Shown in pieces: positions 1 through 64,000 of a DNA stretch of 64,000 nucleotides. Positions within the stretch are counted from its first letter, which is position 1. Each line of letters opens with the position of its first letter. The position numbers and the translations under genes are program-made. This DNA is from a virus. The notes under the pieces were generated by a model that had not been told where the DNA came from, did not search any database, and saw only the letters and a program-made list of their open reading frames with translations. The stretch lies in IMG/VR virus record IMGVR_UViG_3300009419_000012, positions 1 to 64,000 of that record; one strand, given 5' to 3'.

Positions 1-1940
1 GCCAGTCTGTCATTGGTACTTTTATCTATTTCAATCCACTTGGTACCATTGAATTTATAAAGCCTGCTGGGCAGATAGTCAATGCGCAAAAACACATCGC
101 TCTTGTCAGGATCAGCAGGGAATGCACTGCCAAATCCTGCATCTCCACTGTTGGCAATTTCCACATCATCTGCTTGTGCAGGTCTATTGTAGTTTGCAAA
201 ATACTTTTCTTCAAATCCCAGTGTGGGATCATACACTACTTCTTCGCCAGAGTCAACAGGCTCAGCCACAACTGGGTCTGGCTCTTGCACAACTTCTTGC
301 ACTACCACTTGTTCTTCAATTGCAGGAGGTGCAACTACTTCTTCAACAAACACTGACGGAGGTGGCGGCAATAATGCAACAAGTTCATTTACTTTGGAAT
401 TGCGTTCTTCAGCCACAGTGATAGCCGCCATCAAGTCTGCTTGCAGTTGGGAAACCCAACCATTTAATTTTTCAATCTCTTGATCTTTTTTGTCAATGTC
501 AATACGTAAACGAGCAATGTTGTTATTGGCACCAGTTAAGTTTTTATCTAGCTGTGCTTTTTGCAAACCAAGATCATTTGCAGATGCACTGGTAGCTTCA
601 AATGCAGTTTTCAAATCGCTTTTGATTTGTTCGCTTTGTGCCAGTTCTGCTTCAAGTTCACCACGGCGTGTTTCGGCACCTGAAAGTTTTTGTTGTAGTG
701 TTTCAAACTCAGCGGCCAGAGTGTCTAGCATTTCTTGCTGTTGTTGTGCTTCGGCCAACAAACGAGTTTCTTCAGCACGAGCCAGTTCTAGATCTGCAAG
801 CACCGCATCAACGTCAGGTTCCGTTTCTAATTCTGCCAGCTGTGCATTGCCTTCTTTGGCCAGTCGTTCTGCTTCTTCTGCGTCCAGAGCTTTGGCAATC
901 ATCCGGCCACGCCAGAAAAATTGTTCAACTGCTTCCATCTCTTGTGCTTCACGTTGTTCTTCAGTCAGGGGATGCTCTGTGGATTCCGGTTCTTCAACAG
1001 GCGTGGTAGGGGTGGCCTCAGCAGTGACTTTCTCAACTATGGGTTCAGCGTCCACCACCGCAGGAATGACCACTGCTGGTTTTTCTTCTACAGGCTTGTT
1101 GCGTCTAAAGAAGTTGACCAATGCTTCAAATGATCTCTTTTCTTCTTTTTCTTCATCCTCGTCGTGTACCCATCCGCCTCGGCCTCGACGAGCCCATTCC
1201 AGTTGCTTGTTAGCGGCAAGAATAAGAGTGAGTGCCAATGGGTCAAACACAATAACGATTAAAATAATAACCCAACGCACAGCGGCTTCCAGCATGTTGT
1301 TGCTGGCTTCGTCTCCGTAGATCAGTGCCGCGATGTATTTGATAGGCCCAACTTCTGCCTCCACTTTTCGGAATTCAGCACGGAGTGGCGCGGCCTCTGC
1401 ACCAAGGGCGGTAATAGTTTTCTGTTCGGCTTGGATCTCGGATTGAAGTCTGACACGTTCTTTTTGTTGACTGCGTCTAATTTGCACAGCTTTGTCGGCA
1501 CCTTTTTCGTCACTGCTTCGACCCATAACCTGGTCCACAGCTTCATCCATCTGTTTAAGCGCCTTCCTGTTGGCATCAATATTGTCCTTTGCTATTTTGA
1601 TCTTTTCATCGTAAATGGCAACCCGGGCCATTGCATCACCTGACACAAGACTTTGGTCACCGTGTGCTTTGGACAGGAATCCAAAGATGCCCATGCTTGT
1701 GAGTAGCATGAGGAATATGATGGCAGGTATCAGATACAGCTTGAATGCTGTGCCAGCCCGCTTCCAGTTGTTGTGCAACCAAACAGTTGCTACAATTTTA
1801 CCTGCTTCCAGCGCACCGCCCATGATCATCACAGGCACAACAGCGGCCGCAAAGATGGCGGTAAGACCCACCACCGAGTACCAGGCAGCAATGGCTGAGA
1901 TTATAACAGAGATGAATAGTATGAAGTATCCGAAGATCAT
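1..1940 (-). CDS. Large membrane-anchored coiled-coil protein, 3' end outside window
   Basis: The minus-strand frame is open from an ATG at 1940 to the window edge (646 codons, no stop), so the C-terminus is missing. Hydrophobic segments lie at about residues 3-19, 22-42, 66-89 and 213-232. A charged coiled coil (about 105-185) sits between the third and fourth segments. After segment four come an acidic Pro/Val/Glu-rich stretch and a long Glu/Gln/Ala coiled coil, then a Pro-rich linker and a segment containing YFANYNRP and YKFNGTKWIEI. I do not recognise the family. An inner-membrane-spanning phage protein with a long cytoplasmic coil is the best description. A TAAATA box ends five bases before the ATG, suggesting late, leaderless expression. 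Confidence 0.75.
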   Translation of the reverse strand, partial: MIFGYFILFISVIISAIAAWYSVVGLTAIFAAAVVPVMIMGGALEAGKIVATVWLHNNWKRAGTAFKLYLIPAIIFLMLLTSMGIFGFLSKAHGDQSLVSGDAMARVAIYDEKIKIAKDNIDANRKALKQMDEAVDQVMGRSSDEKGADKAVQIRRSQQKERVRLQSEIQAEQKTITALGAEAAPLRAEFRKVEAEVGPIKYIAALIYGDEASNNMLEAAVRWVIILIVIVFDPLALTLILAANKQLEWARRGRGGWVHDEDEEKEEKRSFEALVNFFRRNKPVEEKPAVVIPAVVDAEPIVEKVTAEATPTTPVEEPESTEHPLTEEQREAQEMEAVEQFFWRGRMIAKALDAEEAERLAKEGNAQLAELETEPDVDAVLADLELARAEETRLLAEAQQQQEMLDTLAAEFETLQQKLSGAETRRGELEAELAQSEQIKSDLKTAFEATSASANDLGLQKAQLDKNLTGANNNIARLRIDIDKKDQEIEKLNGWVSQLQADLMAAITVAEERNSKVNELVALLPPPPSVFVEEVVAPPAIEEQVVVQEVVQEPDPVVAEPVDSGEEVVYDPTLGFEEKYFANYNRPAQADDVEIANSGDAGFGSAFPADPDKSDVFLRIDYLPSRLYKFNGTKWIEIDKSTNDRL

Positions 1941-1945
1941 AGATG

Positions 1946-1951
1946 TATTTA
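1946..1951 (-). promoter_or_regulatory. T4-late-like TAAATA box before the membrane coiled-coil gene
   Basis: The minus strand reads TTAAATACATCT and then ATG. TAAATA ends five bases before the start codon, the same spacing as at 23610-23615. Late T4-type promoters start a few bases downstream of such a box, so the mRNA would have almost no leader. Confidence 0.45.
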
Positions 1952-2010
1952 ACCTAGTTTTTACTAGACTAGTTTAACTTGACGCTGAACAAAAAGCAAC
2001 CAGTTTGGTA

Positions 2011-2760
2011 TCATCCAACTAAGATTTGGAAAATTCCAGTCCATTGCCAATATACAACGCTGGTCACAGCGGCACCAGTTGGCGCATCAAATCGAAGATT
2101 CAAAGTTTGATAACCTGGAGTTGCATTGGCTTGTAAAAATACTTTGCCGGCATTGACAGCTCCGGCTGGCCAATTTGTAACATCAGAGTTGTATACTGTT
2201 TCGCACAGTTGTTGATCTAGCACAGTATAGTTGCCAGTGGCAGTTGAATATCCAACAGTGGCTATCAGACGTTTTCGCAAACGCTTTATTCCTAATGCAG
2301 TATTACTGGTATCCTGTATATATGTACCCATGACTGCTAGTTCAATTTGTGTGGTTCCCGTGTCACCCTGGGAAAGAGCATTAAGGCCCGGTACAGGAAA
2401 ATATCCCTGTAAATTTACATTTGCCCTGTCGCCGCCAGCAAATCCAGCGTAGTACATGGTAAAGGTTTGGCCAACTTTGGCTTCATAAAATGCTACGCTA
2501 TAACTTTTTACAAAACCTGCTGTTGTCACAATAGGTAGTGCTGACCCATCATTTGTTATCACGTCAAAATAACCACTTAGCTGACCTGTAGGAAGTGAAG
2601 GAATCTGTTGCTGATTGAATCCTGCGGCTGTGCCATATGACCCTGCTGCGTTGACTGTAAAATTAGGTGTTGGGTTGTTACCTGTTGCAGGAATGCCAAA
2701 AAAACCTATTCCCGGATTACCAAATGGACTTGTGTAAAATTTGAAGTCGGTGGCACCCAA
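2011..2760 (-). CDS. Tail fibre distal part, probably frame-shifted from the preceding ORF
   Basis: This is a 249-codon frame opening at a TTG (2760) with no ATG and no Shine-Dalgarno sequence before it. The protein is Gly/Asn/Thr/Val-rich and beta-strand-like, as expected of a fibre tip, and ends in YWQWTGIFQILVG. It overlaps the 3' end of the 281-residue fibre ORF by 55 bases in the -1 frame. The simplest reading is one fibre gene of about 530 codons, with a one-base indel or recoding event near 2760-2765. The frame itself is clearly coding in character, but a separate start is doubtful. Confidence 0.6.
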   Translation of the reverse strand: MGATDFKFYTSPFGNPGIGFFGIPATGNNPTPNFTVNAAGSYGTAAGFNQQQIPSLPTGQLSGYFDVITNDGSALPIVTTAGFVKSYSVAFYEAKVGQTFTMYYAGFAGGDRANVNLQGYFPVPGLNALSQGDTGTTQIELAVMGTYIQDTSNTALGIKRLRKRLIATVGYSTATGNYTVLDQQLCETVYNSDVTNWPAGAVNAGKVFLQANATPGYQTLNLRFDAPTGAAVTSVVYWQWTGIFQILVG

Positions 2761-3551
2761 CGAGTCAATTGAGTGACAGAAATTCTTGCTCGGGTATTTC
2801 CTGCATTGCGTGGTGAATTTTCTCCTGCAAAATCAATGTTGCCGTATATCTCGCCACTGGTAACTGTGCTGTCCACAGAACGCACAAAGCGTATGGTAGT
2901 TGCATCGGTTCCAGTCATGACAAGATTACCACTGGCGTTGATATTGCCTACTGTTAAATTGCCCGTGACACCAATATTGCCTGTGTAGGTGTTAACTGTA
3001 TAGATATTGTCGGTGTATGTGTTGCCAGACACTATGGATCCATTGATGTTTGATGACAAATATTGCGTGGCTGTTTGCAATATTGAGATATTAATATTGG
3101 ATGCAGTAATGTTTGCCCGTAAAGATGTGATGTTTAGATTGGCTGCTGTGATGTTGGCACGTAGTGCAGAGATGCTGGCATTGGCTGCTGTTACATTTGA
3201 CTGTGTGGATGCAATGTTTAGATTGGCCGCTGTGACATTTGCTTGTATGCCAGTAATTGTGGAATTGACTGGCAAGTATGCTGCCACCACACTGTTACCA
3301 TAACTACTGGCCGCAAACAATGCGGAAGCCAGTCCTGTATCAACATAGGTTTTCATTCCAATGTTGGCTGTGGTAATGGCAGAGTTTGCCGCTGTGATGT
3401 TGGCACGTAGCTCAGACACCGCAGAGTTTGCCGCTGTGATGTTACCAATCATGTCTCCAACAAACTGTGTTAGGTTGACCTGGTTGGTACCAGTAGTGAT
3501 GTTACCAGTTACACTTAATCCTGTTGATATGCCGTAATCTTTTTGACTCAT
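2706..3551 (-). CDS. Phage tail fibre-like protein with ITAAN repeats
   Basis: The 281-residue protein starts MSQKDYGIST. Its N-terminal half holds at least eight copies of an (I/V)TAAN-containing motif separated by short Ser/Ala/Leu segments (ANITAANSAI, RANITAANLNI and similar). This is a heptad-like register typical of trimeric fibre shafts. A NINASGNLVMTG-type beta repeat follows, then a GEIYGNIDFAG segment. The last 18 or so residues (RWVPPTSNF onward) are unlike a fibre and lie where the downstream ORF opens in another frame, so they are probably out-of-frame read-through. It sits among tail genes, downstream of the 656-residue structural gene. Confidence 0.7.
   Translation of the reverse strand: MSQKDYGISTGLSVTGNITTGTNQVNLTQFVGDMIGNITAANSAVSELRANITAANSAITTANIGMKTYVDTGLASALFAASSYGNSVVAAYLPVNSTITGIQANVTAANLNIASTQSNVTAANASISALRANITAANLNITSLRANITASNINISILQTATQYLSSNINGSIVSGNTYTDNIYTVNTYTGNIGVTGNLTVGNINASGNLVMTGTDATTIRFVRSVDSTVTSGEIYGNIDFAGENSPRNAGNTRARISVTQLTRWVPPTSNFTQVHLVIRE
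3080..3450 (-). repeat. Imperfect coding repeats for the ITAAN fibre shaft
   Basis: On the plus strand, near-identical blocks such as gctgtgatgttggcacgtag recur at irregular spacing of roughly 40-70 bases. They encode the ITAAN motifs of the fibre gene. The spacing follows codons, not direct-repeat/spacer architecture, so this is a protein repeat and a possible site of recombinational length change. Confidence 0.7.
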
Positions 3552-3563
3552 ATTTTATTCTCT

Positions 3564-5534
3564 TTAATCTTCTGAAAACACCACAGCAAAAGTACAGCGA
3601 CTGAGGTTAGACGAAGAAGCAATAGCAAAACTAATACTTGCACCTGGAGGCACGGTTACTCGAAAATCACGCATGGGATAACTGACCTGGCCATTGATGG
3701 CTGTGGCAAATCGGCAAATGGCTGTGTCCACTGCGGCGTCAAATGTGCCAGTCACTGTTGACACCATGCCGTTGTCTTTGGGTTGACTAAAATAGTCGTG
3801 TGTGGTACTAAAACTGACAGCATCATAGAACACATACAGCACAGCAGGATCGTTGCCCTGTGTGGCCACCGTGATGTCTTTCAATATAATCTCTTTGGCA
3901 TTGAACACATAGTTACCGTTTTGAGCGCCACTCTTGCCATTGGTCACATAGGGATTACGCAGAGTTAACAGGTGATGCACAGAGCCAGTGTTCAAGCCGG
4001 TTTTGTTCACACTGGTTGAACGGTTTAATTCGTTTTGTCTAATGTCGCCTTCGATGGCTCCCATCATACTGGCGCCATACACAGTGGCACTGGTAGTGGA
4101 ACCCACATTCTGACTGATGTAGCCCAATCTAAAACTAGGCTGTGTAATATGCGGAACATTGTAGCGATTGGTGTAATGTTCTTGATGAAACAGAATCATC
4201 CGACCAGTTGTGTGATCTTCTATAGCATAGCGTATCACGCCTGCTCCTAACCAGCGAAAGTTGATTTGATAAACATTCAAGTGTTCGGGAGCCAGGATCA
4301 TACCACTGGGTCCGGTACCGTCCAATGGGTCTTCGCTGAAATCGTCTTGATAGGTCCAATTTTCAGTCTGTGCTACTCCCGTTTGTTTGGTGCTGAATGT
4401 GCCAGTGGCCAGTGTGCCTGCGCCAGTGCTGGAGAAACTAAAGGTGCCATTCTGTGGTCCTGTGAGCAAGGAACTGAACACTAGAGTGTTGTCCACTTGA
4501 TCCACAAACCATCCCACGAACCCATCTGCTTTATTAATAGCAACTGCTGTCGCCTGTGCTGTGCCAGCAGTGATTGATATATTGTAGGCAACACCGTTAA
4601 GTGTCACTGTGGCTGTTTGTGCTTCAGTTGGTGCGGTGTTGATAGTCAGCACAGTGATATGTGTCTTGCCACCACTGGCTCGCAACGCACCAAATCTAGG
4701 ACCATTGACACCATCATCGTGAATGCCTACCTGTATGGCTGCTTCTCTGTTGAACAAGCCGGCTCGTTGATTGGTCTGTGCTACAGTCGGGCTAAAGCCA
4801 GCAGTAAATCTAGCCAGAGCACCTTGTCCTGGACGATAGCGTAAAAATCTTCTCGATGTCAGTGCGGCATAGCCACTGCTGCTAGTTCCAGAACTTGTTG
4901 TGTATATTCCTATGTTGGCATCTGCTGTGCCTGTACCAAGTGTAAAAGTTTCTATAACTTCTGATGTGATACCGTAGATACTATCCAACTGCATAACAGG
5001 AGTTATGGTAATACCGTAGAGTTCTCCAAAAGCAGTTTCTTTACTGGCACCGCCTACGTCTACTGATCCAGTTACTTCAATGGCATTTGCGTTACTAATA
5101 CTAGCATCTACATAGATACGATTGGTAGTGGAGTTAACATTAGCATCCTTGCTTACTTTTTGTATGTTTGGGAATGTAACGTTGGCATTAACATTGCCGG
5201 TAATGGCTGGTAGAGATGTAATGCCAGCAATGTTGCCTGTCACTGTGACATTTGCATTGCCTGTTGTGACCCAGGGCGAGGTTCCTTGATTTACAGTTAG
5301 CACATTGCCCACAAGGTACACAGGTATGCGTTGTGCTTCTGTGTTGTTTACTCTAATTGCATCAACCAAGTTAACGTTGCCCGATACTGTGATGTTGTCT
5401 GAACCTAGTGTCACACGAACGTGAGGCTTGCCATCAACGCTGTATTCCATGGCCTTGTGGATGTTCAAGAGATTGCTCTCTTGCGGATGTTCGTAGTCCG
5501 TGGTGTTTAGTCTGGTGTCGCCGCGAGCTGCCAT
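3564..5534 (-). CDS. Phage structural protein (tail/baseplate-type), 656 residues
   Basis: It starts MAARGDTRLNTTDYEHPQ. It is rich in Thr, Val, Gly and Asn with repeated (V/I)TGN(V/I)-type beta segments between about residues 45 and 130. An Ala/Thr-rich region and the C-terminal SFAIASSSNLSRCTFAVVFSED follow. There are no membrane segments and no enzyme motif. Position between fibre genes and the PA14-like adhesin, on the same strand with a few bases between genes, supports a role in the adsorption apparatus. The specific family is not recognised. Confidence 0.65.
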   Translation of the reverse strand: MAARGDTRLNTTDYEHPQESNLLNIHKAMEYSVDGKPHVRVTLGSDNITVSGNVNLVDAIRVNNTEAQRIPVYLVGNVLTVNQGTSPWVTTGNANVTVTGNIAGITSLPAITGNVNANVTFPNIQKVSKDANVNSTTNRIYVDASISNANAIEVTGSVDVGGASKETAFGELYGITITPVMQLDSIYGITSEVIETFTLGTGTADANIGIYTTSSGTSSSGYAALTSRRFLRYRPGQGALARFTAGFSPTVAQTNQRAGLFNREAAIQVGIHDDGVNGPRFGALRASGGKTHITVLTINTAPTEAQTATVTLNGVAYNISITAGTAQATAVAINKADGFVGWFVDQVDNTLVFSSLLTGPQNGTFSFSSTGAGTLATGTFSTKQTGVAQTENWTYQDDFSEDPLDGTGPSGMILAPEHLNVYQINFRWLGAGVIRYAIEDHTTGRMILFHQEHYTNRYNVPHITQPSFRLGYISQNVGSTTSATVYGASMMGAIEGDIRQNELNRSTSVNKTGLNTGSVHHLLTLRNPYVTNGKSGAQNGNYVFNAKEIILKDITVATQGNDPAVLYVFYDAVSFSTTHDYFSQPKDNGMVSTVTGTFDAAVDTAICRFATAINGQVSYPMRDFRVTVPPGASISFAIASSSNLSRCTFAVVFSED

Positions 5535-5537
5535 TGA

Positions 5538-6218
5538 TTAGAATCCGTTTGTGACAGGATTGTAAAACAGTCTGCCAGTGTAAGTTGTGGTTGGTGACAG
5601 CCCAGTACGAGCAATGCTGATAGTTAGTGCGCCAGGGCCAGCTGGTCCGTTGCCAAACTGCACACGAATTGGGTAGTATGTTCCTGACACTAGATTAACA
5701 CTAAAAGACCAGGAACCAATGGTTGTGTTGGCATTGGCATTGCCTGTGGTGTAACCAGTCTTGGCATTTGCACCAATCCACATGGTGCTTGCGTCATCGC
5801 TGTTGCCTGCAAATGTCCATGACCCAGTATAGTCAGCTAAAAAATATCCTAGATACTGTTGGCTAATGTTAGGTTGTCCTGCTGTCAAAGTTGATTCAAA
5901 ATTTGTTGCTACAACCAACGCCGTTGGAGTTAGAGCGTCAAAGAACGTTGCAACATTGTTGTAATATCCAGTGTACTGACTTCTGTATATTCCTGCAGAG
6001 TATGCCACCCATGGGCGACCAATAACCAAACCACCTGTGTTGGCATTGTTGACCACGTCTGCTGTGTCGTTGTCGCTGGCTTTGTATAGTGTTGGTAGTT
6101 GTGTTGTATCATAGGCAGGACGACGACCTGTAGCGGCTCTGTCGGTTGCTGCCAGGGCCAGCTTTGCGGCCTGACGCTGTTGTTTGTATGTTAGGGTAGA
6201 AATTCCGTTAGCTGCCAT
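5538..6218 (-). CDS. PA14/GLEYA-like adhesin of the tail
   Basis: The start is taken at the ATG at 6218 (MAANGISTLT), which has AGGA eight bases upstream; a GTG two codons earlier overlaps the upstream stop. After a basic Gln/Arg-rich N-terminus (about 1-45), the body carries PA14/GLEYA carbohydrate-binding features: YLGYFLADYTGSWTF, NSDDASTMWIGANA, and ending YYPIRVQFGNGPAGPGALT. In that family the DD pair and the W-x-G element belong to the Ca/ligand-binding fold. The product probably binds host surface sugar. Confidence 0.7.
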   Translation of the reverse strand: MAANGISTLTYKQQRQAAKLALAATDRAATGRRPAYDTTQLPTLYKASDNDTADVVNNANTGGLVIGRPWVAYSAGIYRSQYTGYYNNVATFFDALTPTALVVATNFESTLTAGQPNISQQYLGYFLADYTGSWTFAGNSDDASTMWIGANAKTGYTTGNANANTTIGSWSFSVNLVSGTYYPIRVQFGNGPAGPGALTISIARTGLSPTTTYTGRLFYNPVTNGF

Positions 6219-6220
6219 GA

Positions 6221-6538
6221 TCACATTCCTGGACGGTGTTGATGTCCTGGATACATGCTGATGCTGTCTCCGCGGATATCTGCTGGGTGTTTGCTTTTGT
6301 GTACATCATCCCCTGACGCTAGTACTGCATCAATTGGGGCTGTCATTTCTTCTGGGCTGTTGCTGTACTCTGTGTCGCCTGTACCAATCAGGCCAGCAAT
6401 CTGGCGCATGCGCACCAGTTCAGCATCATCTCTAATAGAGTTTGGCTCAGTGCTGATCACCACTGCCATTTGGGGGTCTGGTTGCTCCACTGCGTCCACA
6501 ATGTCAAGCACTCCACGGATTATATCGGTTATTTTCAT
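6221..6538 (-). CDS. Small conserved-type phage protein, function unknown
   Basis: 105 residues: MKITDIIRGVLDIVDAVEQP at the N-terminus, then an acidic middle and a His/Pro/Gly-rich tail (SMYPGHQHRPGM). No recognised domain. It is the first gene of the leftward tail operon and follows a TAAATA box at 6554-6564, so it is probably a late gene. Its start region lies back to back with the rightward early promoter at 6563-6591. Confidence 0.55.
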   Translation of the reverse strand: MKITDIIRGVLDIVDAVEQPDPQMAVVISTEPNSIRDDAELVRMRQIAGLIGTGDTEYSNSPEEMTAPIDAVLASGDDVHKSKHPADIRGDSISMYPGHQHRPGM

Positions 6539-6553
6539 AATGATCTCGTTATC

Positions 6554-6564
6554 GAGTATTTATT
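6554..6564 (-). promoter_or_regulatory. T4-late-like promoter AATAAATACTC
   Basis: The minus strand reads AATAAATACTC about 16 bases before the ATG at 6538. It shares TAAATACTC with the boxes at 18384 and 22098. It overlaps the -35 of the rightward early promoter, forming a compact divergent early/late switch point. Confidence 0.5.
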
Positions 6565-6591
6565 GACAACGAGCCCAGTTCAGTGTATACT
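6563..6591 (+). promoter_or_regulatory. Sigma-70-like promoter giving a leaderless mRNA
   Basis: TTGACA (6563-6568), a 17-base spacer and TATACT (6586-6591). Six bases separate the -10 from the ATG at 6598, so the normal start site (seventh base) is the A of the start codon. No Shine-Dalgarno sequence precedes the ATG. Confidence 0.8.
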
Positions 6592-6597
6592 ACAAGC

Positions 6598-7179
6598 ATG
6601 AACATCCAAACCCTACCCACTCTGCTAGAATCGGCCCAAATCACCTGTCCAAGTTCGGGCAATCAACGTGCCTACGCTGATCTAATAGAAGAAAGTGCTT
6701 GTGCTATTGCACAGGATCAATTTCGAGAACAGTATCGCAAGTCACGTTCGGTCAAAAGCACCGAAGATTTTGCCTTGATTGAAAACGGGCGCACCATTTA
6801 CATTGATGTAAAAACACGACAGTTGGGTACGGATCTAAACATGCCCAACATGATCAGTGTGGACAAGTTGAACAAACTGCTGGATGATGTTGACACAGAA
6901 TTGTACTACTGGATGATTGATTACGAAGTGCGTGAGGATGGATCTGCACAGGTCACACACACCGAAATGCGAGCGGTATGGGACTTGCCCTGGTCAGCCC
7001 TGGCTATTCAAAACCTTGGACTAGGGCAGTTGCAAATTGCCAATTGGTCTGCAATGAGTCAACCCGGCTTGCCCAGAGCCGATTGGCATGCACGGCTCAA
7101 GCAAGAGATGCACAAATTTTATACAAAACAAGCTCAAAAGTTCCTGGATTTGGCCGCAAAAACTGTTGCAAAAAAGTAA
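6598..7179 (+). CDS. PD-(D/E)XK nuclease-like protein
   Basis: 193 residues from the ATG at 6598 (MNIQTLPTLL), chosen because the promoter places +1 there; two upstream codons would not be transcribed. The stretch EDFALIENGRTIYIDVKTRQ matches the catalytic beta-hairpin pattern of restriction-endonuclease-fold proteins (D, hydrophobic strand, D-x-K). The rest is helical and ends in a Lys-rich tail. The specific family is unclear. Degradation of host DNA or an anti-defence role is possible. First gene of a rightward early block. Confidence 0.55.
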   Translation: MNIQTLPTLLESAQITCPSSGNQRAYADLIEESACAIAQDQFREQYRKSRSVKSTEDFALIENGRTIYIDVKTRQLGTDLNMPNMISVDKLNKLLDDVDTELYYWMIDYEVREDGSAQVTHTEMRAVWDLPWSALAIQNLGLGQLQIANWSAMSQPGLPRADWHARLKQEMHKFYTKQAQKFLDLAAKTVAKK

Positions 7180-7205
7180 CACTTTTGTACTAGTTTTTGG
7201 CCCTG

Positions 7206-7236
7206 TAAAATCAACAGGTTAGCGGGCACTAACCCT
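7206..7236. repeat. Imperfect hairpin between two early genes
   Basis: CAGGTTAG and CTAACCCTG flank a CGGGCA loop, pairing with one bulged C. No U-run follows on the plus strand, so it is not a standard terminator. It may shield the 3' end of the upstream mRNA or affect read-through into the next promoter. Confidence 0.35.
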
Positions 7237-7258
7237 GCAAAATCAGCCCAAAAAACGG

Positions 7259-7287
7259 TTGACCAAAAAGCCCATTTCGGCTATAAT
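7259..7287 (+). promoter_or_regulatory. Sigma-70-like promoter, second leaderless start
   Basis: TTGACC (7259-7264), 17-base spacer, TATAAT (7282-7287), then six bases and the ATG at 7294. The spacer carries the AAAAAGCCCATTT block that is also present in the leftward promoter at 45846-45874, marking a phage-specific promoter family. Confidence 0.85.
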
Positions 7288-7293
7288 AATAAC

Positions 7294-7620
7294 ATGAACT
7301 TACAAAAGCCCACCCGCAAAAGACGCCAGGATACCAACCATGCTGTTTACTGTATCACCAATACAGTGACAGGTGAGCAGTACATTGGTATTACCGTGTG
7401 TGCTGGTAACGTTCGCCGGGCACTCAAAGTGCGCATCCAAAAACACGTTCGCCGTGCTGTTACAGAAAACAAAGATTGGAACTTGTGCAAGTCAATCCGC
7501 GAACACGGCACACTGGCTCACACATACGGTCTTGTAGAAATCATCCGCGGACGCAAGCCTGCTCATGCACGTGAGCGTGAATTGATCCGTATGTACAACC
7601 CAACTCTCAACTCACACTAA
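7294..7620 (+). CDS. GIY-YIG domain nuclease
   Basis: 108 residues. The N-terminal strands VYCITN and YIGIT match the GIY-YIG motif pair (with GIY degenerate to VYC). An Arg-rich helix (RRALKVRIQKHVRRA) and a terminal EREL...YNPTLN segment supply the expected Arg, Glu and Asn of the family. No separate DNA-binding domain follows, so it is a minimal single-domain enzyme, like the Seg-type or repair-type stand-alone forms. It could be a homing nuclease or act on host DNA. The mRNA is predicted to be leaderless. Confidence 0.75.
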   Translation: MNLQKPTRKRRQDTNHAVYCITNTVTGEQYIGITVCAGNVRRALKVRIQKHVRRAVTENKDWNLCKSIREHGTLAHTYGLVEIIRGRKPAHARERELIRMYNPTLNSH

Positions 7621-7629
7621 GGAGATATC

Positions 7630-7863
7630 ATGTTTGCAGTAGACGCAAAAAAGATAGCCGAAAAGTTCACCCGCCATGGCGGTGCATTTGATCGTGGTAG
7701 TGCAGACAGCTACTACCACCGCAGTCCCAATCCGCATTACTTTGCAGGTGATACCTATGCAAGTGATCCTATCACTGCTGAGCCCGGTACCGCAGAATAC
7801 GAAGCCTACATGGCAGGCTATGACTACAACGAACAGTATGGCGACAAAAAGGATTGGGGTTAA
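7630..7863 (+). CDS. Small early protein, Tyr/Gly/Asp-rich
   Basis: 77 residues preceded by a strong AAGGAGATATC-ATG ribosome site nine bases after the nuclease stop. The body is rich in Tyr, His, Asp and Gly (YYHRSPNPHYFAGDTY, YEAYMAGYDYNEQYGD). No known domain. It is co-transcribed with the GIY-YIG gene, and unlike that gene it uses a Shine-Dalgarno start. Confidence 0.6.
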   Translation: MFAVDAKKIAEKFTRHGGAFDRGSADSYYHRSPNPHYFAGDTYASDPITAEPGTAEYEAYMAGYDYNEQYGDKKDWG

Positions 7864-7865
7864 TC

Positions 7866-8081
7866 ATGGATATTGAAATTCACGGACTCAGTTCCAAACA
7901 AATGGCCTTGGCAGACATCATGTGGGCTATCAGCACACAAGAAGGTGTGGAAAGTTTTATCTCCACCCTACCCAAAGCAGATCAACGTGACTGTCGTACA
8001 ATCATCGAGCTCATGCAGTTGGCATTCGCAGATGAAATCACAGATACTACAGAAGCACAAGAATTGCTTGCACAGTTTTAG
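7866..8081 (+). CDS. Small acidic helical early protein
   Basis: 71 residues from the ATG at 7866, two bases after the previous stop. Predominantly helical and acidic (MALADIMWAI, IIELMQLAFADE, TEAQELLAQF). No recognised domain. Last gene before the terminator at 8104-8127. Confidence 0.6.
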   Translation: MDIEIHGLSSKQMALADIMWAISTQEGVESFISTLPKADQRDCRTIIELMQLAFADEITDTTEAQELLAQF

Positions 8082-8103
8082 GTGGTGGTTGGCAGTTGCT
8101 TTG

Positions 8104-8127
8104 GCCCTCTTCGGAGGGCTTTTTTTT
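8104..8127 (+). terminator. Rho-independent terminator with UUCG loop
   Basis: GCCCTC-TTCG-GAGGGC followed by eight T. The closing C-G pair around UUCG makes an unusually stable tetraloop. It ends the rightward early block and faces the leftward late genes. Confidence 0.95.
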
Positions 8128-8129
8128 GA

Positions 8130-8372
8130 CTAGTGGACAGTGCCGTCGCCGTCAAAGTCCAGCATGTTGATGTCTTTGATGCCCAGCAGTTTGAGAATCT
8201 TTTTTACAATGGGTGGTGGGTCCAGCTGGAAATCAGCTGGCGTGAACATGTGTTTGAGTTCGCCGTCGGGCCCGATGATAAACCCATAGTCATTTTCATC
8301 TGCTACTGCTTCCAGGGCGTCGAGATCGTCTTGTTCCTGTTGCAGGTCTTTGTCTTGAATTTGTTTTGTCAT
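8130..8372 (-). CDS. Small acidic phage protein, function unknown
   Basis: 80 residues: acidic, helical N-terminus (DLQQEQDDLDALEAVADE), then GFIIGPDGELKHMFTP and a VKKILKLLGIKDINMLDFDGDG C-terminus. DFDGDGTVH resembles a short Asp-rich Ca-loop, but this is only a resemblance. The 5' 77 bases overlap the 3' end of the HExxH gene in another frame. A TAAATA box 24 bases upstream, inside that gene, could drive it separately. Confidence 0.6.
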   Translation of the reverse strand: MTKQIQDKDLQQEQDDLDALEAVADENDYGFIIGPDGELKHMFTPADFQLDPPPIVKKILKLLGIKDINMLDFDGDGTVH

Positions 8373-8979
8373 TGTGATCGACCTCCAGCCGTCGTAAGTA
8401 TTTACTAATTTGCTTGTGTAATTTTAACACTATACTTTCATCGGTGTCAAACGTATTTACATAGACACTGTACATGACAATCTGGTGCATGGCCACAGGG
8501 TCAAGTGTGAAGGTGTTGTGTTTTACCACCAGTTCTGCGGCAATGCTGTAGCCGTAGGCTTCAATCTCTTCTGCACTGCCCAGGTATTCTTGATCATGCC
8601 TTTTTTGTGCGTCAGTGTCTTGACTGCGATACCTAGTGCTGGGTTTGCGTTTTCTCTGCTGTTGCGCACGATGCACCAGTTCATGACCTATGCATTCTGC
8701 CAGGTCCAGACTCAGCCTGGGCCAGTCAAGTGTGGCCATGTCAATGTGCTGTTGGTCAGGATGGTAGATAACATGTATGTCAATGCTGTCCTCATCTGAG
8801 TCATGGTGCCCACCGATACTCACGGTGTCAAAGTCAACCCCGGCGTGTCTGTGTGTAAACAAGCGCACCCGGGGTATGTTAACATGCTTTCTAAACAGTG
8901 CAGTTAAGTCAGTAACTGCAACCACACGGCTTTGACTAGGCTTCAACTGCATGAGCTGTTGCATCAATGCCGCTAGCAT
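8296..8979 (-). CDS. Putative zincin metallopeptidase (HExxH)
   Basis: 227 residues. GHELVHRAQQ (about residue 98) is a canonical HExxH zinc site in a helix, and a downstream SAEEIEAYGYSIAAEL gives a candidate third ligand Glu. The C-terminal tail is Arg/Ser-rich and overlaps the next gene. The fold is probably a single-domain zincin; substrate unknown. Roles in prohead maturation, lysis or host-protein cleavage are all open. Five bases separate it from the upstream membrane-protein gene. Confidence 0.6.
   Translation of the reverse strand: MLAALMQQLMQLKPSQSRVVAVTDLTALFRKHVNIPRVRLFTHRHAGVDFDTVSIGGHHDSDEDSIDIHVIYHPDQQHIDMATLDWPRLSLDLAECIGHELVHRAQQQRKRKPSTRYRSQDTDAQKRHDQEYLGSAEEIEAYGYSIAAELVVKHNTFTLDPVAMHQIVMYSVYVNTFDTDESIVLKLHKQISKYLRRLEVDHNDKTNSRQRPATGTRRSRRPGSSSR
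8396..8406 (-). promoter_or_regulatory. T4-late-like promoter AGTAAATACTT
   Basis: The minus strand reads AGTAAATACTT 24 bases before the ATG at 8372, inside the end of the HExxH gene. It matches the TAAATAY consensus of the other late boxes. Confidence 0.45.
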
Positions 8980-8983
8980 GGCG

Positions 8984-9325
8984 TTACTTGAAGATCATCA
9001 GCGCCATTAAGACTGCTTGAATAGCAAATCCCAATCCAATAGTGATGATGTTTAGACCGTCTTTGAGAATTGTTGCTCTAGCAAACAATAGTAGAAGTCC
9101 TGCCCACATGAACAATACCATGTCCACGGGTGGCATGCGATCGCTCAGGCCTGCCGCTGTGGCAATCAAGGTAGGAATAGTTGCCATGTGAATCAGTATG
9201 GCCGCAAACCAACCCATGGTATCTGCTGAGAGTCTAGCAAAGTTTTCGCTAACCCAGCGTTGGATCCAGCTACGGAATCCGTCGTAGTCAATGTGACCTT
9301 GTTCATCTTTGATTTTGAAGTTCAT
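8984..9325 (-). CDS. Small integral membrane protein, possible holin
   Basis: 113 residues with three hydrophobic segments (about 38-60, 68-88, 93-112) after an amphipathic N-terminus. GAGGA lies seven bases before the ATG. It is immediately downstream of the SleB-type hydrolase gene, and the size, topology and pairing with a lysis enzyme fit a holin. No holin family signature is certain. Confidence 0.55.
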   Translation of the reverse strand: MNFKIKDEQGHIDYDGFRSWIQRWVSENFARLSADTMGWFAAILIHMATIPTLIATAAGLSDRMPPVDMVLFMWAGLLLLFARATILKDGLNIITIGLGFAIQAVLMALMIFK

Positions 9326-9333
9326 GTTTGTCC

Positions 9334-9927
9334 TCAGTTGGTTTTGGCTTTGTTGTCTGAATAAAAGATGTGACGTCCAATGGTGGCTATCTTTTCTTTA
9401 CCCCATCGTGGACTCACATAGTCTGCATGATAGTACATGGCATTCTTGAGTCCGTCCAAACGGAATCCTTCCAACAGTACCTTTTTGGCCACTGCCATGC
9501 TTTCTTGATACGCGGCAGGATTCACTGGTTTGCGAACTCCTGCATTTTCACAGTACCAGCTGAACTGACAAATTACTTTGTCATAGATCACACTTTTCTG
9601 GAAAATTACTCCACAAACGTCATCTGGAAATTTACCAGACTCCATACGGTTGAGCGTGACCTGAGCCACTGCTACTTTACCTTCGAAGGGCTCATACCCT
9701 GCTTCGTAGTAAATGTTTTGTGCCAAGCATTTGAGTTCACGTTCGCGATCAGCAACTGTTATAAATGTTGTTGGGGCGCTTGCGTTCTGAGCTCGCAGAT
9801 AATCCATCTTGGCCACGGTGACTTTGGAAGCTACCATAAATGCAAGCACAAGGCCTGTCACTATAAATGCAAAGCGGATCAATGCTCCTGTAAACACTCG
9901 AGGTGTTCCTTGGGCGAGATTTTTCAT
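9334..9927 (-). CDS. SleB-type cell wall hydrolase (endolysin candidate)
   Basis: 197 residues. An N-terminal hydrophobic segment (about 16-36, FAFIVTGLVLAFMVAS) precedes a Hydrolase_2/SleB domain with the diagnostic CLAQNIYYEAGYEPFEGK, VAQVTLNRM and CQFSWYC blocks; the Glu of YYEA is the expected catalytic acid. The domain spans about 66-190. An uncleaved anchor at the N-terminus suggests a signal-anchor-release or membrane-tethered lysin. A good ribosome site (AAAGGAGAA) precedes the ATG, and a sigma-70-like promoter lies 70 bases upstream. Confidence 0.85.
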   Translation of the reverse strand: MKNLAQGTPRVFTGALIRFAFIVTGLVLAFMVASKVTVAKMDYLRAQNASAPTTFITVADRERELKCLAQNIYYEAGYEPFEGKVAVAQVTLNRMESGKFPDDVCGVIFQKSVIYDKVICQFSWYCENAGVRKPVNPAAYQESMAVAKKVLLEGFRLDGLKNAMYYHADYVSPRWGKEKIATIGRHIFYSDNKAKTN

Positions 9928-9994
9928 ATATTTCTCCTTTCAATTCACGGATTGCTAAATCCGTAGTTCTATTTACGGACTCAATAATATACTA

Positions 9995-10023
9995 ATAATA
10001 CACTATAAGTCGGTGCTTGTCAA
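9995..10023 (-). promoter_or_regulatory. Sigma-70-like promoter upstream of the lysis genes
   Basis: Minus strand: TTGACA (10018-10023), 17-base spacer, TATTAT (9995-10000). The leader to the SleB ATG is about 60 bases and contains a CGGATT/AATCCG inverted repeat, so it is not leaderless. Confidence 0.7.
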
Positions 10024-10041
10024 GGCTAACTAATGCCAGAC

Positions 10042-10065
10042 GCCATAAACTGCTCAGTTTATGGC
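10042..10065. repeat. Perfect 11-base inverted repeat
   Basis: GCCATAAACTG, two-base centre, CAGTTTATGGC. No T-run on either strand, so it is not a classical terminator. It is placed between the stop of the 701-residue gene and the promoter at 9995-10023, where it could be an operator or an mRNA-end stabiliser. A second inverted repeat, TAATGG/CCATTA, lies just to its right. Confidence 0.6.
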
Positions 10066-10101
10066 AGATATAATGGGTGTTTACTCCATTATGTATGCTG
10101 T

Positions 10102-12207
10102 TTATGTGTTGCCAGTCTGCTGTCTCGCGAAACGAGATCTTTCAAAGAAGCCAGCAGTGTTCTCAAAAAAGTGACGCTGGTATCCATAGTATGCATTGAT
10201 AAAAAACAAGTCTTGAATTTCGTTCGTACTCAAACCTCTACTTCTACCGTAACTGGTAATGATGGTTTGCTGTTCGATGGTGAGGCCAAAACCAAAACGT
10301 GCTCGTTTTTTGGCTGCTTCGTCTTCAATATTCACAGACGGAATATTCATTCCAATTGCGCCCAAGGTCTTGGCATTGTAACTTTCGGCTATCAATGCTT
10401 TCATGGCCTGGCCACCTGTGGTGTTGGGATTGCAACATTCCAACAACAGGTCGGTGATACCAGTGGCATCGCCCACTGCATCAAATATCTGTCGCACCAT
10501 TCGTAGCGCACCTTTGAATGCCGCTGTGAAAAATCCTTCGGGCCATGCTGCCGCTTGTACCAATCCAATGTTTAACTCAGCAGTGGTTGCTGCCGGTCCA
10601 CTAGAACCCAAACTTGCAGCCTGTGCCTGTATTGCTGTGCCAATTTTTGTAGCTGTGGCCAAGATGGCCAACACACTGGTATACAATCCATATCCAATTG
10701 CAAGAGCACTGGTAATTTCACCTACCAATTGCAATGCACTTTCTAAAATACTTTTGTCAGCTTCTCCGGCTGCGGCCTGCACCTGAGGATCTTGTGAACC
10801 TTTGACTGCTTCAAGTGCGGCAATTAAATTGGTTTCTGCTAGATCGTTTTCTGGGTCTGAAGGGTCCGAGTGTAACTCATAAAACTCCAGCGCAACTTTT
10901 AGTGCTTGCCCTTCCGCTGTTCTCTCTAGTGCATCATTGGCCGCACTGAGTCTAGCATAAGCATCTGTGTGAGCTTTTCCAGCGGCAGTTCCTAAAAAAT
11001 CATACAAAGTTGAATCACCAAACAGTCCACTACCTGTGCCTAGATAAGTACTGAGAATATTCATGTCATTGGAATAGGTGGGTTGATCAATCAACCCAAT
11101 GTCTGGTAGTTCCAATTGGTCCAGTGCATCAGCGACCAGTTCCCAGGTGACTTTGTTTTTGATACCAAAGCTAGCAAAGCTTCTTCCAAAATTTTCCAAG
11201 TCACCATATGGAATGTTATCCAGTGCTTCTTGCCCAATCAATATATCACCCTGGCACAGGTCGGCCGCAGTTTGCACACGGTTTGGTGCAAACGGAAAAC
11301 AATTGGTTGTGCGTACCAAAAACTTGAGATAATTGCCATTTATGGTCTTCAATGCTTCTAGCGCAGAGTACTTGCTGTCTGTACGTGTGTCGAACTCGTC
11401 GTCAACAAAGATACCATTTTGCTCCAGAACTGAACGGAAATCACCTAGTTTATCAATCAAACCTTGGTTGTTCAAGCTCAAAATCAACCCTATAGGAGTG
11501 CCAACTGTGTCAGGGTCGTTTACATCCCATAACGTGCCAAGTCGGCGCATGGCATTGCTCACTGTGGCAATACCAAGACGAATTTGATCACCGGATACTG
11601 TGATACCTGCGGCGCGAAGTCTAGTACCTGCCGCAGTGCCATCTGCATTGGGACCTATACGTGCGCTGACTCCGCCACTGAGTAAATCACTGAGCGTTTT
11701 GCAGGCCTGAAGCAATTGGCTTACACTACGTAACGCACCAAATACTTCTGAAACGCCAGATCCAGTAAAGCTGGCTTGTGCATATGATCTTGCACGAAAC
11801 GCATTTTCTAGAAATTTTATTGGAGTGGTAATAAGCTCATTGGCCTTGGCAATTGCACTGCCAACCACGTCATTGGGATTAACACCGTTATCTCTTGCAA
11901 TTTGACTAACAACACCTAGTCCTACCATGAGTGCAAATCCTGGGGTATTTTGCCTAATAGCGTTGACAAGAACAACTGATGTTGTGGCCGCATTGACAAT
12001 TCTAGTCAGCTTGCCGCAAACACGACTAACACTTTGCAGGCCACTAGCAACTGAACTAAAATCAGTGGGCGGAATAAACACATTATTCTGAGATAACAAT
12101 AGCGCAAGGCTTTTGGCCTGCATGGGGCTAACTGATGCAGAATCTTTGCCATCAGTTGGATACGGGCTGGCCCCTTGAGGTTGTATACCCCATTGTAATT
12201 TAGTCAT
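10102..12207 (-). CDS. Large probable structural protein, 701 residues
   Basis: Starts MTKLQWGIQPQGASPYP after an AGGAG ribosome site. The protein is Ala/Leu/Gly/Ser-rich, largely helical, with Pro-Asn-Asp loops. A Gly/Ala-rich region (ALAIGYGLYTSVLAILATATKIG, about 515-540) could be membrane-active or simply a buried helix. The C-terminus holds YGRSRGLSTNEIQDLFFIN. No recognised domain. Its size, its own transcription unit and the neighbouring tail genes suggest a virion protein, for instance baseplate or tape-related. This is an inference. Confidence 0.55.
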   Translation of the reverse strand: MTKLQWGIQPQGASPYPTDGKDSASVSPMQAKSLALLLSQNNVFIPPTDFSSVASGLQSVSRVCGKLTRIVNAATTSVVLVNAIRQNTPGFALMVGLGVVSQIARDNGVNPNDVVGSAIAKANELITTPIKFLENAFRARSYAQASFTGSGVSEVFGALRSVSQLLQACKTLSDLLSGGVSARIGPNADGTAAGTRLRAAGITVSGDQIRLGIATVSNAMRRLGTLWDVNDPDTVGTPIGLILSLNNQGLIDKLGDFRSVLEQNGIFVDDEFDTRTDSKYSALEALKTINGNYLKFLVRTTNCFPFAPNRVQTAADLCQGDILIGQEALDNIPYGDLENFGRSFASFGIKNKVTWELVADALDQLELPDIGLIDQPTYSNDMNILSTYLGTGSGLFGDSTLYDFLGTAAGKAHTDAYARLSAANDALERTAEGQALKVALEFYELHSDPSDPENDLAETNLIAALEAVKGSQDPQVQAAAGEADKSILESALQLVGEITSALAIGYGLYTSVLAILATATKIGTAIQAQAASLGSSGPAATTAELNIGLVQAAAWPEGFFTAAFKGALRMVRQIFDAVGDATGITDLLLECCNPNTTGGQAMKALIAESYNAKTLGAIGMNIPSVNIEDEAAKKRARFGFGLTIEQQTIITSYGRSRGLSTNEIQDLFFINAYYGYQRHFFENTAGFFERSRFARQQTGNT

Positions 12208-12257
12208 GCGATACTCCTACAGTAATAACTGTACTTATCAAAAAAAATAAGCGTAGA

Positions 12258-12578
12258 TTAAACAGTTATGATGCCACCGGGATTAACGGACTCAATTCCA
12301 GTAGTGACTTTGACATAGTAGTCCCGTACTTCGCTGGCACTGGGTGCATGAAACAACACATGGTTCTTGCTGATAGAGATATCCATGGCTGGGTCTGCTG
12401 TGAACAAGCTGGCAATCAGCATGATACCTTTTTGACTAGGTACCACTGTGCATGGACGTTCAATTTTGTAATGTGTGTCAGTGTCTTCTGCCACACGGCC
12501 AACTAGTTCGTCGCCGTTGGCAAGTTTGAATGTCACGAGCGTGTTTGCATCGTACGTGGTTGATTTTGAAATTAACAT
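12258..12578 (-). CDS. LSm-like small protein
   Basis: 106 residues from the ATG at 12578 (MLISKSTTYD), with AAAGG upstream. TFKLANGDELVGRVAEDTD followed by YKIERPCTVV matches the five-stranded Sm1 pattern (turn with G-D-E, strand V-G-x-V, then hydrophobic-x-x-P) seen in LSm-like phage proteins. The C-terminal half is a beta/helix extension. RNA binding is possible but unproven. It directly follows glutaredoxin in the nrd operon. Confidence 0.5.
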   Translation of the reverse strand: MLISKSTTYDANTLVTFKLANGDELVGRVAEDTDTHYKIERPCTVVPSQKGIMLIASLFTADPAMDISISKNHVLFHAPSASEVRDYYVKVTTGIESVNPGGIITV

Positions 12579-12579
12579 T

Positions 12580-12825
12580 TTAGCCTTTGAGTGTTTGGAA
12601 AAATTCGGAGTCTTTTTTAGCAAGCCCCTGGTAGCCACCTTCAACTAGTAGCCGACCATCTTTGTAGATTTGAGGAACGGTACGATGACCTTCTGCCAGA
12701 ACAAAATCCTTGGCAGCGGTGTCCTCGTCGATTTTTATTTCTTGAAATTCCACGCCCTTGAGCTTGAGCAAGTTCTTTGCTTGTACACAGAACGGGCAGT
12801 TGTTTTTTGAATATACTGTTACCAT
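12580..12825 (-). CDS. grx: Glutaredoxin
   Basis: 81 residues. CPFC active site at residues 11-14 in the context VYSKNNCPFCVQAKNLL; the cis-Pro TVPQIY and the GGYQGL glutathione-binding loop are present. Full length for a phage glutaredoxin. It starts one base after the ribonucleotide reductase stop codon and most likely re-reduces the redox cysteines of that enzyme. Confidence 0.95.
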   Translation of the reverse strand: MVTVYSKNNCPFCVQAKNLLKLKGVEFQEIKIDEDTAAKDFVLAEGHRTVPQIYKDGRLLVEGGYQGLAKKDSEFFQTLKG

Positions 12826-15800
12826 TTATAAACTGAATCCTTTGAACGTGTTATTGTCGACGTCTTGTTTGGTTCCGCCGATCACGTATGTAGTTATCTC
12901 AGTTTCCTGGGGAGCAACTTGAACTTCCGCTCCTGCAATCCATTTGGCTGTCCAAGGCAGGGGATTTGATCCTGTCTTGATTCCGCACTTGAGGCCCACC
13001 GCAGTCATGCGCTTGCAGGTCAACCAGTCAATGTAGTCGCACAGCAGTTGTTTGTTCAAACCGATCATGCTGCCATCTTTGAATAGATATTCAGCCCATT
13101 CTTTTTCCTGAGCCGCTGCCTGCAAGAACATAGTCTCGCATTCGTGCAATGTTTCTTCCTTGATCTTGATATAATCAGGATCATCCTGTGGCAACAATTT
13201 TAGCAGAGTCTGAGTTGAGCCTAGGTGTACGTTTTCGTCGCGGCAGATCAGTTTGATAATTTTGGCATTGCCTTCCATTTTCTTTAGTTCAGCAAAAGCC
13301 CAGGAGCAAGCAAAGCTCACATAAAATCTTATGCCTTCCAGTGCGTTCACACTATTCAAACACATCCATAACTTTTTCTTGAGATCGTATAGATCCACAA
13401 CAACTTGTTTTCCGTTCACAGTGTGTGTGCCAACTCCCAGCATGTTGTACCATGCACTGGCTTCTATCAAGGCATCATAGTATTTGCTAATGTCTTTGGC
13501 ACATTTAACAATTTCGTCAATCTCAGTCAATTGATCAAAAATAATACTTGGATCACTGTATACATTGCGAATGATGTGAGTGTAACTGCGGCTGTGGATG
13601 GTCTCGTTAAAGGTCCATGTTGCAATCCAAGTTTCCAGTTCTGGCAAGCTCACAATTGAGCCAAAAGCCGCACTGGGTGCGCGGCCTTGCACTGAGTCTA
13701 GTAGGATTTGTCTTTTGAGATTGCTGGTAACAATATGTTGTTCAAAATCTGTTAGTTCTTTGAAATCCTTGCTGTCATGGCCAACATCAATTTCTTCTGG
13801 TCTCCAGAAGAAACCCAGTTGCTTGTCAGTGAGTTTATCAAATTGCCTGTATTTGAGTGTGTCGTAGCGTTGCAAAGTCACGCCACCGGCGGGATCAAAA
13901 AAGGCAAGGCTGTTGATGTGTGATTTGCTGTTTAGATTGAATACGGACATGGTGTCTTCCTTAATTACGCAACTGTCGCAATCTTCTTGCTCGATTGCTT
14001 CTAATGGTAATTCTTCTTTGTTGTTTAGTTTGTCGATGTCAATTTCGCCTTGACCATCGTAGGTGTTGAAATAATACAGTTGTTTGCCGCCGTATTTGTA
14101 AAACTGTAACAGGTGCTGTAGCATGGTGCTCATTGGGATTTTTTCATCACCGTAGTACTGTGGATTGTAACTGGTGTTTACTGAGATGCCTTGATCAATG
14201 TATTTTTGTAGCACAGCACAGATGTTCATGTAACCTTCTGGGCTCTTTTGATCCCACAACAGTTCATACTTGTTTTTTAGTCGACGATACTCAGGTACAA
14301 CTTGTTTGAGTACACCGTGTTTGCTCTGCTTGATACTGACATAACTGCGTGGTGGTTCAATGCCATTGGTAGCATTGGCAATTTGCGCACTTGTTTCTGC
14401 TGGCATCAAAGCCATTAGTGTGGCATTGCGAATACCTGTTCTAAGAATCTGTTCACGCAGACCCTGCCAATTCATGCGCTCTTGATGCGGCACCAATTCG
14501 TCAATGTCTCGCTTGCGTGTGTCAATGGGCAACAGGCCATCTGCATACTTTAGATCTTGCCACCGCTTGCAAGGACCTTGCTCCTCGGCTAAATCTGCGC
14601 TGGCTTTAATCAAATAATAACTCCATGCTTCTGCATACTCGTCAACCAGTGGCAAGGCACGAGGATCTGAATAGCTGACGTCATTCTTGGCCAAGAAGTA
14701 GGCTAGGTTAATAATTCCAACACCTAGTGGGCGAAACTCTTCTGTGGCCAAACGTGCGGCTTTAACTGGATAGTCTTGATACGATAATAGAGCATCCAAG
14801 CCACGTACTGCCAAGCGACCAATGCGTTCGAAATCATGTGGGCTTTTTACATTGCCCCAATTGGCTGCACTCAAGGTACAGAGAGCAATCCTACCATCTT
14901 CGTCATTGATATCTTTCAATGGTACAGTTGGCAAATCAATTTCAGTACACAAATTGCTCATCTTGATAGGAGCAACCTTTTCTTTGAACGGGGAGTGGGT
15001 GTTAGCATGATCCACGTTCATCAAATAAATGCGGCCAGTGTCTTTGCGCTCTTGCATAAAGCTAGAGAACAAGGTCACGGCTTTGATAGTCTTCTTGCGA
15101 AGTTTGGTATTGCGTTCTGCACGTTCGTACAGTTCTTTGAAACGATCTTGATCATTGAAGAATGCTTCATACATCTCGGGTAAGTCGTGTGGTGAGAACA
15201 ATGTGATGTCTCCACCTGTGAGCAGTCGCTCATACATGAGCTTGTTGAACTGCACACCATAGTCCATGTGACGCACACGATTGTCTTCTGTGCCTTTGTT
15301 ATTTTTCAATACCAATAGGTCTTCAACTTCCAAATGCCAGATGGGATAGTACAAGGTTGCGGCACCATTGCGTACACCACCTTGTGAGCAACTACGAGTA
15401 GCTGTTTGAAAGTGTTTGTAGAAAGGCACTACGCCTGTGTGGTAAGCATCCCCACGTCGAATGGGACTGCCTAGGGCACGTATTCGTCCTGCACCAATGC
15501 CAATACCTGCTTTTTGTGAAACATACTTGACAATTGAACTTGCTGTGGCGTTGATGCTGTCAAGACTGTCGTCTGTTTCAATCAACACACAGGAACTAAA
15601 TTGTTTCTGCGGAGTGCGCAGGCCTGCCATGATAGGAGTAGGAAGACTAATGTCGTGATGACTGATAGCATCATAATAATCTTTGACCCACTGCAAACGT
15701 GTTGCTGTTGGATAATTCTGAAACAGTGTTGCGGCAATGAGAATATAACTCATTTGTGGGGTCTCGAGGATCTCCCCAGTCACACGATTTTGTACCAAAT

Positions 15801-16260
15801 ATTTGCCACGCATCTGTTCCATGGCAACATAGGTCAAACGTTCGTCTCTTTCGTGCTGAATAAAACTATTGATCTTTTCCCACTCTTCTTGGCTGTAGGC
15901 TCCCAGTAGTCCTCGATCATAAAAACCATTTTCTACATTTCGCTTCACAAGATCCAGCAGGGGCCATGGTTCATAGTTGTTGTAAACTTGTTTACGCAAA
16001 TGGTAATTAATCAGCCTGCCGGCCACATATTGATAATTTGGAGTTTCTTCAGATATCAAGTCAGCCGCACTCTTGATCAGCGTTTCTTGAATTTCTGATG
16101 TTTTAATTCCGTTGTAAAACTGTATGTGACTTTTGATTTCTACTTCGCTTGCACTTACACCCGTGATGCCTTCTGTGGCCCAAAATACTACTTTGTGTAA
16201 TTTTTCTAGATTTAACGGCTCTTTTGTGCCGTCTCTTTTTGTAACTTGTATCTGACTCAT
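12826..16260 (-). CDS. nrdAB: Fused class Ia ribonucleotide reductase, NrdA-NrdB
   Basis: One 1144-codon frame encodes alpha then beta. Residues 1-770 are NrdA: an ATP-cone (VTKRDGTKEPLNLEKLHK), the redox Cys in FSSCVLIE, the SNLCTEI block with catalytic Asn/Cys/Glu, CTLSAANWG, the radical-path KQLYYFNT, and a C-terminal CDSC pair. Residues 771-1144 are NrdB: LLDSVQGR, ETIHSRSYTHII (diiron Glu/His and radical Tyr), LEGIRF and RDENVHL. Every catalytic and metal residue I could check is present. The beta part begins at an ATG (13950) preceded by AAGGA, so free NrdB might also be made. It supplies dNTPs with the adjacent glutaredoxin. Confidence 0.95.
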   Translation of the reverse strand: MSQIQVTKRDGTKEPLNLEKLHKVVFWATEGITGVSASEVEIKSHIQFYNGIKTSEIQETLIKSAADLISEETPNYQYVAGRLINYHLRKQVYNNYEPWPLLDLVKRNVENGFYDRGLLGAYSQEEWEKINSFIQHERDERLTYVAMEQMRGKYLVQNRVTGEILETPQMSYILIAATLFQNYPTATRLQWVKDYYDAISHHDISLPTPIMAGLRTPQKQFSSCVLIETDDSLDSINATASSIVKYVSQKAGIGIGAGRIRALGSPIRRGDAYHTGVVPFYKHFQTATRSCSQGGVRNGAATLYYPIWHLEVEDLLVLKNNKGTEDNRVRHMDYGVQFNKLMYERLLTGGDITLFSPHDLPEMYEAFFNDQDRFKELYERAERNTKLRKKTIKAVTLFSSFMQERKDTGRIYLMNVDHANTHSPFKEKVAPIKMSNLCTEIDLPTVPLKDINDEDGRIALCTLSAANWGNVKSPHDFERIGRLAVRGLDALLSYQDYPVKAARLATEEFRPLGVGIINLAYFLAKNDVSYSDPRALPLVDEYAEAWSYYLIKASADLAEEQGPCKRWQDLKYADGLLPIDTRKRDIDELVPHQERMNWQGLREQILRTGIRNATLMALMPAETSAQIANATNGIEPPRSYVSIKQSKHGVLKQVVPEYRRLKNKYELLWDQKSPEGYMNICAVLQKYIDQGISVNTSYNPQYYGDEKIPMSTMLQHLLQFYKYGGKQLYYFNTYDGQGEIDIDKLNNKEELPLEAIEQEDCDSCVIKEDTMSVFNLNSKSHINSLAFFDPAGGVTLQRYDTLKYRQFDKLTDKQLGFFWRPEEIDVGHDSKDFKELTDFEQHIVTSNLKRQILLDSVQGRAPSAAFGSIVSLPELETWIATWTFNETIHSRSYTHIIRNVYSDPSIIFDQLTEIDEIVKCAKDISKYYDALIEASAWYNMLGVGTHTVNGKQVVVDLYDLKKKLWMCLNSVNALEGIRFYVSFACSWAFAELKKMEGNAKIIKLICRDENVHLGSTQTLLKLLPQDDPDYIKIKEETLHECETMFLQAAAQEKEWAEYLFKDGSMIGLNKQLLCDYIDWLTCKRMTAVGLKCGIKTGSNPLPWTAKWIAGAEVQVAPQETEITTYVIGGTKQDVDNNTFKGFSL
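13957..13962 (-). promoter_or_regulatory. Internal ribosome binding site at the NrdA/NrdB junction
   Basis: The minus strand reads AAGGAA with the AGGA core about seven bases before ATG 13950 (MSVFNLNSK), exactly where the beta-subunit homology starts. This looks like a retained start site from an ancestral separate nrdB and could still produce free beta. Confidence 0.55.
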
Positions 16261-16273
16261 TGATTCCTCTAAT

Positions 16274-16720
16274 TCAGTAGTTGTCCAGCTTCAGCTCAGA
16301 GCTGGCGTAATCGATTACATGTGCTAGGTCGTCTGGTATTGATTTTTTATTTACGACTTCTTCGGGTTCCAAATTAAGAACATATTTTCCATCGTCGATC
16401 CAAACTAAATTATACTGATACAACGTACCCTTGCGTCTAAGCACACGCAAGCATAGATCATGCCCGCTATGGTCACTTAGATGTATAGTATACAGGATTC
16501 CCAGGGCGCGAGCAAGATCACAATAGTAATTCTCGGCAATTAAAGTCCAGGGATCTGGCCAACTATCGGGCTTGTCGTGATCAAGATAGAAGGGAGTGAA
16601 CGGTGCGCGACTCCAAAACTTTGCAGTCTGCTCCAATGCTTGTTCAAAAGGTAATAAATTGATTTCACGCCTAAAACGTTTCCACTGTTCTAGGCGATCT
16701 GCCGACGGCAACTTCCACAT
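16274..16720 (-). CDS. Hypothetical protein, 148 residues
   Basis: Trp/Leu/Asp-rich soluble protein (SWPDPWTLIAENYYCDLARALG, then a beta-rich LVWIDDGKYVLNL). No recognised domain or motif. It lies between the tail spike and nrdAB on the same strand, 13 bases before the nrdAB start, so it is probably co-transcribed with the reductase. Confidence 0.55.
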   Translation of the reverse strand: MWKLPSADRLEQWKRFRREINLLPFEQALEQTAKFWSRAPFTPFYLDHDKPDSWPDPWTLIAENYYCDLARALGILYTIHLSDHSGHDLCLRVLRRKGTLYQYNLVWIDDGKYVLNLEPEEVVNKKSIPDDLAHVIDYASSELKLDNY

Positions 16721-16735
16721 GCAGTTACTTATGTG

Positions 16736-18361
16736 TTATATTAATCGTGTGATAGAATATACCAAATTACCTGTGCCATTTGAGTCGCTGGCATAATTTA
16801 GTACGGCAGTGGTAGCGTTTACACTGGTAACTGTGAACGTCACTCCGGTTGGGTTGGTCCTGTTGGGCCATACTCCAGTGGCATTTGGGTACTCAGTGTA
16901 TTCATCTGTGTATTGAATATTTGTGCCTTGACGAACAACATCAAGCCGACCCTGTCTGTATGCATTTATACCTTCTCTCTTGAGCAGATAGTTCATGCTT
17001 ACTGAGGTAATGGTGCCATCAAATACTATGCCAGTGTTTCCAGTGGCCTGGCTGGCGCTGAGTGTGATAACGCGAGCTGGCGATTGTGTTTGCATGCCCA
17101 GTGTGATACCAGTGTTTGCATCAAAGCCTACACTGACACCACGGTCTTGGATAAACACTCTTGACTGTATACTTGCATCATCATTAGGACGTTCAAACAC
17201 GTCACTGATGCTGTGATTGCCACTGCCACCAAATCTAATTACTGGAGTAAAGATATTGCCATTGATACCAGTGTACACTGTGCCAACATCACCAAAATAG
17301 TTCATGGTACTCATTACAGAGCTGACAACATCAACATTGGGCACGTGTACATTAACAGCGTGTCTTGCGATGCCGTCAAATGTACTGCCTAGGATTTTTA
17401 TATTCTTTGTTTCAACTGGCGATGCAACCTTGTCAACCAACACAGCTTGACTCAACTGCTTGAATCCACAACCAAGTAAACGAACGTCGGTGCCATTGAT
17501 AACCAAGCCTTGTGTGCAGTTGTTGAAATCGCATTCGGTGAATGTTACGTTACGAATAAATCCAGCATTGCTGATTGGTCGAGCATATACAGCATTTTGA
17601 CCAGTGATTGAATAGGTATTTGGATTTGTTTGACTGCCTTTGAACACCACTCGAACAAATTCCACACGCTCAGTGGTGTCTAGTCTAACAATGTCTTGAT
17701 TTTGCAAATGCTCAAGAGTCATTTCAGCAACAGTAATATCTCTTGCTACTGTGGCGCTGCCAGTGCCGTAGTTTGCGTCAAATTTGTTTTCACTATCTTT
17801 AAGTTGAATCAATGGTGCTAGGTTACTGTTTTGACGTAGAACTGTTCGCCCTTTGCCTTCGCCTAGTAGGTAAACAAAGCTGGGAAGTTTGAGACTAGCA
17901 CTGATCAAATATGTTCCAGCTGGCACGTGAATCACACGGCGCAGTCTTGGTGTGGTCAATGCAAAGTTACCAAATTCAATTTCGTCAATTGCACGTTGCA
18001 ATGAAGCAGTGTCGTCTGTGTTACCATCGCCTGTTGCGCCAAAGTCACGCACATTGACATAGTCGTCTAGTTTTTGTTGCAGGGTACGCTTGATTGGTGT
18101 GTCAGACGTTGCACCAGTACGGCTGGTATAACCAGATTGTGAACCTTTGAACGTGTAAGCATCACTGATGTTCAATAGGTCAGAAAATTGTGTGAGAATT
18201 TCTGTAACACCAATTTGTGGTGCGCCCTCGGCAATAGTACCATTACCAATGTACAATTGGCGAGTATCTACTGCCCAGCCCAGTTCTGCAGACGCTAGTT
18301 GTGGTAGATCTTGTTGTAGCCCTTTACGGTGCTGGATTCTTGATATCTGAATAACGGCCAT
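16736..18361 (-). CDS. Tail spike / fibre with pectate-lyase-type beta-helix
   Basis: 541 residues. The N-terminus QISRIQHRKGLQQDLPQL...ELGWAVDTRQLYIGNG is the virion-attachment motif common to many phage fibres. From about residue 100, NVRDFGATGDGNTDDTASLQ is the signature start of the pectate-lyase-3 right-handed beta-helix, followed by HVPAGTYLI and repeated short strands. C-terminal strands end in YSITRLI. Such proteins often depolymerise host polysaccharide, but catalytic residues cannot be assigned from sequence alone. A TAAATA box precedes it. Confidence 0.8.
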   Translation of the reverse strand: MAVIQISRIQHRKGLQQDLPQLASAELGWAVDTRQLYIGNGTIAEGAPQIGVTEILTQFSDLLNISDAYTFKGSQSGYTSRTGATSDTPIKRTLQQKLDDYVNVRDFGATGDGNTDDTASLQRAIDEIEFGNFALTTPRLRRVIHVPAGTYLISASLKLPSFVYLLGEGKGRTVLRQNSNLAPLIQLKDSENKFDANYGTGSATVARDITVAEMTLEHLQNQDIVRLDTTERVEFVRVVFKGSQTNPNTYSITGQNAVYARPISNAGFIRNVTFTECDFNNCTQGLVINGTDVRLLGCGFKQLSQAVLVDKVASPVETKNIKILGSTFDGIARHAVNVHVPNVDVVSSVMSTMNYFGDVGTVYTGINGNIFTPVIRFGGSGNHSISDVFERPNDDASIQSRVFIQDRGVSVGFDANTGITLGMQTQSPARVITLSASQATGNTGIVFDGTITSVSMNYLLKREGINAYRQGRLDVVRQGTNIQYTDEYTEYPNATGVWPNRTNPTGVTFTVTSVNATTAVLNYASDSNGTGNLVYSITRLI

Positions 18362-18383
18362 TTGCTAAAAACCCCGGTGTATG

Positions 18384-18394
18384 GAGTATTTAGC
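18384..18394 (-). promoter_or_regulatory. T4-late-like promoter GCTAAATACTC
   Basis: The minus strand GCTAAATACTC is identical over 11 bases to the box at 22098-22108. It lies about 23 bases before the tail-spike ATG and overlaps the last codons of the exonuclease gene. Confidence 0.6.
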
Positions 18395-19100
18395 TCATCA
18401 GGTAATATAGCTCAACTCGCTTGAGCCACTCTTCTCTCCAGTGGGCAAATTCGTCGCCTTCAATGACAAATTCCATGTATTGCGGGGTGGTATAGGAGCC
18501 ATCTTCCAGCAATTTAGGCTGTACAGCCATTAGAATTACACCGGTGTCTATACTAGTACCATGTGTGTCATTGTGTGCTTCTGCATAGGCCGCAAGCTGA
18601 ATAAAGTAATCATCAATGTATTCACGCTTTTTGGGTTTGTTGCTTTGCTTGAAATCCAGGATAGCTGGCTTGCCTTTCCACACGCCCACACAGTCTGTGG
18701 TGCCAGCATATAACCCACTATAATAAACAGGCACTTCGCTTCCCCAAAACTCGTCCACATTGGAAAGACCGTTGAGGATAACTTCTGCGGCCATGAACCA
18801 CGAAGGATGTGCATAAGGGTTTGTGGGCAAGGGTTTCATGTCATCGCTAAGGATATATGATTCCAGGTAACTGTGCATGCGTGTGCCACGATTGGCAGCT
18901 TCTGTGGTGATGGCTTGCGCACGTTCATGCCCGATGGCCTTGCGCCAGTTCTCTAGTGCTTGTTTGCTTTCCTCGCTTTTGGTGCGATCCAGGATTGTTG
19001 TCACACTAGGAACTTTGTCACCGTTGGGCAAACAATAGTGTCGTTTGCCTTCTAAGGTGGTACGCTGTAACGGCTTGTAGTCAAATTTTTTGATAATCAT
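18390..19100 (-). CDS. PD-(D/E)XK exonuclease, MGME1/RecB-like
   Basis: 236 residues. The N-terminal PSVTTILDRT and NRGTRMHSYLESY helices match the RecB/Cas4/MGME1-type nuclease fold. The catalytic core is GTTDCVGVWKGKPAILDFKQS (D...D-x-K), followed by DDYFIQLAAYAEA, the family's Q-x-x-x-Y motif. A DNA exonuclease for recombination or host-DNA degradation is likely. Its start abuts the iscA stop codon. Some family members carry a Fe-S cluster, but no Cys set is visible here. Confidence 0.8.
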   Translation of the reverse strand: MIIKKFDYKPLQRTTLEGKRHYCLPNGDKVPSVTTILDRTKSEESKQALENWRKAIGHERAQAITTEAANRGTRMHSYLESYILSDDMKPLPTNPYAHPSWFMAAEVILNGLSNVDEFWGSEVPVYYSGLYAGTTDCVGVWKGKPAILDFKQSNKPKKREYIDDYFIQLAAYAEAHNDTHGTSIDTGVILMAVQPKLLEDGSYTTPQYMEFVIEGDEFAHWREEWLKRVELYYLMS

Positions 19101-19427
19101 TTATACTCGAAAACTTTCCCCGCATCCACAGCGGTCTCGTTCGTTGGGATTTGAAAAGTCAAACCCTTCATTCAATCCATTGCGCACGTAGTCTACTTCT
19201 AGACCATTCAAGTAAACTGAGTCTTTACCGTTTACCCAAATTGTTGCGCCATGGTGTTCATACTTGAACCAGTCTCTTGTGACTGGCACATGATCTATGT
19301 ATTCTAACACATAAGCCATGCCAGAGCAACCAGTAGTTCTAACTCCTATGCGTATGCCCACCCCAGTGCCACGCTTGGCTATGTTGTCTGTGATTTTCTT
19401 TGCCGCACGTTCAGTTAGAGTGATCAT
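19101..19427 (-). CDS. iscA: IscA-type Fe-S cluster carrier
   Basis: 108 residues from the ATG at 19427 (MITLTERAAKKI), with AAGAG upstream; an earlier codon would extend into iscU. The three conserved cysteines are present: GCSGMAY and the C-terminal CGCGESF. Length and motif are those of A-type carriers. It overlaps the end of iscU by 17 bases, so the two are probably translationally coupled. It would pass clusters made on IscU to apo-proteins during infection. Confidence 0.93.
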   Translation of the reverse strand: MITLTERAAKKITDNIAKRGTGVGIRIGVRTTGCSGMAYVLEYIDHVPVTRDWFKYEHHGATIWVNGKDSVYLNGLEVDYVRNGLNEGFDFSNPNERDRCGCGESFRV

Positions 19428-19794
19428 GTTTGCTCTTATAATCAATTATGGCTGCTTTGATAGCATCTTCTGCTAGAATTGAACAATGTATTTTTACTGG
19501 AGGTAGAGCTAGTTCTTCGGCGATGTCAGAGTTTTTGATTGATCCTGCTTCGTCAAGTGTTTTTCCTTTGACCCATTCAGTAACCAAACTCGAGCTTGCA
19601 ATGGCTGACCCGCAGCCATACGTCTTGAATTTTGCGTCCGTGATGATGCCATCTTGCACCTTTATCTGTAGTTTCATTACATCACCACACGCAGGTGCTC
19701 CTACCATGCCGGTGCCAACTGTGTCGTCAATTTCTAACTTGCCCACATTGCGTGGGTTTTCATAATGATCAATTACTTTGTCGCTGTATGCCAT
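19411..19794 (-). CDS. iscU: IscU Fe-S cluster scaffold
   Basis: 127 residues, full length. All three ligand cysteines are visible: GAPACGDVMKLQI, YGCGSAIASSS and KIHCSILAEDAI. The LPPVK motif recognised by the HscA chaperone is intact (ALPPVKIH). There is no phage cysteine desulfurase in the window, so it should take sulfur from the host IscS. With IscA it forms a two-gene Fe-S assembly unit carried as an auxiliary metabolic module. Confidence 0.95.
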   Translation of the reverse strand: MAYSDKVIDHYENPRNVGKLEIDDTVGTGMVGAPACGDVMKLQIKVQDGIITDAKFKTYGCGSAIASSSLVTEWVKGKTLDEAGSIKNSDIAEELALPPVKIHCSILAEDAIKAAIIDYKSKHDHSN

Positions 19795-19797
19795 TGG

Positions 19798-20400
19798 TTA
19801 TCCTAGGTTACCTGCTACACTGATACGCACACCGTCGGAGGTATAAAACGGTGATACTGTGTGTTTCATCTTGGCTGGAAATATTGCCATGCGTCCTTCC
19901 CAGCTTTTGTCAATTCTAAGAGTTGCTGTGGCAATGTCACCAAGCACTGTGGTGTAGGCAAATGAAAACATACTGACGTCTTGGTTCTTGGCAAGAGGAA
20001 ACATTTTTAGTTCTTCTTCGAGATCATAGGGAATGTTTACCCAGATCACCCAACTCAACACACCCGAATGATCATGCAAGGGATTGTATTCGTGCTTGAC
20101 CTGTAGGTTCACCCAGGACTCTTGAAATTTCACTGGTTGATCCGATACCATATGATTTCTTTTGAGATATTCGGCGCCAAGCAGTTCTATCAGTTGCTTG
20201 GCTTTGTCGCTTAACTCCAAGGAAAACTCGCCTTTGATTTGTCCAGCAAGTCTACTATTAAACAGTATGGCTTGTTTGTTTCCAGACATGATCTGATGCA
20301 CTTGCTCGTGTATTTCAGTCATTACCAGTTCTGGTGCATTCACTAGAATATAGTCAATGTTTGGTAATACATGTGTTTCAAATTGAAAATACTCGGCCAT
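19798..20400 (-). CDS. 2-oxoglutarate/Fe(II)-dependent oxygenase-like protein
   Basis: 200 residues. ESWVNLQVKHEYNPLHDHSGVLSWVIWV is the pattern of phage 2OG-Fe(II) oxygenases (first metal His and Asp/His in PLHDHSG). FPAKMKHTVSPF gives the distal His and VRISVAGN the 2-oxoglutarate Arg. Substrate unknown; related phage proteins are suspected to hydroxylate proteins or nucleobases. It lies between iscU and a structural cluster. Confidence 0.7.
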   Translation of the reverse strand: MAEYFQFETHVLPNIDYILVNAPELVMTEIHEQVHQIMSGNKQAILFNSRLAGQIKGEFSLELSDKAKQLIELLGAEYLKRNHMVSDQPVKFQESWVNLQVKHEYNPLHDHSGVLSWVIWVNIPYDLEEELKMFPLAKNQDVSMFSFAYTTVLGDIATATLRIDKSWEGRMAIFPAKMKHTVSPFYTSDGVRISVAGNLG

Positions 20401-20402
20401 GA

Positions 20403-20930
20403 CTATTTGCCTGGAGGGTTATATGTTTGTTCGTACTCGGCCTTGGCAATTCTGTAGTATCCTGCATCACCGTCTTTGACCAGATAATCGCCTGGCTTGA
20501 TTACCATGCTTTCGCCCCAAGGCGCTGTAAATTGCACAGCCTGCGGTGCTGTGTACACTGCCACTTGCCTGGGGCTCTGCTCAGGAATCACTGTGCTGCC
20601 AATTTCACCTTGGTACAGTTTGCCAAACTTGGCGCTTTTGATCACATAGTTTTCTTGGCTGGGCCCACTCAGCATGATATCGCCGGGTTCAGCTGTGTTG
20701 GTTGTTTCTTTACCATCACCTGTGATGGTATCCACTTGCATCTGTTGTTGAACTTGTGTGTAGGTCATTGGCGGCATCTTGTGCGGCTGACCATTGTCAA
20801 CATACTTGTATTGTTTGGCAAGTTTTGTTGTGGGCAAAAATTCCAAGCCGGAAGCAACTTGATTGATGTCAACCAAGTTTTCAGCTTCGACTATCATGTC
20901 TGAATACTTTCGAAAAAATTTTGGATCCAT
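20403..20930 (-). CDS. PGDYG-domain-like protein with candidate capsid-targeting peptide
   Basis: 175 residues. It contains two copies of a PGD-hydrophobic motif: AEPGDIMLSG...YVIKSAKFGKLY and IKPGDYLVKDG...YYRIAKAEYEQTY, the pattern of PGDYG domains. The N-terminus MDPKFFRKYSDMIVEA ends in I-V-E-A, resembling the capsid-targeting peptide of T4 internal proteins. The function of the domain is unknown. A TAAATA box precedes it. Confidence 0.6.
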   Translation of the reverse strand: MDPKFFRKYSDMIVEAENLVDINQVASGLEFLPTTKLAKQYKYVDNGQPHKMPPMTYTQVQQQMQVDTITGDGKETTNTAEPGDIMLSGPSQENYVIKSAKFGKLYQGEIGSTVIPEQSPRQVAVYTAPQAVQFTAPWGESMVIKPGDYLVKDGDAGYYRIAKAEYEQTYNPPGK

Positions 20931-20957
20931 TGTAAATACCCCTAGCTTATTGTAAGG

Positions 20958-20963
20958 TATTTA
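20958..20963 (-). promoter_or_regulatory. T4-late-like promoter AAATAAATACC
   Basis: The minus strand TAAATA core lies about 27 bases before the ATG at 20930. An AGGGG ribosome site follows in the leader. Confidence 0.5.
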
Positions 20964-20980
20964 TTTGGCTATGTCAATGG

Positions 20981-21364
20981 TCAGGAGCGATTGGCAGCGG
21001 CTTTTTTAGCCATTGCGTTGACAATACTTGTGGGATCTTTGGCACTGCCACCCGAACCAGTGTCGGCTGGTTCCTGTGGTGAGCCTGGCTCGTCGCCAAA
21101 AGCCTTGAGACTAAGATTGTCTCTATCCATATTGGATATTAGATTTCCAATATCGGCATTGTCGTTTTTCATTGCGTCAAACAATTCATAGGTCAAGGCA
21201 TCATAACCAATGATATTGTTTATCATGGTTATAACGCCCGACGTTGTGTGATTGGGCAATCGTTTTTTGTTGTGGTCCCGGTTGCGCAAAAACTCTAGGA
21301 CAGTTAGTATCTGCGCTTTGAGTTCGTCTTCCGAGGCACTCTCAAAGAGTTCTCGTAAACGCAT
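20981..21364 (-). CDS. Small head-region protein with LFE N-terminal motif
   Basis: 127 residues. MRLRELFESASEDEL begins with an L-F-E-S site of the prohead-protease type. The body is helical (LKAQILTVLEFLRNRD), and the C-terminus is low complexity (Gly/Ser/Pro, then Ala/Lys). No known domain. Two bases separate it from the upstream gene stop. An internal or scaffold role is inferred from the N-terminus and context. Confidence 0.55.
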   Translation of the reverse strand: MRLRELFESASEDELKAQILTVLEFLRNRDHNKKRLPNHTTSGVITMINNIIGYDALTYELFDAMKNDNADIGNLISNMDRDNLSLKAFGDEPGSPQEPADTGSGGSAKDPTSIVNAMAKKAAANRS

Positions 21365-21366
21365 GA

Positions 21367-22074
21367 TTATCTCTTGGCGCGACCTAGTGCTTCTTCACCG
21401 CCAGTGGCTGCATCAGTGGCTGCAAACTCGTCGCCACCCATTGCTGGCTCAGTGGCCATGTCAGGAGCACCGCCCATGTCGCCACCTGGTGCTGGAGGCA
21501 TGCCGCCAGCTGCCATTGGGTCTGCGCCTGGCATGCCCATTGGTGCAGCCACTTGCTCACCGGCCAGTGTACGTGCGGCACCGTCTGCTGTTTCACGAGC
21601 AGTTTGCAGTTGCCCAACCAACTCAGTCAACAAAGGTACAACTGTGCCTTTGAATGCATCAGCTTGTGGTTGACCAATTTGATCACGAATAGTGTCTAGC
21701 AGTGCAGGCAGTTGTTCATTCTGCATTTTGCTAATGTCTTCCAACATGTCTTGGAAACTGTCCACAATATCTTTGGCAGCTAGAATAGCACCTGATTTGG
21801 CAATTTCGCTTTCTGTTAAAGGACGGTTTTCATCCAGCCAACGATTCAATCCTTCACGCACCATTAGAAGTTCCATGTATTTAGGATTCTTCTCAGCGGT
21901 GTGAACACCAAAGCTGTGCTTGAGTTTGGTAAGATTTTCAGCTAGAGCTTTGTTCAATGAACGTGCTTTAGCAACAGTAAGTTGATCATAATCAATTCTA
22001 AAGCCAAAGCGGCTTTCATTGATTTTGTTAATCTTACGTGATGTTGGTCTTGTGGCTATATCTTGTAGTTTCAT
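21367..22074 (-). CDS. Probable scaffold/internal protein with Gly-Met-Pro-rich tail
   Basis: 235 residues. The N-terminus has a possible I-N-E-S cleavage site at about residue 20. The middle is a long helical region (residues 30-155, charged heptads). The C-terminal 70 residues are dominated by Gly, Ala, Met, Pro and Asp. The layout (helical core plus flexible acidic tail) is that of phage scaffolding or core proteins. A GCTAAATACTC box precedes it. Confidence 0.55.
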   Translation of the reverse strand: MKLQDIATRPTSRKINKINESRFGFRIDYDQLTVAKARSLNKALAENLTKLKHSFGVHTAEKNPKYMELLMVREGLNRWLDENRPLTESEIAKSGAILAAKDIVDSFQDMLEDISKMQNEQLPALLDTIRDQIGQPQADAFKGTVVPLLTELVGQLQTARETADGAARTLAGEQVAAPMGMPGADPMAAGGMPPAPGGDMGGAPDMATEPAMGGDEFAATDAATGGEEALGRAKR

Positions 22075-22642
22075 GGTTCGTTTCCCATACGTGTTTAGAG
22101 TATTTAGCCGCTGTAATCGTTTTCTGCATATTAGTTTGCAGAGTTTCTAGCAGTGGACGAGCATAGCTCAGGCGAGCAAGGTACAAATCAATAGCAAAAC
22201 CGTCACCTTTGCGCTGTGCTTGTTGCAGTTTTTCAGTGTAATGATTTACTTCATCTGCTATCTTGCCCAGTTGTTCATCGCCTTGCAAGAAGTCTGCGCT
22301 GTTTTTGAACTTGGCTTGAGTTTCGTACAAGCAGAAAAACACAGCGGCCTGCCTGATGTAAAAATCATGCACCCTGCGCTGATCCATGTCTGTTACTACC
22401 CAGCTGGTATCATGACGTTTGTGCAAATTAAATTTGCCCACACGATATTGATTTTTTCCAATTTCAATGCATACAAATCCATGTTGGCGGCTGAGTGTAT
22501 TGACTTGATCTAGACTCCACTGACTTACTAGCCTTAACAGCACTTCAGTCATTGCTTCGCCTTGTGCTTGATGCGTGGCTCGACGCATGAGCTTTTTGTT
22601 TACATTATTGCGAGATTTTTTTGGTGTACGTGACACGCCCAT
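22034..22642 (-). CDS. Hypothetical basic protein, 202 residues
   Basis: A basic N-terminus (MGVSRTPKKSRNNVNKKLMRR) is followed by a mixed region with WVVTDMDQRRVHDFYIRQAAVFF and a helical C-terminal half. No recognised domain. The 5' end overlaps the upstream gene by 38 bases and the 3' end overlaps the next by 41 bases, both in other frames. The true start might be a later Met. Confidence 0.5.
   Translation of the reverse strand: MGVSRTPKKSRNNVNKKLMRRATHQAQGEAMTEVLLRLVSQWSLDQVNTLSRQHGFVCIEIGKNQYRVGKFNLHKRHDTSWVVTDMDQRRVHDFYIRQAAVFFCLYETQAKFKNSADFLQGDEQLGKIADEVNHYTEKLQQAQRKGDGFAIDLYLARLSYARPLLETLQTNMQKTITAAKYSKHVWETNHETTRYSHKTNIT
22098..22108 (-). promoter_or_regulatory. T4-late-like promoter GCTAAATACTC
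   Basis: Identical in 11 bases to the box at 18384-18394. It lies about 23 bases before the ATG at 22074, inside the end of the upstream gene. Confidence 0.6.
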
Positions 22643-22817
22643 CGTTATTGATCCTTGCCAGCACGTCTTTGGTCACTAGGTTATTTGCTATAACAATCTC
22701 ACGTTCGTTGAGATCTTTCCTAGACACGCTGTTTCCTTCATGGAATTTTGATAAGAGGTCTGTTTCCTCGTTTGTAATGGGCAACAATAAACCCCGAGTG
22801 ACCTCTACTATTTTCAT
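22605..22817 (-). CDS. Small protein of the head-region operon, possible winged-helix
   Basis: 70 residues. LLSKFHEGNSVSRKDLNEREIVIANNLVTKDVLARINNDGRVTYTKK has the helix-turn-helix-strand order of a small winged helix, but this is pattern resemblance only. ATGA overlap with the upstream coiled-coil gene indicates translational coupling. Confidence 0.5.
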   Translation of the reverse strand: MKIVEVTRGLLLPITNEETDLLSKFHEGNSVSRKDLNEREIVIANNLVTKDVLARINNDGRVTYTKKISQ

Positions 22818-23071
22818 TTGTTTATAAAGTGTACCAGGACCGTGATTAGTCCGGTTATTAACACACTGACAATGGCTGTACCAATAGCAATCAATTGTTT
22901 GCTTTGTTTGTCACCGGCGCCAGCTAGTGCTTGTTTGATTTCAAGCACGTGAGTTTCTAAACGTTCAACCTTGGTCTCTACGCTTTGTATTTTGTTTTCC
23001 AACTTCTCATACCTTTCCGCACATAATTCTACATGGGCCTCAAGGTTATTCTTTTCTATATTCGTTGACAC
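22814..23071 (-). CDS. Coiled-coil protein with C-terminal membrane anchor
   Basis: 85 residues from a GTG at 23071 with CGGAG eight bases upstream. Residues 12-50 form a heptad coiled coil (YEKLENKIQSVETKVERLET). A hydrophobic segment (about 60-82, IGTAIVSVLITGLITVLVHF) ends the protein. This tail-anchored layout resembles XhlA-type accessory lysis proteins. The frame stays open upstream of the GTG without a usable start codon. A lysis or virion role cannot be separated from sequence. Confidence 0.55.
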   Translation of the reverse strand: MSTNIEKNNLEAHVELCAERYEKLENKIQSVETKVERLETHVLEIKQALAGAGDKQSKQLIAIGTAIVSVLITGLITVLVHFINK

Positions 23072-23163
23072 CGATTTTGCTCCGTTAAGTTTTAACGATG
23101 CTGTTTGTTGAGCCTTGATATGAGCCTTAATAGTTTGCCTATGGATGCCGTTGCATCTGTCAG

Positions 23164-23604
23164 TTATGTATTTAACCCAGATGGCGGAATCTTAAAATAT
23201 ATGTTTTTGATTGCACCAGACGTGTAAAATAATGGAAGCATAAAACGTGCTGTTTCTGTTAGATATGTAATAACCGGAATTTCATCAAAATCATCATGCA
23301 ACAATCCCACAGGGTCTGTTGCAGATTCATACGCACCTGCATGATCCACAGTGAACGCAAAACTCCATACCTTGTGAACGCCCTTGTACATTTCGCCAAA
23401 TTCATAATTATCTAGCGAAACTTCGTCCATTCTACATACTATGTCCACGGGTATGTTGCGAATACCAATACATTGCAGTATGGTTTCCCAGTTGCGTTGT
23501 TGATTACGTTCTAGTTCTTTGTTGCCTGTGTCACGTATCACTCCTGTGGGGGTGACGTCAACCAAGGTGTATCCAATAAACGTTTTATCTTGCATGATAT
23601 TCAT
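23164..23604 (-). CDS. Hypothetical phage protein, 146 residues
   Basis: Starts MNIMQDKTFIGYTLVDVT. It is an alpha/beta protein with TVDHAGAYESATDPVGLLHDDFDEIPVI and the C-terminal FKIPPSGLNT. No recognised domain. It sits directly after a terminator, and a TAAATA box ends five bases before the ATG, so a nearly leaderless late transcript is predicted. Confidence 0.55.
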   Translation of the reverse strand: MNIMQDKTFIGYTLVDVTPTGVIRDTGNKELERNQQRNWETILQCIGIRNIPVDIVCRMDEVSLDNYEFGEMYKGVHKVWSFAFTVDHAGAYESATDPVGLLHDDFDEIPVITYLTETARFMLPLFYTSGAIKNIYFKIPPSGLNT

Positions 23605-23609
23605 ACAGA

Positions 23610-23615
23610 TATTTA
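23610..23615 (-). promoter_or_regulatory. T4-late-like TAAATA box with five-base spacing to ATG
   Basis: The minus strand reads ACTAAATATCTGTATG. The box lies between the preceding terminator (23621-23644) and the ATG at 23604, with the same five-base gap seen at 1946-1951. Confidence 0.5.
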
Positions 23616-23620
23616 GTCAC

Positions 23621-23644
23621 AAAAAAAGCACCTTGCGGTGCTTT
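23621..23644 (-). terminator. Rho-independent terminator
   Basis: Minus strand: AAAGCACC-GCAA-GGTGCTTT followed by T, giving a GCAA tetraloop hairpin with a seven-T tail. It ends the short transcript of the 147-residue structural gene. Confidence 0.9.
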
Positions 23645-23664
23645 CTCTGTCACGGTGAATGTGA

Positions 23665-24108
23665 TTATGCAATGCTGTGTGAAGAACCAGTAGCAACTGT
23701 ACCACGGACCAAGTTGAAACCCTTGTCGCCGTATACACGAACACCACTCAAGCTCAAGCCATTGACTGTACCAGCGGCTGCAATAACTGTTGCTAGAGCG
23801 GCATTGCTGGTCCAAGCTGAACGCTCGACTAGAATTGATACTTGGCTACCCAAAGCGCCAGCATCTAGTGTGCTGTCAATTTGATAACCCATTACTGTTG
23901 CGTTTGCTGAGACTGAGTTGAGAATAGACTCAACTGCACCACCTGAACCCAATTGAGCTGCCAAGTTACCACCAACTTCAACACGGATAAAGCTGATTGG
24001 ATTAGCAATACCTGTTACGATAACTGCCGCGTTAGCATTTGCTTTGCTAGCTGAACCCAAATTATTGATGCCTTGTGCATCACCATTTACTCTTGTAAAA
24101 ACTGCCAT
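23665..24108 (-). CDS. Small abundant-type structural protein (decoration or tail-tube-like)
   Basis: 147 residues, Ala/Gly/Ser/Val/Asn-rich with no Cys and little charge. It starts MAVFTRVNGDAQGINNLG and ends KGFNLVRGTVATGSSHSIA. It has its own late box (24147-24155), a strong AGGAGAAATGAA ribosome site and an immediate terminator, the pattern of a highly expressed virion component. The family is not recognised; a head-decoration or similar small capsid protein is a reasonable guess. Confidence 0.6.
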   Translation of the reverse strand: MAVFTRVNGDAQGINNLGSASKANANAAVIVTGIANPISFIRVEVGGNLAAQLGSGGAVESILNSVSANATVMGYQIDSTLDAGALGSQVSILVERSAWTSNAALATVIAAAGTVNGLSLSGVRVYGDKGFNLVRGTVATGSSHSIA

Positions 24109-24146
24109 TTCATTTCTCCTATTATGTAGCGACTGTGCGCTTAAAG

Positions 24147-24155
24147 ATATTTATG
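24147..24155 (-). promoter_or_regulatory. T4-late-like promoter CATAAATAT
   Basis: The minus strand CATAAATAT lies about 38 bases before the ATG at 24108, the closest match after 53438-53445 to the T4 late consensus TATAAATA. Confidence 0.65.
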
Positions 24156-24705
24156 ATCTTGGCAAGAAATCTATTAAATCAAGCCTTACAGCATGTCTTG
24201 CTAGTTCTCTGCGTATATTATGCATGGCAAATGTACGATCGTTTTCGTTGTGTAGTTTCCAGTCCAGCACCACTCTACGCACCTGCGCCAGCGTGGCATC
24301 ATGTATGTTCATCATGGTTTCAATGTTCATGAATGTTTGTCTATCACGTCCATGATACCAAGTGCCTTGCCATACACCACGCAAATAGCTTTTTATCTGT
24401 AGCACAGGCGCACTGATGTCAAAGTTGGTTTCTATTCTGTCTTCCCAGTCACGCTGGTTGCTTAGTACAGCAATCAAGTTTGCTAGATCTGTTGCAGTGC
24501 CGCGCATGTGATCAAAATCACCCCATTGAATTGTTAGAGCCGCATAGTGTTTGGCCGCTGGCTCATCAAACTGTCGGATTGCTTCTATACTCAGCAAGCT
24601 CAGGTATATTATTCGTGCCAGCTCTTCTGCTGTTTTGCCTTGAATGCCCACAGGTGCTCGAAACATCCTGGCTTCAAAGATTTCACGTTTTATAAAATCA
24701 AACAT
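24151..24705 (-). CDS. Hypothetical helical protein with IFE-A N-terminal motif
   Basis: 184 residues, almost entirely helical and Arg-rich (ARIIYLSLLSIEAIRQF, WEDRIETNFDISAPVLQI). The N-terminus MFDFIKREIFEARM contains I-F-E-A, a candidate prohead-protease site. The start codon overlaps the stop of the ligase-like gene by one base. No recognised domain. It could be an internal head protein travelling with the upstream enzymes. Confidence 0.5.
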   Translation of the reverse strand: MFDFIKREIFEARMFRAPVGIQGKTAEELARIIYLSLLSIEAIRQFDEPAAKHYAALTIQWGDFDHMRGTATDLANLIAVLSNQRDWEDRIETNFDISAPVLQIKSYLRGVWQGTWYHGRDRQTFMNIETMMNIHDATLAQVRRVVLDWKLHNENDRTFAMHNIRRELARHAVRLDLIDFLPRS

Positions 24706-25856
24706 TATCCGTTTTTAGCAAAGTTGGCTTTGCTAAATCCCAATCTGTCAATCAACTTGAACTTGTCTGCGCCGCCGCCTACCACATAGCCCTCGTGCCC
24801 AGGATCGTTGCCTGTGAATGCTTGCACACCGCTTGCGGCCTGCTGTGCGTCAATTTGTTTCTTGATGTCTAGTTTGAAGTTGTACAATGCTACCCAAATG
24901 GCAAACATGCCTGCTAAGCCTGCACGACCTTCTTTGTACAGCCAGCCCTGTCCACCGCCCAGTAGCTTTTGATTGGCGCCCGGCGATAGGTTGCTGTTTA
25001 GATATGTGTAAAATCCTTCCAACATTTGATCAAAGTTGCCTGCTGTGATCTTGCTGGTAATGTACTTGCTGGCCAAGCCAATGATGCCCTTGGCTTTTAA
25101 CACAGTGAGTTCATTCATGAATGAATCTACAGCTTGTTCGTAGCTGGCAATAACTTTGTTTACAGAGTCGGTGGATGCTTTTTCAATGTTGACTTTGGGC
25201 ACTGGCATTTCACCGCTTACAAACCATATGGGGTTTCCATCAGCAGGCAATCCGCCTAGGCCTTTGAGTGGTTGATCTGGCTCGCCTATGCCTGGAATAA
25301 ATGTGTGTACTGCAATGCCACCAATGCTACTGGAAATGTTATTCGCAATAGGATTTGGCTTGTCTCCCAGTTTGACTGGTACCTTGTAGGTCACTGTGTT
25401 GGGTTTGAATACATAGAATCCATCAACTGGTTGTAGTCGGCCTGCATACAACAGGTCACCAAAGTAAAAGCCGCGGAAGTTGCCTGGAATAATTGATTCC
25501 AGTGCAGGCCATAGCACATTGATTTTGCCATATAGGTCAGCACGGTCAGCACCACGATTGATGTCGTACTGTTGAAATGCCTCCGGACTGGTCACACGCC
25601 CTGAGCCGTCTTTTTTATCAAACATGTGTTTGTCTGTGACCATAAGCTGGCCATCAACATTGCGTCCAAATATCAGTGCTGGAAAGCCGTCCCACTTGAT
25701 TGTGGTAAGTTCTTTTCCGCTTGTCATTTTAGACAAGTTGGCCACTGCTGTTCGTGCGCCTGCAATGCCATCTGTCCAGATTGAATCTTCAGGATGTACA
25801 ATACCTTCTTTGAGTACAGTAGTGGGTTTGCGTTCAAATAGTTCTGTTATCTTCAT
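24705..25856 (-). CDS. Nucleic-acid ligase-like nucleotidyltransferase (KxDG), candidate packaged protein
   Basis: 383 residues. It shows the collinear motifs of covalent nucleotidyltransferases (DNA/RNA ligases and capping enzymes): motif I TTIKWDGFPAL (Lys nucleophile), motif III-like FRGFYFGDLLY, motif IV HEGYVV, motif V ADKFKLIDRLG. The motif IV-V block lies at the very C-terminus, so there is no separate OB domain. The N-terminus MKITELFERK carries an L-F-E site of T4 capsid-targeting type. It is coupled by ATGA to the upstream nucleotidyltransferase. Whether it joins RNA or DNA, or caps ends, is unknown. Confidence 0.7.
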   Translation of the reverse strand: MKITELFERKPTTVLKEGIVHPEDSIWTDGIAGARTAVANLSKMTSGKELTTIKWDGFPALIFGRNVDGQLMVTDKHMFDKKDGSGRVTSPEAFQQYDINRGADRADLYGKINVLWPALESIIPGNFRGFYFGDLLYAGRLQPVDGFYVFKPNTVTYKVPVKLGDKPNPIANNISSSIGGIAVHTFIPGIGEPDQPLKGLGGLPADGNPIWFVSGEMPVPKVNIEKASTDSVNKVIASYEQAVDSFMNELTVLKAKGIIGLASKYITSKITAGNFDQMLEGFYTYLNSNLSPGANQKLLGGGQGWLYKEGRAGLAGMFAIWVALYNFKLDIKKQIDAQQAASGVQAFTGNDPGHEGYVVGGGADKFKLIDRLGFSKANFAKNG

Positions 25857-26872
25857 ACAAAATATCCTTTGACCATTTTTAGACCTTGCAGGATTTTTTT
25901 GCGATCTTCTTCTGCACGTGCAATAGCATCTGGCGTTTGTGCTTTGTCACGTTTCTTACCTTGTATATCTATCATGGCCTTTTCTTCATATCGTTGCCAA
26001 AACTTATTTAAGAAGTCTCCAGCACTTGAAAATCCAGATAGATCAGTTTTTCCAAACATGCCATTGGCTTCTGCACTGGCCGCAAAACCTTTCATGCCTT
26101 GCACCAGTTTGTTTATTTTTACATCATTGATGTCGTTGCCAGGAAACTGTTTCAGCAGTGGAGACACCTGAGGCTGTTCAAGTCCTTGCTGTTGGGCCAG
26201 ATACATGAATGTGTCAAGTATAAATGTTTCTGGGTCAATTGACACAGTCATTACCTGTGTGTCTTTTTGCTTGCTGAATGGTACACGTTGTCCGTCAATG
26301 ACTTTTAATTGTACGCCAGCATGCTGTATGCTCATGTCCAGCAGTTCACCAAACACACTGTACATGTTGCCTGTTAGCAGGCCTTTGACGCCATGCTCAG
26401 GTGTGACTCTAGTGGCACCCCAGTTGCGTAGTTTCTCTTCGTGCCACATGAAGTCAACTTGTACATAAGAGTCTGCGCCTATCTTCATGATAGGATGCCC
26501 TGGCTTGCTTTCAACAGGATGCACATAGCTGGGACGTTGTGTTTTTACAAACTCGTCTGCAAGTTTGTTCCAGTGACTGGTAAACTGTCCGTATGTCATG
26601 CCTTCCACAGGAGGCGCAATCATCTGCAGGTCAATATCTCCGTAGACTTTATCGGGATTTTCTTTGGTGTCTTTTTCATGGTAAGCACTGGAACCAGTAG
26701 GACGACCCATTTCAACAGGGCCTTGATCTTTGCTTGACAAGAACTGGTTAAAATCTTGAACAAACTGTTGTACGGTATCAAGAGTTACTTGGACCACACG
26801 TGGATTGATCACAGTGCCTTGTGTGACTGTGGTATCCCAGCCACCTTCAATCAAGAACTCGTAGCTTTTCAT
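25853..26872 (-). CDS. Pol-beta-type nucleotidyltransferase, candidate packaged protein
   Basis: 339 residues. GRPTGSSAYHEKD...VYGDIDLQMI supplies the G-S helix and the D-x-D metal pair of the pol-beta nucleotidyltransferase fold, and YVQVDFMWHEEKL the third acidic strand. A helical C-terminal half follows. The N-terminus MKSYEFLIEGG closely resembles the T4 internal-protein leader (MKTYQEFIAEA), with cleavage expected after L-I-E. It lies between a second nucleotidyltransferase and the ligase-like gene. Its nucleotide and acceptor are unknown. Confidence 0.7.
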   Translation of the reverse strand: MKSYEFLIEGGWDTTVTQGTVINPRVVQVTLDTVQQFVQDFNQFLSSKDQGPVEMGRPTGSSAYHEKDTKENPDKVYGDIDLQMIAPPVEGMTYGQFTSHWNKLADEFVKTQRPSYVHPVESKPGHPIMKIGADSYVQVDFMWHEEKLRNWGATRVTPEHGVKGLLTGNMYSVFGELLDMSIQHAGVQLKVIDGQRVPFSKQKDTQVMTVSIDPETFILDTFMYLAQQQGLEQPQVSPLLKQFPGNDINDVKINKLVQGMKGFAASAEANGMFGKTDLSGFSSAGDFLNKFWQRYEEKAMIDIQGKKRDKAQTPDAIARAEEDRKKILQGLKMVKGYFV

Positions 26873-27643
26873 TTATCTCACCAGTACTGATTGCATCTGG
26901 CGAAACCAGGTGGGAGATCCTTCTTCAAGTTTCTTGGGCAATGTGATCAAACCTTTTGCTTCATCGCCACGAGCTTGTGCTAGTTTTTGTTCGCGTTCGG
27001 GATCGTTGGCCAATGCTTGAAGGATATTTTTCACACTGTTGAGATCATCACCAGTGGCTTTGGGATTTAACAAAATCTTGGCCACGCTGTCACGATCACG
27101 TGCTACCACTGTGTTGTCATCACGGCGCAATAGTTTGCCACCAAATGCATCAAACTTGAGTCCTAGTGCTTTGCCAATTGAATTCATTACTATAAAGATT
27201 GGCTGTCCTGCAAACTCAGGATCCTTGTAGCTGCCACGTGGACCGTGTTGGTGATACGGAGCCACAATGCTGGCATCATGTATGACCATGACGTCGACTT
27301 GTGCCACTGCACCTTTGTAGGGAATGCCAATGCTGACATTGTTGCCGTTGGTTTTGGCTTCAATGCCTTTGCCGCGGAAATAAGCTTCTAGTGCTTTTTT
27401 GGCAGCTAGTACAGGATTTTTTTCATCCTGTGTGCGAAACAGTGCCACAACATCTTCTGCTTCGACCATGACGTCAATGTCACCAGACTCAACCTTGTAG
27501 CCAGCTGAGCCAATGTCTGTTTGCAGTCTGCGTAGCAGTGCTTCAGGCATGATCTTTCGTGCTGTGGCCACAATGGTTGCAACATCGTTTTTTGCAACAG
27601 GTATGCTGGATGGGATAGCGTTACCGCCTTCGTTCAAACGCAT
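26873..27643 (-). CDS. Second pol-beta-type nucleotidyltransferase
   Basis: 256 residues. IGSAGYKVESGDIDVMVE carries the G-S and D-x-D motifs; VAQVDVMVIHD is the third carboxylate strand. Helices follow (LNSVKNILQALANDPEREQ). MRLNEGG at the N-terminus gives an L-N-E-G candidate maturation site. It differs from its neighbour in length and sequence, so the pair is not a recent duplication. It starts three bases after the 1161-residue gene and abuts the next, forming a three-gene enzyme cassette. Confidence 0.7.
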   Translation of the reverse strand: MRLNEGGNAIPSSIPVAKNDVATIVATARKIMPEALLRRLQTDIGSAGYKVESGDIDVMVEAEDVVALFRTQDEKNPVLAAKKALEAYFRGKGIEAKTNGNNVSIGIPYKGAVAQVDVMVIHDASIVAPYHQHGPRGSYKDPEFAGQPIFIVMNSIGKALGLKFDAFGGKLLRRDDNTVVARDRDSVAKILLNPKATGDDLNSVKNILQALANDPEREQKLAQARGDEAKGLITLPKKLEEGSPTWFRQMQSVLVR

Positions 27644-27646
27644 TGT

Positions 27647-30600
27647 TTACTCCATTGCCAATACAAACTTTTCAAATTCACGTGCAATCTTGGCATCAGC
27701 TGATTCTTTGATGTATTTGCCGCCAAACACTTTGCGTGACTCGGCTACTCTAGATACCGGAGGAGCTTCGCCTCCGCCACCCGGAATAACTCTTGATGGT
27801 CCTAGTTCAGCAGGTGGTGCCGCTGTATCAGTGGCCGGTGCTGGTGCACCTGGCTTTTTCTTTTTCTTTGTACGTGTGATTATGTCTTGCGCTTTTTCAC
27901 GTTGCTTGCCAGTGCTTGTTCCACGGAACTGTGCCATTTTTTCTCTGTAGGCAGTAGGAGCACTACGTTGCAACACACTCAATGCTGTGTCAACAATAGT
28001 AATCAAGTCATCTGCATAAGCAGGGCCAGTCATGCGAGCCAGTTGTGGTAAAATGGTTGTGGTTGCGCTGGTAATCTGTCCATCGCCAGACGAGCCACCC
28101 GGTGCAGTTCCACCCACAGCGCCTGGTGCAGTTCCACCAGTCACGCCTGGTGCTGTGCCTCCAGCGGCACCTCCAGCGGCTCCGCCACCACCGGCAGCTG
28201 ATGGGTCAGCAACTGGAGCATTCACTGGGCCAAGACCTTGACGCTTGCGAATTGCATCCAGTCTTACTTTTTGTGCCGGTGTCAGTGCAGGACCGCCACT
28301 CATAGCGGCATTGGCTGCATCAATAATGTCATCGTCTGAAAACTCAGTTTTGGCTGGGGTAAGATTTTGTGGAGCAGGTAATCCCATGGTGCTGAACAAG
28401 CTCATGATGTATTCTTGCGGAACACCATTACGTGCTAGGATTTGTCCAACGCTGTCAACATCTGTTGGACTGCCTGCGTCTTTCCACATACGCATGAGAC
28501 GTTCTTTGTTGACCTTGGTTGTTCCTCGATTCCACCCTCTTGCAATTTGGGCACCAGCTGTGGACAAACCTTTTTCAACCTTGTCCATGAACTTGTTGCC
28601 CACTTGTCCAGTATAGTTGGTCTGTGGCGGTGTGGCAGGTGCAGTGTCAGCTGTTGGAGCGGCATCAGCTGGTTCGTCACCTGTTGGTGTAAACATTCGA
28701 GACAGATCCTGCCGTGCTTGTACCGATCCAGCTGGCTTGTTGGCCATGCTGTCACCAGGTTGTTGCATGCGATAGTCATTGCTGGTTGGGTTGGCTGTGG
28801 CCACTGCGGCGGCAGCTCTTGGGCTTGTTTGTGCAAACTGTTGTGCTGTTTGCCCAGTTCTACCAGCTTGCTGACCCATTGCAGTAGAAGTTTCACGACC
28901 GTAGTTGTTTCTGCGAGCTTCTGTAAAATCTCTTTCCCAGAGCTTTTCAATGTTGTCAAACAAAGTGTTGAGACCACGTTCACTTAGATACAGTGGACGA
29001 CCTGAGCGGCCAAGACTTTCGTTTAGTGCCCACTTGTGTAGTGTTGTAGCTCTGTCAAACATCTCACTCTTGGCAAGATAGCCCACAGTAATACCTTCAA
29101 GCACGCCGCGACCTTTTGTGACTTTGATTTTGCTAAATCCTTCAAATTCTTTGGTTTGCTTTTCTCTTTTGGCTTCGCCAGCTTTGTTTGTCTTGTCAAT
29201 TAATGCCTTGGGAGTAATGTAACCATAGCTAACGTCAGACAGTTTTCCGGTAGTTGGATTTGATCTTGGAGGCATTATTGAAATAATCACATCCTGTACA
29301 ACCCATTCCATTGAGGCTACTTCGCCTTTATTTGGACCAGCTACGTACCTCTCTTCTTTAGAAGGTTTTCCGTATTTTTTAGAAACAATACTTTCAAAGT
29401 CCATAACATTGCCGGGACCGGGGTATGTATTGATATTTACTAATCTTCCTTGCTCAAATTTTGCAAGCATTTTTATATCAGCAACATTAAACACATAACC
29501 AAAATCTCCAAATTTTTCAGTGCTTATTTTTTTGAAATCCTCTTCAGACATTCCAAATCTAATAGTTCCATTTTTCAAAGAAAATTTAGATAACTCACCT
29601 GGTGTATTTGGTTCAGCTGCCATGGGTTCAGCTGCCATGGGTTCAACAGCCTTTGGCTTAACCTGCGCAATGCTTCTGCCAATTGCACTACCACTGCTGG
29701 AATTATCTGCGCTAATTGGAGTAACTTTTTTAGTGTCTGTGTCTACCACAAACTTTTTAACCGCATCAACTGGAATAGCTTTTTCGCTACTGACGGCTTT
29801 TATTTTGCCGGCACTGTCAACATAGGTGTATACCTTGTCTGCATAAGCGCCTGTGCTTGTTGCAAATGCTAGTGCTGCCGCCGCTAGTTTGCTGGCCATG
29901 CCTTCATCTAGCTGGTCTTCATTCATGGCGGCTCTGGTGGCATCGGTGGCAATTCTGTTAGCAGCCATGCCTTGATCTGGTCCCAGCTGTCCAGCTTTCA
30001 TCTTGTTATAGATATTCTGTGCTGTCATGGCATTGTCGCCTTGATATGCACCTTTATAGGCAGCGGCATCTATGTTTTTAGGCAACACAATTTTATCACC
30101 TGGATTCAAAATATTAGGATTGCCTTGAGGGCCAAATTTGTCTGGATTGAGTTTTGCTAGTTCGTCTGGGTTTACCTTGTACTTGTCAGCAAAGCCTGTC
30201 ATGGTGTCGCCTTTTTTGGCAACTATAGTTTGTGTTTCGCCACCTGTCACTGCTGGTTTAGGTGGGGTTGTACCTCCGCCACCGCCTGGGTTAGTTTCGC
30301 CACCTGTCACTGCTGGCTTGGGTGGGGTTGTTGTGCCTCCGCCACCGCCTGTTGTGGCATCTGCCGCGCTGGCATCGGGAATTAGCCCCTTGGTAGTGTC
30401 TGCAAAATTCTGCGCACCTTGTGATATGGCACTGCCAAGTTTGTTGGCACCTGCTTGTGCCGCTTGACCTAGATTGCTTATGCCTTGACCAATTTTGTTT
30501 ACCACAGGAGTTGCCGCATCAATAGCCGCACCAGCCGCAGTTTTTGCACCCACCATTGCTGCCGCCGCGCCACCTTGCATGGTACCAGCACCAACAGATC

Positions 30601-31132
30601 CTGACAATGATTTGTTCTTTAACAGGTCATCAGCTGTTTTTGTAGCACCCAACAAGATTGGTCCTGTAACGCCAGCAGAAGCATATCCAGTTAGCACTGT
30701 GAGCAAACCGTACATGAATTTGCCTGATACAGGGTACTTCTCCCAGAACTGTCTGTAGTGATCAAGTTTTTGTAGTACTTGTGCGCCACCTTCACTTTTG
30801 CCCATTTTTGCCGCAATCTTGGCCTTGGCATCGTCAAAGTGTTGATCCATGTTGCGAACTAGTGTGGTGTCTTGTAGCAGTCTACCAAGGCCCTTGACTT
30901 TGTCCACCACAGCACCTACGCCAGCACCCACTTTGCCCAAAAAGGTTTTGTTGTTACCGGTACTGGTCATGGTTTCTTCTGCGGCTGCAAACAGTTGTTC
31001 AATCTGTGCTGGTGTTAGTGCTTCAGCTTCTAATAGCAGATTAAACTGTTGGCCAATCATGTATGCTTCGTGATACAACGGGCTTGAAGCCAGGTCGTGA
31101 TATGGTGTTTCTGTTAAATGCGTGGCTTTCAC
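27647..31132 (-). CDS. Giant mosaic internal/virion protein with LysM domain
   Basis: 1161 residues. The N-terminus MKATHLTETPYHDL has an L-T-E site, and LLLEAEAL near residue 33 offers another. Order: helical region; Gly/Ala-rich hydrophobic stretch (130-200); PPKPAVTGGET repeats (about 265-300); LysM (KKGDTMTGFADKYKVN...NILNPGDKIVLP, about 300-352); at 412-432 a secretion-signal-like stretch ending TGAYAD, then a DUF4124-like YTYVDSAGKIKAVS; an AT-richer block to about 660; helical and Pro/Ala/Thr linkers; GGTAPG repeats; a Lys-rich tail. LysM suggests contact with peptidoglycan. It may be an internal protein cut into pieces. Confidence 0.65.
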   Translation of the reverse strand: MKATHLTETPYHDLASSPLYHEAYMIGQQFNLLLEAEALTPAQIEQLFAAAEETMTSTGNNKTFLGKVGAGVGAVVDKVKGLGRLLQDTTLVRNMDQHFDDAKAKIAAKMGKSEGGAQVLQKLDHYRQFWEKYPVSGKFMYGLLTVLTGYASAGVTGPILLGATKTADDLLKNKSLSGSVGAGTMQGGAAAAMVGAKTAAGAAIDAATPVVNKIGQGISNLGQAAQAGANKLGSAISQGAQNFADTTKGLIPDASAADATTGGGGGTTTPPKPAVTGGETNPGGGGGTTPPKPAVTGGETQTIVAKKGDTMTGFADKYKVNPDELAKLNPDKFGPQGNPNILNPGDKIVLPKNIDAAAYKGAYQGDNAMTAQNIYNKMKAGQLGPDQGMAANRIATDATRAAMNEDQLDEGMASKLAAAALAFATSTGAYADKVYTYVDSAGKIKAVSSEKAIPVDAVKKFVVDTDTKKVTPISADNSSSGSAIGRSIAQVKPKAVEPMAAEPMAAEPNTPGELSKFSLKNGTIRFGMSEEDFKKISTEKFGDFGYVFNVADIKMLAKFEQGRLVNINTYPGPGNVMDFESIVSKKYGKPSKEERYVAGPNKGEVASMEWVVQDVIISIMPPRSNPTTGKLSDVSYGYITPKALIDKTNKAGEAKREKQTKEFEGFSKIKVTKGRGVLEGITVGYLAKSEMFDRATTLHKWALNESLGRSGRPLYLSERGLNTLFDNIEKLWERDFTEARRNNYGRETSTAMGQQAGRTGQTAQQFAQTSPRAAAAVATANPTSNDYRMQQPGDSMANKPAGSVQARQDLSRMFTPTGDEPADAAPTADTAPATPPQTNYTGQVGNKFMDKVEKGLSTAGAQIARGWNRGTTKVNKERLMRMWKDAGSPTDVDSVGQILARNGVPQEYIMSLFSTMGLPAPQNLTPAKTEFSDDDIIDAANAAMSGGPALTPAQKVRLDAIRKRQGLGPVNAPVADPSAAGGGGAAGGAAGGTAPGVTGGTAPGAVGGTAPGGSSGDGQITSATTTILPQLARMTGPAYADDLITIVDTALSVLQRSAPTAYREKMAQFRGTSTGKQREKAQDIITRTKKKKKPGAPAPATDTAAPPAELGPSRVIPGGGGEAPPVSRVAESRKVFGGKYIKESADAKIAREFEKFVLAME
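28085..28185 (-). repeat. Tandem coding repeats GGTAPG in the giant protein
   Basis: Short in-frame repeats (about 24-27 bases, for example ggtgcagttccaccc on the plus strand) encode GGTAPG(A/V) units. They form a flexible linker prone to slippage and length change. Confidence 0.7.
30235..30352 (-). repeat. Tandem 60-base coding repeat PPKPAVTGGET
   Basis: Two near-identical copies (ccacctgtcactgctggytt on the plus strand and flanks) encode GGGGTTPPKPAVTGGET just before the LysM domain. Third-codon differences show that the duplication is not brand new. Confidence 0.75.
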
Positions 31133-31371
31133 TTGCGTATTCTCCTAATTCCTCTGATGAATTTATTTGGATCCTGCGCACGAATGCTGTTTAACAGTCG
31201 TCGTTCAAGCTCTGACGCCATGTCTGGGTCGTAGCTTTCCCTTATGGTATTGATTAGATTAATTGCGCCCTGGATGACATGGTCAGCGCGGCTTTCTAGC
31301 ACATTTTCTTTGTCTTTTTCAATGAAATGGCTATCAAGTTCTTCCAGGAGGCTACGTGTTTTTTTAAGCAA
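31129..31371 (-). CDS. Small helical head-assembly-type protein
   Basis: 80 residues from a TTG at 31371 with GGAG eight bases upstream. MLKKTRSLLEELDSHFIEKDKENVLESRADHVI is amphipathic helix, and ERRLLNSIRAQDPNKFIRGIRRIRK a basic C-terminus. Size and charge resemble small prohead-core proteins of T4-like phages, but I cannot confirm homology. ATGA coupling to the giant gene and a late box upstream support a morphogenetic role. Confidence 0.55.
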   Translation of the reverse strand: MLKKTRSLLEELDSHFIEKDKENVLESRADHVIQGAINLINTIRESYDPDMASELERRLLNSIRAQDPNKFIRGIRRIRK

Positions 31372-31390
31372 AATCAGGCTCCAATTCTGT

Positions 31391-31400
31391 ATTATTTATC
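31391..31400 (-). promoter_or_regulatory. T4-late-like promoter GATAAATAAT
   Basis: The minus strand GATAAATAAT lies about 20 bases before the TTG start of the small head-assembly gene. It lies in the short gap where early replication genes end and late morphogenesis genes begin. Confidence 0.55.
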
Positions 31401-31426
31401 GAAACCTGCGGTAGGTCGTACTCAAG

Positions 31427-32824
31427 TTACCCTTGTCCAGTTTTGATAGCAGCCAGCATGCTTTTGAGCTTGTTGTTGCCTACTTCAGCGTGTATGGGTG
31501 CTGTGTCTTTTATTTCACCAGTGCTGACATCCACTGTGCTACGTGCTTTGATTTGATTCATGATGCTGGTTGCTTGTGGTTGGTAGCCACTGGCTTCTTC
31601 ACCTTCATCTGTGATACGCATGGTTTCGATGTTGTAGGTTAGATCCACTTTCATGCCCATGCCTGTTGAGCTTCGACTTTTCATACACTGTATTTGATAG
31701 CGTCCACGTTCACGCATGGCTCTGCTAGTAAAGATACCAAACACATTATCTGCTGTGTTAATTTTACTAATACCACCTGAAATATGACTGTGGTCAAATT
31801 CAATTTCATCCACAGCACCACGATTAAGCTGTGACGCTGTTACCATTAGTATGCCCAGCTCTTTGGCCAAGTTACGCAGTTCTTCACTCACATACTTGTC
31901 CTTCACAAACAAGTCGTTAGGACTGACCTTGGCACTCACTGGCATCAGCAGATCCAAGTAGTCAATCATGATAAAGTCTACCCGGCGATTTGTCTGTATT
32001 TGATACTCTTTCAAAAATGCACGAATGTCATTGATATTGCTTTGCGCTGGCAAACCCTTGACCTGATATGTGCCTGACTTCTTGCCCACCATCTTGACTT
32101 TGAGTGTTGTGGTATCAATGTCCTTGCGAATATCTTTTGTGCTCATGCTACTTAACATTGCATCAGTACGCAAGCTGGTTAGTTCTTCACTCAGTTCTAG
32201 TGTGACATACACACCATGCAATCCTGTTTGAATCCAGTTAAGAGCAATGTTCATCATCACAAGAGATTTACCTGATCCTGACCCGCCTGCAAAGATGTTG
32301 AGTTCGCCGCGACTGAAGCCACCGTACAACAATTTGTCCAGCTGTGGCCATCCTGTTGACACTTGCCCGCCTGAGTTGAAATACTTGTTGATGCGTTCTG
32401 CAGGATCTGCAAAGTAGTCTGTGCCTAGGTCTTTTTGCAAACTGATCTGCACAGCATCTTTGATCAGTTTTTCTACAGGATTGAAATCACCGTTTTCAAT
32501 TAGATCAGCGGCTTTGAGAATTGCACGTTCTAGTTCTTTTTGTTTGGTAAAGTTTTCAAACTCTTCCAGGAACCAGCTGGTGTGTCCTTCATTTAGATCC
32601 GGCACTGGTCTCAGTTCCACACCAGTTGTGGCACGTATTTGATCTAGGTTGGGTAGAGTCTTGTGTTTTTCGCTGTGTTCTTTGATAAACTTTGCCACTG
32701 CACGTAAACTGCGATCAAAGTTTTCTTCGTTGTAGATGTTCTGCACACGCACATAGCTACCTGCGTCATGCAACATCATTTCAAGAAATAACTTTTGTAA
32801 GTCTGGATTGTAGTCTTTTGTCAT
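31427..32824 (-). CDS. Replicative DNA helicase, DnaB/gp41-like
   Basis: 465 residues. N-terminal helical domain (1-150), then a RecA-type motor: STGWPQLDKLLYGGFSRGELNIFAGGSGSGKS (Walker A near residue 178), VYVTLELSEE, FIMIDYLDLLMP (Walker B), MVTASQLNRGA (sensor) and a C-terminal arginine-rich block. The layout and length are those of T4 gp41. The ATG overlaps the primase stop by four bases, coupling the two primosome subunits. Confidence 0.93.
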   Translation of the reverse strand: MTKDYNPDLQKLFLEMMLHDAGSYVRVQNIYNEENFDRSLRAVAKFIKEHSEKHKTLPNLDQIRATTGVELRPVPDLNEGHTSWFLEEFENFTKQKELERAILKAADLIENGDFNPVEKLIKDAVQISLQKDLGTDYFADPAERINKYFNSGGQVSTGWPQLDKLLYGGFSRGELNIFAGGSGSGKSLVMMNIALNWIQTGLHGVYVTLELSEELTSLRTDAMLSSMSTKDIRKDIDTTTLKVKMVGKKSGTYQVKGLPAQSNINDIRAFLKEYQIQTNRRVDFIMIDYLDLLMPVSAKVSPNDLFVKDKYVSEELRNLAKELGILMVTASQLNRGAVDEIEFDHSHISGGISKINTADNVFGIFTSRAMRERGRYQIQCMKSRSSTGMGMKVDLTYNIETMRITDEGEEASGYQPQATSIMNQIKARSTVDVSTGEIKDTAPIHAEVGNNKLKSMLAAIKTGQG

Positions 32825-33888
32825 AGCTTATTATATAGTGTTTTGCTCTTGAGCTCAATCTTTAAGGCACTCGTCTCACGAGCGTCCAGTATGCTTTTGA
32901 GAACAAACAAAGGGCCAAGGTGTTCCACCGCAGAAGCTGTGTCTTTGTATTTTTCGCTCCACACCGGAAAGCTCACAGTCCATCCATAGCCTATTGCCGC
33001 ATCAATAAGACTGCGCCCGGGCCAGACTTTTTTACCTGTGCGTTCGTTCACGTGTACATCAAAGTCGGGCACCACTATGACTTCTCTACCAAGGCTTTCA
33101 ATGATGTCTGCTTGTGTATCATTTATTTCGTTGCTCAAGATAGCCACACCATCTATGCTCATGGCATCAAATGGGCCTTCTACCACAATAACAAACTGCG
33201 AAGTTGGCCGCTGTTTGTCAACGTTGAACACAAAGTTTGGTTCGTGGCTGTTGTGATACTTGGGCTTTACTCCGTCTACTAGTGCTCTAGCAGTGTAACC
33301 AATGATTTGATTTTTCCAAGTAAACGGAATTATCACACGACGATCCAGGTTGTAACTGGACTCATCAGTTATGTAAAAGTCATATTTGTTTGTGTTTATC
33401 TTGCGATTATAAACATACTCCACTGCATTGTTAAGCTGTTCGGGCACAACATAATCATCGTCAGTTAGACCTAGCATGGTTGCCCACTCGCTGAAGCTGG
33501 CGCTGTCCTCAGGCAAGGGTCTGGGCTTGAACGTTATTTCAACTTCGGGCACTGGCGCACGTTCGGCTACTGGTACCAGCTCTTTGATACGCAAGGCCTC
33601 CATGACCAGTCGCTGTACAGTGTTGTCATCTGCACCTAGCCATTTCAACAACTTGCGGAATTTGAATCCAATTGGACGCCCAGGATAGAAGCCTGTTTTG
33701 AATCCGCAATTGAAACAATGATAGCTGACAGATCCATCTGCGTTTGGTCTGACGCCGCCGCGCTTGCGAGTGTCTACGCTTTCGCCGTTGTGCGGGCAAC
33801 AAACTGCATTGAAGCTGATCCAGTCGTTGGATTGCTTACGCCGGGCTGGCAGTAGTTGCAGTAGCTCTTGTTGTACTATATCATACAT
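32821..33888 (-). CDS. DNA primase with zinc ribbon and TOPRIM
   Basis: 355 residues from the second of two adjacent ATGs (33888), chosen because the promoter puts +1 on it. A zinc ribbon (CCPHNGES...YHCFNCGF) occupies residues 30-65. The RNA-polymerase/TOPRIM core shows RRVIIPFTWKNQIIGYTAR, VIVVEGPFDAMS (TOPRIM Glu) and VVPDFDVH (TOPRIM Asp pair). It makes primers for the phage fork with the gp41-like helicase encoded immediately downstream. Confidence 0.92.
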   Translation of the reverse strand: MYDIVQQELLQLLPARRKQSNDWISFNAVCCPHNGESVDTRKRGGVRPNADGSVSYHCFNCGFKTGFYPGRPIGFKFRKLLKWLGADDNTVQRLVMEALRIKELVPVAERAPVPEVEITFKPRPLPEDSASFSEWATMLGLTDDDYVVPEQLNNAVEYVYNRKINTNKYDFYITDESSYNLDRRVIIPFTWKNQIIGYTARALVDGVKPKYHNSHEPNFVFNVDKQRPTSQFVIVVEGPFDAMSIDGVAILSNEINDTQADIIESLGREVIVVPDFDVHVNERTGKKVWPGRSLIDAAIGYGWTVSFPVWSEKYKDTASAVEHLGPLFVLKSILDARETSALKIELKSKTLYNKL

Positions 33889-34347
33889 CATGCAAGTGTA
33901 ACATCAGTCCAAAGAATAATCAAGCCTGATGGCCGATTGGTAAATAATTTGGAGACTAAACTCGGACTATACGTGGACGACATTCTAAAAGAATTCATTA
34001 AGAAGTACCCCTTTCTAAGCTACGTGGCTTATGGCGGAAACGAATATATTGGCATTGTACAAAATGTTGACGATATCCTAACCACCGTGTATGACTACGG
34101 TTCCTTGCGAACAGAAACTGAAAAAATAAATTTCCTAGCACTTGGCGAGACCTGGTGGTGGGAAAGCAATCGCACTATTCCAATCAATGTATTTTTGAGA
34201 GCTGACTGGGGACCATTCCGCTACTGCCTTAAAACCATGAATAGCCGTGACGTGGAAATTAGACTTGGCCCTTATGTTAGCCTCAAAGAAATTGCAGCCA
34301 AAAAAACCAAACGTCGATCCATTGTTTTAGTTCGCAAAACTGAGTAA
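33868..34347 (+). CDS. Hypothetical protein, rightward gene within the replication block
   Basis: The frame runs from a TTG at 33868, overlapping the divergent primase start. In-frame TTG codons near 33932-33947 are alternatives and there is no ATG. The C-terminal 130 residues look genuinely coding: LSYVAYGGNEYIGIVQNVD, GETWWWESNRTIPINVFLR, KTMNSRDVEIRLGPYV. No known domain. Its 3' end overlaps the convergent gene by 21 bases. The start is uncertain. Confidence 0.55.
   Translation: MLYYIIHHASVTSVQRIIKPDGRLVNNLETKLGLYVDDILKEFIKKYPFLSYVAYGGNEYIGIVQNVDDILTTVYDYGSLRTETEKINFLALGETWWWESNRTIPINVFLRADWGPFRYCLKTMNSRDVEIRLGPYVSLKEIAAKKTKRRSIVLVRKTE
33895..33923 (-). promoter_or_regulatory. Sigma-70-like promoter for the primase, leaderless geometry
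   Basis: Minus strand: TTGATT (33918-33923), 17-base spacer, TACACT (33895-33900). The seventh base after the -10 is the A of ATG 33888, the second codon of the longest frame. Confidence 0.65.
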
Positions 34348-34908
34348 GTTCATATTTACTACTACCAATTGAGCATATGCTATGGCATGGCTTTTTTTGA
34401 AATAGTAGGAATCATCCTGTGGCTTTTCCCAAACTGTGACAGCAATATCACGCCAGGCCTGCCCTATTAGGTGTCGTTTGGCAGGACGTATAACACTGAG
34501 CAACATGGCCAGGCGTGGAATTGAATCCACAGGTTCTGGCATTTTCTTCAATGTGTTCCAGTGATTGTTCACATGTATCAGCTGTTCAAAGAACCCTTGA
34601 TCTGTGTTGAAACGATTCCAATCTGGTGGCGCTTGCATGAGTTCTTGCAAATGTGCTTCATTGCGTATCTGCTGATAAAGAGTAACATTCAAGAAATCCA
34701 GTTTTAGATATCCACGACTTTCCGCAGTTTCATAGTCTAGGCTGGCAATGCCCAACACAGGATCCACAGGAACGTCTGTGACATATACGCCTGTGTTGTG
34801 CGGTACCAGTTTTGTATCTTTGAGCTGGCTAGCAGGCACGTGTTTTACCAGTGCTAGAATCTTTTGCCTGTCAGCAAAGTCAATATCAATGTCTGATTGG
34901 AATTTCAT
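34327..34908 (-). CDS. Miniature DnaE (C-family DNA polymerase) core-like protein
   Basis: 193 residues from the ATG at 34908 (ATGA overlap with the upstream stop). Short blocks follow the order of the bacterial Pol III alpha catalytic core: SDIDIDF (DnaE P-D-F-D-x-D-F, two catalytic Asp), VPHNTGVYVT (DnaE K-H-A-G-G-V-V-I), GYLKLDFLNV (DnaE G-L-V-K-F-D-F-L-G, third Asp), a LLSVIRPAKR helix (DnaE L-F-R-P-G) and YYFKKSHAIAYA (DnaE F-N-K-S-H-S-A-A-Y-A). The PHP, OB and tau-binding parts are absent and loops are deleted. Either a very reduced polymerase or a domesticated relic; activity is unproven. Confidence 0.6.
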   Translation of the reverse strand: MKFQSDIDIDFADRQKILALVKHVPASQLKDTKLVPHNTGVYVTDVPVDPVLGIASLDYETAESRGYLKLDFLNVTLYQQIRNEAHLQELMQAPPDWNRFNTDQGFFEQLIHVNNHWNTLKKMPEPVDSIPRLAMLLSVIRPAKRHLIGQAWRDIAVTVWEKPQDDSYYFKKSHAIAYAQLVVVNMNLLSFAN

Positions 34909-35606
34909 AGCCCTGCTTGCCCTAGCACATGCTTGCACCATTCAGTGTCAGCCACGTAGTCTTTGAATTTTCGTTGCCAAAAGTCTGGATCAATCCAGTC
35001 AATCAGTATGGCCACTTGACCTTCGTCCAGCCCGTCAAGAAACTCAACTCCAGTATCACAAGAGTATATGATCCAAGGACTTATCCTGCCAGTGACCACA
35101 TGATGACAAATGCGGTTGGCATTGGCATACCTGAAGTAATCCCTAAAGCCGTTTTTAAGTTCAGGATGTTCGTCTGCATAACTCTGCATCTCATTGAGCG
35201 CACGTTCAAGCGCATCCTGTGGAGATTCTTTCTTTAGATACTCATGCAACCACTCTTCGTAAAAACTGTCCTTGCACCAGTGATCTATTTTCTTGTTGTT
35301 CTTTAACAACCAGTCAGTAAAGTGCTGGCTGTTGATTGCTCTGATACCCACCATGTACCGCCCAAACTTAACAAATGCATTGTAATAAGGACTGGTCACA
35401 AAGTCTTCATAGCTTTTGAGTCGAGCACTGCCTTGTGTGGTTTCATAAAAACGCAAGTATGCTCGTAGACCCAGTTGCACCCCTGTTTCTTTTTCCTGTT
35501 GCCACCTGCGCTTTTGCTCGCAAAGATGCGCCGCAAGTGTTGACTCCTTGCGAAACTCTTTTTCACAATAACGACACTTAAAGGTCTGACTTGATTCGCT
35601 TGTCAT
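34905..35606 (-). CDS. Zinc-finger protein of the replication block
   Basis: 233 residues. The N-terminal FKCRYCEKEFRKESTLAAHLCEQKRR is a C2H2/C2HC-type finger. The remaining 190 residues are helical and aromatic-rich (LRAYLRFYETTQG, FGRYMVGIRAI, IIYSCDTGVEFL) without a known domain. It is translationally coupled to the DnaE-like gene downstream and overlaps the gp62-like gene upstream, so a DNA-binding accessory of that protein is plausible. Confidence 0.6.
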   Translation of the reverse strand: MTSESSQTFKCRYCEKEFRKESTLAAHLCEQKRRWQQEKETGVQLGLRAYLRFYETTQGSARLKSYEDFVTSPYYNAFVKFGRYMVGIRAINSQHFTDWLLKNNKKIDHWCKDSFYEEWLHEYLKKESPQDALERALNEMQSYADEHPELKNGFRDYFRYANANRICHHVVTGRISPWIIYSCDTGVEFLDGLDEGQVAILIDWIDPDFWQRKFKDYVADTEWCKHVLGQAGL

Positions 35607-36042
35607 CCCACCCTAGTTCCTTTGCCGTGCGTTTGATATCTTCTTTGCTGTTGATGCTGGCAAGCAATTCAAGATCATCTCGCTTGAGATGTGGATACAA
35701 CTGATTCAAAAACTTTAGATGCTTGTTTTCGTAGCCAGCATTTTTTTTCTTGTTTGGAATATACTGATGCTTGAATGTACCAATGCCAGGACTTACTGCC
35801 GTGGCACATAGCCATTGTAACTTTGGATGTTTGCTGATGTCAAAGTAGTTGGTGTTGAGATTTTCATTACAACTCATCACATAGTAAGCCTGGATGTTGC
35901 TGGGCGCTTGCACTTGACTGCTCCAACGCAACATCAAATACAAACTAAATTTCTTCTTTTCTTCGTCAGTCAGCTCATCGTAGAAGTCTCGATTCTTACG
36001 ATCCAGCTGTGCCATTTCGTTGTTGATGTTTAGCTTATCCAT
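35578..36042 (-). CDS. Possible gp62-like clamp-loader small subunit
   Basis: 154 residues. RKNRDFYDELTDEEKKKFSLYLMLRWSS, NTNYFDISKHPKLQWLCATAV and NKKKNAGYENKHLKFLNQLYPHLK form an order recalling gp62 of T4-like phages (short helical start, hydrophobic R-W/F-x-S segment, N-x-x-x-x-x-x-x-K-x-P). The C-terminus ends DIKRTAKELGWDDKRIKSDL. The assignment rests on pattern and position, since gp44 and gp45 are not in the window. Confidence 0.4.
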   Translation of the reverse strand: MDKLNINNEMAQLDRKNRDFYDELTDEEKKKFSLYLMLRWSSQVQAPSNIQAYYVMSCNENLNTNYFDISKHPKLQWLCATAVSPGIGTFKHQYIPNKKKNAGYENKHLKFLNQLYPHLKRDDLELLASINSKEDIKRTAKELGWDDKRIKSDL

Positions 36043-36274
36043 TTTGTTTCTTCAGCGTGTAGAGTATTTTAGCACGTTCTAGACATTCTTGCAAGCCAGG
36101 ATCATCCCGATAGCGAGCATCAAACATCATGTTGATAAAGTCGTTTAGATCGTACAAGGCATCTGCCACAACCATTTCTTGTAGATCTGGATGCTTGATG
36201 TACACAGTATCCGCACCATCTGTGTGATGCATGATATTGATAGTTGTACAGTTCTTAATGGTTGCGTTTGCCAT
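36035..36274 (-). CDS. Small hypothetical protein of the replication block
   Basis: 79 residues from the ATG at 36274 (MANATIKN), which avoids a longer overlap with the cupin gene. Acidic/helical, with IKHPDLQEMVVADALYDLNDFINMMFDARY and a Cys/Lys-rich C-terminus. No recognised domain. Overlaps neighbours by 8 and 20 bases. Confidence 0.55.
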   Translation of the reverse strand: MANATIKNCTTINIMHHTDGADTVYIKHPDLQEMVVADALYDLNDFINMMFDARYRDDPGLQECLERAKILYTLKKQNG

Positions 36275-36593
36275 CGAACACACAGTTGAAAAGCAAATGC
36301 ATTTCGCCGTCGTTGATCACCCGATGGAAAGCACCGTCTGGAATAAGCACAACGTCACCGCCTACAACTGCAAACGGTTCTGAATCTTCTTCACCCACAA
36401 TCATTTTGCCTGATCCCTGTACAAAGAAGTACACTTCTTCTTGGCCAGGATGTCTATGTCCTCTAGTGCTTTGATCACGATACAATTTTGTTGAACTTAG
36501 CACAAGATTGTTCAAGGTCTTGTTGTCTTTGAGTAGGTAAGTTTCATTGTCCTTGACAATTTCGCCACCAATATCATGTACATTGAGTTTCAT
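36255..36593 (-). CDS. Cupin-domain protein
   Basis: 112 residues. RGHRHPGQEEVYFFVQGSGKM is cupin motif 1 (two His, Glu) and IPDGAFHRVIND motif 2 (His), so the metal site is complete. Single-domain small cupins of this type include sugar isomerases/epimerases, dioxygenases and binding proteins, and nothing here selects among them. It starts directly after the stop of the 166-residue gene. Confidence 0.75.
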   Translation of the reverse strand: MKLNVHDIGGEIVKDNETYLLKDNKTLNNLVLSSTKLYRDQSTRGHRHPGQEEVYFFVQGSGKMIVGEEDSEPFAVVGGDVVLIPDGAFHRVINDGEMHLLFNCVFDGKRNH

Positions 36594-37094
36594 TTACCAT
36601 ACCTTTCCGTAGTCTACTACTTCACATTGTCTGCTGATCTCTTTCACAAAGTATGCACACACAGGATTGTCTCCGGTGGTTAGTGGAATGGCCAACAGTT
36701 GTCCTGGGCGCAGTTTAGGAAAGTACCATTTGGTGTCATGATAGATGTCCATGATGTCCACTGGAAAAAACTCTGGCTTAAAACTCTTCAGCGGGTTGAA
36801 TGTAAACACACTAAAGCCACGATCGTTGATACTGGTCAATGGCACAACTTCTAGGTCTCCAAAGTCAGGTTCGCCAATCAGGATCTGCCAGTCCACAGGC
36901 ATTTTAATTGTGTGCGGTCCTATGCGTAATACCAAGGCCGGCGAGTTGAAACTTTCTAGGAATATCAGTGGAATAAAAAAGTAGTCTGGGTCCTTGGGAT
37001 TGCTGTTGTCAAAAACACAAAAGCGCAGATCATCTACTTCATCCGGTATTTCATCCATTTCAAAACTTGTGTTGTCTAAGGTTAAAATTCTCAT
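36594..37094 (-). CDS. Hypothetical beta-rich protein, 166 residues
   Basis: MRILTLDNTSFEMDEIPDEV, then alternating strands (FFIPLIFLESFNSPALVLRIG, VVPLTSINDRGFSVFTFNP), ending CEVVDYGKVW. No domain recognised, no membrane segment. It lies between uvsW and the cupin gene in one leftward transcript. Confidence 0.55.
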   Translation of the reverse strand: MRILTLDNTSFEMDEIPDEVDDLRFCVFDNSNPKDPDYFFIPLIFLESFNSPALVLRIGPHTIKMPVDWQILIGEPDFGDLEVVPLTSINDRGFSVFTFNPLKSFKPEFFPVDIMDIYHDTKWYFPKLRPGQLLAIPLTTGDNPVCAYFVKEISRQCEVVDYGKVW

Positions 37095-37107
37095 TTTTCT
37101 TCTTTCA

Positions 37108-38562
37108 TTATTGCCATTCTGTTTTTTCTACCGCAAAAGGATAGTTAGCTTCTTTATAAAATTGTTTACGTTTGGTCAAATGGCGTTTGGCAAACTTGCA
37201 TGTGCTAGTAATGTCCCATATCTGCACAAAGTCTTTGTCTTCTGCTTTGCGAATACCACGTCCAATACTTTGTATAACCCTAACAAAACTCTTTCCAGGT
37301 TCAACCAAAACCAAGTTAAAGATCCTGGGTATGTTGATACCCACAGCAGCCACACCGTATGTGGCCACAATGATTTTGCCTGTTGCTGTGGCCACGTCAT
37401 CGTATTCATCTTGTCTGTCCTTTGCTTTGGTTGCACCCGACACAAATACTGCATTGTCGCCCAGGCGTTTGACCAGTTCTTGTCCTGCGGCCACACGGTC
37501 TACCAAGATAAGAGTATTGCCTGTGTCTTTGATGGTGCCTGCTAGCTTGGCAATGTAGTCCAATCGCTCAGGTGTGTCTAGTAGGTATTTGAGTTCGCTT
37601 TGATAGTTTGAGTATTCCACATGGTCCACAAGTTGCACCACGTTCACGTGACATTGACTAAGGTGTCCTGCTTCTTGTAGTGTTGCGGCCTTCAAACTGC
37701 CCACAACCTCGCCAAGAGCACACTTGATGCTCATCCACTCATATTGCTCTTTGGGTATGGTTCCTGTGAGTCCCCAGCGAATAGGAATGTGCCCCATCAC
37801 TCCTGTCAGCAGAGTCTTTAATGCATCTGCTTTGGCCATGTGTACTTCATCTACAATAACACACACAACATCTTCCAAAAACTCACCAATGGTGATATCT
37901 GCTTCTGCATTTTTTGTGTTCTTGAGCAAGATGTTTAGACTTTGCCAGGTGCAGATTGTGTGCTGGCGACCAAACTCTTTGAGATCTCCAAAGTACACAC
38001 CAACGTCAAGCCCCATGTTGAGATAGTCTTTGTGTGTTTGTGTCACTAGACTCTTGTTGGGCACAATAACAATACTACGACCATAGGGTGTGACTGCATC
38101 GCTTAGTGCGGCTGTGATAACAGTTTTACCTGCACCTGTTGCCACTTCTTGCACACTTTGCGGATTCTCAAAGAAACGATTTATAATCTCCACCTGATAG
38201 TCACGCATGGCCATGGGCTGACCTTCCATTGGGTGACCCTTGGGCCAGGCAATGTGCCCGTAACTGTTTTCAGTTACTGCGGTAAAATCAAATGTGGTCT
38301 TGTAGTCGCGAGTGTCTTCAACATCAATATCATAACCTTGTTCGGTTAGATAAGGCAGAATCTCAGGCAGCAGATTGATGTAAGTGCTACCCCCTAATTG
38401 GAAAAAGCTAACCTTGCCATCCCAACGTCCCAGTCGCACTGCGGGCAAGTATCTTGCTCCAGGAATATCAAACTTAAATTTATCTACTAGTGCTTTGCGT
38501 TCAGCAAGTTCTAGTCCTTCAATTTTTACGTTTACTTCGTCTTTAATAATCAATTTTGCCAT
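37108..38562 (-). CDS. uvsW: UvsW-like superfamily 2 helicase
   Basis: 484 residues. N-terminal DNA-binding module with GARYLPAVRLGRWDGKVSFF (the typical UvsW/XPB-like start). Motor domain 1: MRDYQVEIINRF (Q-motif), ATGAGKT (Walker A, about residue 143), VIVDEVHMA (DExH) and GLTGTIP. Motor domain 2: LILVDRVAAGQEL, VATYGVAAVGINIPR, QSIGRGIRKAEDK. In T4 this enzyme unwinds R-loops and branched DNA and helps the switch from origin- to recombination-dependent replication. Its mRNA is predicted to be leaderless. Confidence 0.93.
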   Translation of the reverse strand: MAKLIIKDEVNVKIEGLELAERKALVDKFKFDIPGARYLPAVRLGRWDGKVSFFQLGGSTYINLLPEILPYLTEQGYDIDVEDTRDYKTTFDFTAVTENSYGHIAWPKGHPMEGQPMAMRDYQVEIINRFFENPQSVQEVATGAGKTVITAALSDAVTPYGRSIVIVPNKSLVTQTHKDYLNMGLDVGVYFGDLKEFGRQHTICTWQSLNILLKNTKNAEADITIGEFLEDVVCVIVDEVHMAKADALKTLLTGVMGHIPIRWGLTGTIPKEQYEWMSIKCALGEVVGSLKAATLQEAGHLSQCHVNVVQLVDHVEYSNYQSELKYLLDTPERLDYIAKLAGTIKDTGNTLILVDRVAAGQELVKRLGDNAVFVSGATKAKDRQDEYDDVATATGKIIVATYGVAAVGINIPRIFNLVLVEPGKSFVRVIQSIGRGIRKAEDKDFVQIWDITSTCKFAKRHLTKRKQFYKEANYPFAVEKTEWQ

Positions 38563-38568
38563 AATAGC

Positions 38569-38597
38569 ACTATAACATGAACGTTAACAAAAAGCAA
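38569..38597 (-). promoter_or_regulatory. Sigma-70-like promoter for uvsW, leaderless geometry
   Basis: Minus strand: TTGCTT (38592-38597), 17-base spacer, TATAGT (38569-38574), six bases, then ATG at 38562. Confidence 0.7.
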
Positions 38598-38603
38598 TAC
38601 CCC

Positions 38604-39734
38604 TTACCCAAGTTTATGGTTAAAATAAATAATCTTCCGGCTGTTCTGCACCATGAGTGATTTTTCTGCGCCGGCCAACAACCCAGCATGACTGATCAGT
38701 AACGGGATAGTGTCAAGCTCTCGCATGACCTTGTGTGTCCATATCACTGGTGCATCAGATACATTTGTTTTGTTTTTGTTGCCTTGAACTTCTACGTTTT
38801 CTGTGCCCAATAGCTCAAGGTATTTTTGATCACTGCCGCTGGCACTAGGGTCAAACACAATCATGGGCAATCTATTTACCAGCTGTGCATAGGCAAACAG
38901 CCTGGGTATTTGTCCAAAATCTCCAATGAGTTCGTAACTGGACTTGCGTATGAACACACTGATGTCTGGACCAGCAATGTGATCAACTTCTGCCCACACA
39001 CTGTCACTGATAGTGTAGCCTAGCTCACTGCCTAGGTCAGCCAGTCGCAGTAGATTATCATCTGTAAAATCCACACCTTGTTCTGCCAAGTACTCTAGCA
39101 AACTTGATTCAGCGTTTTCAATTCTAAGTTGACCATTGATTCGTGTTAGTTCAATTGCATAAGTCTGTTGTTCTGCGGCTAGAATCTCATCCATGATCTC
39201 ACTCAGCTCTTCGCTGATCTCAAACTGGTTGGCCTTGGCCCAGGCCACAACAAAATTTACATTGAACTCGCTCAGTGCAATGTTCCAGCTTTTTTCTTCT
39301 TTGTCAAATTGTGCAAAGCCTTGTCGTTGTTGTAGCAACTCTCTCAACTGTTGAATCATTTTAGTGTCGTAAGGAAACTTCAACACCATATGGTCGCCGT
39401 CAACCCAACAACGTCGACTCCGGTCAAGCATGCGCAAGGGTTTACGATACTGTGGCGCCGCCATTGGCTCAATGTTGATTCCTTTGCTGGCCAGTTGTCG
39501 TTGATACTTGAATATCAACTTCAAGGCAAGGTCGGCTTGACGATCAGTTAGTGCGCCTGAGCCGAGTGTGTGGTCAGTAACACTGTCAAGAAAGGATGTG
39601 TCATAACGTGCTAGGCTTACAATAGGATCAAACTCATAGCCAAGCCAACCAGAGCTCTTGACATTGCCTTGTGCAATATCTCTTTTGCCGGCTATCACTT
39701 CTAAATAATCTTCGACCGTAGGAAAGGTTTTCAT
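38604..39734 (-). CDS. Hypothetical replication-associated protein with HARP-like domain
   Basis: 376 residues from the ATG at 39734 (MKTFPTVEDYLEVI), where the promoter places +1. LKFPYDTKMIQQLRELLQQRQGFAQFDKEEKSWNIALSEFN (about residues 120-160) has the pattern of the HARP annealing domain of SMARCAL1-type helicases, but no helicase motor is attached. The C-terminal part (LRLADLGSELGYTIS, PVIWTHKVMRELDTIPLLISHAG) is unassigned. It lies next to UvsW and could act with it as a separate DNA-annealing module. This is inferred from context. Confidence 0.5.
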   Translation of the reverse strand: MKTFPTVEDYLEVIAGKRDIAQGNVKSSGWLGYEFDPIVSLARYDTSFLDSVTDHTLGSGALTDRQADLALKLIFKYQRQLASKGINIEPMAAPQYRKPLRMLDRSRRCWVDGDHMVLKFPYDTKMIQQLRELLQQRQGFAQFDKEEKSWNIALSEFNVNFVVAWAKANQFEISEELSEIMDEILAAEQQTYAIELTRINGQLRIENAESSLLEYLAEQGVDFTDDNLLRLADLGSELGYTISDSVWAEVDHIAGPDISVFIRKSSYELIGDFGQIPRLFAYAQLVNRLPMIVFDPSASGSDQKYLELLGTENVEVQGNKNKTNVSDAPVIWTHKVMRELDTIPLLISHAGLLAGAEKSLMVQNSRKIIYFNHKLG

Positions 39735-39739
39735 GCTGT

Positions 39740-39768
39740 ATTGTAACACCTGCATAAACAGAAGTCAA
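39740..39768 (-). promoter_or_regulatory. Sigma-70-like promoter built into a terminator tail
   Basis: Minus strand: TTGACT (39763-39768), 17-base spacer, TACAAT (39740-39745), five bases, ATG 39734. The two leading T of the -35 are the last T of the upstream terminator's T-run. Confidence 0.7.
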
Positions 39769-39796
39769 AAAAAAGCCCTATCATTTCTGATAGGGC
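39767..39796 (-). terminator. Rho-independent terminator after the AAA+ gene
   Basis: Minus strand: GCCCTATCA-GAAA-TGATAGGGC followed by eight T. Nine perfect pairs with a GAAA tetraloop. The T-run merges with the -35 box of the next gene. Confidence 0.95.
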
Positions 39797-39865
39797 TGTT
39801 AAGGGGGTTGTGGAAAGGAGCTAACAAACCACAACCATTAAACGGAATAGTATCCGCTTAATTCT

Positions 39866-40909
39866 TTACGCAACCTTCATACAGGTTGTACGTGCCATTT
39901 TTTCCCAGCTGTTAGGAAAGCTCTTGTACAGTTGAGCAATCTTGATTGCCATACGCAAGCTCATTTCACGCAATGCATTCTTGTTGGCATCCATGAACTC
40001 AATAATCATGTCTTGACCAACATCGCTGATGTCCATGTCTTCGAACAAAGCACCAGTCTTGGCAATTTGCTTGATACGCAACAACTTGTCACGCATGGTG
40101 TCCAGAGTCAAGTCAAGATAGTGACAACGTGACTGCAATGCATCCAAGTGGTCCTTGAGCTTCTGGCTCTTCATCTTGTCAAACTTCATGTTGGTGATAA
40201 ACACAACAGAGCCTTTGAACTCAAAGCTGTCTGGGATGCCTTCGCGGCGCAATGCACTTGACTCTGACAACCAAGAAATCTTACGCTTCTTGCCCGAGTC
40301 CAAGGCACCCTTTAACAGGTTCAAACTAACGTCATCTAACAAAATACTGTCGCAGTCGTCAAACACAACCACACAATTCTCATCCGAGTACTTGTACAGA
40401 GTTTGGAACAAGCCAATAGGAGTAGCAGAGCCTTTGACAACTTCTGCGCGAAGCCTGCGGCCTGCGATAGTGTCAAACAGGGTAGCCTTTTCGATCTCTT
40501 GCTCTACACCGTATGACTTACCAACTCCAGGAGGGCCACTCACAATCATTGCACGGATGTCGCCAGCCACAGCGGCCTTGGTCATCTCTGTAATCATTTC
40601 AAAACGCTCGGCAATATCAGCCATGCGTTCTTCGTCAGTTTGTGACGCTTGCACAACTGCTTCAACATCTGAGTCCATGGGTGCAACAACACCTTCAAAA
40701 TCGCCTTCACCGGCAAACTCGTAGTCTGTCATGCCTTCAACTTTGACACGGATTTCTTCTGGAAAGCCAGGAAACTTGCCACCGTTCTTCACAGTAACAT
40801 AACCACCTTTGGCAGTCATCTTAAACTGCTCTACGAGCTGGAACACTTGTCCAGACACGTCTGTTGCACGATAAGCACCTGACTTGATACGGATGAATGC
40901 TGTTGACAT
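39866..40909 (-). CDS. AAA+ ATPase
   Basis: 347 residues. The N-terminal 100 residues are beta-rich and unassigned. The ATPase core has VSGPPGVGKS (Walker A, about residue 125), VVVFDDCDS (Walker B), VVFITN (sensor 1) and LREMSLRMAI (sensor 2 helix). The build is of the MoxR/clamp-loader-like single-ring type common in large phages. The target is unknown; protein remodelling in replication or metallo-cofactor insertion are both possible. Transcribed alone between its own promoter (40952-40980) and the terminator at 39767-39796. Confidence 0.8.
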   Translation of the reverse strand: MSTAFIRIKSGAYRATDVSGQVFQLVEQFKMTAKGGYVTVKNGGKFPGFPEEIRVKVEGMTDYEFAGEGDFEGVVAPMDSDVEAVVQASQTDEERMADIAERFEMITEMTKAAVAGDIRAMIVSGPPGVGKSYGVEQEIEKATLFDTIAGRRLRAEVVKGSATPIGLFQTLYKYSDENCVVVFDDCDSILLDDVSLNLLKGALDSGKKRKISWLSESSALRREGIPDSFEFKGSVVFITNMKFDKMKSQKLKDHLDALQSRCHYLDLTLDTMRDKLLRIKQIAKTGALFEDMDISDVGQDMIIEFMDANKNALREMSLRMAIKIAQLYKSFPNSWEKMARTTCMKVA

Positions 40910-40930
40910 TTAAGGGCTCCTTTTTTATGT

Positions 40931-40945
40931 CGTTTGTTTAACTTA
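40931..40945 (-). promoter_or_regulatory. Shared 5'-leader element TAAGTTAAACAAACG
   Basis: The minus strand TAAGTTAAACAAACG begins at the expected +1 of the AAA+ transcript. It is identical in 15 bases at 41127-41141 and in 13 bases at 46221-46233, each time directly after a -10 box and before a GGAGCC ribosome site. Confidence 0.65.
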
Positions 40946-40951
40946 ACCTAT

Positions 40952-40980
40952 AGTATAGCAAAAACGGGCTTATTGGTCAA
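40952..40980 (-). promoter_or_regulatory. GGTTGACC-type early promoter for the AAA+ gene
   Basis: Minus strand: TTGACC (40975-40980), spacer AATAAGCCCGTTTTTGC (17), TATACT (40952-40957). It shares GGTTGACC, spacer GCCC-TTT and GC before the -10 with the promoters at 41149, 45846, 46240 and 7259. Confidence 0.85.
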
Positions 40981-41116
40981 CCGTTTGTGTTGCTTGTTCT
41001 ACAAGAATTTGTTGCGAAAAAACAACACCGCCGTTGGCTACTTTATACATCTCTGCTACATCTTTGACGTAAAATTGCATGATTTTACCTTGTGCAGTGA
41101 TAAGAGTGTATTGCAT
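40970..41116 (-). CDS. Small early protein, 48 residues
   Basis: ATG at 41116 after an early promoter, the shared leader and a GGAGCC ribosome site. Sequence features: MQYTLITAQGKIMQFYVKDV, then a mixed strand/helix part and the end VEQATQTVDQ. Its last codons contain the -35 box of the next promoter. No known domain, but the complete promoter-leader-ribosome-site set supports it as real. Confidence 0.65.
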   Translation of the reverse strand: MQYTLITAQGKIMQFYVKDVAEMYKVANGGVVFSQQILVEQATQTVDQ

Positions 41117-41126
41117 TTAGCGGCTC

Positions 41127-41141
41127 CGTTTGTTTAACTTA
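41127..41141 (-). promoter_or_regulatory. Shared 5'-leader element TAAGTTAAACAAACG
   Basis: Identical to 40931-40945 over 15 bases. It starts about one base after the expected +1 and is followed by GGAGCC and the ATG at 41116. Confidence 0.65.
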
Positions 41142-41148
41142 TGCATAT

Positions 41149-41177
41149 ATTATAGCAAAACGGGCCATAATGGTCAA
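41149..41177 (-). promoter_or_regulatory. GGTTGACC-type early promoter for the 48-residue gene
   Basis: Minus strand: TTGACC (41172-41177), spacer ATTATGGCCCGTTTTGC (17), TATAAT (41149-41154). Confidence 0.85.
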
Positions 41178-41196
41178 CCACTAAAAACCCCAGTGT

Positions 41197-41685
41197 TTAT
41201 GCGGGTTCTGCAGGGGTGTTTTGGGCAGATAGCTTGCAAAGTAGCTGAAAATGCTCGTATGCAGCCTTAATACTTTCGTTTGCTAGCAGTTTCTGCGCTT
41301 CTTCTTGTAGTGCTACACCAGCGGCTTCTGCGGCTTCGCGGGCTGAAGGCCACTCCAACTGACGTGCATCCTCGCCAAATTCCTTGATCAAGTTAGCCCA
41401 TGCTCGGCGTTGCCCAGGAGTCATTTCCTTTTGACGCATGCGATAGTTGGCACGAAGCTCTGTGGCTTCCATGATTTTTTTGCTCACAGCATCTTCGCAG
41501 TATTTGGCCGCGGCCATCATGGGCACGATATCAGGGTCCACACTGTAGCAACGACTGGTTATACCTTTTTGCTTGATAATAACAGTCGTGCCTAACGGAA
41601 TGTAGTCCATCATCTCGTTGTCGTACTCGCCAATCTCAACGTATCGACGCCCAACTTTTTTGTAAATTCCTGTTGGCTTTTTCAT
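41197..41685 (-). CDS. Hypothetical protein, 162 residues
   Basis: Basic N-terminal strands (GIYKKVGRRYVEIGEYD, LGTTVIIKQKGITSRCYSV), then helices rich in Ala, Glu and Lys (DARQLEWPSAREAAEAAGVA). No recognised domain. ATGA overlap with the upstream PLP-fold gene. Last gene of a long leftward early operon. Confidence 0.6.
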   Translation of the reverse strand: MKKPTGIYKKVGRRYVEIGEYDNEMMDYIPLGTTVIIKQKGITSRCYSVDPDIVPMMAAAKYCEDAVSKKIMEATELRANYRMRQKEMTPGQRRAWANLIKEFGEDARQLEWPSAREAAEAAGVALQEEAQKLLANESIKAAYEHFQLLCKLSAQNTPAEPA

Positions 41686-42512
41686 ACTCGTTCCAATAAC
41701 TTTTTTACACCAAACATCTGCGATCTATCCATGCTCTGCGCCACGTGAATCATTGCAGTTGGTCGCAAATACAAGTGCTGGCACATGGCCATGTACCGAT
41801 CATGAAAGTGAGTCCATACATGATCGGGCTGAACACATCTAATGTATCTCAATCCAGTTTTCAACAATGCACTGGGTATCATACCATGTTGATTGTAAAT
41901 GGTCACAGGGTTAGTGTCAACTTGTTTTTTGGTATAACGTATGCCAATTCTGTTCCACCAAAGATCCATGCTCTTGCTTAGACTCATAAACACACTGGTC
42001 ACAGCAGGATGTGAAAAATCAAACTTGATGCCACGGGCCGCACCCAACCAAGCACAATCCAAATGCACCTCACAGCCTTTGCTCAGTGCTTCGTCTAGAA
42101 TTTCATACTGCTTTGGATGCAAGCCCAGATATCCAGGACTGGGCAAGGCCATTAGTATGGGTTTCCTGGGCACCAGATACCCTAACTCCGCATAGTCGAT
42201 AACAGGATCCAGACGCTGATAGTACTTGTAATCGTGTTCAAATATTTGCAGTCCGTCCAATCCGTGTTGCATGATCAAACTGTCAATGGCATGATTACAT
42301 CCCATGATTGCTTCGCGCACAGAGAACGTGTTCAGGCCTGTGATGGTGTTTAGTTTTGTGGCTTGGAAATAACGATCTGCTTCTTGTATGAACGTTTGCT
42401 GTAGTTGATCAAAATTTTGATCATATACCGAGCACTGGCCTGTGTGCAGATTCTTCAGCCACGGCGTGGATATGGTGGGCAGATCTGCAGTCAGTAGTTT
42501 TGCATCAAACAT
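41682..42512 (-). CDS. Reduced fold-type I PLP enzyme-like protein
   Basis: 276 residues. ILMALPSPGYLGLHPKQYEILDEALSKGCEVHLDCAWLGAARG and VFMSLSKSMDLWWNRIGIRYT reproduce the aminotransferase large-domain pattern: beta strand, D-x-A-W/Y (PLP nitrogen Asp), S-x-S-K (Schiff-base Lys) and the following R-I-G. The family is normally 370-420 residues; here the C-terminal small domain is mostly missing. It may be an active but reduced enzyme or a binding protein. It overlaps a probable 2OG oxygenase gene, hinting at joint amino-acid or nucleobase chemistry. Confidence 0.5.
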   Translation of the reverse strand: MFDAKLLTADLPTISTPWLKNLHTGQCSVYDQNFDQLQQTFIQEADRYFQATKLNTITGLNTFSVREAIMGCNHAIDSLIMQHGLDGLQIFEHDYKYYQRLDPVIDYAELGYLVPRKPILMALPSPGYLGLHPKQYEILDEALSKGCEVHLDCAWLGAARGIKFDFSHPAVTSVFMSLSKSMDLWWNRIGIRYTKKQVDTNPVTIYNQHGMIPSALLKTGLRYIRCVQPDHVWTHFHDRYMAMCQHLYLRPTAMIHVAQSMDRSQMFGVKKLLERV

Positions 42513-43038
42513 AGGTATGTATCACAATGGCCTGCTTGTTTTGAAACTGATCAAACACTCCACCGCTGTGATACAGTCGTGTGTCCCACCATACCAAATC
42601 ACCTCTATGCCACTGGTATCGTGCTTGCAATGTTGGATTTGTGGGTGGTGTACCACCTGTGTCTAGTTCACAAAAAACATCAGTGGTGGCAAGATTGCAC
42701 AAGGCAGGATCATAATTCACACTTACCGGAATCAAACAACTGGCATATACTTCACCGTCTACTGGGCGTATGTCACTATGCACACCAAACGGCTGATCAA
42801 GATCAGCGTACATGCCAAACACCAGTTTCAGATCACGTTGAAAATACTCACACAGTCGTGTCATGAACTTTTGTTTGAACCAAAGATATCCTCGGTGTTG
42901 ATGGTCAACGCCATAACAGAGTCCACTGGGGCGGGCGGGCTGACTAGGAAATCGTAGAAAAATGTCAACTGCTTGTTGCAGTTCTTGTTCAGGGTAAAAG
43001 TCTACTACTAGTCCTGTTTCATTTTTTACTTTTATCAT
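42505..43038 (-). CDS. 2OG-Fe(II) oxygenase-like protein
   Basis: 177 residues. FGVHSDIRP gives the H-x-D metal pair, WHRGDLVWWDTRLYHSGG the distal His in the usual strand-turn, and a Lys before AIVIHTYV may replace the co-substrate Arg. No close subfamily assigned. It overlaps the PLP-like gene by eight bases and starts inside the end of a small membrane-peptide gene. Confidence 0.6.
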   Translation of the reverse strand: MIKVKNETGLVVDFYPEQELQQAVDIFLRFPSQPARPSGLCYGVDHQHRGYLWFKQKFMTRLCEYFQRDLKLVFGMYADLDQPFGVHSDIRPVDGEVYASCLIPVSVNYDPALCNLATTDVFCELDTGGTPPTNPTLQARYQWHRGDLVWWDTRLYHSGGVFDQFQNKQAIVIHTYV

Positions 43039-43153
43039 GTTTCACCTGGTTATGATAACCTGGTTTGCCGTCGATGTCTACTAAAAATTTGTATGCATGA
43101 TAACCAGCAAACAACACTGTAAGCATCGCCGCCCACCCAAAAATTTCTCTCAT
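43019..43153 (-). CDS. Small membrane peptide, 44 residues
   Basis: ATG at 43153 overlaps the upstream TGA (ATGA). MREIFGWAAMLTVLFAGYHAYKFLV is a single membrane span, followed by a short Lys-rich tail. It overlaps the next gene start by 20 bases. Coupling on both sides supports it; function unknown. Confidence 0.5.
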   Translation of the reverse strand: MREIFGWAAMLTVLFAGYHAYKFLVDIDGKPGYHNQVKHDKSKK

Positions 43154-43533
43154 GTTACATTAGCAATCCACAGTACCATTGCAATGTACGTAAGGCAATG
43201 GGCAAGTTGGTCAGCGCCAAGCCACATCCAGAATTCATTGTCTTTGACAGACAACTTGCGCCAACGGTTGATGTTCATTTTCAACCAGTCAATGTGATAA
43301 TGTACTAGACTATCAAACAGTGCTGTGAATACTGCTATAAAGGTATTTTGGAAAACTGCGTACATTATGATCCACGTCAACAGACCATGTATCAAACTGT
43401 GATGAATGCCACCCTCGGCACCATAGGTGCCTTTTTGTTCCACCATGTAGTTGAACTGCACCACAAAGTCTGCAAACCAGTGTTTGATAAACAATAAGGT
43501 CAGCACCAATAGTGCCAGTTGAACATCAGTCAT
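43150..43533 (-). CDS. DUF3307-like membrane protein
   Basis: 127 residues with three to four membrane segments. KHWFADFVVQ, GIHHSLIHG, DSLVHYHIDWLK and ADQLAHCLTY are the His/Asp motifs spaced as in DUF3307 integral membrane proteins. The conserved His residues at helix ends suggest a metal-dependent or transport role, but the family's function is not known. Confidence 0.65.
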   Translation of the reverse strand: MTDVQLALLVLTLLFIKHWFADFVVQFNYMVEQKGTYGAEGGIHHSLIHGLLTWIIMYAVFQNTFIAVFTALFDSLVHYHIDWLKMNINRWRKLSVKDNEFWMWLGADQLAHCLTYIAMVLWIANVT

Positions 43534-43919
43534 AGTTGATCCTCTGGAATGGGCAGATCATCATAGTACATGTCGCCAATGTCTTTTGTATAGCTCAAGA
43601 CCAGATCTTCTGCAATCATTGTGTATTTAACCGAGTCCCAGGCCACATTTGATTCAATTCCCCGTTCTGCACACTCAGCAACATACGCTGGTTCAAAGTC
43701 AGGATTGATCCATTTGAATGCCTGTTCCTGACCAGGCACATGCAGATTAACTTCATATACTATTTGTGTTCTGCAGTCAAATACCACAGAACAATAGTCT
43801 GAACTGGCGACGTCTACAAAATCAATGTATCGTGAATTTGGTCCATAGCAGTTCCAAAGATAATCTGATCCATCTGAAACACGTGCGCCTGTGGCAGTGA
43901 TAATTTCAAGTAAGGTCAT
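43530..43919 (-). CDS. Hypothetical protein, 129 residues
   Basis: Alpha/beta, acidic, with three cysteines near the centre (YLWNCYGPNSRYIDFVDVASSDYCSVVFDC) and the end YYDDLPIPEDQL. No recognised domain. Coupled by ATGA overlaps on both sides. Confidence 0.55.
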   Translation of the reverse strand: MTLLEIITATGARVSDGSDYLWNCYGPNSRYIDFVDVASSDYCSVVFDCRTQIVYEVNLHVPGQEQAFKWINPDFEPAYVAECAERGIESNVAWDSVKYTMIAEDLVLSYTKDIGDMYYDDLPIPEDQL

Positions 43920-44035
43920 GGGTTGTTCCGTTTGGTTGGGTCTGGTGTTTTGGGTGTGGGCACAATAGGCTCCACTCGCCGTGGCTGTTTTGGCGGTGAG
44001 TAAACAGGAGGGGCAACAGGGGTAATGGGTATCAT
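43916..44035 (-). CDS. Proline-rich 39-residue peptide gene
   Basis: ATG at 44035 overlaps the upstream TGA, and its own TGA overlaps the next ATG, forming an ATGA chain. MIPITPVAPPVYSPPKQP and the rest are about one-third Pro with Lys/Arg. Likely disordered; it may act as an SH3-like ligand or simply as a coupling cistron. Confidence 0.45.
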   Translation of the reverse strand: MIPITPVAPPVYSPPKQPRRVEPIVPTPKTPDPTKRNNP

Positions 44036-44238
44036 CTGATCAACATCAAATTCATTTTGCGCATGAGTTGAGATTCAACCTGGCGCCAAAAACGATGCGC
44101 CCAAGTGTCTGGGTACACCGTGTTTAATACACCACGCACATTGTCCAGTTTGCGTCCAATAGATTCGATATCGTCGCCCACTATAGTTGCTCCTCTAGTG
44201 AATTCTAACATTGAAATTTTACGATTTCTGTTGCGCAT
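44032..44238 (-). CDS. Small basic early protein, 68 residues
   Basis: ATG at 44238 (MRNRNRKISMLEF), three bases after the previous stop region. Basic N- and C-termini with a helical middle (DIESIGRKLDNVRGVLNTVY, WRQVESQLMRKMNLMLIR). No known domain. Confidence 0.55.
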   Translation of the reverse strand: MRNRNRKISMLEFTRGATIVGDDIESIGRKLDNVRGVLNTVYPDTWAHRFWRQVESQLMRKMNLMLIR

Positions 44239-44240
44239 TG

Positions 44241-44411
44241 TCAAGCCTCCCAATCAGTGCTCCGGAGCTCAAACTCTTCCTGTATCTCTTCCTGCACCTG
44301 CTCCAGTTTTGCTAGTATAGCATCACGCACAGGCTCGGGCAAGAACAAACTAGGCACTTGATAAATCAAATTATCAAAGTCCTCTAACCATTGTTCATTA
44401 CGAGTTGCCAT
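44241..44411 (-). CDS. Small acidic early protein, 56 residues
   Basis: ATG at 44411 (MATRNEQWLEDFDNLIYQVP), ending EFELRSTDWEA. Acidic amphipathic helices. It sits tightly between two coupled genes, which supports it as real. No known domain. Confidence 0.6.
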   Translation of the reverse strand: MATRNEQWLEDFDNLIYQVPSLFLPEPVRDAILAKLEQVQEEIQEEFELRSTDWEA

Positions 44412-44413
44412 GG

Positions 44414-44611
44414 TTAGGCTCCGTAGTAAGGACTGTAGATTTCGTCCACTTCAGGCACATCCACAATGTCTTGATTGCTTACGCCAAATGTTTCTAGTGT
44501 AGCAAGTACATCTTTGAGCGGACAATTCAAAAGCTTCGCAATCATGCGAGCATCATGTCCATCAATAAACATTTCTTGGATGTCATAATCCAGTTCAGCC
44601 ATTTTGCTCAT
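44414..44611 (-). CDS. Small early protein, possible helix-turn-helix
   Basis: 65 residues from the ATG at 44611 with GGAG upstream. MIAKLLNCPLKDVLATLETFG has the helix-turn-helix spacing (A-x-x-L-N-x-x-x-x-x-V) of small DNA-binding proteins, followed by a DVPEVDEIYSPYYG tail. A regulator is possible, but evidence is limited to this pattern. Confidence 0.55.
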   Translation of the reverse strand: MSKMAELDYDIQEMFIDGHDARMIAKLLNCPLKDVLATLETFGVSNQDIVDVPEVDEIYSPYYGA

Positions 44612-44630
44612 ACATTTCTCCAATTAAAAA

Positions 44631-45116
44631 TTAACGCCAAACACGATGCTTTTCAGCAACCCATTCGCTACCATCATACTCATCAATTTCCCAGTCTACA
44701 TCTGCTGGAATCTCAACAACCTTTAGTTCTGCGTGACGTCCGTTTGCACGATCACCCAGTTCTTCTACCACTTGCACAAGATACGGATCATCACGTGCTA
44801 GATCGCGATCATGGAACACGGTGCGACTGTATGCGGCATTGTGTGCTTGGCGTTCTGCCAAAGTCATCTCATGCCAGTTGTCAGGGTCACCCTTGATCTG
44901 TTCCTCTGGCGGTACTAGATAGTAGTTAAACGGAATCAAGCCGCCAAACTTCTCGTTGGCTTGTGTCCACACAGGGATGCCACACTTGTCAAGATATGCC
45001 AGGATACCTTCATGACTGAGTCCAAAGCCACCGTGACAACTATTGATCACCACCTTACGCACACCTTTGAGGTGTGCAATAAAGCGTTCTTGTTCTTGTA
45101 CTGTCAACTGCGACAT
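44631..45116 (-). CDS. Hypothetical protein, 161 residues
   Basis: VRKVVINSCHGGFGLSHEGILAYLDKCGIPVW is the most structured part (strand, G-G-F-G loop, helix). The rest is acidic, ending EWVAEKHRVWR. Similar N-terminal blocks occur in uncharacterised phage proteins, but I cannot name a family. Confidence 0.6.
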   Translation of the reverse strand: MSQLTVQEQERFIAHLKGVRKVVINSCHGGFGLSHEGILAYLDKCGIPVWTQANEKFGGLIPFNYYLVPPEEQIKGDPDNWHEMTLAERQAHNAAYSRTVFHDRDLARDDPYLVQVVEELGDRANGRHAELKVVEIPADVDWEIDEYDGSEWVAEKHRVWR

Positions 45117-45117
45117 A

Positions 45118-45444
45118 TCAATCTGCTCGTGAGCTCATGTATGCATCGATACCAAATTGGCGCAAGGTGTCGGCATAGGCTTGTGCGCCTGCTTCTTTGA
45201 TGTCCATGCTCTGCGTGAAGCTACCACCTGGGTTCCACAAGCTCAGGCCACCACTGTATTCTTTGCGGAAGCCCACGCCTTTGAGCGCACGGCCTAGTTT
45301 GGTTGATGCTTTTTCACGCACCACTACCCAGGCAAAACCACAGTAGCCAGGCTCGCCGTGTTTGGCGCGGAACTCTGCTTCTGCCTTTTGTGCGGCCGCG
45401 GTTGCAGTATTGTGGATAGATTCGATGTTGTCAAGTGCAATCAT
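45118..45444 (-). CDS. Hypothetical protein, 108 residues
   Basis: ATG at 45444 (MIALDNIESI), overlapping the upstream stop by one base. YCGFAWVVVREKASTKLGRALKGVGFRKEYSGGLSLWNPGG, then AGAQAYADTLRQFGIDAYMSSRAD. A compact alpha/beta fold is likely; no known domain. Confidence 0.6.
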   Translation of the reverse strand: MIALDNIESIHNTATAAAQKAEAEFRAKHGEPGYCGFAWVVVREKASTKLGRALKGVGFRKEYSGGLSLWNPGGSFTQSMDIKEAGAQAYADTLRQFGIDAYMSSRAD

Positions 45445-45815
45445 TATGCTACCTTTCTGAAATAACCGTAGGGCAGGCCTACACAAAAACAAAAATATTC
45501 AAAGTCGCCTGTGGCGCCTTCGGCATCCATAAGCCATGCAATCACACGCTCACGGTTGGTACCAGGGTGCATGAGATTTGCCACACGGTCTTCAAACTCC
45601 ACAATGGCACGAGCTTCGGCCTCTCGGCGAGCAATTTCTTCTTGCTCAATGGCACGACCCAGCACCTTGAACTCAGCGTCAAAGTCCTCAAGGGTCCAAG
45701 CGGACGTATCAACACCACGTGGGCGAACGCCATAGGCATCCTTGTACATGTCCCAATACATGCATTGGGCTTGCTCTAGTGCAGACAACTCTTCCCAACT
45801 TTTGAACTGTTCCAT
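45444..45815 (-). CDS. Hypothetical early protein heading a long operon
   Basis: 123 residues, acidic and helical (QAQCMYWDMYKDAYG, EIARREAEARAIVEFEDRVANLM), with an aromatic C-terminal block FEYFCFCVGLPYGYFRK. First gene after the promoter at 45846-45874 and an AAGGAGCC ribosome site. No known domain. Confidence 0.6.
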   Translation of the reverse strand: MEQFKSWEELSALEQAQCMYWDMYKDAYGVRPRGVDTSAWTLEDFDAEFKVLGRAIEQEEIARREAEARAIVEFEDRVANLMHPGTNRERVIAWLMDAEGATGDFEYFCFCVGLPYGYFRKVA

Positions 45816-45845
45816 CTTGGCTCCTTATTACTTAATATACTTCGT

Positions 45846-45874
45846 ATTATAGGTGAAATGGGCTTTTTGGTCAA
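45846..45874 (-). promoter_or_regulatory. GGTTGACC-type early promoter for the 45815-41197 operon
   Basis: Minus strand: TTGACC (45869-45874), spacer AAAAAGCCCATTTCACC (17), TATAAT (45846-45851). The first 13 spacer bases match those of the rightward promoter at 7259-7287. Confidence 0.85.
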
Positions 45875-45880
45875 CCGTTT

Positions 45881-46210
45881 TTATACCTTGGCAATCCTGT
45901 ACGTAACCCCTTGATTTGTTAGTACTTTTGTAATACCTTGGGCTTCGTAGTCCTGCTCCAACAGGGCTAGATTCTTGCGATCCCGAACTGTGGGCTTGTC
46001 AATTTTGATTGCAATAAACTTGGTGCGAGGGTTGATGTAGATGCCTTTTGCAGAGTAGCAAAGTTCCAGGCCCAGCTTCATGCGTTCGGCACGAACACGC
46101 TCGGCGTCGGTGTAGTGACTCCACATTGCAGTGGCTCGCATGCGAGCGTCACGTGCGGCGGCGTAGGCATAGTAGCCTGCGCTTTGTGTGTCTAGCTCTT
46201 TTTCTTTCAT
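45881..46210 (-). CDS. Hypothetical early protein, 109 residues
   Basis: Ala/Arg/Tyr-rich helix (AGYYAYAAARDARMRATAMW), then YINPRTKFIAIKIDKPTV and a short C-terminal domain. No recognised domain. Single-gene unit with a GGTTGACG-type promoter and the shared TAAGTTAAACAAA leader. Confidence 0.6.
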   Translation of the reverse strand: MKEKELDTQSAGYYAYAAARDARMRATAMWSHYTDAERVRAERMKLGLELCYSAKGIYINPRTKFIAIKIDKPTVRDRKNLALLEQDYEAQGITKVLTNQGVTYRIAKV

Positions 46211-46220
46211 GCTGGGCTCC

Positions 46221-46233
46221 TTTGTTTAACTTA
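46221..46233 (-). promoter_or_regulatory. Shared 5'-leader element TAAGTTAAACAAA
   Basis: 13-base match to the elements at 40931 and 41127, again starting at the expected +1 and followed by GGAGCC. Confidence 0.65.
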
Positions 46234-46239
46234 GCCTAC

Positions 46240-46268
46240 AGTATAGCAAAAGGGCAAATAATCGTCAA
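46240..46268 (-). promoter_or_regulatory. GGTTGACG-type early promoter
   Basis: Minus strand: TTGACG (46263-46268), spacer ATTATTTGCCCTTTTGC (17), TATACT (46240-46245). Same family as 40952 and 41149. Confidence 0.85.
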
Positions 46269-46294
46269 CCAAACTGTTGTTGCAAAAAACCCAC

Positions 46295-46323
46295 AAAAAA
46301 CCCTAGCAAATACTAAGGTTTTT
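46295..46323 (-). terminator. Terminator ending the leftward glycan operon
   Basis: Minus strand: AAAACCTTAG, six-base loop, CTAGGGTTTT and a run of T. One G-U pair in the stem. It lies four bases after the stop of the last glycan gene and before the early promoter at 46240. Confidence 0.7.
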
Positions 46324-46326
46324 GTA

Positions 46327-47157
46327 CTACTTTTGTAATACTGCTAACAGTTCGGGTTTTCTGCTGAGTTGATGCTTGCTAACCAACTCAATGATGTCTG
46401 GCAGTAGCTCAGGCTGATTTGCTTTCAGCTTGTCTACTGCAAACTCCACTAGATCCATGTGCTTGCGTTGGAACAAGGCATTGATGATGTGATGCCAGTA
46501 ATGGTAGTTCCATCCTGTCCATTTTAATTCTTTGCAGTAAAGTTCAGCAGTCTCGCGCTTGCTGAATCCAAGTACATTCCATATGCCATGAAAACCAAAT
46601 GAGTTATTGTAGAAGCCAAGTTCGTAGCTGAAGTGACTTGCAACATGTGTGGGTGCGAACTCAACGTTATATCGTTGTTCTAGCAAAGGACGAAAGTTGC
46701 GTCCAATGCTTGCATCTTCTTGTGCAAAATTATGTTCTGGCAACAACACAACTTCGGGATCTAAACAAGCATTCAGTAGCTTGCGGCTACGCAAACTAAA
46801 GCCGCCGTTGCCTACATCTCGTCCTTGTGGTTCGTTGGGCCAAGGTGCGCCAATGTAATCGTACTTTAAGAAATCGTCTGTCCAACGGTCAGGTTTGTTG
46901 GCCATACCGTCCCATTGTACATACAACGCATGATCTGTTTGAATTAAATCTGCAATACCTTTCAACATGATCAAATTGTATTGGGTCATGTCATTCACAG
47001 GTGCAGTTTGTATCAGTCCTGCACCAGGTAGGATTTCTCTGTCACTAATGGTCAGTACATCTTTAACATCCACACATTTCATTGTTTGCTCAATGGCAAA
47101 CTTTGTTAGTTCGTGATGCTGGTAATCAATGGCAACAATGGTTATGCTTTTGGTCAT
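46327..47157 (-). CDS. DUF5672-type putative glycosyltransferase, copy 2
   Basis: 276 residues. It shares a clear block order with the upstream neighbour: LYVQWDGMA, YDYIGAPWPNEPQGRDVGNGGFSLRSRKLL, QEDASIGR, GFHGIWNV. The Q-W-D and N-G-G-F-S-L-R-S motifs are those of the DUF5672 family found in surface-sugar loci, where the Asp is the likely metal/sugar-nucleotide ligand. Together with copy 1 it forms a diverged tandem pair. Confidence 0.75.
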   Translation of the reverse strand: MTKSITIVAIDYQHHELTKFAIEQTMKCVDVKDVLTISDREILPGAGLIQTAPVNDMTQYNLIMLKGIADLIQTDHALYVQWDGMANKPDRWTDDFLKYDYIGAPWPNEPQGRDVGNGGFSLRSRKLLNACLDPEVVLLPEHNFAQEDASIGRNFRPLLEQRYNVEFAPTHVASHFSYELGFYNNSFGFHGIWNVLGFSKRETAELYCKELKWTGWNYHYWHHIINALFQRKHMDLVEFAVDKLKANQPELLPDIIELVSKHQLSRKPELLAVLQK

Positions 47158-47990
47158 GACAGTAGTTGTATGGTTCGTTGTTTGTTTGGAAACTCTTCTT
47201 GTTGCATCCAGTCCACAAGCTCTTGACGCACAGCACTTGCTTTGATGTGTTGCACTTGAGATTCTAGTAGATCCATGTAACCCATTGCGCTCATGGTAAC
47301 AATAGTATGGTGAGCACGATGTACTTCATTCCAGGTGTTGGCAGGGGCATTGTTGACAAAATACTCCACTGTGTCGCGAGGCATAAACTGTACAATGTTC
47401 CAGAAGCCATGATGCGCCATGGCATTGAATCCACCTTCGTTAAGTTCCATTGCAAATTGATCTGCAACAGGGGCCTGTGCAAACACAATACCTTGTGACT
47501 CTAGCCACGGACGATGCTTGATAGCAATGTAGTTGTCTTCTTGTACACCGTGTTCTGGATCGTTAGGGTCCAATTGAATGTGCGGTGCTTGTAGTGCTTC
47601 TAGCAGTCGACGGCTACGCAAACTAAAGCCACCATTGCCTACATTTTGGCCATGTGGTCTCCAAGGCCATGTTGCACCAATATAGTCGTTTAGTAAAAAG
47701 TAGTCGCGCCACTTGCTACCGTCATGCACCATTGCATCCCATTGTTGGAAGATAACAAACGGTGTTTCCACATGCTCCAACATGCCTTTGAGCAACAGAT
47801 TGCAATAGCTGAGCATGTCGCCATGTTTGATTGGCACGTGTTTTGCGCCGGGCAAAAAGTCTTGATCACTAAACACTAGGGCGTGTTTGAATGGCACACG
47901 AGCCAGAGTTTCCTCCATTGCTCGCTTGGCCAAGCCATGATACATGGTTTCGATTGTAACTAGAGTTACGTCATCGCGGGTGTATGTCAT
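47154..47990 (-). CDS. DUF5672-type putative glycosyltransferase, copy 1
   Basis: 278 residues. VIFQQWDAMV, NDYIGATWPWRPHGQNVGNGGFSLRSRRLL, VQEDNYI and HHGFWNIVQFM match copy 2 and the DUF5672 family. Four-base ATGA overlaps on both sides place it in the leftward glycan operon. The two copies differ throughout, so they probably act on different acceptors. Confidence 0.75.
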   Translation of the reverse strand: MTYTRDDVTLVTIETMYHGLAKRAMEETLARVPFKHALVFSDQDFLPGAKHVPIKHGDMLSYCNLLLKGMLEHVETPFVIFQQWDAMVHDGSKWRDYFLLNDYIGATWPWRPHGQNVGNGGFSLRSRRLLEALQAPHIQLDPNDPEHGVQEDNYIAIKHRPWLESQGIVFAQAPVADQFAMELNEGGFNAMAHHGFWNIVQFMPRDTVEYFVNNAPANTWNEVHRAHHTIVTMSAMGYMDLLESQVQHIKASAVRQELVDWMQQEEFPNKQRTIQLLS

Positions 47991-49225
47991 TGAATATCTA
48001 CTTTAGGAAAGTATTTTAGGAACTTGTCATTTGTGTTATGACGCCGATCAACGATCTTTTTCTTGATATCATCAAAGTAGTTCCATGCTAGAGGAATAAA
48101 CAACACCTTGTCATCTGCACCGTACTTGTCCAAATAGCTGATAGGCACAACAGGAATACTCATGCCAGGTGAGAATGTGCCTTGCTTGAGTTCGTTGTCG
48201 TCAATGATAAAGTCTAGTTTGATCTTGCTGAAGTTCAGCAGAGTATTGCCTTTGGCGGCAGCACCATATCCGCCCAGCACATAGCCCTTGCGTTTGTACA
48301 ACTCAACAAAGGTTTTGAGTTCATCTACCAGGCGTAGGGTGTTTGCGGCCCAGGCCGCATACGTGTTGTCGTTGTACAAACCAATGGCATGTTCCATGGC
48401 CACAATGTTTTTCACACGCTCACGCTGTGGCCGGCGGCTTAGAATAAACACATAGCTGGTGCCATGGATAGGTGTTTTGATTGCATCAACTAGATACAAG
48501 CCTGCACGTTCTGCCAGTGCGCTCATGCTCTTGACATTGAAGAAGCTGATGTGCTCATGATAGATTGTGTCAAACTCTGAGTTAGGAACCATGTCTGCTT
48601 GACTGGTTGAAATAAACATCAAGCTGTGGTCACTCATGATACTGCGCACTGTTTTCAAGTATGCCAGTGGATCAGGAATGTGTGCAAACGCATTCTGGCT
48701 GGTGATAATATCCACTGTACCATCCACTGTACGTGCGGCAATTTGTCGAGCAGTATCGTCATTCCAGAAACTGACTTGCACATCATGTCCATTGCGACTG
48801 CTGGTCTTGTACAAGTTCTTGGCAGGATCGACACCGTAGGTCTTGACTCCAAGATCTGCAAAGAAGTTCAGCTGACTACCGTCGTTGCAACCAATGTCTA
48901 GTACAGTTGCAGGAAAGCGACTTGCTGTTGACACAAACGTTTCTTGTGCAAACTTGGCATACCAAGACATGTACTTCATGTAGCTTGGACTTGTGCCCGA
49001 AACATACAGATAGTGTTCGTAAATCAACTTGGGATTAACAGCATGTGTCAATTGCAAGTGATGGCATTCCTCACACATGTTAACAGCAAGCGGAAAATAC
49101 GGCTCGCTGTCTGTGGCTTCTTCTTTGAACGCATTGGCCAATGGCTGATCGTTTAGATCAAGAATGGGTACCAGTTCACCGCTACCGCATGCCAGGCAAT
49201 TGCCTAGTTTGGTTGTATCTTTCAT
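47987..49225 (-). CDS. Zn-binding sugar C-methyltransferase-type SAM methyltransferase
   Basis: 412 residues in the three-part layout of NDP-hexose C-methyltransferases. An N-terminal zinc site: CLACGSGELVPILDLNDQPLANAF and NMCEECHHLQL. A central Rossmann SAM domain: VLDIGCNDGSQL, DIITSQNAFAHIPDP. A C-terminal domain with YGAAAKGNTLLNF and FIIDDNELKQGTFSPG. Such enzymes methylate a keto-sugar intermediate, consistent with the deoxysugar genes at 52375-56539. It could also belong to a closely related sugar methyltransferase class. Confidence 0.85.
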   Translation of the reverse strand: MKDTTKLGNCLACGSGELVPILDLNDQPLANAFKEEATDSEPYFPLAVNMCEECHHLQLTHAVNPKLIYEHYLYVSGTSPSYMKYMSWYAKFAQETFVSTASRFPATVLDIGCNDGSQLNFFADLGVKTYGVDPAKNLYKTSSRNGHDVQVSFWNDDTARQIAARTVDGTVDIITSQNAFAHIPDPLAYLKTVRSIMSDHSLMFISTSQADMVPNSEFDTIYHEHISFFNVKSMSALAERAGLYLVDAIKTPIHGTSYVFILSRRPQRERVKNIVAMEHAIGLYNDNTYAAWAANTLRLVDELKTFVELYKRKGYVLGGYGAAAKGNTLLNFSKIKLDFIIDDNELKQGTFSPGMSIPVVPISYLDKYGADDKVLFIPLAWNYFDDIKKKIVDRRHNTNDKFLKYFPKVDIQ

Positions 49226-50145
49226 TTGTCTAATATCGCTTCCAGTGCGTTAAAAATTTTAAGGTTATCAAAACTCTTTGAGCAAGCCCATTGTGTTTCA
49301 TTTTCGCAAGTGAGATTGTTCACTGGCGGTGTTTGTCTAGCATAGCACCCTGTACAAGAAACATCGCTCAATACCACAGTGATGTCTTTACCAAATTCTC
49401 CACCACGCCATGGCAGGATCTGTTCAGGAAGTAGGTGGCTAATTAATGCCACAATGGGAGTGGTTGTGGTTCCAGCAATATGGAACGGTCCTGAATCTGG
49501 TCCAACAAATGCACGTGCGCGGCTAATAAGATATTGAATTTCTCCCACTGACAACTGACCAACCAAGTTGATAAACTCAGTGGTGTTGGGTGGAACAGTG
49601 TAATCATACTTGGCGCCAACTGATACAATTTTAACACCTGGATACTTGTTTTGCAACCTAGTGAACAATGAACTCCAGATTTCTAAATCAATGTTTTTGT
49701 TTTCCCATGCCCAACGGCGCATGTGAACCACAATGTAATCGCTGCCAATTTCTGCCACAGCATCGTCTACTGCTTCTTTTTCTTCCGCAGTAGGAAACAT
49801 CTCAGGACTGTGATCAATTGCATCAATGTTGGCGCCAAATGCACGATGTAAGTAGCTGTCTACATAGTGGCTGGTCACTTGTTTTTCATATGCATCATTG
49901 AGATTTAGATATATGTCCCAGGGATCAGATTTCTGCATGTCAGCAGGCATGACCACACTGTCAACATGTGGATTGTTTTTTAGAATGCCTGGTTCATCAG
50001 TTACCACTTGCATCCAGGCTTCGGGGTATCTCTTGCGCATCTCGCGAAGCACAGGAGTGATCATCACAAGATCTCCCAGTGCCGCACGGCGGTCAATCAA
50101 TACACGTGTTTGGTGTCCACCCTTATACGGTGCTGGTTTGTACAT
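49222..50145 (-). CDS. GT9-like glycosyltransferase (heptosyltransferase family)
   Basis: 307 residues from the ATG at 50145 (MYKPAPYKGGHQTRV), 23 bases inside the upstream gene; a longer frame lacks similarity. VLIDRRAALGDLVMITPVLREMRKRYP and FVGPDSGPFHIAGTTTTPIVAL are the GT9 N- and C-terminal nucleotide-sugar motifs. A Cys-rich tail (DVSCTGCYARQ...LTCENETQWACS) is also typical. Acceptor unknown. Confidence 0.8.
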   Translation of the reverse strand: MYKPAPYKGGHQTRVLIDRRAALGDLVMITPVLREMRKRYPEAWMQVVTDEPGILKNNPHVDSVVMPADMQKSDPWDIYLNLNDAYEKQVTSHYVDSYLHRAFGANIDAIDHSPEMFPTAEEKEAVDDAVAEIGSDYIVVHMRRWAWENKNIDLEIWSSLFTRLQNKYPGVKIVSVGAKYDYTVPPNTTEFINLVGQLSVGEIQYLISRARAFVGPDSGPFHIAGTTTTPIVALISHLLPEQILPWRGGEFGKDITVVLSDVSCTGCYARQTPPVNNLTCENETQWACSKSFDNLKIFNALEAILDK

Positions 50146-50854
50146 ATTCGCTTTCTGGGTAAAGATTGTCAAAGTGCCAGCCTGGTGTGTGCTTGCCTGG
50201 TGTGCTGGCAATTTCAAACCAAGTTGGATTCTTGCTAGCAATCCAGGCTTCGTGATCATAACGGAAGTTGCCGCCATCATACACTGCACCTGTATAAGGA
50301 CTTGGAGTGTTCCACGGCAGTTGTTCTGGTGCCACCAGTGCATCTAGTTTGGTAACATAGTCGCTGTGACTCCACCAAAAGTTGCCTGAACTGTGCAACC
50401 ACGGTTGTTCAATAATGTTGGTGCCCACTAGGTCGTATCCTGAGTCTAGTTTTTCCACGCATTCTTGCCAACGGTCAATCATGTTGTATTCCATGAAGTT
50501 GCGCCAATCAATTACTCGTTGATCTCCTAGTCTACTCAAACCTTTAAGGTGAAAGTAAAGCATATTAAAACTATCGCCATTGGCAGCATCGGCATTGCGT
50601 TTTACCAAATCCAAGGTAGGGTATTCCCACAGGTCTGTGCGGTTGCTGGTATGGTACCACTTGACATTGCGGTATTCCGACATCACCTCTTGAGCTGGTA
50701 CAAAATTATCTGGATTGCCATTGGAACACATGAGAACTGTGTGTGCTTGTTCCAACAGTCCGGTATCTAGCAAACGTGTGAGTTGTTCGCCTAGTAGATC
50801 AAATGCACCTGGCATGTCGTTCAAGTGCATGAATATTTTAATAGGTTTTGTCAT
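50123..50854 (-). CDS. Putative glycosyltransferase-like protein of the glycan cluster
   Basis: 243 residues. FMHLNDMPGAFDLLGEQLTRLL at the start, SFNMLYFHLKGLSRLGDQRVIDWRNFMEYNMI and WLHSSGNFWWSHSDYVTKLD in the middle. Y-F-H-x-K-G and G-N-F-W-W resemble uncharacterised glycosyltransferase-like proteins of bacterial O-antigen loci. Catalytic residues are not assignable. ATGA overlap with the upstream oxygenase gene. Confidence 0.55.
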   Translation of the reverse strand: MTKPIKIFMHLNDMPGAFDLLGEQLTRLLDTGLLEQAHTVLMCSNGNPDNFVPAQEVMSEYRNVKWYHTSNRTDLWEYPTLDLVKRNADAANGDSFNMLYFHLKGLSRLGDQRVIDWRNFMEYNMIDRWQECVEKLDSGYDLVGTNIIEQPWLHSSGNFWWSHSDYVTKLDALVAPEQLPWNTPSPYTGAVYDGGNFRYDHEAWIASKNPTWFEIASTPGKHTPGWHFDNLYPESEYVQTSTV

Positions 50855-51645
50855 TTTAGTCCCTTGTACATTTTTTCTGCGGTAGCTTCTGCGCCACGCA
50901 ATTTAATTAACTCTAATATTGCAGGATCATCTGCTTGAACACCATGTGGCACAAACAGCGCACGACTACGTGTGTCAGCTGAATCAGCTGGTTCAGTCAC
51001 ATAGTACACTGCCATGCTTTGACGCATTGTACCTTGTGGGCAATTCAAATCTTTTGGTAAGCCGTGCCATGATTGTTGTGTGGTATCAAACAACACAGCG
51101 CGATTGAATTTGTTTTCAATTGTGTTTGCTAACACGCTTGGTGTACCATCTTCATTGTGATCCCAAACTTCCAGTCCGCCGCCCCAGCTTGATTGCCAAT
51201 CAGGTGTGATGTACACAATCAAGTTGTAGTGACGTTCTAATTGTAGCTTGGGATGTATGCTGTAGTCAAGATGTACGTTCAGTTTTCCTGCTGTGGCATG
51301 GGCATGCCAACCGCCTCCGTGTAGGCCAACATCTGCTTGTACGCCTGGATTGCCTGTGATTTGTGATATGATGTTTTCAAACTCGAAGCTACAGAGATAG
51401 TGAAAAGTCGAGTAAGTAGTTCTTGGGAACTTGTCCCAGTGGTTACAGGCTTTTTTGTTTTCGATGGGGTTGTTGTAGTGGGCATTCCAAATTCCTTCTG
51501 CTTCGTATGCAGGAAACTCTTTGACCAATTGTTCAACAACTTCTGGTGCAAAGAAGTCGTCCATGACAATGTGATTGAATGGTTTGTTTGATAAGAACTG
51601 GCTTTGTAATGCTTTCCAGTCTCTGTCGTTTAGAAATTTAGTCAT
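50851..51645 (-). CDS. Prolyl-4-hydroxylase-type 2OG-Fe(II) oxygenase
   Basis: 264 residues from the ATG at 51645 (MTKFLNDRDWKAL), with AAGGA upstream. GGGWHAHATAGKLNVHLDYSIHP contains H-L-D, RHYNLIVYITPDWQSSWGGGLEVWD follows, FDTTQQSWHGLP holds the distal His and MRQSMAVYYV the Arg. This is the layout of P4H-like enzymes found in surface-polysaccharide loci. A glycan or carrier may be its substrate. Confidence 0.8.
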   Translation of the reverse strand: MTKFLNDRDWKALQSQFLSNKPFNHIVMDDFFAPEVVEQLVKEFPAYEAEGIWNAHYNNPIENKKACNHWDKFPRTTYSTFHYLCSFEFENIISQITGNPGVQADVGLHGGGWHAHATAGKLNVHLDYSIHPKLQLERHYNLIVYITPDWQSSWGGGLEVWDHNEDGTPSVLANTIENKFNRAVLFDTTQQSWHGLPKDLNCPQGTMRQSMAVYYVTEPADSADTRSRALFVPHGVQADDPAILELIKLRGAEATAEKMYKGLK

Positions 51646-51652
51646 GCGTTCC

Positions 51653-52378
51653 TTAGTTGATAATAGGTTGTCCGTTGGGTGCAATGTTGCCATACACACC
51701 AACTTCGTCAAGCTCATGCACAAGTTCTCTAGGAATGCCATGATACAAACAGTGTTCAATATCTGCATATCCGCCAACGGCCATGCGATTGACCATGTAG
51801 TTTCTACCAATGTTGTAGTATTCAATCATGTCCTGATGTCTTGAAGTTGGCCAACTGAGCAAACGGCACATGTACTGCATGTGCATGCCCACTACTTCAA
51901 ACGGAAACTGACTGCGTACACTTTTACCAATTACTACTTTGTCTTTGATTTCTTCTTGCTCGTACATGGACAGATCAAATTTTTCGTTTAGTAAGTAACG
52001 TCCACTCATTTTGAAAATACGATCTTGATCTTGTATTTCACCTGCATCCCAAAGAGTTTGTAGACTCTGTGGGAATGTTGTGAGCTCTGTGAGATTTTTA
52101 ACAATGTCCCAGTTGTTGTAAAATTGCGGAGTACTGTAGATATATTGCACATCTGAATTTTTTGTAAAATCCAAAAATATATCCACAGCATCCATCAATG
52201 CGTTTTCAGTTTCGGGTGTGTAACCGCTACCACTGACTTCGTTGATTACAATTTTGCATTCTGGAACACGATCTCTAAGACATTTAATAGTGTCCAGAGT
52301 CTGTTGTAGTCGCTGGGTGTGATTGTACACACCAAAGCGAGTGTGAATGGCAGATGTTACAATAAACGTTGTTTTCAT
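51653..52378 (-). CDS. Glycan-cluster protein of unknown function
   Basis: 241 residues from the ATG at 52378 (MKTTFIVTSAIHTRFGVYN), ATGA-coupled to the upstream dehydratase. IVINEVSGSGYTPETENALM, RIFKMSGRYLLNEKFDL and ADIEHCLYHGIP. The K-M-S-G-R-Y segment is seen in uncharacterised sugar-transfer proteins, but no catalytic motif is certain. Confidence 0.5.
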   Translation of the reverse strand: MKTTFIVTSAIHTRFGVYNHTQRLQQTLDTIKCLRDRVPECKIVINEVSGSGYTPETENALMDAVDIFLDFTKNSDVQYIYSTPQFYNNWDIVKNLTELTTFPQSLQTLWDAGEIQDQDRIFKMSGRYLLNEKFDLSMYEQEEIKDKVVIGKSVRSQFPFEVVGMHMQYMCRLLSWPTSRHQDMIEYYNIGRNYMVNRMAVGGYADIEHCLYHGIPRELVHELDEVGVYGNIAPNGQPIIN

Positions 52379-53406
52379 TTGCGCAACCACCGATCATTGA
52401 TCAATGTCCAATCCACAACTTCTTTCACACGCTCGCTGAGTTTGATCTTAGGAATCCAACCCAGAGTTTCCAGCAAGCCGCCGTCTAGTGCATAGCGCAG
52501 GTCATGTCCTGGACGACTGGTATGGAAGTCCACCATCTCGTGCTTGAGTGGTTTGCCTTGTGCAGTGGCAATAAGTTGTGCCAGCTGTAGGTTATCAATT
52601 TCTTCTGGCCCAACCAAGTTGAACTTGGGACACTTGGCGCCACCGTAGTCGCTTTCGTGTTTGTAGTTTTGTAGTTTTTCAAGAATAAACATCAAGCCAT
52701 CTGCCACATCCTTGGCGTGGATGTAGTGGCGTGAACCTGCTTGAGTCTTGCTTGGATCGCTGTGTACAGTAACAACTTCACCGTCACGAACTTTCTGGAT
52801 CACCATTGGAATATACTTTTCTGGGTGCTGGCGTTCGCCAAACACGTTCATGGTATGTGTGACCACAATGGGCATCTTGTAGGTGTTTTCAAATGCCACG
52901 CACAGTTCTTCTGCGGCTGCTTTTGATGCTGAATACGGATTGGTTGAATTGTAACGATCGTATTCTTTGTAGTTCACACCAGGAGGTGCTGGGCCAAACA
53001 CTTCGTCTGTTGAGAAGTTGATAAAGCGTTCCAGATTTGGAAGTGTACGTGCCCACTGTAGTAGATTGACTGTGCCTACCACATTGTCCATGACAAATTC
53101 CATTGGATATTCGATTGAACGATCCACGTGTGATCCTGCCGCAAGGTGCAACACATAATGTATGTCACCAATCATGCCACTGGTGAGTGGGCTGATTTCT
53201 GCTTTGAGATCATGAAACACCGGACGCACACGTTTACGAGTTTCCGGATCATGTTCTTGCATCATGTCTGCAAGACGATTTAGGTTACCACTGAAATCCA
53301 AACGATCTAGCGTGACTATGTTCCAGTCAGTAGTTGTTAGGATACGATCAATGATGTGATGGGCGATGAAACCGGCGCCGCCGGTAATTAGAACGTTCTT
53401 TGACAA
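52375..53406 (-). CDS. NAD-dependent sugar epimerase/4,6-dehydratase (RmlB-like)
   Basis: 343 residues, extended SDR. ITGGAGFIAHHI (NAD site), HLAAGSHVDRSIEYP, STDEVFG (catalytic Thr-Asp-Glu) and YSASKAAAEEL (Tyr-x-x-x-Lys). The Asp-Glu after Thr fits a 4,6-dehydratase, not an epimerase. First gene of the leftward glycan arm, preceded by an exact TATAAATA late box. It would provide a 4-keto-6-deoxy sugar nucleotide. Confidence 0.88.
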   Translation of the reverse strand: MSKNVLITGGAGFIAHHIIDRILTTTDWNIVTLDRLDFSGNLNRLADMMQEHDPETRKRVRPVFHDLKAEISPLTSGMIGDIHYVLHLAAGSHVDRSIEYPMEFVMDNVVGTVNLLQWARTLPNLERFINFSTDEVFGPAPPGVNYKEYDRYNSTNPYSASKAAAEELCVAFENTYKMPIVVTHTMNVFGERQHPEKYIPMVIQKVRDGEVVTVHSDPSKTQAGSRHYIHAKDVADGLMFILEKLQNYKHESDYGGAKCPKFNLVGPEEIDNLQLAQLIATAQGKPLKHEMVDFHTSRPGHDLRYALDGGLLETLGWIPKIKLSERVKEVVDWTLINDRWLRK

Positions 53407-53437
53407 TTTGAATTCTCCAATGCGTAATTGATATCAA

Positions 53438-53445
53438 TATTTATA
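53438..53445 (-). promoter_or_regulatory. Exact T4 late promoter consensus TATAAATA
   Basis: The minus strand reads CTATAAATATTG about 32 bases before the ATG at 53406. It is back to back with the rightward sigma-70-like promoter at 53482-53510, so the two glycan arms may be expressed at different times. Confidence 0.65.
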
Positions 53446-53481
53446 GGTGCAGTTTTAGCTGGCATTGATTTCTCTAAGCAC

Positions 53482-53510
53482 TTGCTCTACACACATTAAA
53501 TAGCTATACT
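53482..53510 (+). promoter_or_regulatory. Sigma-70-like promoter for the rightward glycan operon
   Basis: TTGCTC (53482-53487), 17-base spacer, TATACT (53505-53510). The leader of about 27 bases carries GGAG (53535-53538) before the GTG start. Confidence 0.65.
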
Positions 53511-53543
53511 CAACACTATACATTATTTTTCAATGGAGCACAA

Positions 53544-54596
53544 GTGAAAAAGGCACTCATCACCGGTATTACCGGACAAGACGGATCATACCTAGCAGAT
53601 CTACTGCTGGAAAAAGGCTACGAAGTTCATGGACTGGTACGCCGCAACTCAAATTTTGAGTTCATACCCAACATCATGCACATACGTGATAAAATCACAT
53701 TGCACTACAGTGATCTCACTGACGGAAGCAATCTACGCAACATCATGCTCAAGGTGCGCCCAAACGAAGTTTACAATTTGGCCGCACAAAGTCACGTGCA
53801 TGTGAGCTTTGATGTTCCGGTGTTCACTGCCGAAACCAACGCAGTGGGTGTGCTCAACATACTAGAAGCTGTTCGTGCGCTGGTTGAAGATCAGCGCCGA
53901 AACAACGAACCAGAAACACGTTTCTACCAGGCCAGCACAAGCGAAATGTTTGGTAAAGTGCAGGAGGTTCCACAAAAGGAAACCACTCCATTCTATCCAC
54001 GATCACCATATGGTGTTGCTAAACTATACGCCTACTGGATCACAGTGAACTACCGTGAGAGCTATGGTATTCATGCATCAAACGGCATCTTGTTCAATCA
54101 TGAAAGTCCACGTCGTGGCGAAACATTTGTTACTAGAAAAATCACATCTGGACTGGGCAGGCTGTTTGCTGGTATCCAAAATGATCCAATCAAACTGGGC
54201 AACATGGATTCCATGCGTGACTGGGGACATGCCATGGACTTTGTGGAAGGCATGTGGCTGATGCTACAGCAAGATGAGCCCGACGACTATGTACTGGCCA
54301 CAGGCGTACAACATTCAGTACGTGATTTCCTTAACATGTGTCTAAACTGGTACAAATGCACCTGGGGTTATTTTGGAAACGGCCCAACTGAATATGCAAT
54401 TGACATGATTAGTAAACGGACTATTGTGCAAGTTGACCCAGCATTGTATCGACCTGCTGAAGTAAACACCTTGCTGGGTGACAGTACCAAGGCACGTGAA
54501 AAACTAGGATGGAGTCCAAAGTTTAATATTGAAAGTCTTGTACGTGACATGTGCTCGGCAGACTATCGTGGTCTGCAGGATGGGTATCGCCCATGA
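53544..54596 (+). CDS. gmd: GDP-mannose 4,6-dehydratase
   Basis: 350 residues from a GTG with GGAG five bases upstream. [20 protein letters not shown] (NADP site), [28 protein letters not shown] (catalytic Thr-Ser-Glu), [15 protein letters not shown] (Tyr-x-x-x-Lys) and [16 protein letters not shown] are hallmark Gmd motifs; length is standard. It converts GDP-mannose to GDP-4-keto-6-deoxymannose. The next genes suggest this feeds a 3-dehydration step and not only fucose synthesis. Confidence 0.95.
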
Positions 54597-55363
54597 AAGT
54601 AGTTGTAGCCACAGGAGGCTTTGATCCTGTACACTCAGGGCACATCGCCTATTTCAAACATGCCGCTACCCTGGGAGATATCCTGCTGGTAGGGCTAAAC
54701 TCAGATGCTTGGCTGCGCCGTAAAAAGGGTCGTGCATTCATGCCCTACACAGAACGTTCAGCAGTGATTGGCAATCTGGCCATGGTGCATCAGGTGTTGG
54801 AACTAGAAGACAGTTGTGGCACAGGTGCAGACGGTATTCGTCAGGCTCGTGCGCTGTATCCAGACGCAGAGATTGTGTTTGCCAATGGCGGCGATCGCGG
54901 AGCAGGCAATGTACCTGAGCAAACAGAGTTTGCTGATGATACCAAAGTGCTATTTGAGTTTGGTATCGGAGGAGACTGGAAGCAAAACAGTAGCCGTTGG
55001 ATTCTAGACGAGTGGAAAGCACCACGCACAGAAAAGCCCTGGGGCGAGTTTCGCCTGCTACATGACTACGGTGCAGAAACAAAACTAAAAGAACTCACTG
55101 TGCAACCTGGACAAAGACTCAGCATGCAGAAACATGCCAAGCGTTCGGAGTTCTGGTTTGTTGCAGAAGGACAAGCAACTGTGTATACTATCAACTCCCG
55201 CACCACTGATGCAGAGCTGGTAGGTGTATTTGGCAAGCATCAGAGCGTATGGATTAGCAAAGGCGAATGGCATCAATTAGTTAATGATACCGATAAGCCA
55301 CTACAGCTGGTAGAAATACAGTACGGCGAAGACTGCGTCGAAGAAGATATTGAAAGGAAATAA
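54593..55363 (+). CDS. Cytidylyltransferase-cupin (phosphomannose isomerase-type) fusion
   Basis: 256 residues from the ATG at 54593 (ATGA overlap with gmd). Residues 1-135: nucleotidyltransferase fold with [17 protein letters not shown] (H-x-G-H motif), [16 protein letters not shown] and [10 protein letters not shown]. Residues 145-256: type II phosphomannose-isomerase-like cupin with [31 protein letters not shown] and KGEWHQLVN. The two activities are usually separate proteins. The cupin could supply mannose-6-phosphate or bind the sugar, while the transferase activates a sugar or alditol phosphate. Confidence 0.85.
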
Positions 55364-56539
55364 ATGTCACAACCACGTTGGCCCCTAATGAAGAATGCGA
55401 TTACCTGGGGTGATCGCTTGAGCATGGTAAAGTTTTTGCTTACCAGTGAGAAATACACAAACGGACCACGTGTTCGTGAATTTGAAGCGCAATGGGCAGA
55501 CTGGGCAGGTAGCAAACATGCTCTCATGGTCAGTTCAGGTAGCACAGCAAACACCTTGATCATCAGTGCTGTTAAAGAGAAAATGGGTTGGAAAAACGGC
55601 GATAAGATTCTTGTGCCCGCTTGTACCTGGGTTACCAACATCAGCCCTGTGTTCCAATCAGGACTAACACCAATCTTCTGTGATGTTAACTTGGACAACT
55701 TCAGCTTTGATGTTGAACACATGAAACAGATTGCAGTCAAGCATCCTGACATCAAGGGTATCTTTGTAACTCACTTGCTGGGCTTCTCGGCTGAGAATGA
55801 AAAGTATCAAGAAATCTTCCCCAAAGCAGTTATCCTAGATGACGTGTGTGAGAGTCACGGCTGTACTGACACCAGTGGTGTTCGTCGTGGTGGTAAAACC
55901 ACCACAGCAGGTAGCTTTAGCTTTTACTTTGGTCATCACATGACCACAATCGAAGGTGGTATGGTCAATGTAAACGACAGTGAACTATACGAACTAATGC
56001 GTATGAAACGCAGTCACGGCTTGGCACGTGAATCAGGCAACTTAAAAAAGTATGCAGATCAGCACCCAGAGATTCACCCACAGTTCTTGTTCATGACAGA
56101 CGGCTATAACCTACGCAGTTCAGAAATCAACGCTGTGCTGGGTATGAGCCAGTTACCACGCTTGGATGGCATGATTGAACAGCGCCGTGATAATTTTAGA
56201 CAGTTCTGCTCTATCATGTGGAATCACCAAGACAAGTTCCATCCTGTTACATGGCAAGAAGGCAACAGTAACTTTGCTTTCCCATTCATTTGCAAGACAC
56301 CAGAAATGGCCAAACAAATGAAACAAGTGTTTACCCGCGAAGGTGTTGAGCATCGTCCTATTGTGGGCGGCAACTTGCTACGTCAACCATTCCTGGCAGG
56401 GCACAAGTTTGGTGTTCCTAAAAAGAACAGCAACGTTGACTTGCTGAACGACAACGGTGTTTACATTGGCAACAGTCACTTTGTCACAAGCAAGGATATG
56501 GATTGGCTAGAAGAGACCTTGGAGAAGATCAGTGCATAA
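55364..56539 (+). CDS. ColD-like sugar 3-dehydratase of the DegT fold (His for Lys)
   Basis: 391 residues, DegT/DnrJ/EryC1 family: MVSSGSTANTLIISA, PACTWVTNISPV, HLLGFSA and LDDVCESHG (PLP Asp). The PLP-lysine position is histidine (FYFGHHMTTIEGG, His191), as in ColD and RfbH, which dehydrate at C3 and do not aminate. Directly downstream of gmd, whose product GDP-4-keto-6-deoxymannose is the ColD substrate. The expected product is GDP-4-keto-3,6-dideoxymannose, precursor of colitose. RfbH-type Fe-S cysteines are not evident, favouring ColD-type chemistry. Confidence 0.85.
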   Translation: MSQPRWPLMKNAITWGDRLSMVKFLLTSEKYTNGPRVREFEAQWADWAGSKHALMVSSGSTANTLIISAVKEKMGWKNGDKILVPACTWVTNISPVFQSGLTPIFCDVNLDNFSFDVEHMKQIAVKHPDIKGIFVTHLLGFSAENEKYQEIFPKAVILDDVCESHGCTDTSGVRRGGKTTTAGSFSFYFGHHMTTIEGGMVNVNDSELYELMRMKRSHGLARESGNLKKYADQHPEIHPQFLFMTDGYNLRSSEINAVLGMSQLPRLDGMIEQRRDNFRQFCSIMWNHQDKFHPVTWQEGNSNFAFPFICKTPEMAKQMKQVFTREGVEHRPIVGGNLLRQPFLAGHKFGVPKKNSNVDLLNDNGVYIGNSHFVTSKDMDWLEETLEKISA

Positions 56540-56939
56540 AGTAAACGAGTTACTTGCGCCTATTTCGGTAGGCGAGTTGTACGACAAGATCTCTATCTTG
56601 GAAATCAAACTCATGCACGTGGGCGACAACGAATCCAAGCGGGCAAACATTCAAAAAGAGCTTGATAAACTAAACCGTATCAAGCATGACCTCAAGTTGC
56701 CAGACAGCTTGAACAAACGTGCCGAAGTTGAGGAAGTATACCAAGAGCTAAAGAACATCAATTTGGCTCTCTGGAAGATTGAAGACATGAAGCGCCGTCA
56801 CGAAAAAGAACAGAATTTTGATCAGACATTTATTGCGCTGGCTCGTCAAGTTTACATCAACAACGACCGCCGTGCAGAAGTCAAACGCAAGATTAATGAA
56901 ATGTTGCACAGCGACATTGTAGAAGAAAAGATCTATTGA
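56532..56939 (+). CDS. DUF6165-type protein of glycan clusters
   Basis: 135 residues from a GTG (56532) overlapping the previous stop by eight bases. ISVGELYDKISILEIKLMHV followed by helical LNRIKHDLKLPDSLNKRAEVEEVYQEL and the C-terminal NNDRRAEVKRKINEML. This is the pattern of DUF6165, small helical proteins frequent in bacterial polysaccharide loci. Function unknown; coupling suggests an accessory to the neighbouring sugar enzymes. Confidence 0.7.
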   Translation: MHKVNELLAPISVGELYDKISILEIKLMHVGDNESKRANIQKELDKLNRIKHDLKLPDSLNKRAEVEEVYQELKNINLALWKIEDMKRRHEKEQNFDQTFIALARQVYINNDRRAEVKRKINEMLHSDIVEEKIY

Positions 56940-57880
56940 TGATACATACTATTTGTTTTTTTAATTACTGGCACAACGGTGATGTCTATGCAGGCAAAGG
57001 CTACATGCAAGACATCATTCGTCAAATGCCTACTGTGAAGTTCCAACATGCTCAACTCAACAGTTTGAAGACCATGAGTGATCTCAACTGTGAACACATT
57101 CACACTGACACGCTGGGCACAGGTGTGCCTAGTTCTGTTCGTTATGTTGACCTCAACGGTGTGCTATACATCAACACCTGGGTAGGCGCATACGGCAATG
57201 CTGTTATTCCGCAAGGACAACATCATGCCAACTGGGTCAGCTTATACAAGATGTGGATGCACATCTATGATGTAATTGATCAGGTGTTTGGTATTGCACT
57301 TGAACGCACAGACGACATTACTCATTACATTCCAACCACTGACTGGTCAAAATTTGATATTGCTCCTGCGAATCGTTTCCTGGGCCAACACCAAAATATT
57401 GTCCTGATGTGTAACGGACTTGTTCGTAGTACCCAAAGCAATTTAGGTGCCATGGATGATGTTATTATTCCACTTGCATTAGAAAATCCAGAAATTGACT
57501 TTGTTTGCACTAGTAAATTTGACACAACTGGAGTAGATGCCACCAACATCTATTTTACAGATGATATTTTTAAGGATGTGCAAAACGGTGACATTAACGA
57601 AATTGCATATCTAAGTACCCGAGCATTTTTGATCATGGGTAAAAATTCAGGTCCGTTTATGTTTACTCATATACAAGAAAACATCTTGGATCCAAACAAG
57701 ATCTTCATGAGTATGAGTCATCGTAGCAGTGACAGCTATGCATGGGGTGTGCAAGGATTTGAATGTCGTTATTACCATTACTCAGGTGACGATGCACCCA
57801 ATGCGGCCGGTGTGTTGCGCGAGGCCATAAAAAACCGGAACGTGTTAGGTCCCGGTGCTATTGAAGAAGTTGGTATTTAA
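56939..57880 (+). CDS. Putative glycosyltransferase, glycan cluster
   Basis: 313 residues from the ATG at 56939 overlapping the previous TGA by one base. TICFFNYWHNGDVYAGKGYMQDII at the start and AFLIMGKNSGPFMFTHIQENI near the C-terminus resemble GT9-like folds (G-D-x-x late strand; G-x-N-S-G-P-F). No definite family. Last gene of the rightward arm; its stop overlaps the convergent 52-residue gene. Confidence 0.55.
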   Translation: MIHTICFFNYWHNGDVYAGKGYMQDIIRQMPTVKFQHAQLNSLKTMSDLNCEHIHTDTLGTGVPSSVRYVDLNGVLYINTWVGAYGNAVIPQGQHHANWVSLYKMWMHIYDVIDQVFGIALERTDDITHYIPTTDWSKFDIAPANRFLGQHQNIVLMCNGLVRSTQSNLGAMDDVIIPLALENPEIDFVCTSKFDTTGVDATNIYFTDDIFKDVQNGDINEIAYLSTRAFLIMGKNSGPFMFTHIQENILDPNKIFMSMSHRSSDSYAWGVQGFECRYYHYSGDDAPNAAGVLREAIKNRNVLGPGAIEEVGI

Positions 57881-58035
57881 CTTTCCTCAGTACCTTTGGC
57901 ATCAAGGTACTGTTTCAACACACGCATGAGCTTGCGACTGGTATCGTACACATACTCACGTGTGTCACCATCTTCGCCAGTGATGCTCAAAATGTAGCCG
58001 TTTGCGGCTTTGCGAATTTCCATATTTTCAAACAT
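57877..58035 (-). CDS. Small protein, 52 residues, with complete expression signals
   Basis: ATG at 58035 (MFENMEIRKAANGYILSITG), ending LKQYLDAKGTEES. A GAAAGG ribosome site and a consensus promoter (58065-58093) precede it. IRKAANGYILSITGEDGDTREYVYDTSRKLMRVLKQYL reads as a beta-hairpin plus helix. Small phage proteins of this build exist but have no known function. Confidence 0.7.
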   Translation of the reverse strand: MFENMEIRKAANGYILSITGEDGDTREYVYDTSRKLMRVLKQYLDAKGTEES

Positions 58036-58064
58036 GTCAGCCTTTCAGTTTAGTTGGATAATGT

Positions 58065-58093
58065 ATTATACTACCTACTGAATTAAAAATCAA
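58065..58093 (-). promoter_or_regulatory. Sigma-70-like promoter for the 52-residue gene
   Basis: Minus strand: TTGATT (58088-58093), 17-base spacer, TATAAT (58065-58070). The -35 overlaps the end of the adenylating-enzyme gene. Confidence 0.75.
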
Positions 58094-59538
58094 CCTTTGA
58101 TATAGCCGTATTGTTGAGTGGCAAGCAATGCTCGCTGTATCTTCATGGTCATTGGGTGTCTAGGAAGTTCTTCGATGATTTCTACTATTCTTGGACGTTC
58201 GTGTGATTTTAGTTTGTTGGTATGGATTTTAATTTTTCTTTGTAACACTGATAAATCAATGGCATCTAATAGGACTATACAGACTTTTACACAACTCAAT
58301 CCGTTGCCATCTAAAGCATGAACTGCAACGACGTCATCAACTTCGGGCAGTTCTCGTATGGTATCTTCAATCACAACAGGACTAACAAATAATCCATTGG
58401 TCTTAAAGGTATCTCTACTTCTGCCTTGCATGTAATAAAAGTCTTGTTTCTTTATAAACACGTCATGTGTGGTTACCCATCCGTCAACAAAACTTGGCGC
58501 ACCTTGTGTTATTTCTCTCACAGCATTGCATTTGGACCTGGTCCATACCTCGCCGGGTTCACCGTCTGCTACAACGTAGCCTTGTTGATCTCGAAGTTCA
58601 AGTTCTAATTCACTGTCAACCAATCTCAATGAGCCCAACGGGTTGCCAGGTAGTTGTACCATGGTTACTCCGTTTTGAGAGGCACCCACAAGATTGTATA
58701 GATGTTGATCATATTGGACCTGCCATTGTTGTTGTAATCTGATAGAGCAGATATCGCCAGCTACTACACAAAACTCAGGTATTTCAGATTTTTGCAATGT
58801 TTTTCTTCGTAGCAGTATTGAATAGATTGGGGGACTAGAATAAAAATTCTTGACTTTGTATTTTACAATATTGTTATGCACTACGCTGGGTGAGAATGAT
58901 CGAGACTCCACCACTATGCTGGAACCTTTCATCAGCGCACCATGTAGCATCATCAATCCGTAAGAAGTTTCTATAGGAGCCACAGTGTACACTGTGCCTT
59001 TTCCAATGGTTTCTTTGTTAGGGAAGTCACTGAGACCAGTGGCATGGTAAAACATACTTCTATATGATTGCACTAGTGCGTCTGCATTTCCACCTGTACC
59101 ACTGCTCCAACAGATGCACGATTCGTTATCGGGTTGTGTATGAATAATGTCATAGACTTCAGATTGAGCAAGGTATTCTGTGTAATTTTTAATCACTATG
59201 GTGTTTTGGTCAACAAGACTGTCGTATAGCTGGTCTGTAATTATTACATTGCACCCGGTTAGTAAACAACGTCTTTTCATCTCGTCTGGGGTTATCCTGC
59301 GAAGCAATTGAACATATGTTATACCAAGTTGTGCTAGAGCAAGTCTTACAGCCACTGCGGTTATACTGTCAGAAAATGTCACTCCTACAGATTTTTGGCC
59401 CAGCAAGTGCTTGAACGCAAAAGCCAACTTGGAAATCAGTATCATTAAATCTTGATATGTGATTGATTCGTTATTGTCATAGATTGCTACTTTATTAGGC
59501 ACCTGAATTGAGATCAATTTTATTTGTTCAATGATCAT
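58090..59538 (-). CDS. ANL-superfamily adenylating enzyme, copy 2
   Basis: 482 residues. Motifs in order: ITYQDLMILISKLAFAFKHL (A1/A2 region), CICWSSGTGGNADALV (A3, ATP), YNLVGASQNGVTM (A5), GEVWTRSKCN, DGWVTTHDVF (A7), GRSRDTFKTNGLFVSPVVIEDTI (A8) and HPMTMKIQRALL (A10 with the adenylation Lys). A complete acyl/aryl-CoA-ligase-like enzyme. It is close to copy 1 in length and sequence, so tandem duplication followed by divergence is likely. Substrate unknown; it might activate an acid for transfer to a glycan. Confidence 0.88.
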   Translation of the reverse strand: MIIEQIKLISIQVPNKVAIYDNNESITYQDLMILISKLAFAFKHLLGQKSVGVTFSDSITAVAVRLALAQLGITYVQLLRRITPDEMKRRCLLTGCNVIITDQLYDSLVDQNTIVIKNYTEYLAQSEVYDIIHTQPDNESCICWSSGTGGNADALVQSYRSMFYHATGLSDFPNKETIGKGTVYTVAPIETSYGLMMLHGALMKGSSIVVESRSFSPSVVHNNIVKYKVKNFYSSPPIYSILLRRKTLQKSEIPEFCVVAGDICSIRLQQQWQVQYDQHLYNLVGASQNGVTMVQLPGNPLGSLRLVDSELELELRDQQGYVVADGEPGEVWTRSKCNAVREITQGAPSFVDGWVTTHDVFIKKQDFYYMQGRSRDTFKTNGLFVSPVVIEDTIRELPEVDDVVAVHALDGNGLSCVKVCIVLLDAIDLSVLQRKIKIHTNKLKSHERPRIVEIIEELPRHPMTMKIQRALLATQQYGYIKG

Positions 59539-59542
59539 ATGA

Positions 59543-60964
59543 TTAGGTTCTTAACAGCCCTCGCTGTACCTTCATGGTCACAGGGTGCATGGGTATTTTA
59601 TCAATGATTTCTATTAGTTTAGGACGTTCGTGCGATTCTAGTTTACTGGTGTGAAATTTAATTTTGCTTTGTAATACTGATAGATCTATTGTGTGTGTTG
59701 GTACTATGCAAACTTTTACACAACTCAGTCCATTATCGTCAATGGCATGTACTGCAACAACCTCATCAACTTCTGACAGTTCTCTAATGGTATCTTCAAT
59801 CTTAATCGGGCTAACAAACTTACCCGAAGTTTTGAAAGTGTCTTTGCTACGACCTTGCATGTAAAAGTAATCTTGTTTCTTTATTAAAATATCGCGAGTG
59901 GTCAACCAACCATCTACAAGACTGGCAATGCCTTCAGTTATTTCTCTCACAGCATTACATTTGGTTTTCATCCAAATTTCACCAGGCTCGTTATCCTGCA
60001 CAACATTACCTTGAGCATCGCGCAGTTCAAGTTCTAGTTCGCTGTCAAATATTTTCAATGCTCCCCACGGATCACCTGGCATTCTAGCAAGCGAAAGACC
60101 ATTTTGACTACTTCCAAGGAAATTATGCAAGTGGGTGCCGTATTCTTCTTGCCATTGTTGTTGTAATCTAATAGAGCATAAATCACCAGACGAGGCACAT
60201 ACATTAGGTACCGCATGTTTTGGTAATGCTTTTCTTCTTAGCAACACAGAATATACCGGAGGACTAGAAGCAAAATTTGTTACTTTGTATTTTACAATGT
60301 TGTTGGATACTATGCTTGGCGAAAATGGTCGAGACTCGACTACTAATCCTGCATCTCCTAACAGGGCCGCATGCAACATCATTAGACCAAAAGTGGTTTC
60401 TATCGGGGCCACAGTGTACACCACACCATTTTCAATTTGTTCGCCTTGGTGTTTGGCCAAGCGAATACCAACATGAAACATACTGCGATGAGAATGTACT
60501 AGCCCATCTGCTTTACCGCCGGTGCCGCTTGACCAGCTGATGCATAATTCGTCATCAGGCTGTGCATGAATAGTGGTGTACATGTCCAAATTTTGGTCGT
60601 ACTTGGATAGATTTTCAATTATGATAGTACGTAAGGTGCCCAACGACTCATAGTGTTCGTTGGTAATAATTGTATTGCATTGAGATAATCTACACCGTCT
60701 TTGTACTTCTTCTGCAGGAAGTCGACGTGGCAGTTGAACATACGTTATACCCAGTTGTGTTAGTGCTAGTCTTATTGCAACTCCAGCAATACTATCTGGA
60801 TATACTATACCTACAGATTTTTGACCAATCAAATGTTTGAAATCAAATGCAAGTTTAGCAACTAGTATTGTTAAATTTTGATATGAGATTGATCCAGTTT
60901 CGTCATAAACTGCTATGCGATCAGGTGACGCAAGTGCAGTGGATTTTATTTGTTCAATAATCAT
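59543..60964 (-). CDS. ANL-superfamily adenylating enzyme, copy 1
   Basis: 473 residues. ISWSSGTGGKADGLVHSHRSM (A3), HNFLGSSQNGLSL (A5), DGWLTTRDIL (A7), GRSKDTFKTSGKFVSPIKIEDTI (A8) and HPVTMKVQRGLL (A10) are intact. It shares the MIIEQIK start and most blocks with copy 2. It begins one base after the radical SAM stop, indicating a single radical SAM-ANL-ANL transcript. No carrier protein or condensation domain is visible nearby, so acyl-CoA or acyl-AMP is the likely product. Confidence 0.88.
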   Translation of the reverse strand: MIIEQIKSTALASPDRIAVYDETGSISYQNLTILVAKLAFDFKHLIGQKSVGIVYPDSIAGVAIRLALTQLGITYVQLPRRLPAEEVQRRCRLSQCNTIITNEHYESLGTLRTIIIENLSKYDQNLDMYTTIHAQPDDELCISWSSGTGGKADGLVHSHRSMFHVGIRLAKHQGEQIENGVVYTVAPIETTFGLMMLHAALLGDAGLVVESRPFSPSIVSNNIVKYKVTNFASSPPVYSVLLRRKALPKHAVPNVCASSGDLCSIRLQQQWQEEYGTHLHNFLGSSQNGLSLARMPGDPWGALKIFDSELELELRDAQGNVVQDNEPGEIWMKTKCNAVREITEGIASLVDGWLTTRDILIKKQDYFYMQGRSKDTFKTSGKFVSPIKIEDTIRELSEVDEVVAVHAIDDNGLSCVKVCIVPTHTIDLSVLQSKIKFHTSKLESHERPKLIEIIDKIPMHPVTMKVQRGLLRT

Positions 60965-60965
60965 G

Positions 60966-61835
60966 TTAGTCTTTGCGTACCACGTTGGTTAGGTCATAGT
61001 GTGGTACTGCTGCCAGTGGTTTAGCATCAGCACACATGGTGCAGATTTTAGTGTTGGGTTTGCCAATGTCTTGCACAAAAGCTTCTATATCATCGTTGAT
61101 TCCGTAGCCTTTGTAGCTCAAATAGTCTTGCCATGGTGCATTATCTAATAATCCTTGAAGTTCCAGGATATCTTTAAGATTGGCAATTGGTGCGCATTTA
61201 TACAATCTGTTTTTGTACAACTGTGGATTGCGAGGAGATGAACAAATTGAATGTGCAGCCACTGGATCTTTTGATCTCCATGGACGTATTAACATTCCTG
61301 TGCCGTGATAGGTTCTAACAAACTCGCTGTACACAGCCATCTTTACACTGACACTGTCCTGTTCCATGTCTAGATATACATCATCAACAATTTGTGGATG
61401 CTTGTTTGTCCATTTACCATGTGCGTTGATTAATGCGTGTGTTCGATGTTGTAGTAAATCAAATGACGGACCAATATTCCAATGACAACTGATCCATAAT
61501 GTGGCATTGCCCACTTGTTTGAGCATGGCAATAGGATCAACAGTTTCAAAGTGCTCTCCATTGGTCACTAGCTTTATATGTGCATCTGGCCAATGATCAC
61601 GAGCAGATTTAATAATTTCTGCTAGGTCAGGATTCAGTGTTGGCTCACCACCAGTTATTACCAAGGTGTCCATGGAGATTTTTTCACTCCAGGCTTGCAT
61701 CCACTCAGTGGCATCAGACAACGTCACCGACCCTTCGGATCTATTGTGATCACTCATGCTGTTGCATCCTCTGCATTGCAGAGTGCATGCATGCTCAACA
61801 GTAAATTCCAGTAAGGGTAGGTGATGTTTTGTCAT
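60966..61835 (-). CDS. Radical SAM enzyme with SPASM-like C-terminal cysteines
   Basis: 289 residues. CTLQCRGCNS (C-x3-C-x2-C for the 4Fe-4S/SAM cluster) at about residue 17, VITGGEPTLNPDL (G-G-E-P) and IKLVTNG. The C-terminal part has further Cys (ICSSPRNPQLY, LYKCAPIAN, ICTMC) suggesting an auxiliary cluster. Substrate unknown; it leads the transcript into the two ANL enzymes. Cluster assembly could draw on the phage IscU/IscA. Confidence 0.9.
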   Translation of the reverse strand: MTKHHLPLLEFTVEHACTLQCRGCNSMSDHNRSEGSVTLSDATEWMQAWSEKISMDTLVITGGEPTLNPDLAEIIKSARDHWPDAHIKLVTNGEHFETVDPIAMLKQVGNATLWISCHWNIGPSFDLLQHRTHALINAHGKWTNKHPQIVDDVYLDMEQDSVSVKMAVYSEFVRTYHGTGMLIRPWRSKDPVAAHSICSSPRNPQLYKNRLYKCAPIANLKDILELQGLLDNAPWQDYLSYKGYGINDDIEAFVQDIGKPNTKICTMCADAKPLAAVPHYDLTNVVRKD

Positions 61836-61850
61836 AGTTTATAATTGGAT

Positions 61851-62000
61851 TTATCGCCCTCGTCCTGTTGCTTTCATAATCTTTTGTGCTGGCGGTGCTG
61901 CCATCTTCATTGTCTGTTGTTTCTGTACCGCTTGTAACTGATGCGGTGCTTTGCTTTCTTTTGCTTTGGGCACTTTGGCCTTGGAACGTGGATCACCCAT
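61851..62000 (-). CDS. Small Lys/Gln/Ala-rich basic protein, 49 residues
   Basis: ATG at 62000 with GGAG six bases upstream; a TAAATA box lies 50 bases before it. MGDPRSKAKVPKAKESKAPH, then a Gln-rich middle and the end KIMKATGRGR. Strongly basic, no Cys, no hydrophobic core: likely disordered and nucleic-acid binding. It ends 15 bases before the radical SAM gene. A role as substrate peptide of the downstream enzymes is possible but unsupported. Confidence 0.6.
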   Translation of the reverse strand: MGDPRSKAKVPKAKESKAPHQLQAVQKQQTMKMAAPPAQKIMKATGRGR

Positions 62001-62049
62001 TTTTTTCTCCTATAGTTGAAGTGGAGCAGAGGACACTCCTGCATCCACT

Positions 62050-62060
62050 AAGTATTTAAT
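62050..62060 (-). promoter_or_regulatory. T4-late-like promoter ATTAAATACTT
   Basis: The minus strand ATTAAATACTT lies about 50 bases before the ATG at 62000, matching TAAATAY. It would drive the basic peptide and possibly the radical SAM-ANL genes late in infection. Confidence 0.5.
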
Positions 62061-62075
62061 CTACATCAATATTGC

Positions 62076-62771
62076 CTAAACAGTTTTATTGTTCAGATAA
62101 ATTTTTCTAAGATCCGTACCAGCCAAACTTACTGTTTCTCCTGGTTCCGTATTTCTCATGACCATTAGCCCTTGCTGTACCACTGTGCCGCTGGCTATGG
62201 TCAAATAACTCTTGAGAATTCCACTACCAAGGCCCAAATAAACATTATCCTGAATGGTGGTGTTGCCTATCAAAAGAGAATTCCGTTGTAGTACACAGTT
62301 GTTACCTACCACACTGTGATCACCTATCCGAGCACCTGAGTACACTGATGTGTAATCACCAATGGTCAAATTACTAGAAATGTAACTGAAGTTGTCAATA
62401 AACACCCCTCGACCAATACGCACATTGTATGTGCATACATGTGCCCACTTGCCTATTACTGTGGCAACATCAAATTGTTGTTGCTCGCACAAAGCAATCA
62501 GCTTATGACGCTTCTGACGATTACGTGCTTGAGATATTTCATTGAATACAGGCGGTTGCCAATTGGTGGTGCAAAAATACTGATACTGTTTCCAGTGTTC
62601 AGGATTGTCAATGAGATCTTGCTCACGGGCAAGGATCGGTATGTCTTGAAACTGTCCTTGTCCGTGATAGTCATCATCAATGATACCAGCAATTTCAAAT
62701 CCACTGTCTGTGGCAATGTCACAAAAGTCGTGGATGTTTGAACTGGTGCCCAGCAATAACAATGGTTTCAT
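62076..62771 (-). CDS. NeuD/PglD-like sugar O/N-acyltransferase
   Basis: 231 residues from the ATG at 62771 (MKPLLLLGTSSNIHDFCDI). An N-terminal Rossmann-like domain (LLLLGTSSNI, IAGIIDDD) precedes a left-handed beta-helix of hexapeptide repeats (VRIGRGVFIDNFSYISSNLTIGDYTSVY, ARIGDHSVVGNNCVLQ, TTIQDNVYLGLGSGI). This is the PglD/NeuD layout, acetyl-CoA-dependent transfer to a sugar. The catalytic His is not certain. It fits decoration of the phage-encoded or host glycan. Confidence 0.85.
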   Translation of the reverse strand: MKPLLLLGTSSNIHDFCDIATDSGFEIAGIIDDDYHGQGQFQDIPILAREQDLIDNPEHWKQYQYFCTTNWQPPVFNEISQARNRQKRHKLIALCEQQQFDVATVIGKWAHVCTYNVRIGRGVFIDNFSYISSNLTIGDYTSVYSGARIGDHSVVGNNCVLQRNSLLIGNTTIQDNVYLGLGSGILKSYLTIASGTVVQQGLMVMRNTEPGETVSLAGTDLRKIYLNNKTV

Positions 62772-62784
62772 TGGCAACAGCTTA

Positions 62785-63054
62785 TCAAGCGGTGCGTTTG
62801 ATCAAGTGCCAACCAAATTGTGTTTGCACTGGCTGACTCAGGCCACCAACTTCAAGAGCAAAGGTAGCGTCTTGAAACTGTGGTACCATTTGTCCTGGCC
62901 CAAACTTGCCTAATGAACCGCCTGCGGCACGACTTGGACACGAACTGTGTTGCTGTGCCAACGTGGCAAAATCGTCGCCCGCAGTGATCTGCGTGTGTAA
63001 TTGTTGTGCCTGTTCTAGGCTAGGCACCAGGATATGACTTGCTTCAACTAACAT
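62785..63054 (-). CDS. Stand-alone parvulin-type peptidyl-prolyl isomerase
   Basis: 89 residues. EASHILVPS, CPSRAAGGSLGKFGPGQMVPQF, FALEVGGLSQPVQTQFGWHLIKR form the entire PpiC/parvulin domain (substrate-pocket His, Met, Phe, His visible). No signal peptide or SurA-like extension, so it acts in the cytoplasm. AAAGGAAA precedes the ATG. Possibly a folding helper for virion proteins. Confidence 0.92.
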   Translation of the reverse strand: MLVEASHILVPSLEQAQQLHTQITAGDDFATLAQQHSSCPSRAAGGSLGKFGPGQMVPQFQDATFALEVGGLSQPVQTQFGWHLIKRTA

Positions 63055-63081
63055 TTTGTTTTCCTTTGAAAAATTGGTTGG

Positions 63082-63516
63082 TTATACACCATTGACCGTT
63101 ACTCTACCTATATTGAAACGATTAAATACTCGTTCAACAATATAATACAAAACCAGAAGCACCACAAACTGTGAGACTGCAAATGCCGCGGCAGTTTGGT
63201 TGCTGTCCGACAAGATCAATTTGGACAAGATAATAGAAAGTACAAAGGTAATCAATCGATAACACATAGTTTTGACTACACTACGACGAAGACTTTCTTT
63301 ACCATGTTCATCTCTGTCCCAATTGACTCTATTCCACGCTCTGTCATGACCATAGTACAACACAAGGCCAATGCCCAAAATAACCAGTGCCATGAATCCA
63401 GACTGGGCCGCACTACCGCCCAGTGCAATGGCAATAGAATACGTTGCTATCAAACAAAGAAGTCGATAGGTAATGGTTTTTAATACTGTTCTACCATGTG
63501 TTTCGATAACTGTCAT
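63082..63516 (-). CDS. Duplicated DUF2061 membrane protein
   Basis: 144 residues, two DUF2061 repeats. Repeat 1: RTVLKTITYRLLCLIATYSIA...LVLYYGHDRAWNRVNW. Repeat 2: RRSVVKTMCYRLITFVLSIIL...LVLYYIVERVFNRFNI. Each has two membrane helices with the K-T-x-x-Y-R-L start and L-Y-Y-x-x-x-R-x-x-N-R end of the family. Function unknown. Preceded by a leader of over 200 bases. Confidence 0.85.
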   Translation of the reverse strand: MTVIETHGRTVLKTITYRLLCLIATYSIAIALGGSAAQSGFMALVILGIGLVLYYGHDRAWNRVNWDRDEHGKESLRRSVVKTMCYRLITFVLSIILSKLILSDSNQTAAAFAVSQFVVLLVLYYIVERVFNRFNIGRVTVNGV

Positions 63517-63739
63517 AATATCCTCTAATATGTTAGTGTTGGGCTACCAGTCCTAGTTGGCCCCCAACTGAGCTGTTACTCTGTCCAGCTTGCTGTATAT
63601 CTGGATGATCCAAGCCTTCATCCCAACGATTTCTCCAGGCTCCCAAAAAAAGGACTCTGAGGCAGATCGTGTGCGCCCGGCATTTATGGTGCTGCCTAAC
63701 CCTCTTTGTATAACGTAAAAGAGTAAACCGAGGTTCTTG
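63517..63739 (-). other. Long structured 5' leader with two micro-ORFs
   Basis: Between the promoter at 63746-63775 and the DUF2061 ATG. On the minus strand it contains CTCTTT/AAAGAG and GTTGG/CCAAC inverted repeats. It also holds two short frames: 21 codons from MPGAHDLPQS ending TGA, overlapped as ATGA by 22 codons, MKAWIIQIYSKL. No known riboswitch motif recognised. It is the longest untranslated stretch in the window. Confidence 0.4.
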
Positions 63740-63745
63740 TAACGT

Positions 63746-63775
63746 ATTATATATGACTGCTCAATGAGCTGTCAA
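63746..63775 (-). promoter_or_regulatory. Sigma-70-like promoter
   Basis: Minus strand: TTGACA (63770-63775), 18-base spacer, TATAAT (63746-63751). It lies just after the stop of the phosphoesterase gene and drives leftward transcription. Confidence 0.75.
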
Positions 63776-63778
63776 CAG

Positions 63779-64000
63779 TTACATGGTAGGACCGTTGCCG
63801 TTTGTGAAACCCACTGTGCCACCTTCTGCTTCGATACGTGCAATCACTTCTTCGAACAAGATGGGTGCAAAGTCAGTTTGCTCCACGCACACGCAATGAT
63901 AACGTGGATCAATTTCGTCGCTGTACAAGATCTCTCCTGTTCTGGCGTCAACACCACGAGGCTTACGCACACGGTTGGCATGTGTGTGTCCGTGAATGTT
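63779..64000 (-). CDS. Calcineurin-like phosphoesterase, C-terminal part (5' end outside window)
   Basis: The frame is open to the right edge. It begins within NIHGHTHANRV, the G-H-T-H metal motif near the C-terminus of calcineurin-like phosphoesterases, followed by PRYHCVCVEQTDFAPILFEEV and the end GFTNGNGPTM. Only about 73 residues are visible. A phage metallophosphatase, possibly acting on DNA ends, nucleotides or proteins. Confidence 0.75.
   Translation of the reverse strand, partial: NIHGHTHANRVRKPRGVDARTGEILYSDEIDPRYHCVCVEQTDFAPILFEEVIARIEAEGGTVGFTNGNGPTM

Follow-up and report, generated by a model that had tools for sequence, protein, structure and literature searches.

In T4, internal proteins that join a conserved leader to variable cargo are already known (PMC3012670). 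IpI, IpII and IpIII carry a short leader of the type MKTYQEFIAE↓A (arrows mark cleavage sites, known or candidate), and Alt, a packaged and injected ADP-ribosyltransferase, has a leader cut at ITE-6 (PMC5694885). The ejection proteins of phiKZ and SPN3US, which go with an S80 protease, are likewise head proteins of jumbo phages, and a gp21-related protease cuts them after E; their motif is A/S-x-E and their propeptides mostly exceed 100 residues (PMC5694885). In Agrobacterium phage Atu_ph07, the block of CDS 31-76 is reported with 29 virion proteins identified by MS (PMC6102473), and the cytidylyltransferase T4-GC190 was detected in virions of cyanophage S-SM1 (PMC3037559). Within an incomplete set of titles and abstracts on the 'capsid targeting sequence', none appeared to concern PA5oct-like phages, cyanophages or nucleotidyltransferases.

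Here we describe a cluster of 14 genes, at positions 20403-31371 on the minus strand of a 64,000-nt window (the whole stretch of DNA analysed). We consider it very probable that the cluster represents late operons for internal head proteins, with leaders removable by an S77 protease and with delivery alongside the DNA as the most likely outcome. The window is part of the virus record IMGVR_UViG_3300009419_000012 (75,697 bp), and the cluster lies directly downstream of the primase and helicase genes (Table 1). The best relatives of the helicase are found in the Pseudomonas jumbo phage PA5oct and its kin (50% identity); the Atu_ph07 helicase is 51% identical over a shorter stretch. Much of the remaining record consists of tail-fibre-like, replication and sugar-nucleotide genes, and its 75.7 kb contain no genes homologous to those of PA5oct for portal, capsid, protease or terminase. 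The record is therefore a fragment of a PA5oct-like jumbo phage of the T4 superfamily. PA5oct gp259-gp245 and Atu_ph07 CDS 31-76 occupy the same position after primase and helicase, include proteins detected in virions by MS, and share with the cluster the families of gp259, gp247, gp250, gp253, gp064 and gp065. These blocks differ in enzyme content, and the publications covered give no description of their leaders.

Table 1. Genes, leaders and TAAATA boxes of the cluster and its flank, in window coordinates
Feature	Position	Strand	Remarks
Primase	32821-33891		adjoins cluster
DnaB-type helicase	31427-32824		adjoins cluster
TAAATA box	31393-31398	-	22 nt upstream of six-gene operon 31371 to 24151; kept before 17/17 distinct homologs
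80-aa protein, first cluster gene	31129-31371	-	begins with TTG; match (E 2e-18) to PHROG 11854, 'head and packaging, virion structural protein', hence a virion structural family
1161-aa LysM-domain protein	27647-31132	-	likely leader MKATHLTE↓T (31109-31132)
NTase2, 256 aa	26873-27643	-	leader MRLNE↓GG (27629-27643)
NTase1, 339 aa, Pol-beta-fold nucleotidyltransferase	25853-26872	-	leader MKSYEFLIE↓GG (26846-26872)
DUF6267 ligase-like enzyme, 383 aa	24705-25856	-	leader residues 1-17 ending VLKE↓G (25806-25856)
184-aa protein	24151-24705	-	leader MFDFIKREIFE↓A (24673-24705)
TAAATA box	24148-24153	-	upstream of 23665-24108; kept in 9/10 homologs
147-aa protein	23665-24108	-	leaderless; weakly homologous (4e-4) to PA5oct gp251, which MS detected
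TAAATA box, weak	23610-23615	-	6 nt from start codon of 23164-23604; kept in 6/12 homologs
146-aa protein	23164-23604	-	no leader; homolog of PA5oct gp250 (MS-detected), 9e-8
70-aa protein, virion structural family	22605-22817	-	no clear leader; PHROG 16215 head and packaging, 4e-8
TAAATA box	22101-22106	-	upstream of 21367-22074; kept in 20/20 homologs
235-aa protein, virion structural family	21367-22074	-	PHROG 14154 head and packaging, 6e-10
127-aa protein	20981-21364	-	possible leader MRLRELFE↓S
TAAATA box	20958-20963	-	upstream of 20403-20930; kept in 3/3 homologs
175-aa PGDYG-like protein	20403-20930	-	leader MDPKFFRKYSDMIVE↓A (20886-20930)

The preliminary description of this DNA had read nine N-termini ending in [L/I]-x-E as leaders and had held that nine in one cluster were unlikely to arise by chance. 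All nine are present on the minus strand, in products starting at 20930, 21364, 22074, 24705, 25856, 26872, 27643, 31132 and 31371, with GTG at 31132 and TTG at 31371 in place of ATG. Between residues 2 and 20, [LI]xE was counted in 10/14 genes of the cluster as against 11/72 elsewhere in the record (Fisher p = 5.6e-5); in the replication/early block next to it, the figure is 3/22. When a small or acidic residue is required after the E, 8 cluster genes and 3 others qualify. The bare motif is cheap, since 15-20% of 19-residue windows taken at random contain it, and conservation among homologs from IMG/VR relatives was therefore taken as the real test. By this measure the leaders of 20930, 24705, 25856, 26872 and 27643 stood, that of 31132 is likely, and those of 21364, 22074 and 31371 fell away. 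The E of LFE↓S in the 21364 product is kept in only 2/9 relatives, the INE↓S of the 22074 product (residue 20) is a weak candidate inside a conserved region, and LLE at 31371 belongs to LLEEL in the conserved body; these three motifs are probably not leaders. A commonplace motif whose run in the cluster means nothing would account for the background frequency and for these three of the nine sites, unconserved or within domains. The conservation tests largely refute such an explanation, which is extremely improbable: the enrichment has the small p value given above, and in divergent relatives, protein families with no relation to one another still begin with the leader and keep E↓G or E↓A/S without exception.

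The individual leaders are conserved in different ways. Among NTase1 homologs, P1 is E and P1' is G in 26/26, and P3 is I, L or V; in one NTase1 homolog, a 35-residue spacer separates MKSKHFVSE from VRE↓GGWD. Nearly all leader-bearing NTase2 homologs have E↓GG (with E↓GGN kept), and a few homologs without the leader begin M-GG. For DUF6267, cleavage had been proposed at LFE↓R, residue 8; the conserved site is instead LKE↓G at residue 17, where 30/40 homologs have E, followed by G in 29. The product of gene 24705 has E at P1 and A or S at P1' in 16/16 homologs, and its leader is more conserved than its body (62% versus 44% identity), as is that of gene 20930 (mean identity 82% versus 47%, from three sequences only). 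The LysM-domain protein has a second candidate site, LLE35↓A; its homologs begin MKSHLLLIE↓R or MKAHHLLIE↓R and also have another site, for instance YLTE↓A.

The likeness to T4 leaders was assessed with a profile built only from the leaders of uncultivated relatives, without T4, and run over the N-termini of 266 T4 genes. It placed gp24 (MAKINELLRE↓S, cut by gp21) first, IpII fifth and IpIII sixth, and separated eight known gp21 substrates from the rest with an AUC of 0.86 (p = 3e-4). IpI, gp22 and gp23 ranked poorly, so that the profile recognises the gp24/IpII/IpIII type of leader. Ranks 2 and 3 went to T4 (AF158101) 61.1 (MKTFKEFIKE↓DMV) and gp2 (MAIFQIINE↓STP), whose N-termini are leader-like. 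In the AF2 models, the leaders are disordered next to folded domains: NTase1 has a pLDDT of 87 overall and below 50 in residues 1-11, and DUF6267 has a pLDDT of 86 and below 50 in residues 1-17, the disorder stopping exactly at LKE↓G. Both leader/domain boundaries are conserved among homologs. The conserved N-termini might instead stay uncut and serve another role, such as docking to a phage protein or the replisome, with the E merely part of a domain. That the cluster adjoins primase and helicase, and that NTase1 E↓GGWD is continuous with an invariant stretch, would fit such a role, which we nevertheless find quite improbable given the disorder of the modelled leaders, the NTase2 homologs that start at M-GG, the occurrence of the same leader type on T4 gp24, IpII and IpIII and on gp333 of the PA5oct head block, and the late-type promoters predicted to drive the cluster.

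T4 late promoters are built around the core TAAATA. Such boxes stand upstream of 5/14 cluster genes versus 0/22 genes of the replication block (p 0.005), and also precede the tail-fibre-like genes of the record; in relatives, they are absent or rare before operon-internal genes. Counted over the whole window, TAAATA occurs at chance level; what carries information is solely its placement immediately before late-type genes and its retention in relatives. An exact search for the T4 late consensus TATAAATA gave a single match, likewise at chance level. The box is a weak marker in PA5oct (7/93 versus 7/359). A late sigma factor is encoded by PA5oct and by a 322-kb relative, and together with the conserved boxes this leads us to expect late expression of the enzymes, during head building. 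The cluster operons are accordingly expected, from their upstream sequences, to be transcribed from T4-type late promoters.

The cutting enzyme would be a prohead protease, and a search for a gp21-like one outside the window had been suggested. A Peptidase_S77 search found none in this 75.7-kb record, which is devoid of head genes, in a 168-kb relative that also lacks the whole head block, or in five shorter records. The complete 322-kb relative does have a head block, with an S77 protease (53% identity to PA5oct gp331), a major capsid protein (66%) and a portal, and the same genome encodes tagged NTase1 (MKIFELLRE↓GG), tagged DUF6267 (VLRE↓GIDHPED) and an NTase2-like protein. A Gp23 search of 14 contigs found only one split capsid gene. 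This gp23-type match, at 35657-37757 of contig G007, is divided, and the 2 kb that separate its two parts are perhaps an inserted intron or endonuclease.

Presence in virions is seen for homologs and syntenic proteins in related phages. In the PA5oct block after the helicase, gp258, gp257, gp254-gp249 and gp247-gp245 bear ESI-MS/MS notes. The detected gp253 is a homolog of NTase2 (HMM E 1e-5, HHalign 82%), as is Atu_ph07 gp065, both being without the leader; gp256, a weak DUF6267 homolog, has no MS-detected mark. The 31371 product is homologous to PA5oct gp259 (9e-30), annotated as virion structural, and to Atu_ph07 gp068 (3e-14); the 22074 product to PA5oct gp247 (MS-detected, 7e-26); and the 24705 and 22817 products to Atu_ph07 gp064 (2e-26) and gp046 (3e-10), respectively. 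MS detection in PA5oct is no proof of an internal location, since UvsX, RNR and thymidylate synthase carry the same notes. Bare [LI]xE was dropped as a predictor because PA5oct MS-detected proteins are not enriched in it (19/93 versus 61/309). A strict leader pattern occurs in 6/93 MS-detected versus 1/309 other PA5oct proteins (p = 8e-4), among them gp333, whose gene lies between those for portal and protease in the head block; as the pattern was drawn up after some of those N-termini had been viewed, this result is supportive and not independent.

Taken together, the conservation, the T4 cross-validation, the late promoters, the S77 protease in a relative with tagged enzymes and the virion MS of homologous or syntenic proteins make head packaging by T4-type leaders, as originally put forward, well supported for the leader-bearing cluster proteins. 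By analogy with T4, injection of the packaged proteins with the DNA is likely, and the enzymes may then act in the first minute of infection, as the preliminary description foresaw. The proteins could also be packaged and trimmed and yet serve as structural parts or as core components, remaining in the particle or working in head assembly, the nucleotidyltransferases then not being injected effectors. Several cluster members do belong to families that PHROG names virion structural protein, and the same kind of leader is found on T4 head proteins that are not injected, gp24 among them. We judge this alternative rather unlikely, as NTase1, NTase2 and DUF6267 look like enzymes and the cargo varies among relatives (nucleotidyltransferases, cytidylyltransferases, ART-like arrays) at a constant locus, which is what effectors would be expected to do.

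In the preferred scheme of packaging followed by injection, the cluster proteins would be made late, while heads assemble. NTase1, NTase2, DUF6267 and others would be anchored within the prohead core by their leader, which is 5-17 residues long and typically of the form M[KR]-x-x-[DE]-hydrophobic-[LI]-x-E. An S77 (gp21-family) prohead protease would then cut behind the E, and the mature enzyme would remain in the head together with the DNA. Delivery at infection, as for the T4 internal proteins and Alt, may then allow an early function, probably the repair of RNA/DNA ends or the modification of host targets.

What the enzymes do can be approached from their motifs and models. NTase1 has a Pol beta/lambda fold (Foldseek prob 1.00, E 2e-3, TM about 0.3) and a largely invariant GS...DxD...D motif (TGSS...YGDIDLQ...VQVDFM); by motif and modelled fold, it is assigned to the Pol-beta nucleotidyltransferase superfamily. 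It matched no Pfam family at E up to 0.05, RlaP (RNA ligase-associated Pol-beta) included, nor any annotated phage by tblastn, and no cellular homolog was confirmed in GTDB genomes. The product of 25856 belongs to PF19782, DUF6267 (110 bits versus a curated cut-off of 27). Its invariant motifs K54xDG (KWDG), E355G and K367/R371 (EGYVV...K..R) suggest a ligase/capping-type enzyme, and its fold matches are ligases, but weak ones (E at least 0.2). Searches of PDB sequences with NTase1, NTase2, DUF6267 and the ART-like array of Atu_ph07 gave nothing useful. A pairing of RNA ligases and Pol-beta nucleotidyltransferases for RNA repair has been reported in jumbo phages (PMC7824862), and by analogy NTase1 and DUF6267 could form an RNA-repair pair delivered early; as NTase1 has no Pfam family, the pairing is a lead only.

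The locus resembles the T4 internal proteins in its short [LI]xE-ending leader, its conserved leader with variable cargo, its predicted late expression and the S77-type protease of the group. Unlike IpI, IpII and IpIII, its cargo includes nucleotidyltransferase-fold and ligase-like enzymes, and its leaders vary in length and are missing in some homologs. With Alt it shares the idea of a head-carried enzyme with a short leader (Alt MELITELFDE, DUF6267 MKITELFE), whereas the chemistry differs, the cluster enzymes being Pol-beta nucleotidyltransferases and ligase-like. ART-like relatives of the Alt type are found instead in Atu_ph07 (NC_042013), where gp053-gp062 (26470-36493) are ten tandem paralogs within the syntenic block, sharing 17-36% identity with the first member of the alignment. 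In their leader M[RK]W-x-x-L-x-E, M1, W3, L6 and E8 vary no more than do the ART-type R, S and E, residues that make the array ART-like in sequence. One paralog, gp053, additionally has a zeta-toxin-like kinase domain. In cyanophages, the equivalent locus lies between gp41 and gp61 and pairs DUF6267 (T4-GC71) with T4-GC190 next to the helicase. The S-SM1 GC190 gene, whose product was reported from virions as noted above, adjoins DUF6267 and begins MKKFSAFLNE↓A; most cyanophage DUF6267 proteins are without a leader. The difference is that GC190 is a HIGH-type cytidylyltransferase, a class taken from annotation, and not a Pol-beta nucleotidyltransferase. With respect to phiKZ and SPN3US, the cluster differs in both motif and propeptide length.

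These comparisons raise the idea, for and against which we see an even balance, that phages across the T4 superfamily use the locus beside primase and helicase as a cargo bay, conserved in place but with exchangeable contents. In PA5oct-like phages, Atu_ph07-like phages and cyanophages, leaders would route sets of enzymes to the head (Pol-beta nucleotidyltransferase and ligase-like pairs, cytidylyltransferases or ART-like arrays), and these would serve as ready-made kits for repair, counter-defence or takeover, at work before phage gene expression begins. If packaging holds true, the leader would be a genome-readable predictor of head-carried proteins in jumbo phages and cyanophages, and the T4 internal-protein idea would widen to nucleic-acid enzymes. 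It would also account for unexplained 'structural' proteins that cluster near replication genes, point to effectors that act from the very start of infection and provide natural tags for packaging. Existing virion proteomes suffice to check much of the packaging prediction.

Several further observations concern the surroundings. In the 168-kb relative (G001), a second leader cluster at 87.9-98.5 kb (MRYNELVNE, MKINEIITE, MRYNELLE, MRYNEIIE, MRYSELIE, MKSLEFLLE) has one member homologous to the MS-detected PA5oct gp279, and a likely nucleotidyltransferase with the N-terminus MRLQEFDK lies at 97760-98473. In the window, a 2OG-Fe(II) oxygenase gene (19798-20400) stands immediately beyond the cluster end, next to side-by-side iron-sulfur genes (19101-19794) named by eye as IscU-like and IscA/ErpA-like. 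A tandem paralog pair at 58090-60964 has near-identical N-termini (MIIEQIK...) and appears by eye to be AMP-binding-enzyme-like, and a second tandem paralog pair at 46327-47990 also looks duplicated.

Follow-up and report, generated by a model that had tools for sequence, protein, structure and literature searches.

We conclude that a 193-amino-acid protein encoded in a 64,000-nucleotide stretch of viral DNA (positions 1 to 64,000 of IMG/VR record IMGVR_UViG_3300009419_000012, hereafter the window) is a remote homologue of the alpha subunit of DNA polymerase III (Pol III alpha). It is the C-terminal half only, and in relatives the nucleotide-binding half comes from a distant, separate gene; we call the two proteins the C half and the N half. 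T4-like jumbo phages probably have a minimal C-family DNA polymerase built of two chains, of which this gene would supply the C-terminal one. Our case rests on homology, residue conservation, the position of the split and the co-occurrence of three genes, all established computationally. The family itself is already known, both from PHROGs and from a 2021 publication, and the window adds a member to it. What we add is mainly the co-occurrence with a zinc-finger gene, together with the exact break point between the two chains and the finding that the steric gate has been kept.

The open reading frame begins with an ATG at 34908 on the minus strand and its stop codon ends at 34327. An alternative in-frame ATG at 34941 would give a protein of 204 amino acids, but relatives support 34908 as the likely start. 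Residues 2-190 match PHROG 11778, annotated 'DNA polymerase' (E=2.9e-58), 63 phage records cover at least 80% of the protein, with 32-48% identity among the matches listed, and 141 IMG/VR stretches encode relatives. Between the window gene and a relative 93% identical to it (L001), dN is 0.046 and dS 0.59, a ratio of about 0.08; the C half evolves under strong purifying selection. Given the PHROG match, the relatives in phages and IMG/VR, and a dN far below dS, the reading frame is not a chance one, and we regard it as a genuine gene.

Table 1. Features of the window around the gene for the C half.
Feature	Position	Strand	Evidence
DnaB-like replicative helicase (T4 gp41-like)	31427..32824	-	phrog_19, E=3.4e-67
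DnaG-type primase (T4 gp61-like), next co-oriented gene downstream of the C half	32821..33891	-	phrog_47, E=4.7e-33
Small convergent gene overlapping the 3' end of the C-half gene; phrog_11637 matches residues 43-157	33868..34347	+	
C-terminal half of split minimal Pol III alpha (Mg2+-binding palm and O-helix), 193 aa	34327..34908	-	PHROG 11778, AlphaFold, PDB superposition, hhalign, conservation
Zinc-finger helical protein, 233 aa, phrog_11058; probable third subunit or accessory factor	34905..35606	-	PHROG, model, co-occurrence
Conserved neighbour, 154 aa, phrog_11758; overlaps the start of the zinc-finger gene	35578..36042	-	relative in 129/151 sequences searched
UvsW-like DNA helicase, same replication block	37108..38562	-	phrog_16, E=2.9e-74

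Almost every phage that carries the C half is a jumbo phage of the RaK2, PA5oct/MIJ3 or Atu_ph07 kind. Their copies are often annotated as hypothetical or membrane proteins; the older GAP32 record (L084:4959-5609) and several of its relatives, for instance, bear the membrane-protein label. For Atu_ph07 (L081:5001-5576), the match begins at 5001 but the RefSeq coding sequence only at 5082, so that the conserved Asp-rich start is missing from the annotation. Fourteen loci come from contigs placed in bacterial or archaeal MAG bins; these are presumably phage contigs. In 13 MAG contigs (L261-L273, assigned to Chitinophagaceae, Pelagibacter, Pacearchaeota and others) the C-half and zinc-finger genes are found together, and these are most likely misbinned phage contigs.

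As a single sequence, the C half matched nothing in Pfam or NCBIfam, and a plain sequence search of the PDB returned only spurious matches; 19 of 80 relatives touched the PF17657 DNA_pol3_finger profile weakly. For the structural comparison we used an AlphaFold model built on an alignment of 80 window and IMG/VR sequences (mean pLDDT 94.3), against which 621 Foldseek candidates were re-aligned. Ranks 1-12 among the PDB entries all went to Pol III alpha or PolC, with Taq alpha 458-836 first (3e0d; Z 9.6, rmsd 3.6, 189 of 193 residues); 187 residues superposed on E. coli alpha (DnaE) 397-779 with a Z of 8.8, whereas the next unrelated fold reached only Z 3.4. Foldseek alone gave the same top matches with modest E-values. 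An independent profile-profile comparison by hhalign with a profile of 12 diverse DnaE-type sequences yielded a probability of 97.8%, against 0.1-0.4% for eight column-shuffled controls, which, combined with the structural match, argues that the similarity is not due to chance. These results bear out the homology to the C-family palm proposed in an earlier note made from the sequence alone. The five DnaE blocks on which that note relied (SDIDIDF, PHNTGVYVT, GYLKLDFLN, LLSVIRPAKR and FKKSHAIAYA) are all found in this reading frame, in the order seen in Pol III alpha.

Residue correspondences with E. coli were taken from the profile and structure alignments. D6, D8 and D10 of the C half correspond to D401, D403 and D405; K69 and D71 to K553 and D555; R141-P142 to R639-P640; and F170-K-K-S-H174 to F756-N-K-S-H760. 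In E. coli Pol III alpha, D401, D403 and D555 are the active-site Asp residues and H760 is the modelled steric gate (PMC8485763). Like a full DnaE or PolC, the C half has the three metal-binding palm Asp (D6, D8 and D71) and a steric-gate His on the O-helix (H174). D6, D8 and D10 are unchanged in 124 of 124 distinct C-half sequences, K69, D71, H37 and G40 in 125 of 125, and R141, P142, K144 and H174 in 123 of 123, so the earlier note was right that the three catalytic Asp are kept. None of the three outcomes that the note had named as counting against its reading occurred.

The C half nonetheless falls well short of a DnaE core. It begins at E. coli residue 397, past the GS motif (R362-G363-S364) and past the PHP domain, and ends at residue 779, leaving out the HhH, clamp-binding and OB parts. 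Just 33 of its residues cover E. coli 397-507, where most of the DnaE thumb lies, and between R141-P142 and F170 the 115-residue stretch at 641-755, which holds R709/R710, is reduced to 27. The protein has lost the thumb and most of the fingers, and, as there is no room for the R709/R710 finger region, dNTP binding must differ from that in E. coli. A full DnaE or PolC has a PHP domain, a thumb, complete fingers, HhH and a clamp-binding C-terminus, none of which is found in the 193-residue protein, and carries the GS motif in the same chain, whereas the relatives have it in another gene. The earlier note's reading of a miniature of the DnaE core is apt as to the palm but not as a stand-alone core, since the protein starts too late and its GS-motif half lies elsewhere.

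So reduced a protein could instead be a catalytically active nucleotidyltransferase that works without a template, for example by adding or repairing a few nucleotides at the ends of DNA. In pol-beta-fold enzymes, metal and GS residues are enough for nucleotidyl transfer, and a chain with about 27 residues for the fingers part from E. coli 640 to 756, and 33 for 397-507 with the thumb, would suit such an activity. However, two parts that Pol III uses for templated dNTP selection have been kept: the O-helix with its steric-gate His, and the middle portion of DnaE as far as the RP motif. We therefore consider a non-templating enzyme unlikely, and favor a templated polymerase.

The missing half is a small protein of about 170-180 amino acids with a GVGRGSS... 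motif. In each of nine complete phages, PF07733 scored above its curated cut-off on a small reading frame containing G-x-G-R-G-S. This gene is distant from the C half in eight of the nine; in XacN1 the two are about 15 kb apart. On a 168-kb contig (L012) with a C half 70% identical to that of the window, about 125 kb separate them. The N half was present in every listed C-half record except one partial record of 109 kb, although the query used also detects full-length DnaE genes in a few cases. No fused or adjacent form turned up among about 90 N-half and 163 C-half loci. The G-x-G-R-G-S-x3-S pattern (G, G, R, G, S and the later S) is invariant in 92 of 92 distinct N-half sequences. When the N and C halves of 16 genomes were joined, they were colinear with DnaE over 254 columns (99.7%, E=3e-25), and this concatenation places the chain break at E. 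coli 393/397. Neither the N half nor a B-family polymerase was found on the 75.7-kb record to which the window belongs; as that record is a fragment, their absence is no contradiction.

Conservation on this scale bears on another reading, in which the module has lost catalysis and been repurposed for DNA binding or as a replisome scaffold. The earlier note had raised a repurposed DNA-binding module as an option, and the gene is indeed short, adjoins a zinc-finger gene and occurs in phages with a full B-family polymerase. A dead protein, however, would have no need of metal ligands, K69, H174 and a separate GRGS motif that never vary among the roughly 124 and 92 distinct sequences of the two halves. 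We thus think it quite improbable that the module is inactive.

The zinc-finger gene lies directly upstream and, as the earlier note had suggested, is coupled to the C-half gene; its stop and the C-half start share the letters ATGA. The finger residues in the window are C11-C14-H27-C29, and across the family the C-C-H-C finger is near-invariant and is followed by a helical body. Of 50,697 phage records, 61 contain a member, and every one of the 61 also has the C half, which itself is found in 63. By accession, the 62 C-half records listed include 59 of the 60 zinc-finger records listed; the remaining one, MT708547, has to be the 63rd C-half record, the one left unlisted, as organism counts give 11 Klebsiella records and 10 are listed. 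The two C-half phages lacking a zinc-finger match, Slicko01 and Slickus01, are near-identical; close to the C half of Slicko01 lies a diverged C2H2 gene. Zinc-finger genes that do not adjoin the C half are found elsewhere in the same genome. Because N-half and zinc-finger records track C-half records, the three genes form one phyletic set. Because all 61 zinc-finger records have the C half, the zinc-finger protein is probably a third subunit, one that would hold the DNA or the complex in place.

Given its adjacency, and a G173-[RK]-x-[ST]-x-W178 motif that resembles GRGS, we asked whether the zinc-finger protein might itself be the N-terminal half. Its model (pLDDT 93) is all-helical with no DnaE-like fold; the sole PDB match above Z 2 was a flagellar C-ring protein (Z 2.3), with no DnaE chain among the matches, and its profile comparison with DnaE gave 0.7%, the level of shuffled controls. 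Since the true GRGS half is present elsewhere in every complete phage, we dropped this candidate motif and regard the idea as very unlikely.

The surroundings are those of a T4-like replication block, as had been noted from the sequence: a gp41-type DnaB-like helicase, a primase and a UvsW-like helicase are all in the window. Most phages viewed share, apart from local insertions, the order of zinc-finger gene, C half, convergent gene, primase and DnaB-type helicase; XacN1 deviates from it. The convergent gene keeps the same place in most of these phages, and in PAC2, GAP32 and RaK2 a UvsW-type helicase gene likewise lies upstream of the C half. The phrog_11758 gene travels with the C half and is a possible further partner. 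Beyond the UvsW-like helicase, a 383-amino-acid reading frame at 38604-39755 (-), followed by an ATPase-like gene, had no PHROG match at 1e-5. Farther away, two nucleotide-sugar epimerase-like genes on opposite strands and an aminotransferase gene (52375-56539) suggest a sugar-biosynthesis cluster of the phage.

In one clade (L064:3444-4001 and L070:3453-4001), an Rv2179c-like 3'-5' exonuclease (PF16473, E about 1e-34) is encoded directly upstream, overlapping the C-half start, and the zinc-finger gene is elsewhere in the genome. This exonuclease is possibly a proofreading partner in that clade. As a general partner, a proofreading exonuclease was rejected: RNase_T scored above cut-off in only six of nine complete phages, and was not found on the window's record.

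We also considered whether the gene could be a decaying remnant of a host-derived dnaE, as it is truncated relative to DnaE and the authors of the CBB genome called their own copy truncated (PMC5259590). The low dN/dS, the invariant catalytic residues, the conserved synteny and the strict three-gene co-occurrence refute this reading, to which we give almost no credence.

On how the halves would assemble and catalyse, and on what the zinc-finger protein and the enzyme as a whole would do in the cell, we infer the following. The C half would supply the metal-binding D6, D8 and D71 (D10 is also kept), the palm K69 and the O-helix steric-gate H174, while the N half, of ~175 amino acids, would supply GRGS and bind the triphosphate. 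Between them, the two chains would restore the equivalent of E. coli Pol III alpha ~317-779, though without the thumb and most of the fingers, and form one active site. There the Asp triad would hold two metals, dNTPs would be added by a two-metal mechanism, and H174 would keep ribonucleotides out. With no thumb and little of the fingers, weak processivity is to be expected unless a partner grips the DNA, and the zinc-finger protein, whose gene is the coupled one upstream, would be the natural candidate for holding the DNA or the complex. Lacking also PHP, HhH and a clamp-binding tail, the enzyme may make short stretches, in primer extension or hand-off, gap filling or repair. The earlier note's proposal of a primer-extension or translesion enzyme is, on this evidence, no more than a guess. 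A B-family polymerase is present in nine of nine complete phages, in keeping with the earlier note's view that it is the main replicase of this group; together with the primase and helicase close by, this suggests that the split enzyme is likely a low-processivity auxiliary DNA polymerase working beside that replicase. A bolder version, in which the three chains form an obligate thumbless C-family polymerase of about 600 amino acids in total, with the zinc-finger protein replacing the grip of thumb and fingers on DNA, is a tentative proposal that we hold to be possible but rather less than probable. To our knowledge, no such three-chain architecture has been described in cells.

If active, the enzyme would rank with the smallest C-family DNA polymerase cores that we know of, its parts split over two distant genes. 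Such an enzyme would reveal how far Pol III can be cut down with templated synthesis kept, and would offer a simple system for studying the origin of the bacterial replicase family. The strict co-occurrence of the three genes makes the published prediction testable with three small proteins.

With bacterial DnaE (E. coli and T. aquaticus), the phage enzyme shares the palm D401/D403/D555 and K553, the RP motif, the O-helix H760 and, in trans, the GS motif; it differs in consisting of two chains and in having no PHP, thumb, HhH, clamp-binding, OB or tau-binding parts. Error-prone C-family polymerases of the DnaE2 type also work beside a main replicase, but DnaE2 is one long chain, unlike the split phage enzyme.

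Among phages, the records of CBB, Atu_ph07, GAP32 and RaK2 contain relatives 32-48% identical to the C half that belong by similarity to the same protein family, PHROG 11778. In GAP32 (GAP32_282) and RaK2 (ORF124), the gene likewise lies between a zinc-finger region and primase/helicase genes. A truncated Pol III alpha in CBB (PMC5259590) and a DNA polymerase III alpha subunit in Atu_ph07 (PMC6102473) were reported by the respective authors, and the published CBB_328 and gp316 may be either the C or the N half. Our searches of the open-access literature found no experimental study of the split enzyme. Iyer et al. (2021, PMC7824862) predicted a previously unrecognised split minimal Pol III alpha in group 2.2 jumbo phages; they suggest that it may help in the synthesis of one strand or in repair, and they read it as a model of the ancestral form. 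The main text of that paper makes no mention of a C2H2 or other zinc finger (PMC7824862). Their system and the family studied here, as far as that text describes it, have in common a C-terminal Mg2+-binding unit, a distant N-terminal NTP-binding unit and, in the phages that carry them, a B-family polymerase; the window gene encodes just such a stand-alone, palm-like C-terminal unit. Nothing contradicts the assignment, and we conclude that the window gene belongs to the split minimal Pol III alpha of Iyer et al.

Follow-up and report, generated by a model that had tools for sequence, protein, structure and literature searches.

What would a phage do with a radical SAM enzyme and two ANL proteins encoded side by side? 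The question is raised by a stretch of viral DNA of 64,000 nucleotides (the window), part of a 75.7-kb record that is probably a fragment of a jumbo-phage genome. The first-pass annotation proposed an operon of one radical SAM gene and two tandem ANL genes, and this holds up well: the coordinates are exact, the products match PF04055 and PF00501, and the three genes are consecutive on the minus strand with all three reading frames open.

The gene trio and its neighbourhood

The trio and the genes upstream of it are as follows:

58090..59538, minus strand: ANL2, 482 aa, paralogue of ANL1 (PF00501, E 6.2e-33)
59543..60964, minus strand: ANL1, 473 aa, AMP-binding superfamily protein (PF00501, E 1.9e-33)
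60966..61835, minus strand: twitch radical SAM protein, 289 aa, SpeY/BtrN-like (PF04055, cysteine motifs, fold)
61851..62000, minus strand: basic ORF of 49 codons with an AGGAG ribosome-binding site
62076..62777, minus strand: NeuD/PglD-like hexapeptide acyltransferase (TIGR03570, 99.6 bits; Hexapep, PF00132)

The single base said to lie between genes does separate the radical SAM gene from ANL1, but the gap between ANL1 and ANL2 is 4 bp. Likewise, the NeuD/PglD-like gene is indeed upstream, but it lies 240 bp away with the 49-codon ORF in between, and its product falls below the NeuD/PglD family cut-off (TIGR03570, 99.6 vs 160.8 bits). The operon may begin with the small ORF, for which the loci compared yielded no homologue. 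The T4-type late promoter TATAAATA occurs no more often than expected by chance, sigma-70 promoter and terminator scans were both at chance level, and a flank search using the DUF2061 gene gave no match. As the annotation noted for the window, there is no carrier protein; an acyl-carrier domain is absent across the whole 75.7-kb record, itself probably a fragment.

The same window encodes a set of sugar-modifying proteins:

47987..49225, minus strand: sugar C-methyltransferase (PF08421, PF13489, PF08484)
49222..50343, minus strand: GT9-family glycosyltransferase (PF01075, E 1e-14)
52375..53406, minus strand: NDP-sugar 4,6-dehydratase/epimerase (TIGR01181, 233 bits, below cut-off)
53544..54596, plus strand: GDP-mannose 4,6-dehydratase, GMD (TIGR01472, 481 bits, cut-off 415)
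54551..55363, plus strand: nucleotidyltransferase-cupin fusion (PF01467 and PF01050)
55364..56539, plus strand: ColD-like PLP 3-dehydratase with His in place of Lys, SFYFGHHMTTIEGG (best PDB match ColD, 2gms, E 9.5e-57)

The GMD assignment rests on the TIGR01472 equivalog cut-off. Together with a protein whose best PDB match is ColD and which carries the ColD histidine, it recalls GDP-colitose synthesis; however, ColC was not assigned here, and GMD and the ColD-like gene, which are on the opposite strand, are linked to the trio by neighbourhood only. Beyond the ColD-like dehydratase, no aminotransferase was recognised.

A radical SAM protein of the twitch type

The radical SAM protein matches PF04055 at 41.3 bits, above the cut-off, and carries two groups of cluster cysteines:

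61764..61787, minus strand: CX3CX2C motif for the SAM [4Fe-4S] cluster, Cys17, Cys21 and Cys24
61032..61244, minus strand: twitch auxiliary-cluster residues Cys198, Cys214, Cys265 and Cys268 (C-x10-N-x4-C-gap-CxxC)

All seven are invariant in nine homologues, and Cys117 is the only further cysteine. The sequence conforms to the twitch pattern C-x9-15-G-x4-C-gap-C-x2-C, except that the window copy has Asn for Gly. The seven-cysteine SPASM motif, which provides for two auxiliary clusters, is missing, with just four cysteines at C-terminal cluster positions. The earlier description of the protein as SPASM-like must therefore give way to a four-cysteine twitch enzyme.

Three comparisons place this protein closest to SpeY, a dehydrogenase of sugar/aminocyclitol pathways, two of them by way of an AF2 model of medium confidence (pLDDT 67, pTM 0.74). 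A PDB search with a nine-member phage profile put SpeY first (7wzv, E 1.2e-17) and BtrN lower (E 2.5e-4); Foldseek likewise returned SpeY as the top match (E 3.1e-10) with BtrN next in rank; and VIA-align gave SpeY a Z of 14.6 over 236 residues (rmsd 4.3), BtrN 12.2, and the next other entry 10.5. SpeY (7wzv/7wzx/7x0b) is thus the best match in profile and, over nearly the whole model, in predicted fold, although identity is 15-20% and the phage protein sits in a glycan context. BtrN (4m7t), the 2-deoxy-scyllo-inosamine dehydrogenase, shares the four cysteines, which in that enzyme hold one fully ligated auxiliary cluster (PMC9012708); it differs in sequence (14% identity), and the inosamine pathway is not seen in the phage record. 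Dehydrogenase chemistry on a sugar or cyclitol does not follow from a shared predicted fold alone, yet the match to SpeY and BtrN, both sugar oxidases of antibiotic pathways, does supply a concrete candidate reaction. In cyanophage S-SCSM2R, a homologue lies amid glycosyltransferases, an annotated aminotransferase and a clear relative of inosamine-phosphate amidinotransferase (1bwd, E 1.2e-60), a setting that resembles an aminocyclitol pathway. A search for bacterial members of the family gave matches mostly to the radical SAM core, leaving the twitch half uncovered.

Two ANL paralogues with altered active-site motifs

Membership of both paralogues in the ANL superfamily is clear: PF00501 aligns over nearly its whole model at 116.3 and 114.6 bits (gathering score 29.9), and a C-terminal lid with the catalytic A10 lysine (Lys465/466) aligns in both, with the lid domain PF13193 scoring weakly (18.6 and 17.3 bits vs a cut-off of 24.5). 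The best solved relatives are benzoate- and anthranilate-CoA ligases (2v7b and 4wv3, E 9e-23 and 7e-24), which share the full-length architecture but retain the P-loop Lys and A5 Glu that the phage proteins have lost; identity to plasmid and genome members is about 25%, and the benzoate-CoA ligase family cut-off (TIGR02262, 375 bits) is not reached (113.4 and 104.4 bits). The alterations, called from alignments, are these (a structure prediction from the two sequences had a pLDDT of 29.6 and was set aside):

60506..60532, minus strand: ANL1 P-loop SSGTGGKAD (usual form SSG[ST]TGxPK)
59080..59106, minus strand: ANL2 P-loop SSGTGGNAD
60098..60115, minus strand: ANL1 A5 motif GSSQNG, Gln287 for the Mg-binding Glu
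58669..58686, minus strand: ANL2 A5 motif GASQNG, Gln288 for the Mg-binding Glu

Both P-loops share the changes Lys to Asp, Pro to Ala and Thr to Gly, and the A10 loop is also altered in both relative to 18 comparison ANLs, all 18 of which have the P-loop Lys and the A5 Glu. Published comparisons list five superfamily-invariant residues, find the A5 Glu in 100% of 374 ANL sequences and the P-loop Lys conserved at 97%, and report that mutating that Lys significantly hindered the activity of characterised enzymes (PMC6122825). Neither phage protein has these two hallmarks of a canonical adenylating ANL, with Gln standing in for the Glu, while four of the five invariant residues (Asp358, Arg372, Gly328 and the A10 Lys465) are kept in both. 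The first-pass annotation called the paralogues intact, which is true of the reading frames but not of the catalytic motifs; the loss of ANL active-site residues, which it named as evidence against its own proposal, is thus partly observed, in three altered ATP/PPi-handling motifs alongside four retained invariant residues.

The two proteins are 63% identical, and a dN of 0.26 against a dS of 1.73 (dN/dS about 0.15, NG86) shows that both are under purifying selection. In the tree they group together with 100/100 support at the end of a long stem, and they may have arisen by duplication of a single gene that already lacked both the Lys of the P-loop and the Glu that binds Mg. Platensimycin biosynthesis also employs two proteins of the ANL fold, PtmA1 and PtmA2, which are reported to split the adenylation and addition half-reactions (PMC6594144). 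That likeness is by description only, and one of those partners adenylates; because the losses in ANL1 and ANL2 are identical, a division of adenylation and transfer between them is not favoured.

The expectation that tandem ANLs are rare in phages is supported: a search of 50,697 phage records yielded only 7 matches (21-23% identity), all in unannotated Listeria and Staphylococcus records that we suspect hold host DNA. Viral-contig scans with a single protein, the pair alignment, a P-loop DNA pattern and a conserved 101-aa block recovered no relative of the pair, and a scan with the ANL of a related jumbo phage recovered only that protein's own close kin. The P-loop pattern gave 85 matches in the genome collection, none of which tblastn identified as a motif-bearing relative. 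Profile searches of 385 Alphaproteobacteria and 369 Gammaproteobacteria genomes returned only generic ligases, at best about 25-28% identical, and that of 296 Bacteroidota genomes, run with no positive control, was empty (affiliations read from locus titles). Overall, the viral contigs and genome sets searched contained nothing closer to the pair than about 28% identity, nor did they yield another genome bearing the trio that would speak for a common pathway.

A possible sugar-tailoring pathway

A SpeY/BtrN-like radical enzyme and two ANL paralogues changed in the same way, next to genes for unusual sugars, suggest that an exotic sugar group is made here by non-standard chemistry. The structure of the genes, their motifs, the selection on the ANLs, the likeness in fold and the sugar genes nearby are shown; the sugar substrate, the ketone product, the action as a pair and the non-standard adenylation are inferred. 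We tentatively favour, at a little under even chances, a reading in which the three genes form a tailoring cassette within a phage sugar or glycan pathway, with an ANL pair of altered, possibly non-adenylating chemistry. The radical SAM protein, most likely SpeY/BtrN-like, would abstract a hydrogen atom from a hydroxyl-bearing carbon of a sugar or cyclitol, and the second electron would pass to the twitch [4Fe-4S] cluster to yield a ketone. The ANLs would probably act as a matched pair on a carboxylic acid in activated form, as acyl-AMP or acyl thioester, bound for the same sugar, their own ATP-dependent adenylation being weakened or absent. The earlier suggestion of an acyl or amino-acyl group for a glycan gains its glycan context (GMD, ColD-like dehydratase, C-methyltransferase and GT9), but an acyl or amino-acyl product presumes normal adenylation, and the motifs are altered.

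A doubtful, though far from negligible, alternative is that both ANLs, in spite of their substitutions, work as ordinary acyl- or aryl-CoA/AMP ligases and supply the NeuD-like acyltransferase with an acyl-CoA, or with a directly formed amide, for use on an amino sugar. The four retained invariant residues, the top-ranking CoA ligases and the nearby NeuD-like gene are consistent with this, as is a further match to the ligase Cfl (7a9i), an amide-forming ANL, by whose example a carrier protein would not be required. Mg may still be weakly bound by Gln, and adenylation may therefore persist. The weight against it is the absence, from both copies, of a lysine conserved at 97% and a glutamate found in all 374 sequences (PMC6122825).

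Phage proteins are often repurposed, and the altered P-loop, A5 and A10-loop motifs would also fit pseudoenzymes, that is, ANL-fold binding, scaffold or regulatory proteins with no acyl activation, but purifying selection that keeps four of five invariant residues, among them the A10 lysine and the AMP-ribose aspartate, makes this quite unlikely. Least probable is a RiPP-like unit, in which the radical SAM protein modifies the 49-codon product and the ANLs add to the peptide: the ORF lies directly before the radical SAM gene with a strong ribosome-binding site, and twitch enzymes such as SkfB do act on peptides (PMC6231123), but the phage protein lacks an N-terminal peptide-binding extension (16 residues precede its first cluster cysteine), SkfB ranks below SpeY and BtrN in fold, and the ORF lacks homologues in the loci compared.

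A bolder form of the tailoring-cassette reading, which we consider unlikely, is that the pair represents a class of ANL-fold enzyme that is novel, confined to phages as far as is seen, and able to dispense with ATP-dependent adenylation. Partnered by a SpeY-like radical dehydrogenase, it would attach an acyl-type group to an oxidised sugar, one instance of a natural-product-style chemistry distributed across jumbo phages. Should the ANLs prove active despite the loss of "invariant" residues, they would reveal how much one of the largest ligase folds can change its way of dealing with ATP. In some related jumbo phages, canonical ANLs adjoin a halogenase and a carbamoyltransferase. Because these related phages have 10-14 radical SAM matches apiece, along with halogenase-, carbamoyltransferase- and amidinotransferase-like genes, sugar chemistry of the antibiotic kind may have been overlooked in phages.

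Layout of the operon and its phage

The first-pass annotation placed a radical SAM gene and two members of the AMP-binding, adenylate-forming superfamily (ANL1 and ANL2) in tandem, and three minus-strand genes are found at exactly those positions, separated by gaps of only 1 bp and 4 bp. We believe this trio is best read as a sugar-tailoring cassette.

Features of the trio and its upstream flank
58090-59538, minus: ANL2
59543-60964, minus: ANL1
60966-61835, minus: radical SAM gene
61851-62000, minus: 49-codon ORF, basic (MGDPRSKAKVPKAKESKAP...); strong ribosome-binding site; immediately precedes the radical SAM gene
62076-62777: NeuD-like gene, upstream of the trio

A clear ribosome-binding site is absent at all three trio genes, which fits translational coupling from the 49-codon ORF, itself lacking homologues among the related loci examined. 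The window belongs to an IMG/VR record of 75,697 bases, in the whole of which radical SAM is matched once and PF00501 twice. Most likely this record is a fragment of a jumbo phage, because the relatives of its helicase and ribonucleotide reductase belong to large phage genomes and contigs. The UvsW-like helicase is closest to those of Sinorhizobium phage Phosso (53.5%), Agrobacterium phage Atu_ph07 and PA5oct-type Pseudomonas phages, whose genomes span about 284-490 kb, and at least 595 relatives of the ribonucleotide reductase lie in viral contigs of up to 345 kb.

A candidate sugar dehydrogenase

The radical SAM protein carries CX3CX2C and GGEP motifs and four C-terminal cysteines (C198, C214, C265 and C268) in the pattern of a twitch auxiliary-cluster domain; all seven cluster cysteines are unchanged across nine phage homologues. 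A profile of these nine, searched against the PDB, returned SpeY at the top (E 1.2e-17) and BtrN further down (2.5e-4). An AF2 model built from six sequences (pLDDT 67, pTM 0.74) likewise ranked SpeY first in Foldseek, and VIA-align gave Z scores of 14.6 for SpeY, 12.2 for BtrN and 10.5 for SkfB. The PDB entry for SpeY, an enzyme of spectinomycin synthesis, describes it in the title as a twitch radical SAM dehydrogenase. Twitch domains hold one auxiliary cluster, which in BtrN is fully ligated by four cysteines (PMC9012708, PMC6231123); in butirosin synthesis, the substrate oxidised by BtrN is 2-deoxy-scyllo-inosamine (PMC9012708). On this fold and cysteine evidence, the phage enzyme would oxidise a sugar hydroxyl to a ketone.

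The closest homologue found (L224:13802-14638, in a 288.8-kb record) is 29% identical, shares the MTKHHLP start, and sits within a run of radical SAM genes. In the sister contigs L103-L107 other homologues lie at about positions 880-1910, roughly 1 kb upstream of ribonucleotide reductase. In cyanophage S-SCSM2R its neighbours are glycosyltransferases, an annotated AHBA-synthase-like aminotransferase and an amidinotransferase (E 1.2e-60 to the inosamine-phosphate amidinotransferase 1bwd), a neighbourhood compatible with a sugar or cyclitol being oxidised, transaminated and amidinated. Across 621 sampled bacterial genomes, matches to the nine-homologue profile were mainly limited to the radical SAM core.

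The window itself encodes a GDP-mannose 4,6-dehydratase (GMD; 481 bits against an equivalog cut-off of 415) and a PLP enzyme that, among solved structures, matches ColD best (E 9.5e-57) and keeps the diagnostic His in place of the usual aminotransferase Lys. In the established pathway GMD and ColD lead to a colitose-type 4-keto-3,6-dideoxy sugar, and their presence points to such a sugar here.

Sugar genes at 53544-56539, probable opening steps of colitose-type sugar synthesis in the phage
53544-56539: GMD, then a nucleotidyltransferase-cupin fusion and the ColD-like 3-dehydratase

Further sugar genes encode an NDP-sugar dehydratase/epimerase, a sugar C-methyltransferase and a GT9 glycosyltransferase, and two DUF5672 proteins are also present. 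The sugar genes lie on both strands and are tied to the trio by neighbourhood only. They support the sugar part of the earlier proposal that the trio makes an unusual acyl or amino-acyl group for a glycan or small molecule; the acyl chemistry is unsettled. The 75,697-base record, itself probably incomplete, showed no recognisable carrier domain and no ordinary amine-forming enzyme. Peptide modification is an unlikely rival to sugar tailoring; SpeY and BtrN both outrank the peptide-modifying SkfB in fold.

Altered motifs in the ANL pair

Both ANL proteins are full-length, and their nearest PDB relatives are anthranilate- and benzoate-CoA ligases. Five residues are invariant across the 374 class I adenylate-forming enzymes of a published alignment (Mg-binding Glu, Gly, AMP-ribose Asp, hinge Arg and A10 Lys), and the P-loop Lys, whose mutation hinders activity, is 97% conserved (PMC6122825). 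ANL1 and ANL2 retain the last four invariants, as an ordinary ligase would, but in both the Mg-binding Glu is Gln, the P-loop has Lys to Asp, Pro to Ala and one Thr to Gly, and the A10 loop has one extra residue and Gly to Met before the Lys. All 18 ANLs used for comparison, including four encoded by related jumbo phages, have the P-loop Lys and the Mg-binding Glu. These conserved substitutions suggest that adenylation by the pair is reduced or absent, and they would also suit a pair of pseudoenzymes; a further rival reading is that both are ordinary ligases. The dN/dS of 0.15 between the copies argues that the altered motifs most likely predate the duplication and have since been maintained. 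Under the sugar-tailoring reading, the pair would handle an activated acid destined for the sugar that the radical SAM enzyme oxidises.

In the tree the two proteins group together with 100/100 support on a long stem, and their GC3 (0.30-0.35) is lower than in the other genes measured (0.38-0.49). No relatives above about 28% identity were found in the sampled collections, where scans of the large sets relied on short exact peptide or DNA patterns, which is not proof of uniqueness.

Radical SAM and ANL genes in related jumbo phages

PF00501 proteins occur in 4 of 43 related records, two of the four being near-identical assemblies. Related records above 260 kb have 10-14 radical SAM matches each, often in runs. 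In the IMG/VR records G401, G404, G405, G406 and G415 (262-345 kb), with 10-14 matches apiece, many are in tandem and several have an N-terminal SPASM-like domain; our literature search found no description of this. In this group an ANL close to radical SAM genes is found repeatedly, though not as the window trio, as the arrangement in two loci illustrates. In L219:7263-18470 (345-kb record) and in L227 (175 kb), four to five radical SAM genes are followed by a NodU-like carbamoyltransferase, a canonical benzoate-type ANL (TIGR02262, 362 bits) and a tryptophan-halogenase-family protein (PF04820, E 4.5e-91), with the carbamoyltransferase and the halogenase-family protein flanking the ANL. This run resembles a phage-encoded cluster of natural-product style; what follows it in L219, on the other strand, is an amidinotransferase-like gene whose protein matches mainly at the C-terminal end.

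Very divergent ANL-type proteins are also encoded by related jumbo phages at L221:9082-10542 and L223:9308-10393, one of only 361 aa (PF00501 E 8.5e-31); both retain the P-loop Lys and the A5 Glu. In the phage collection, ANL matches also occur in unannotated records labelled 'Listeria phage' or 'Staphylococcus phage' (OR848555, OR846735, OR849863, OR844989 and similar), which may contain host DNA.
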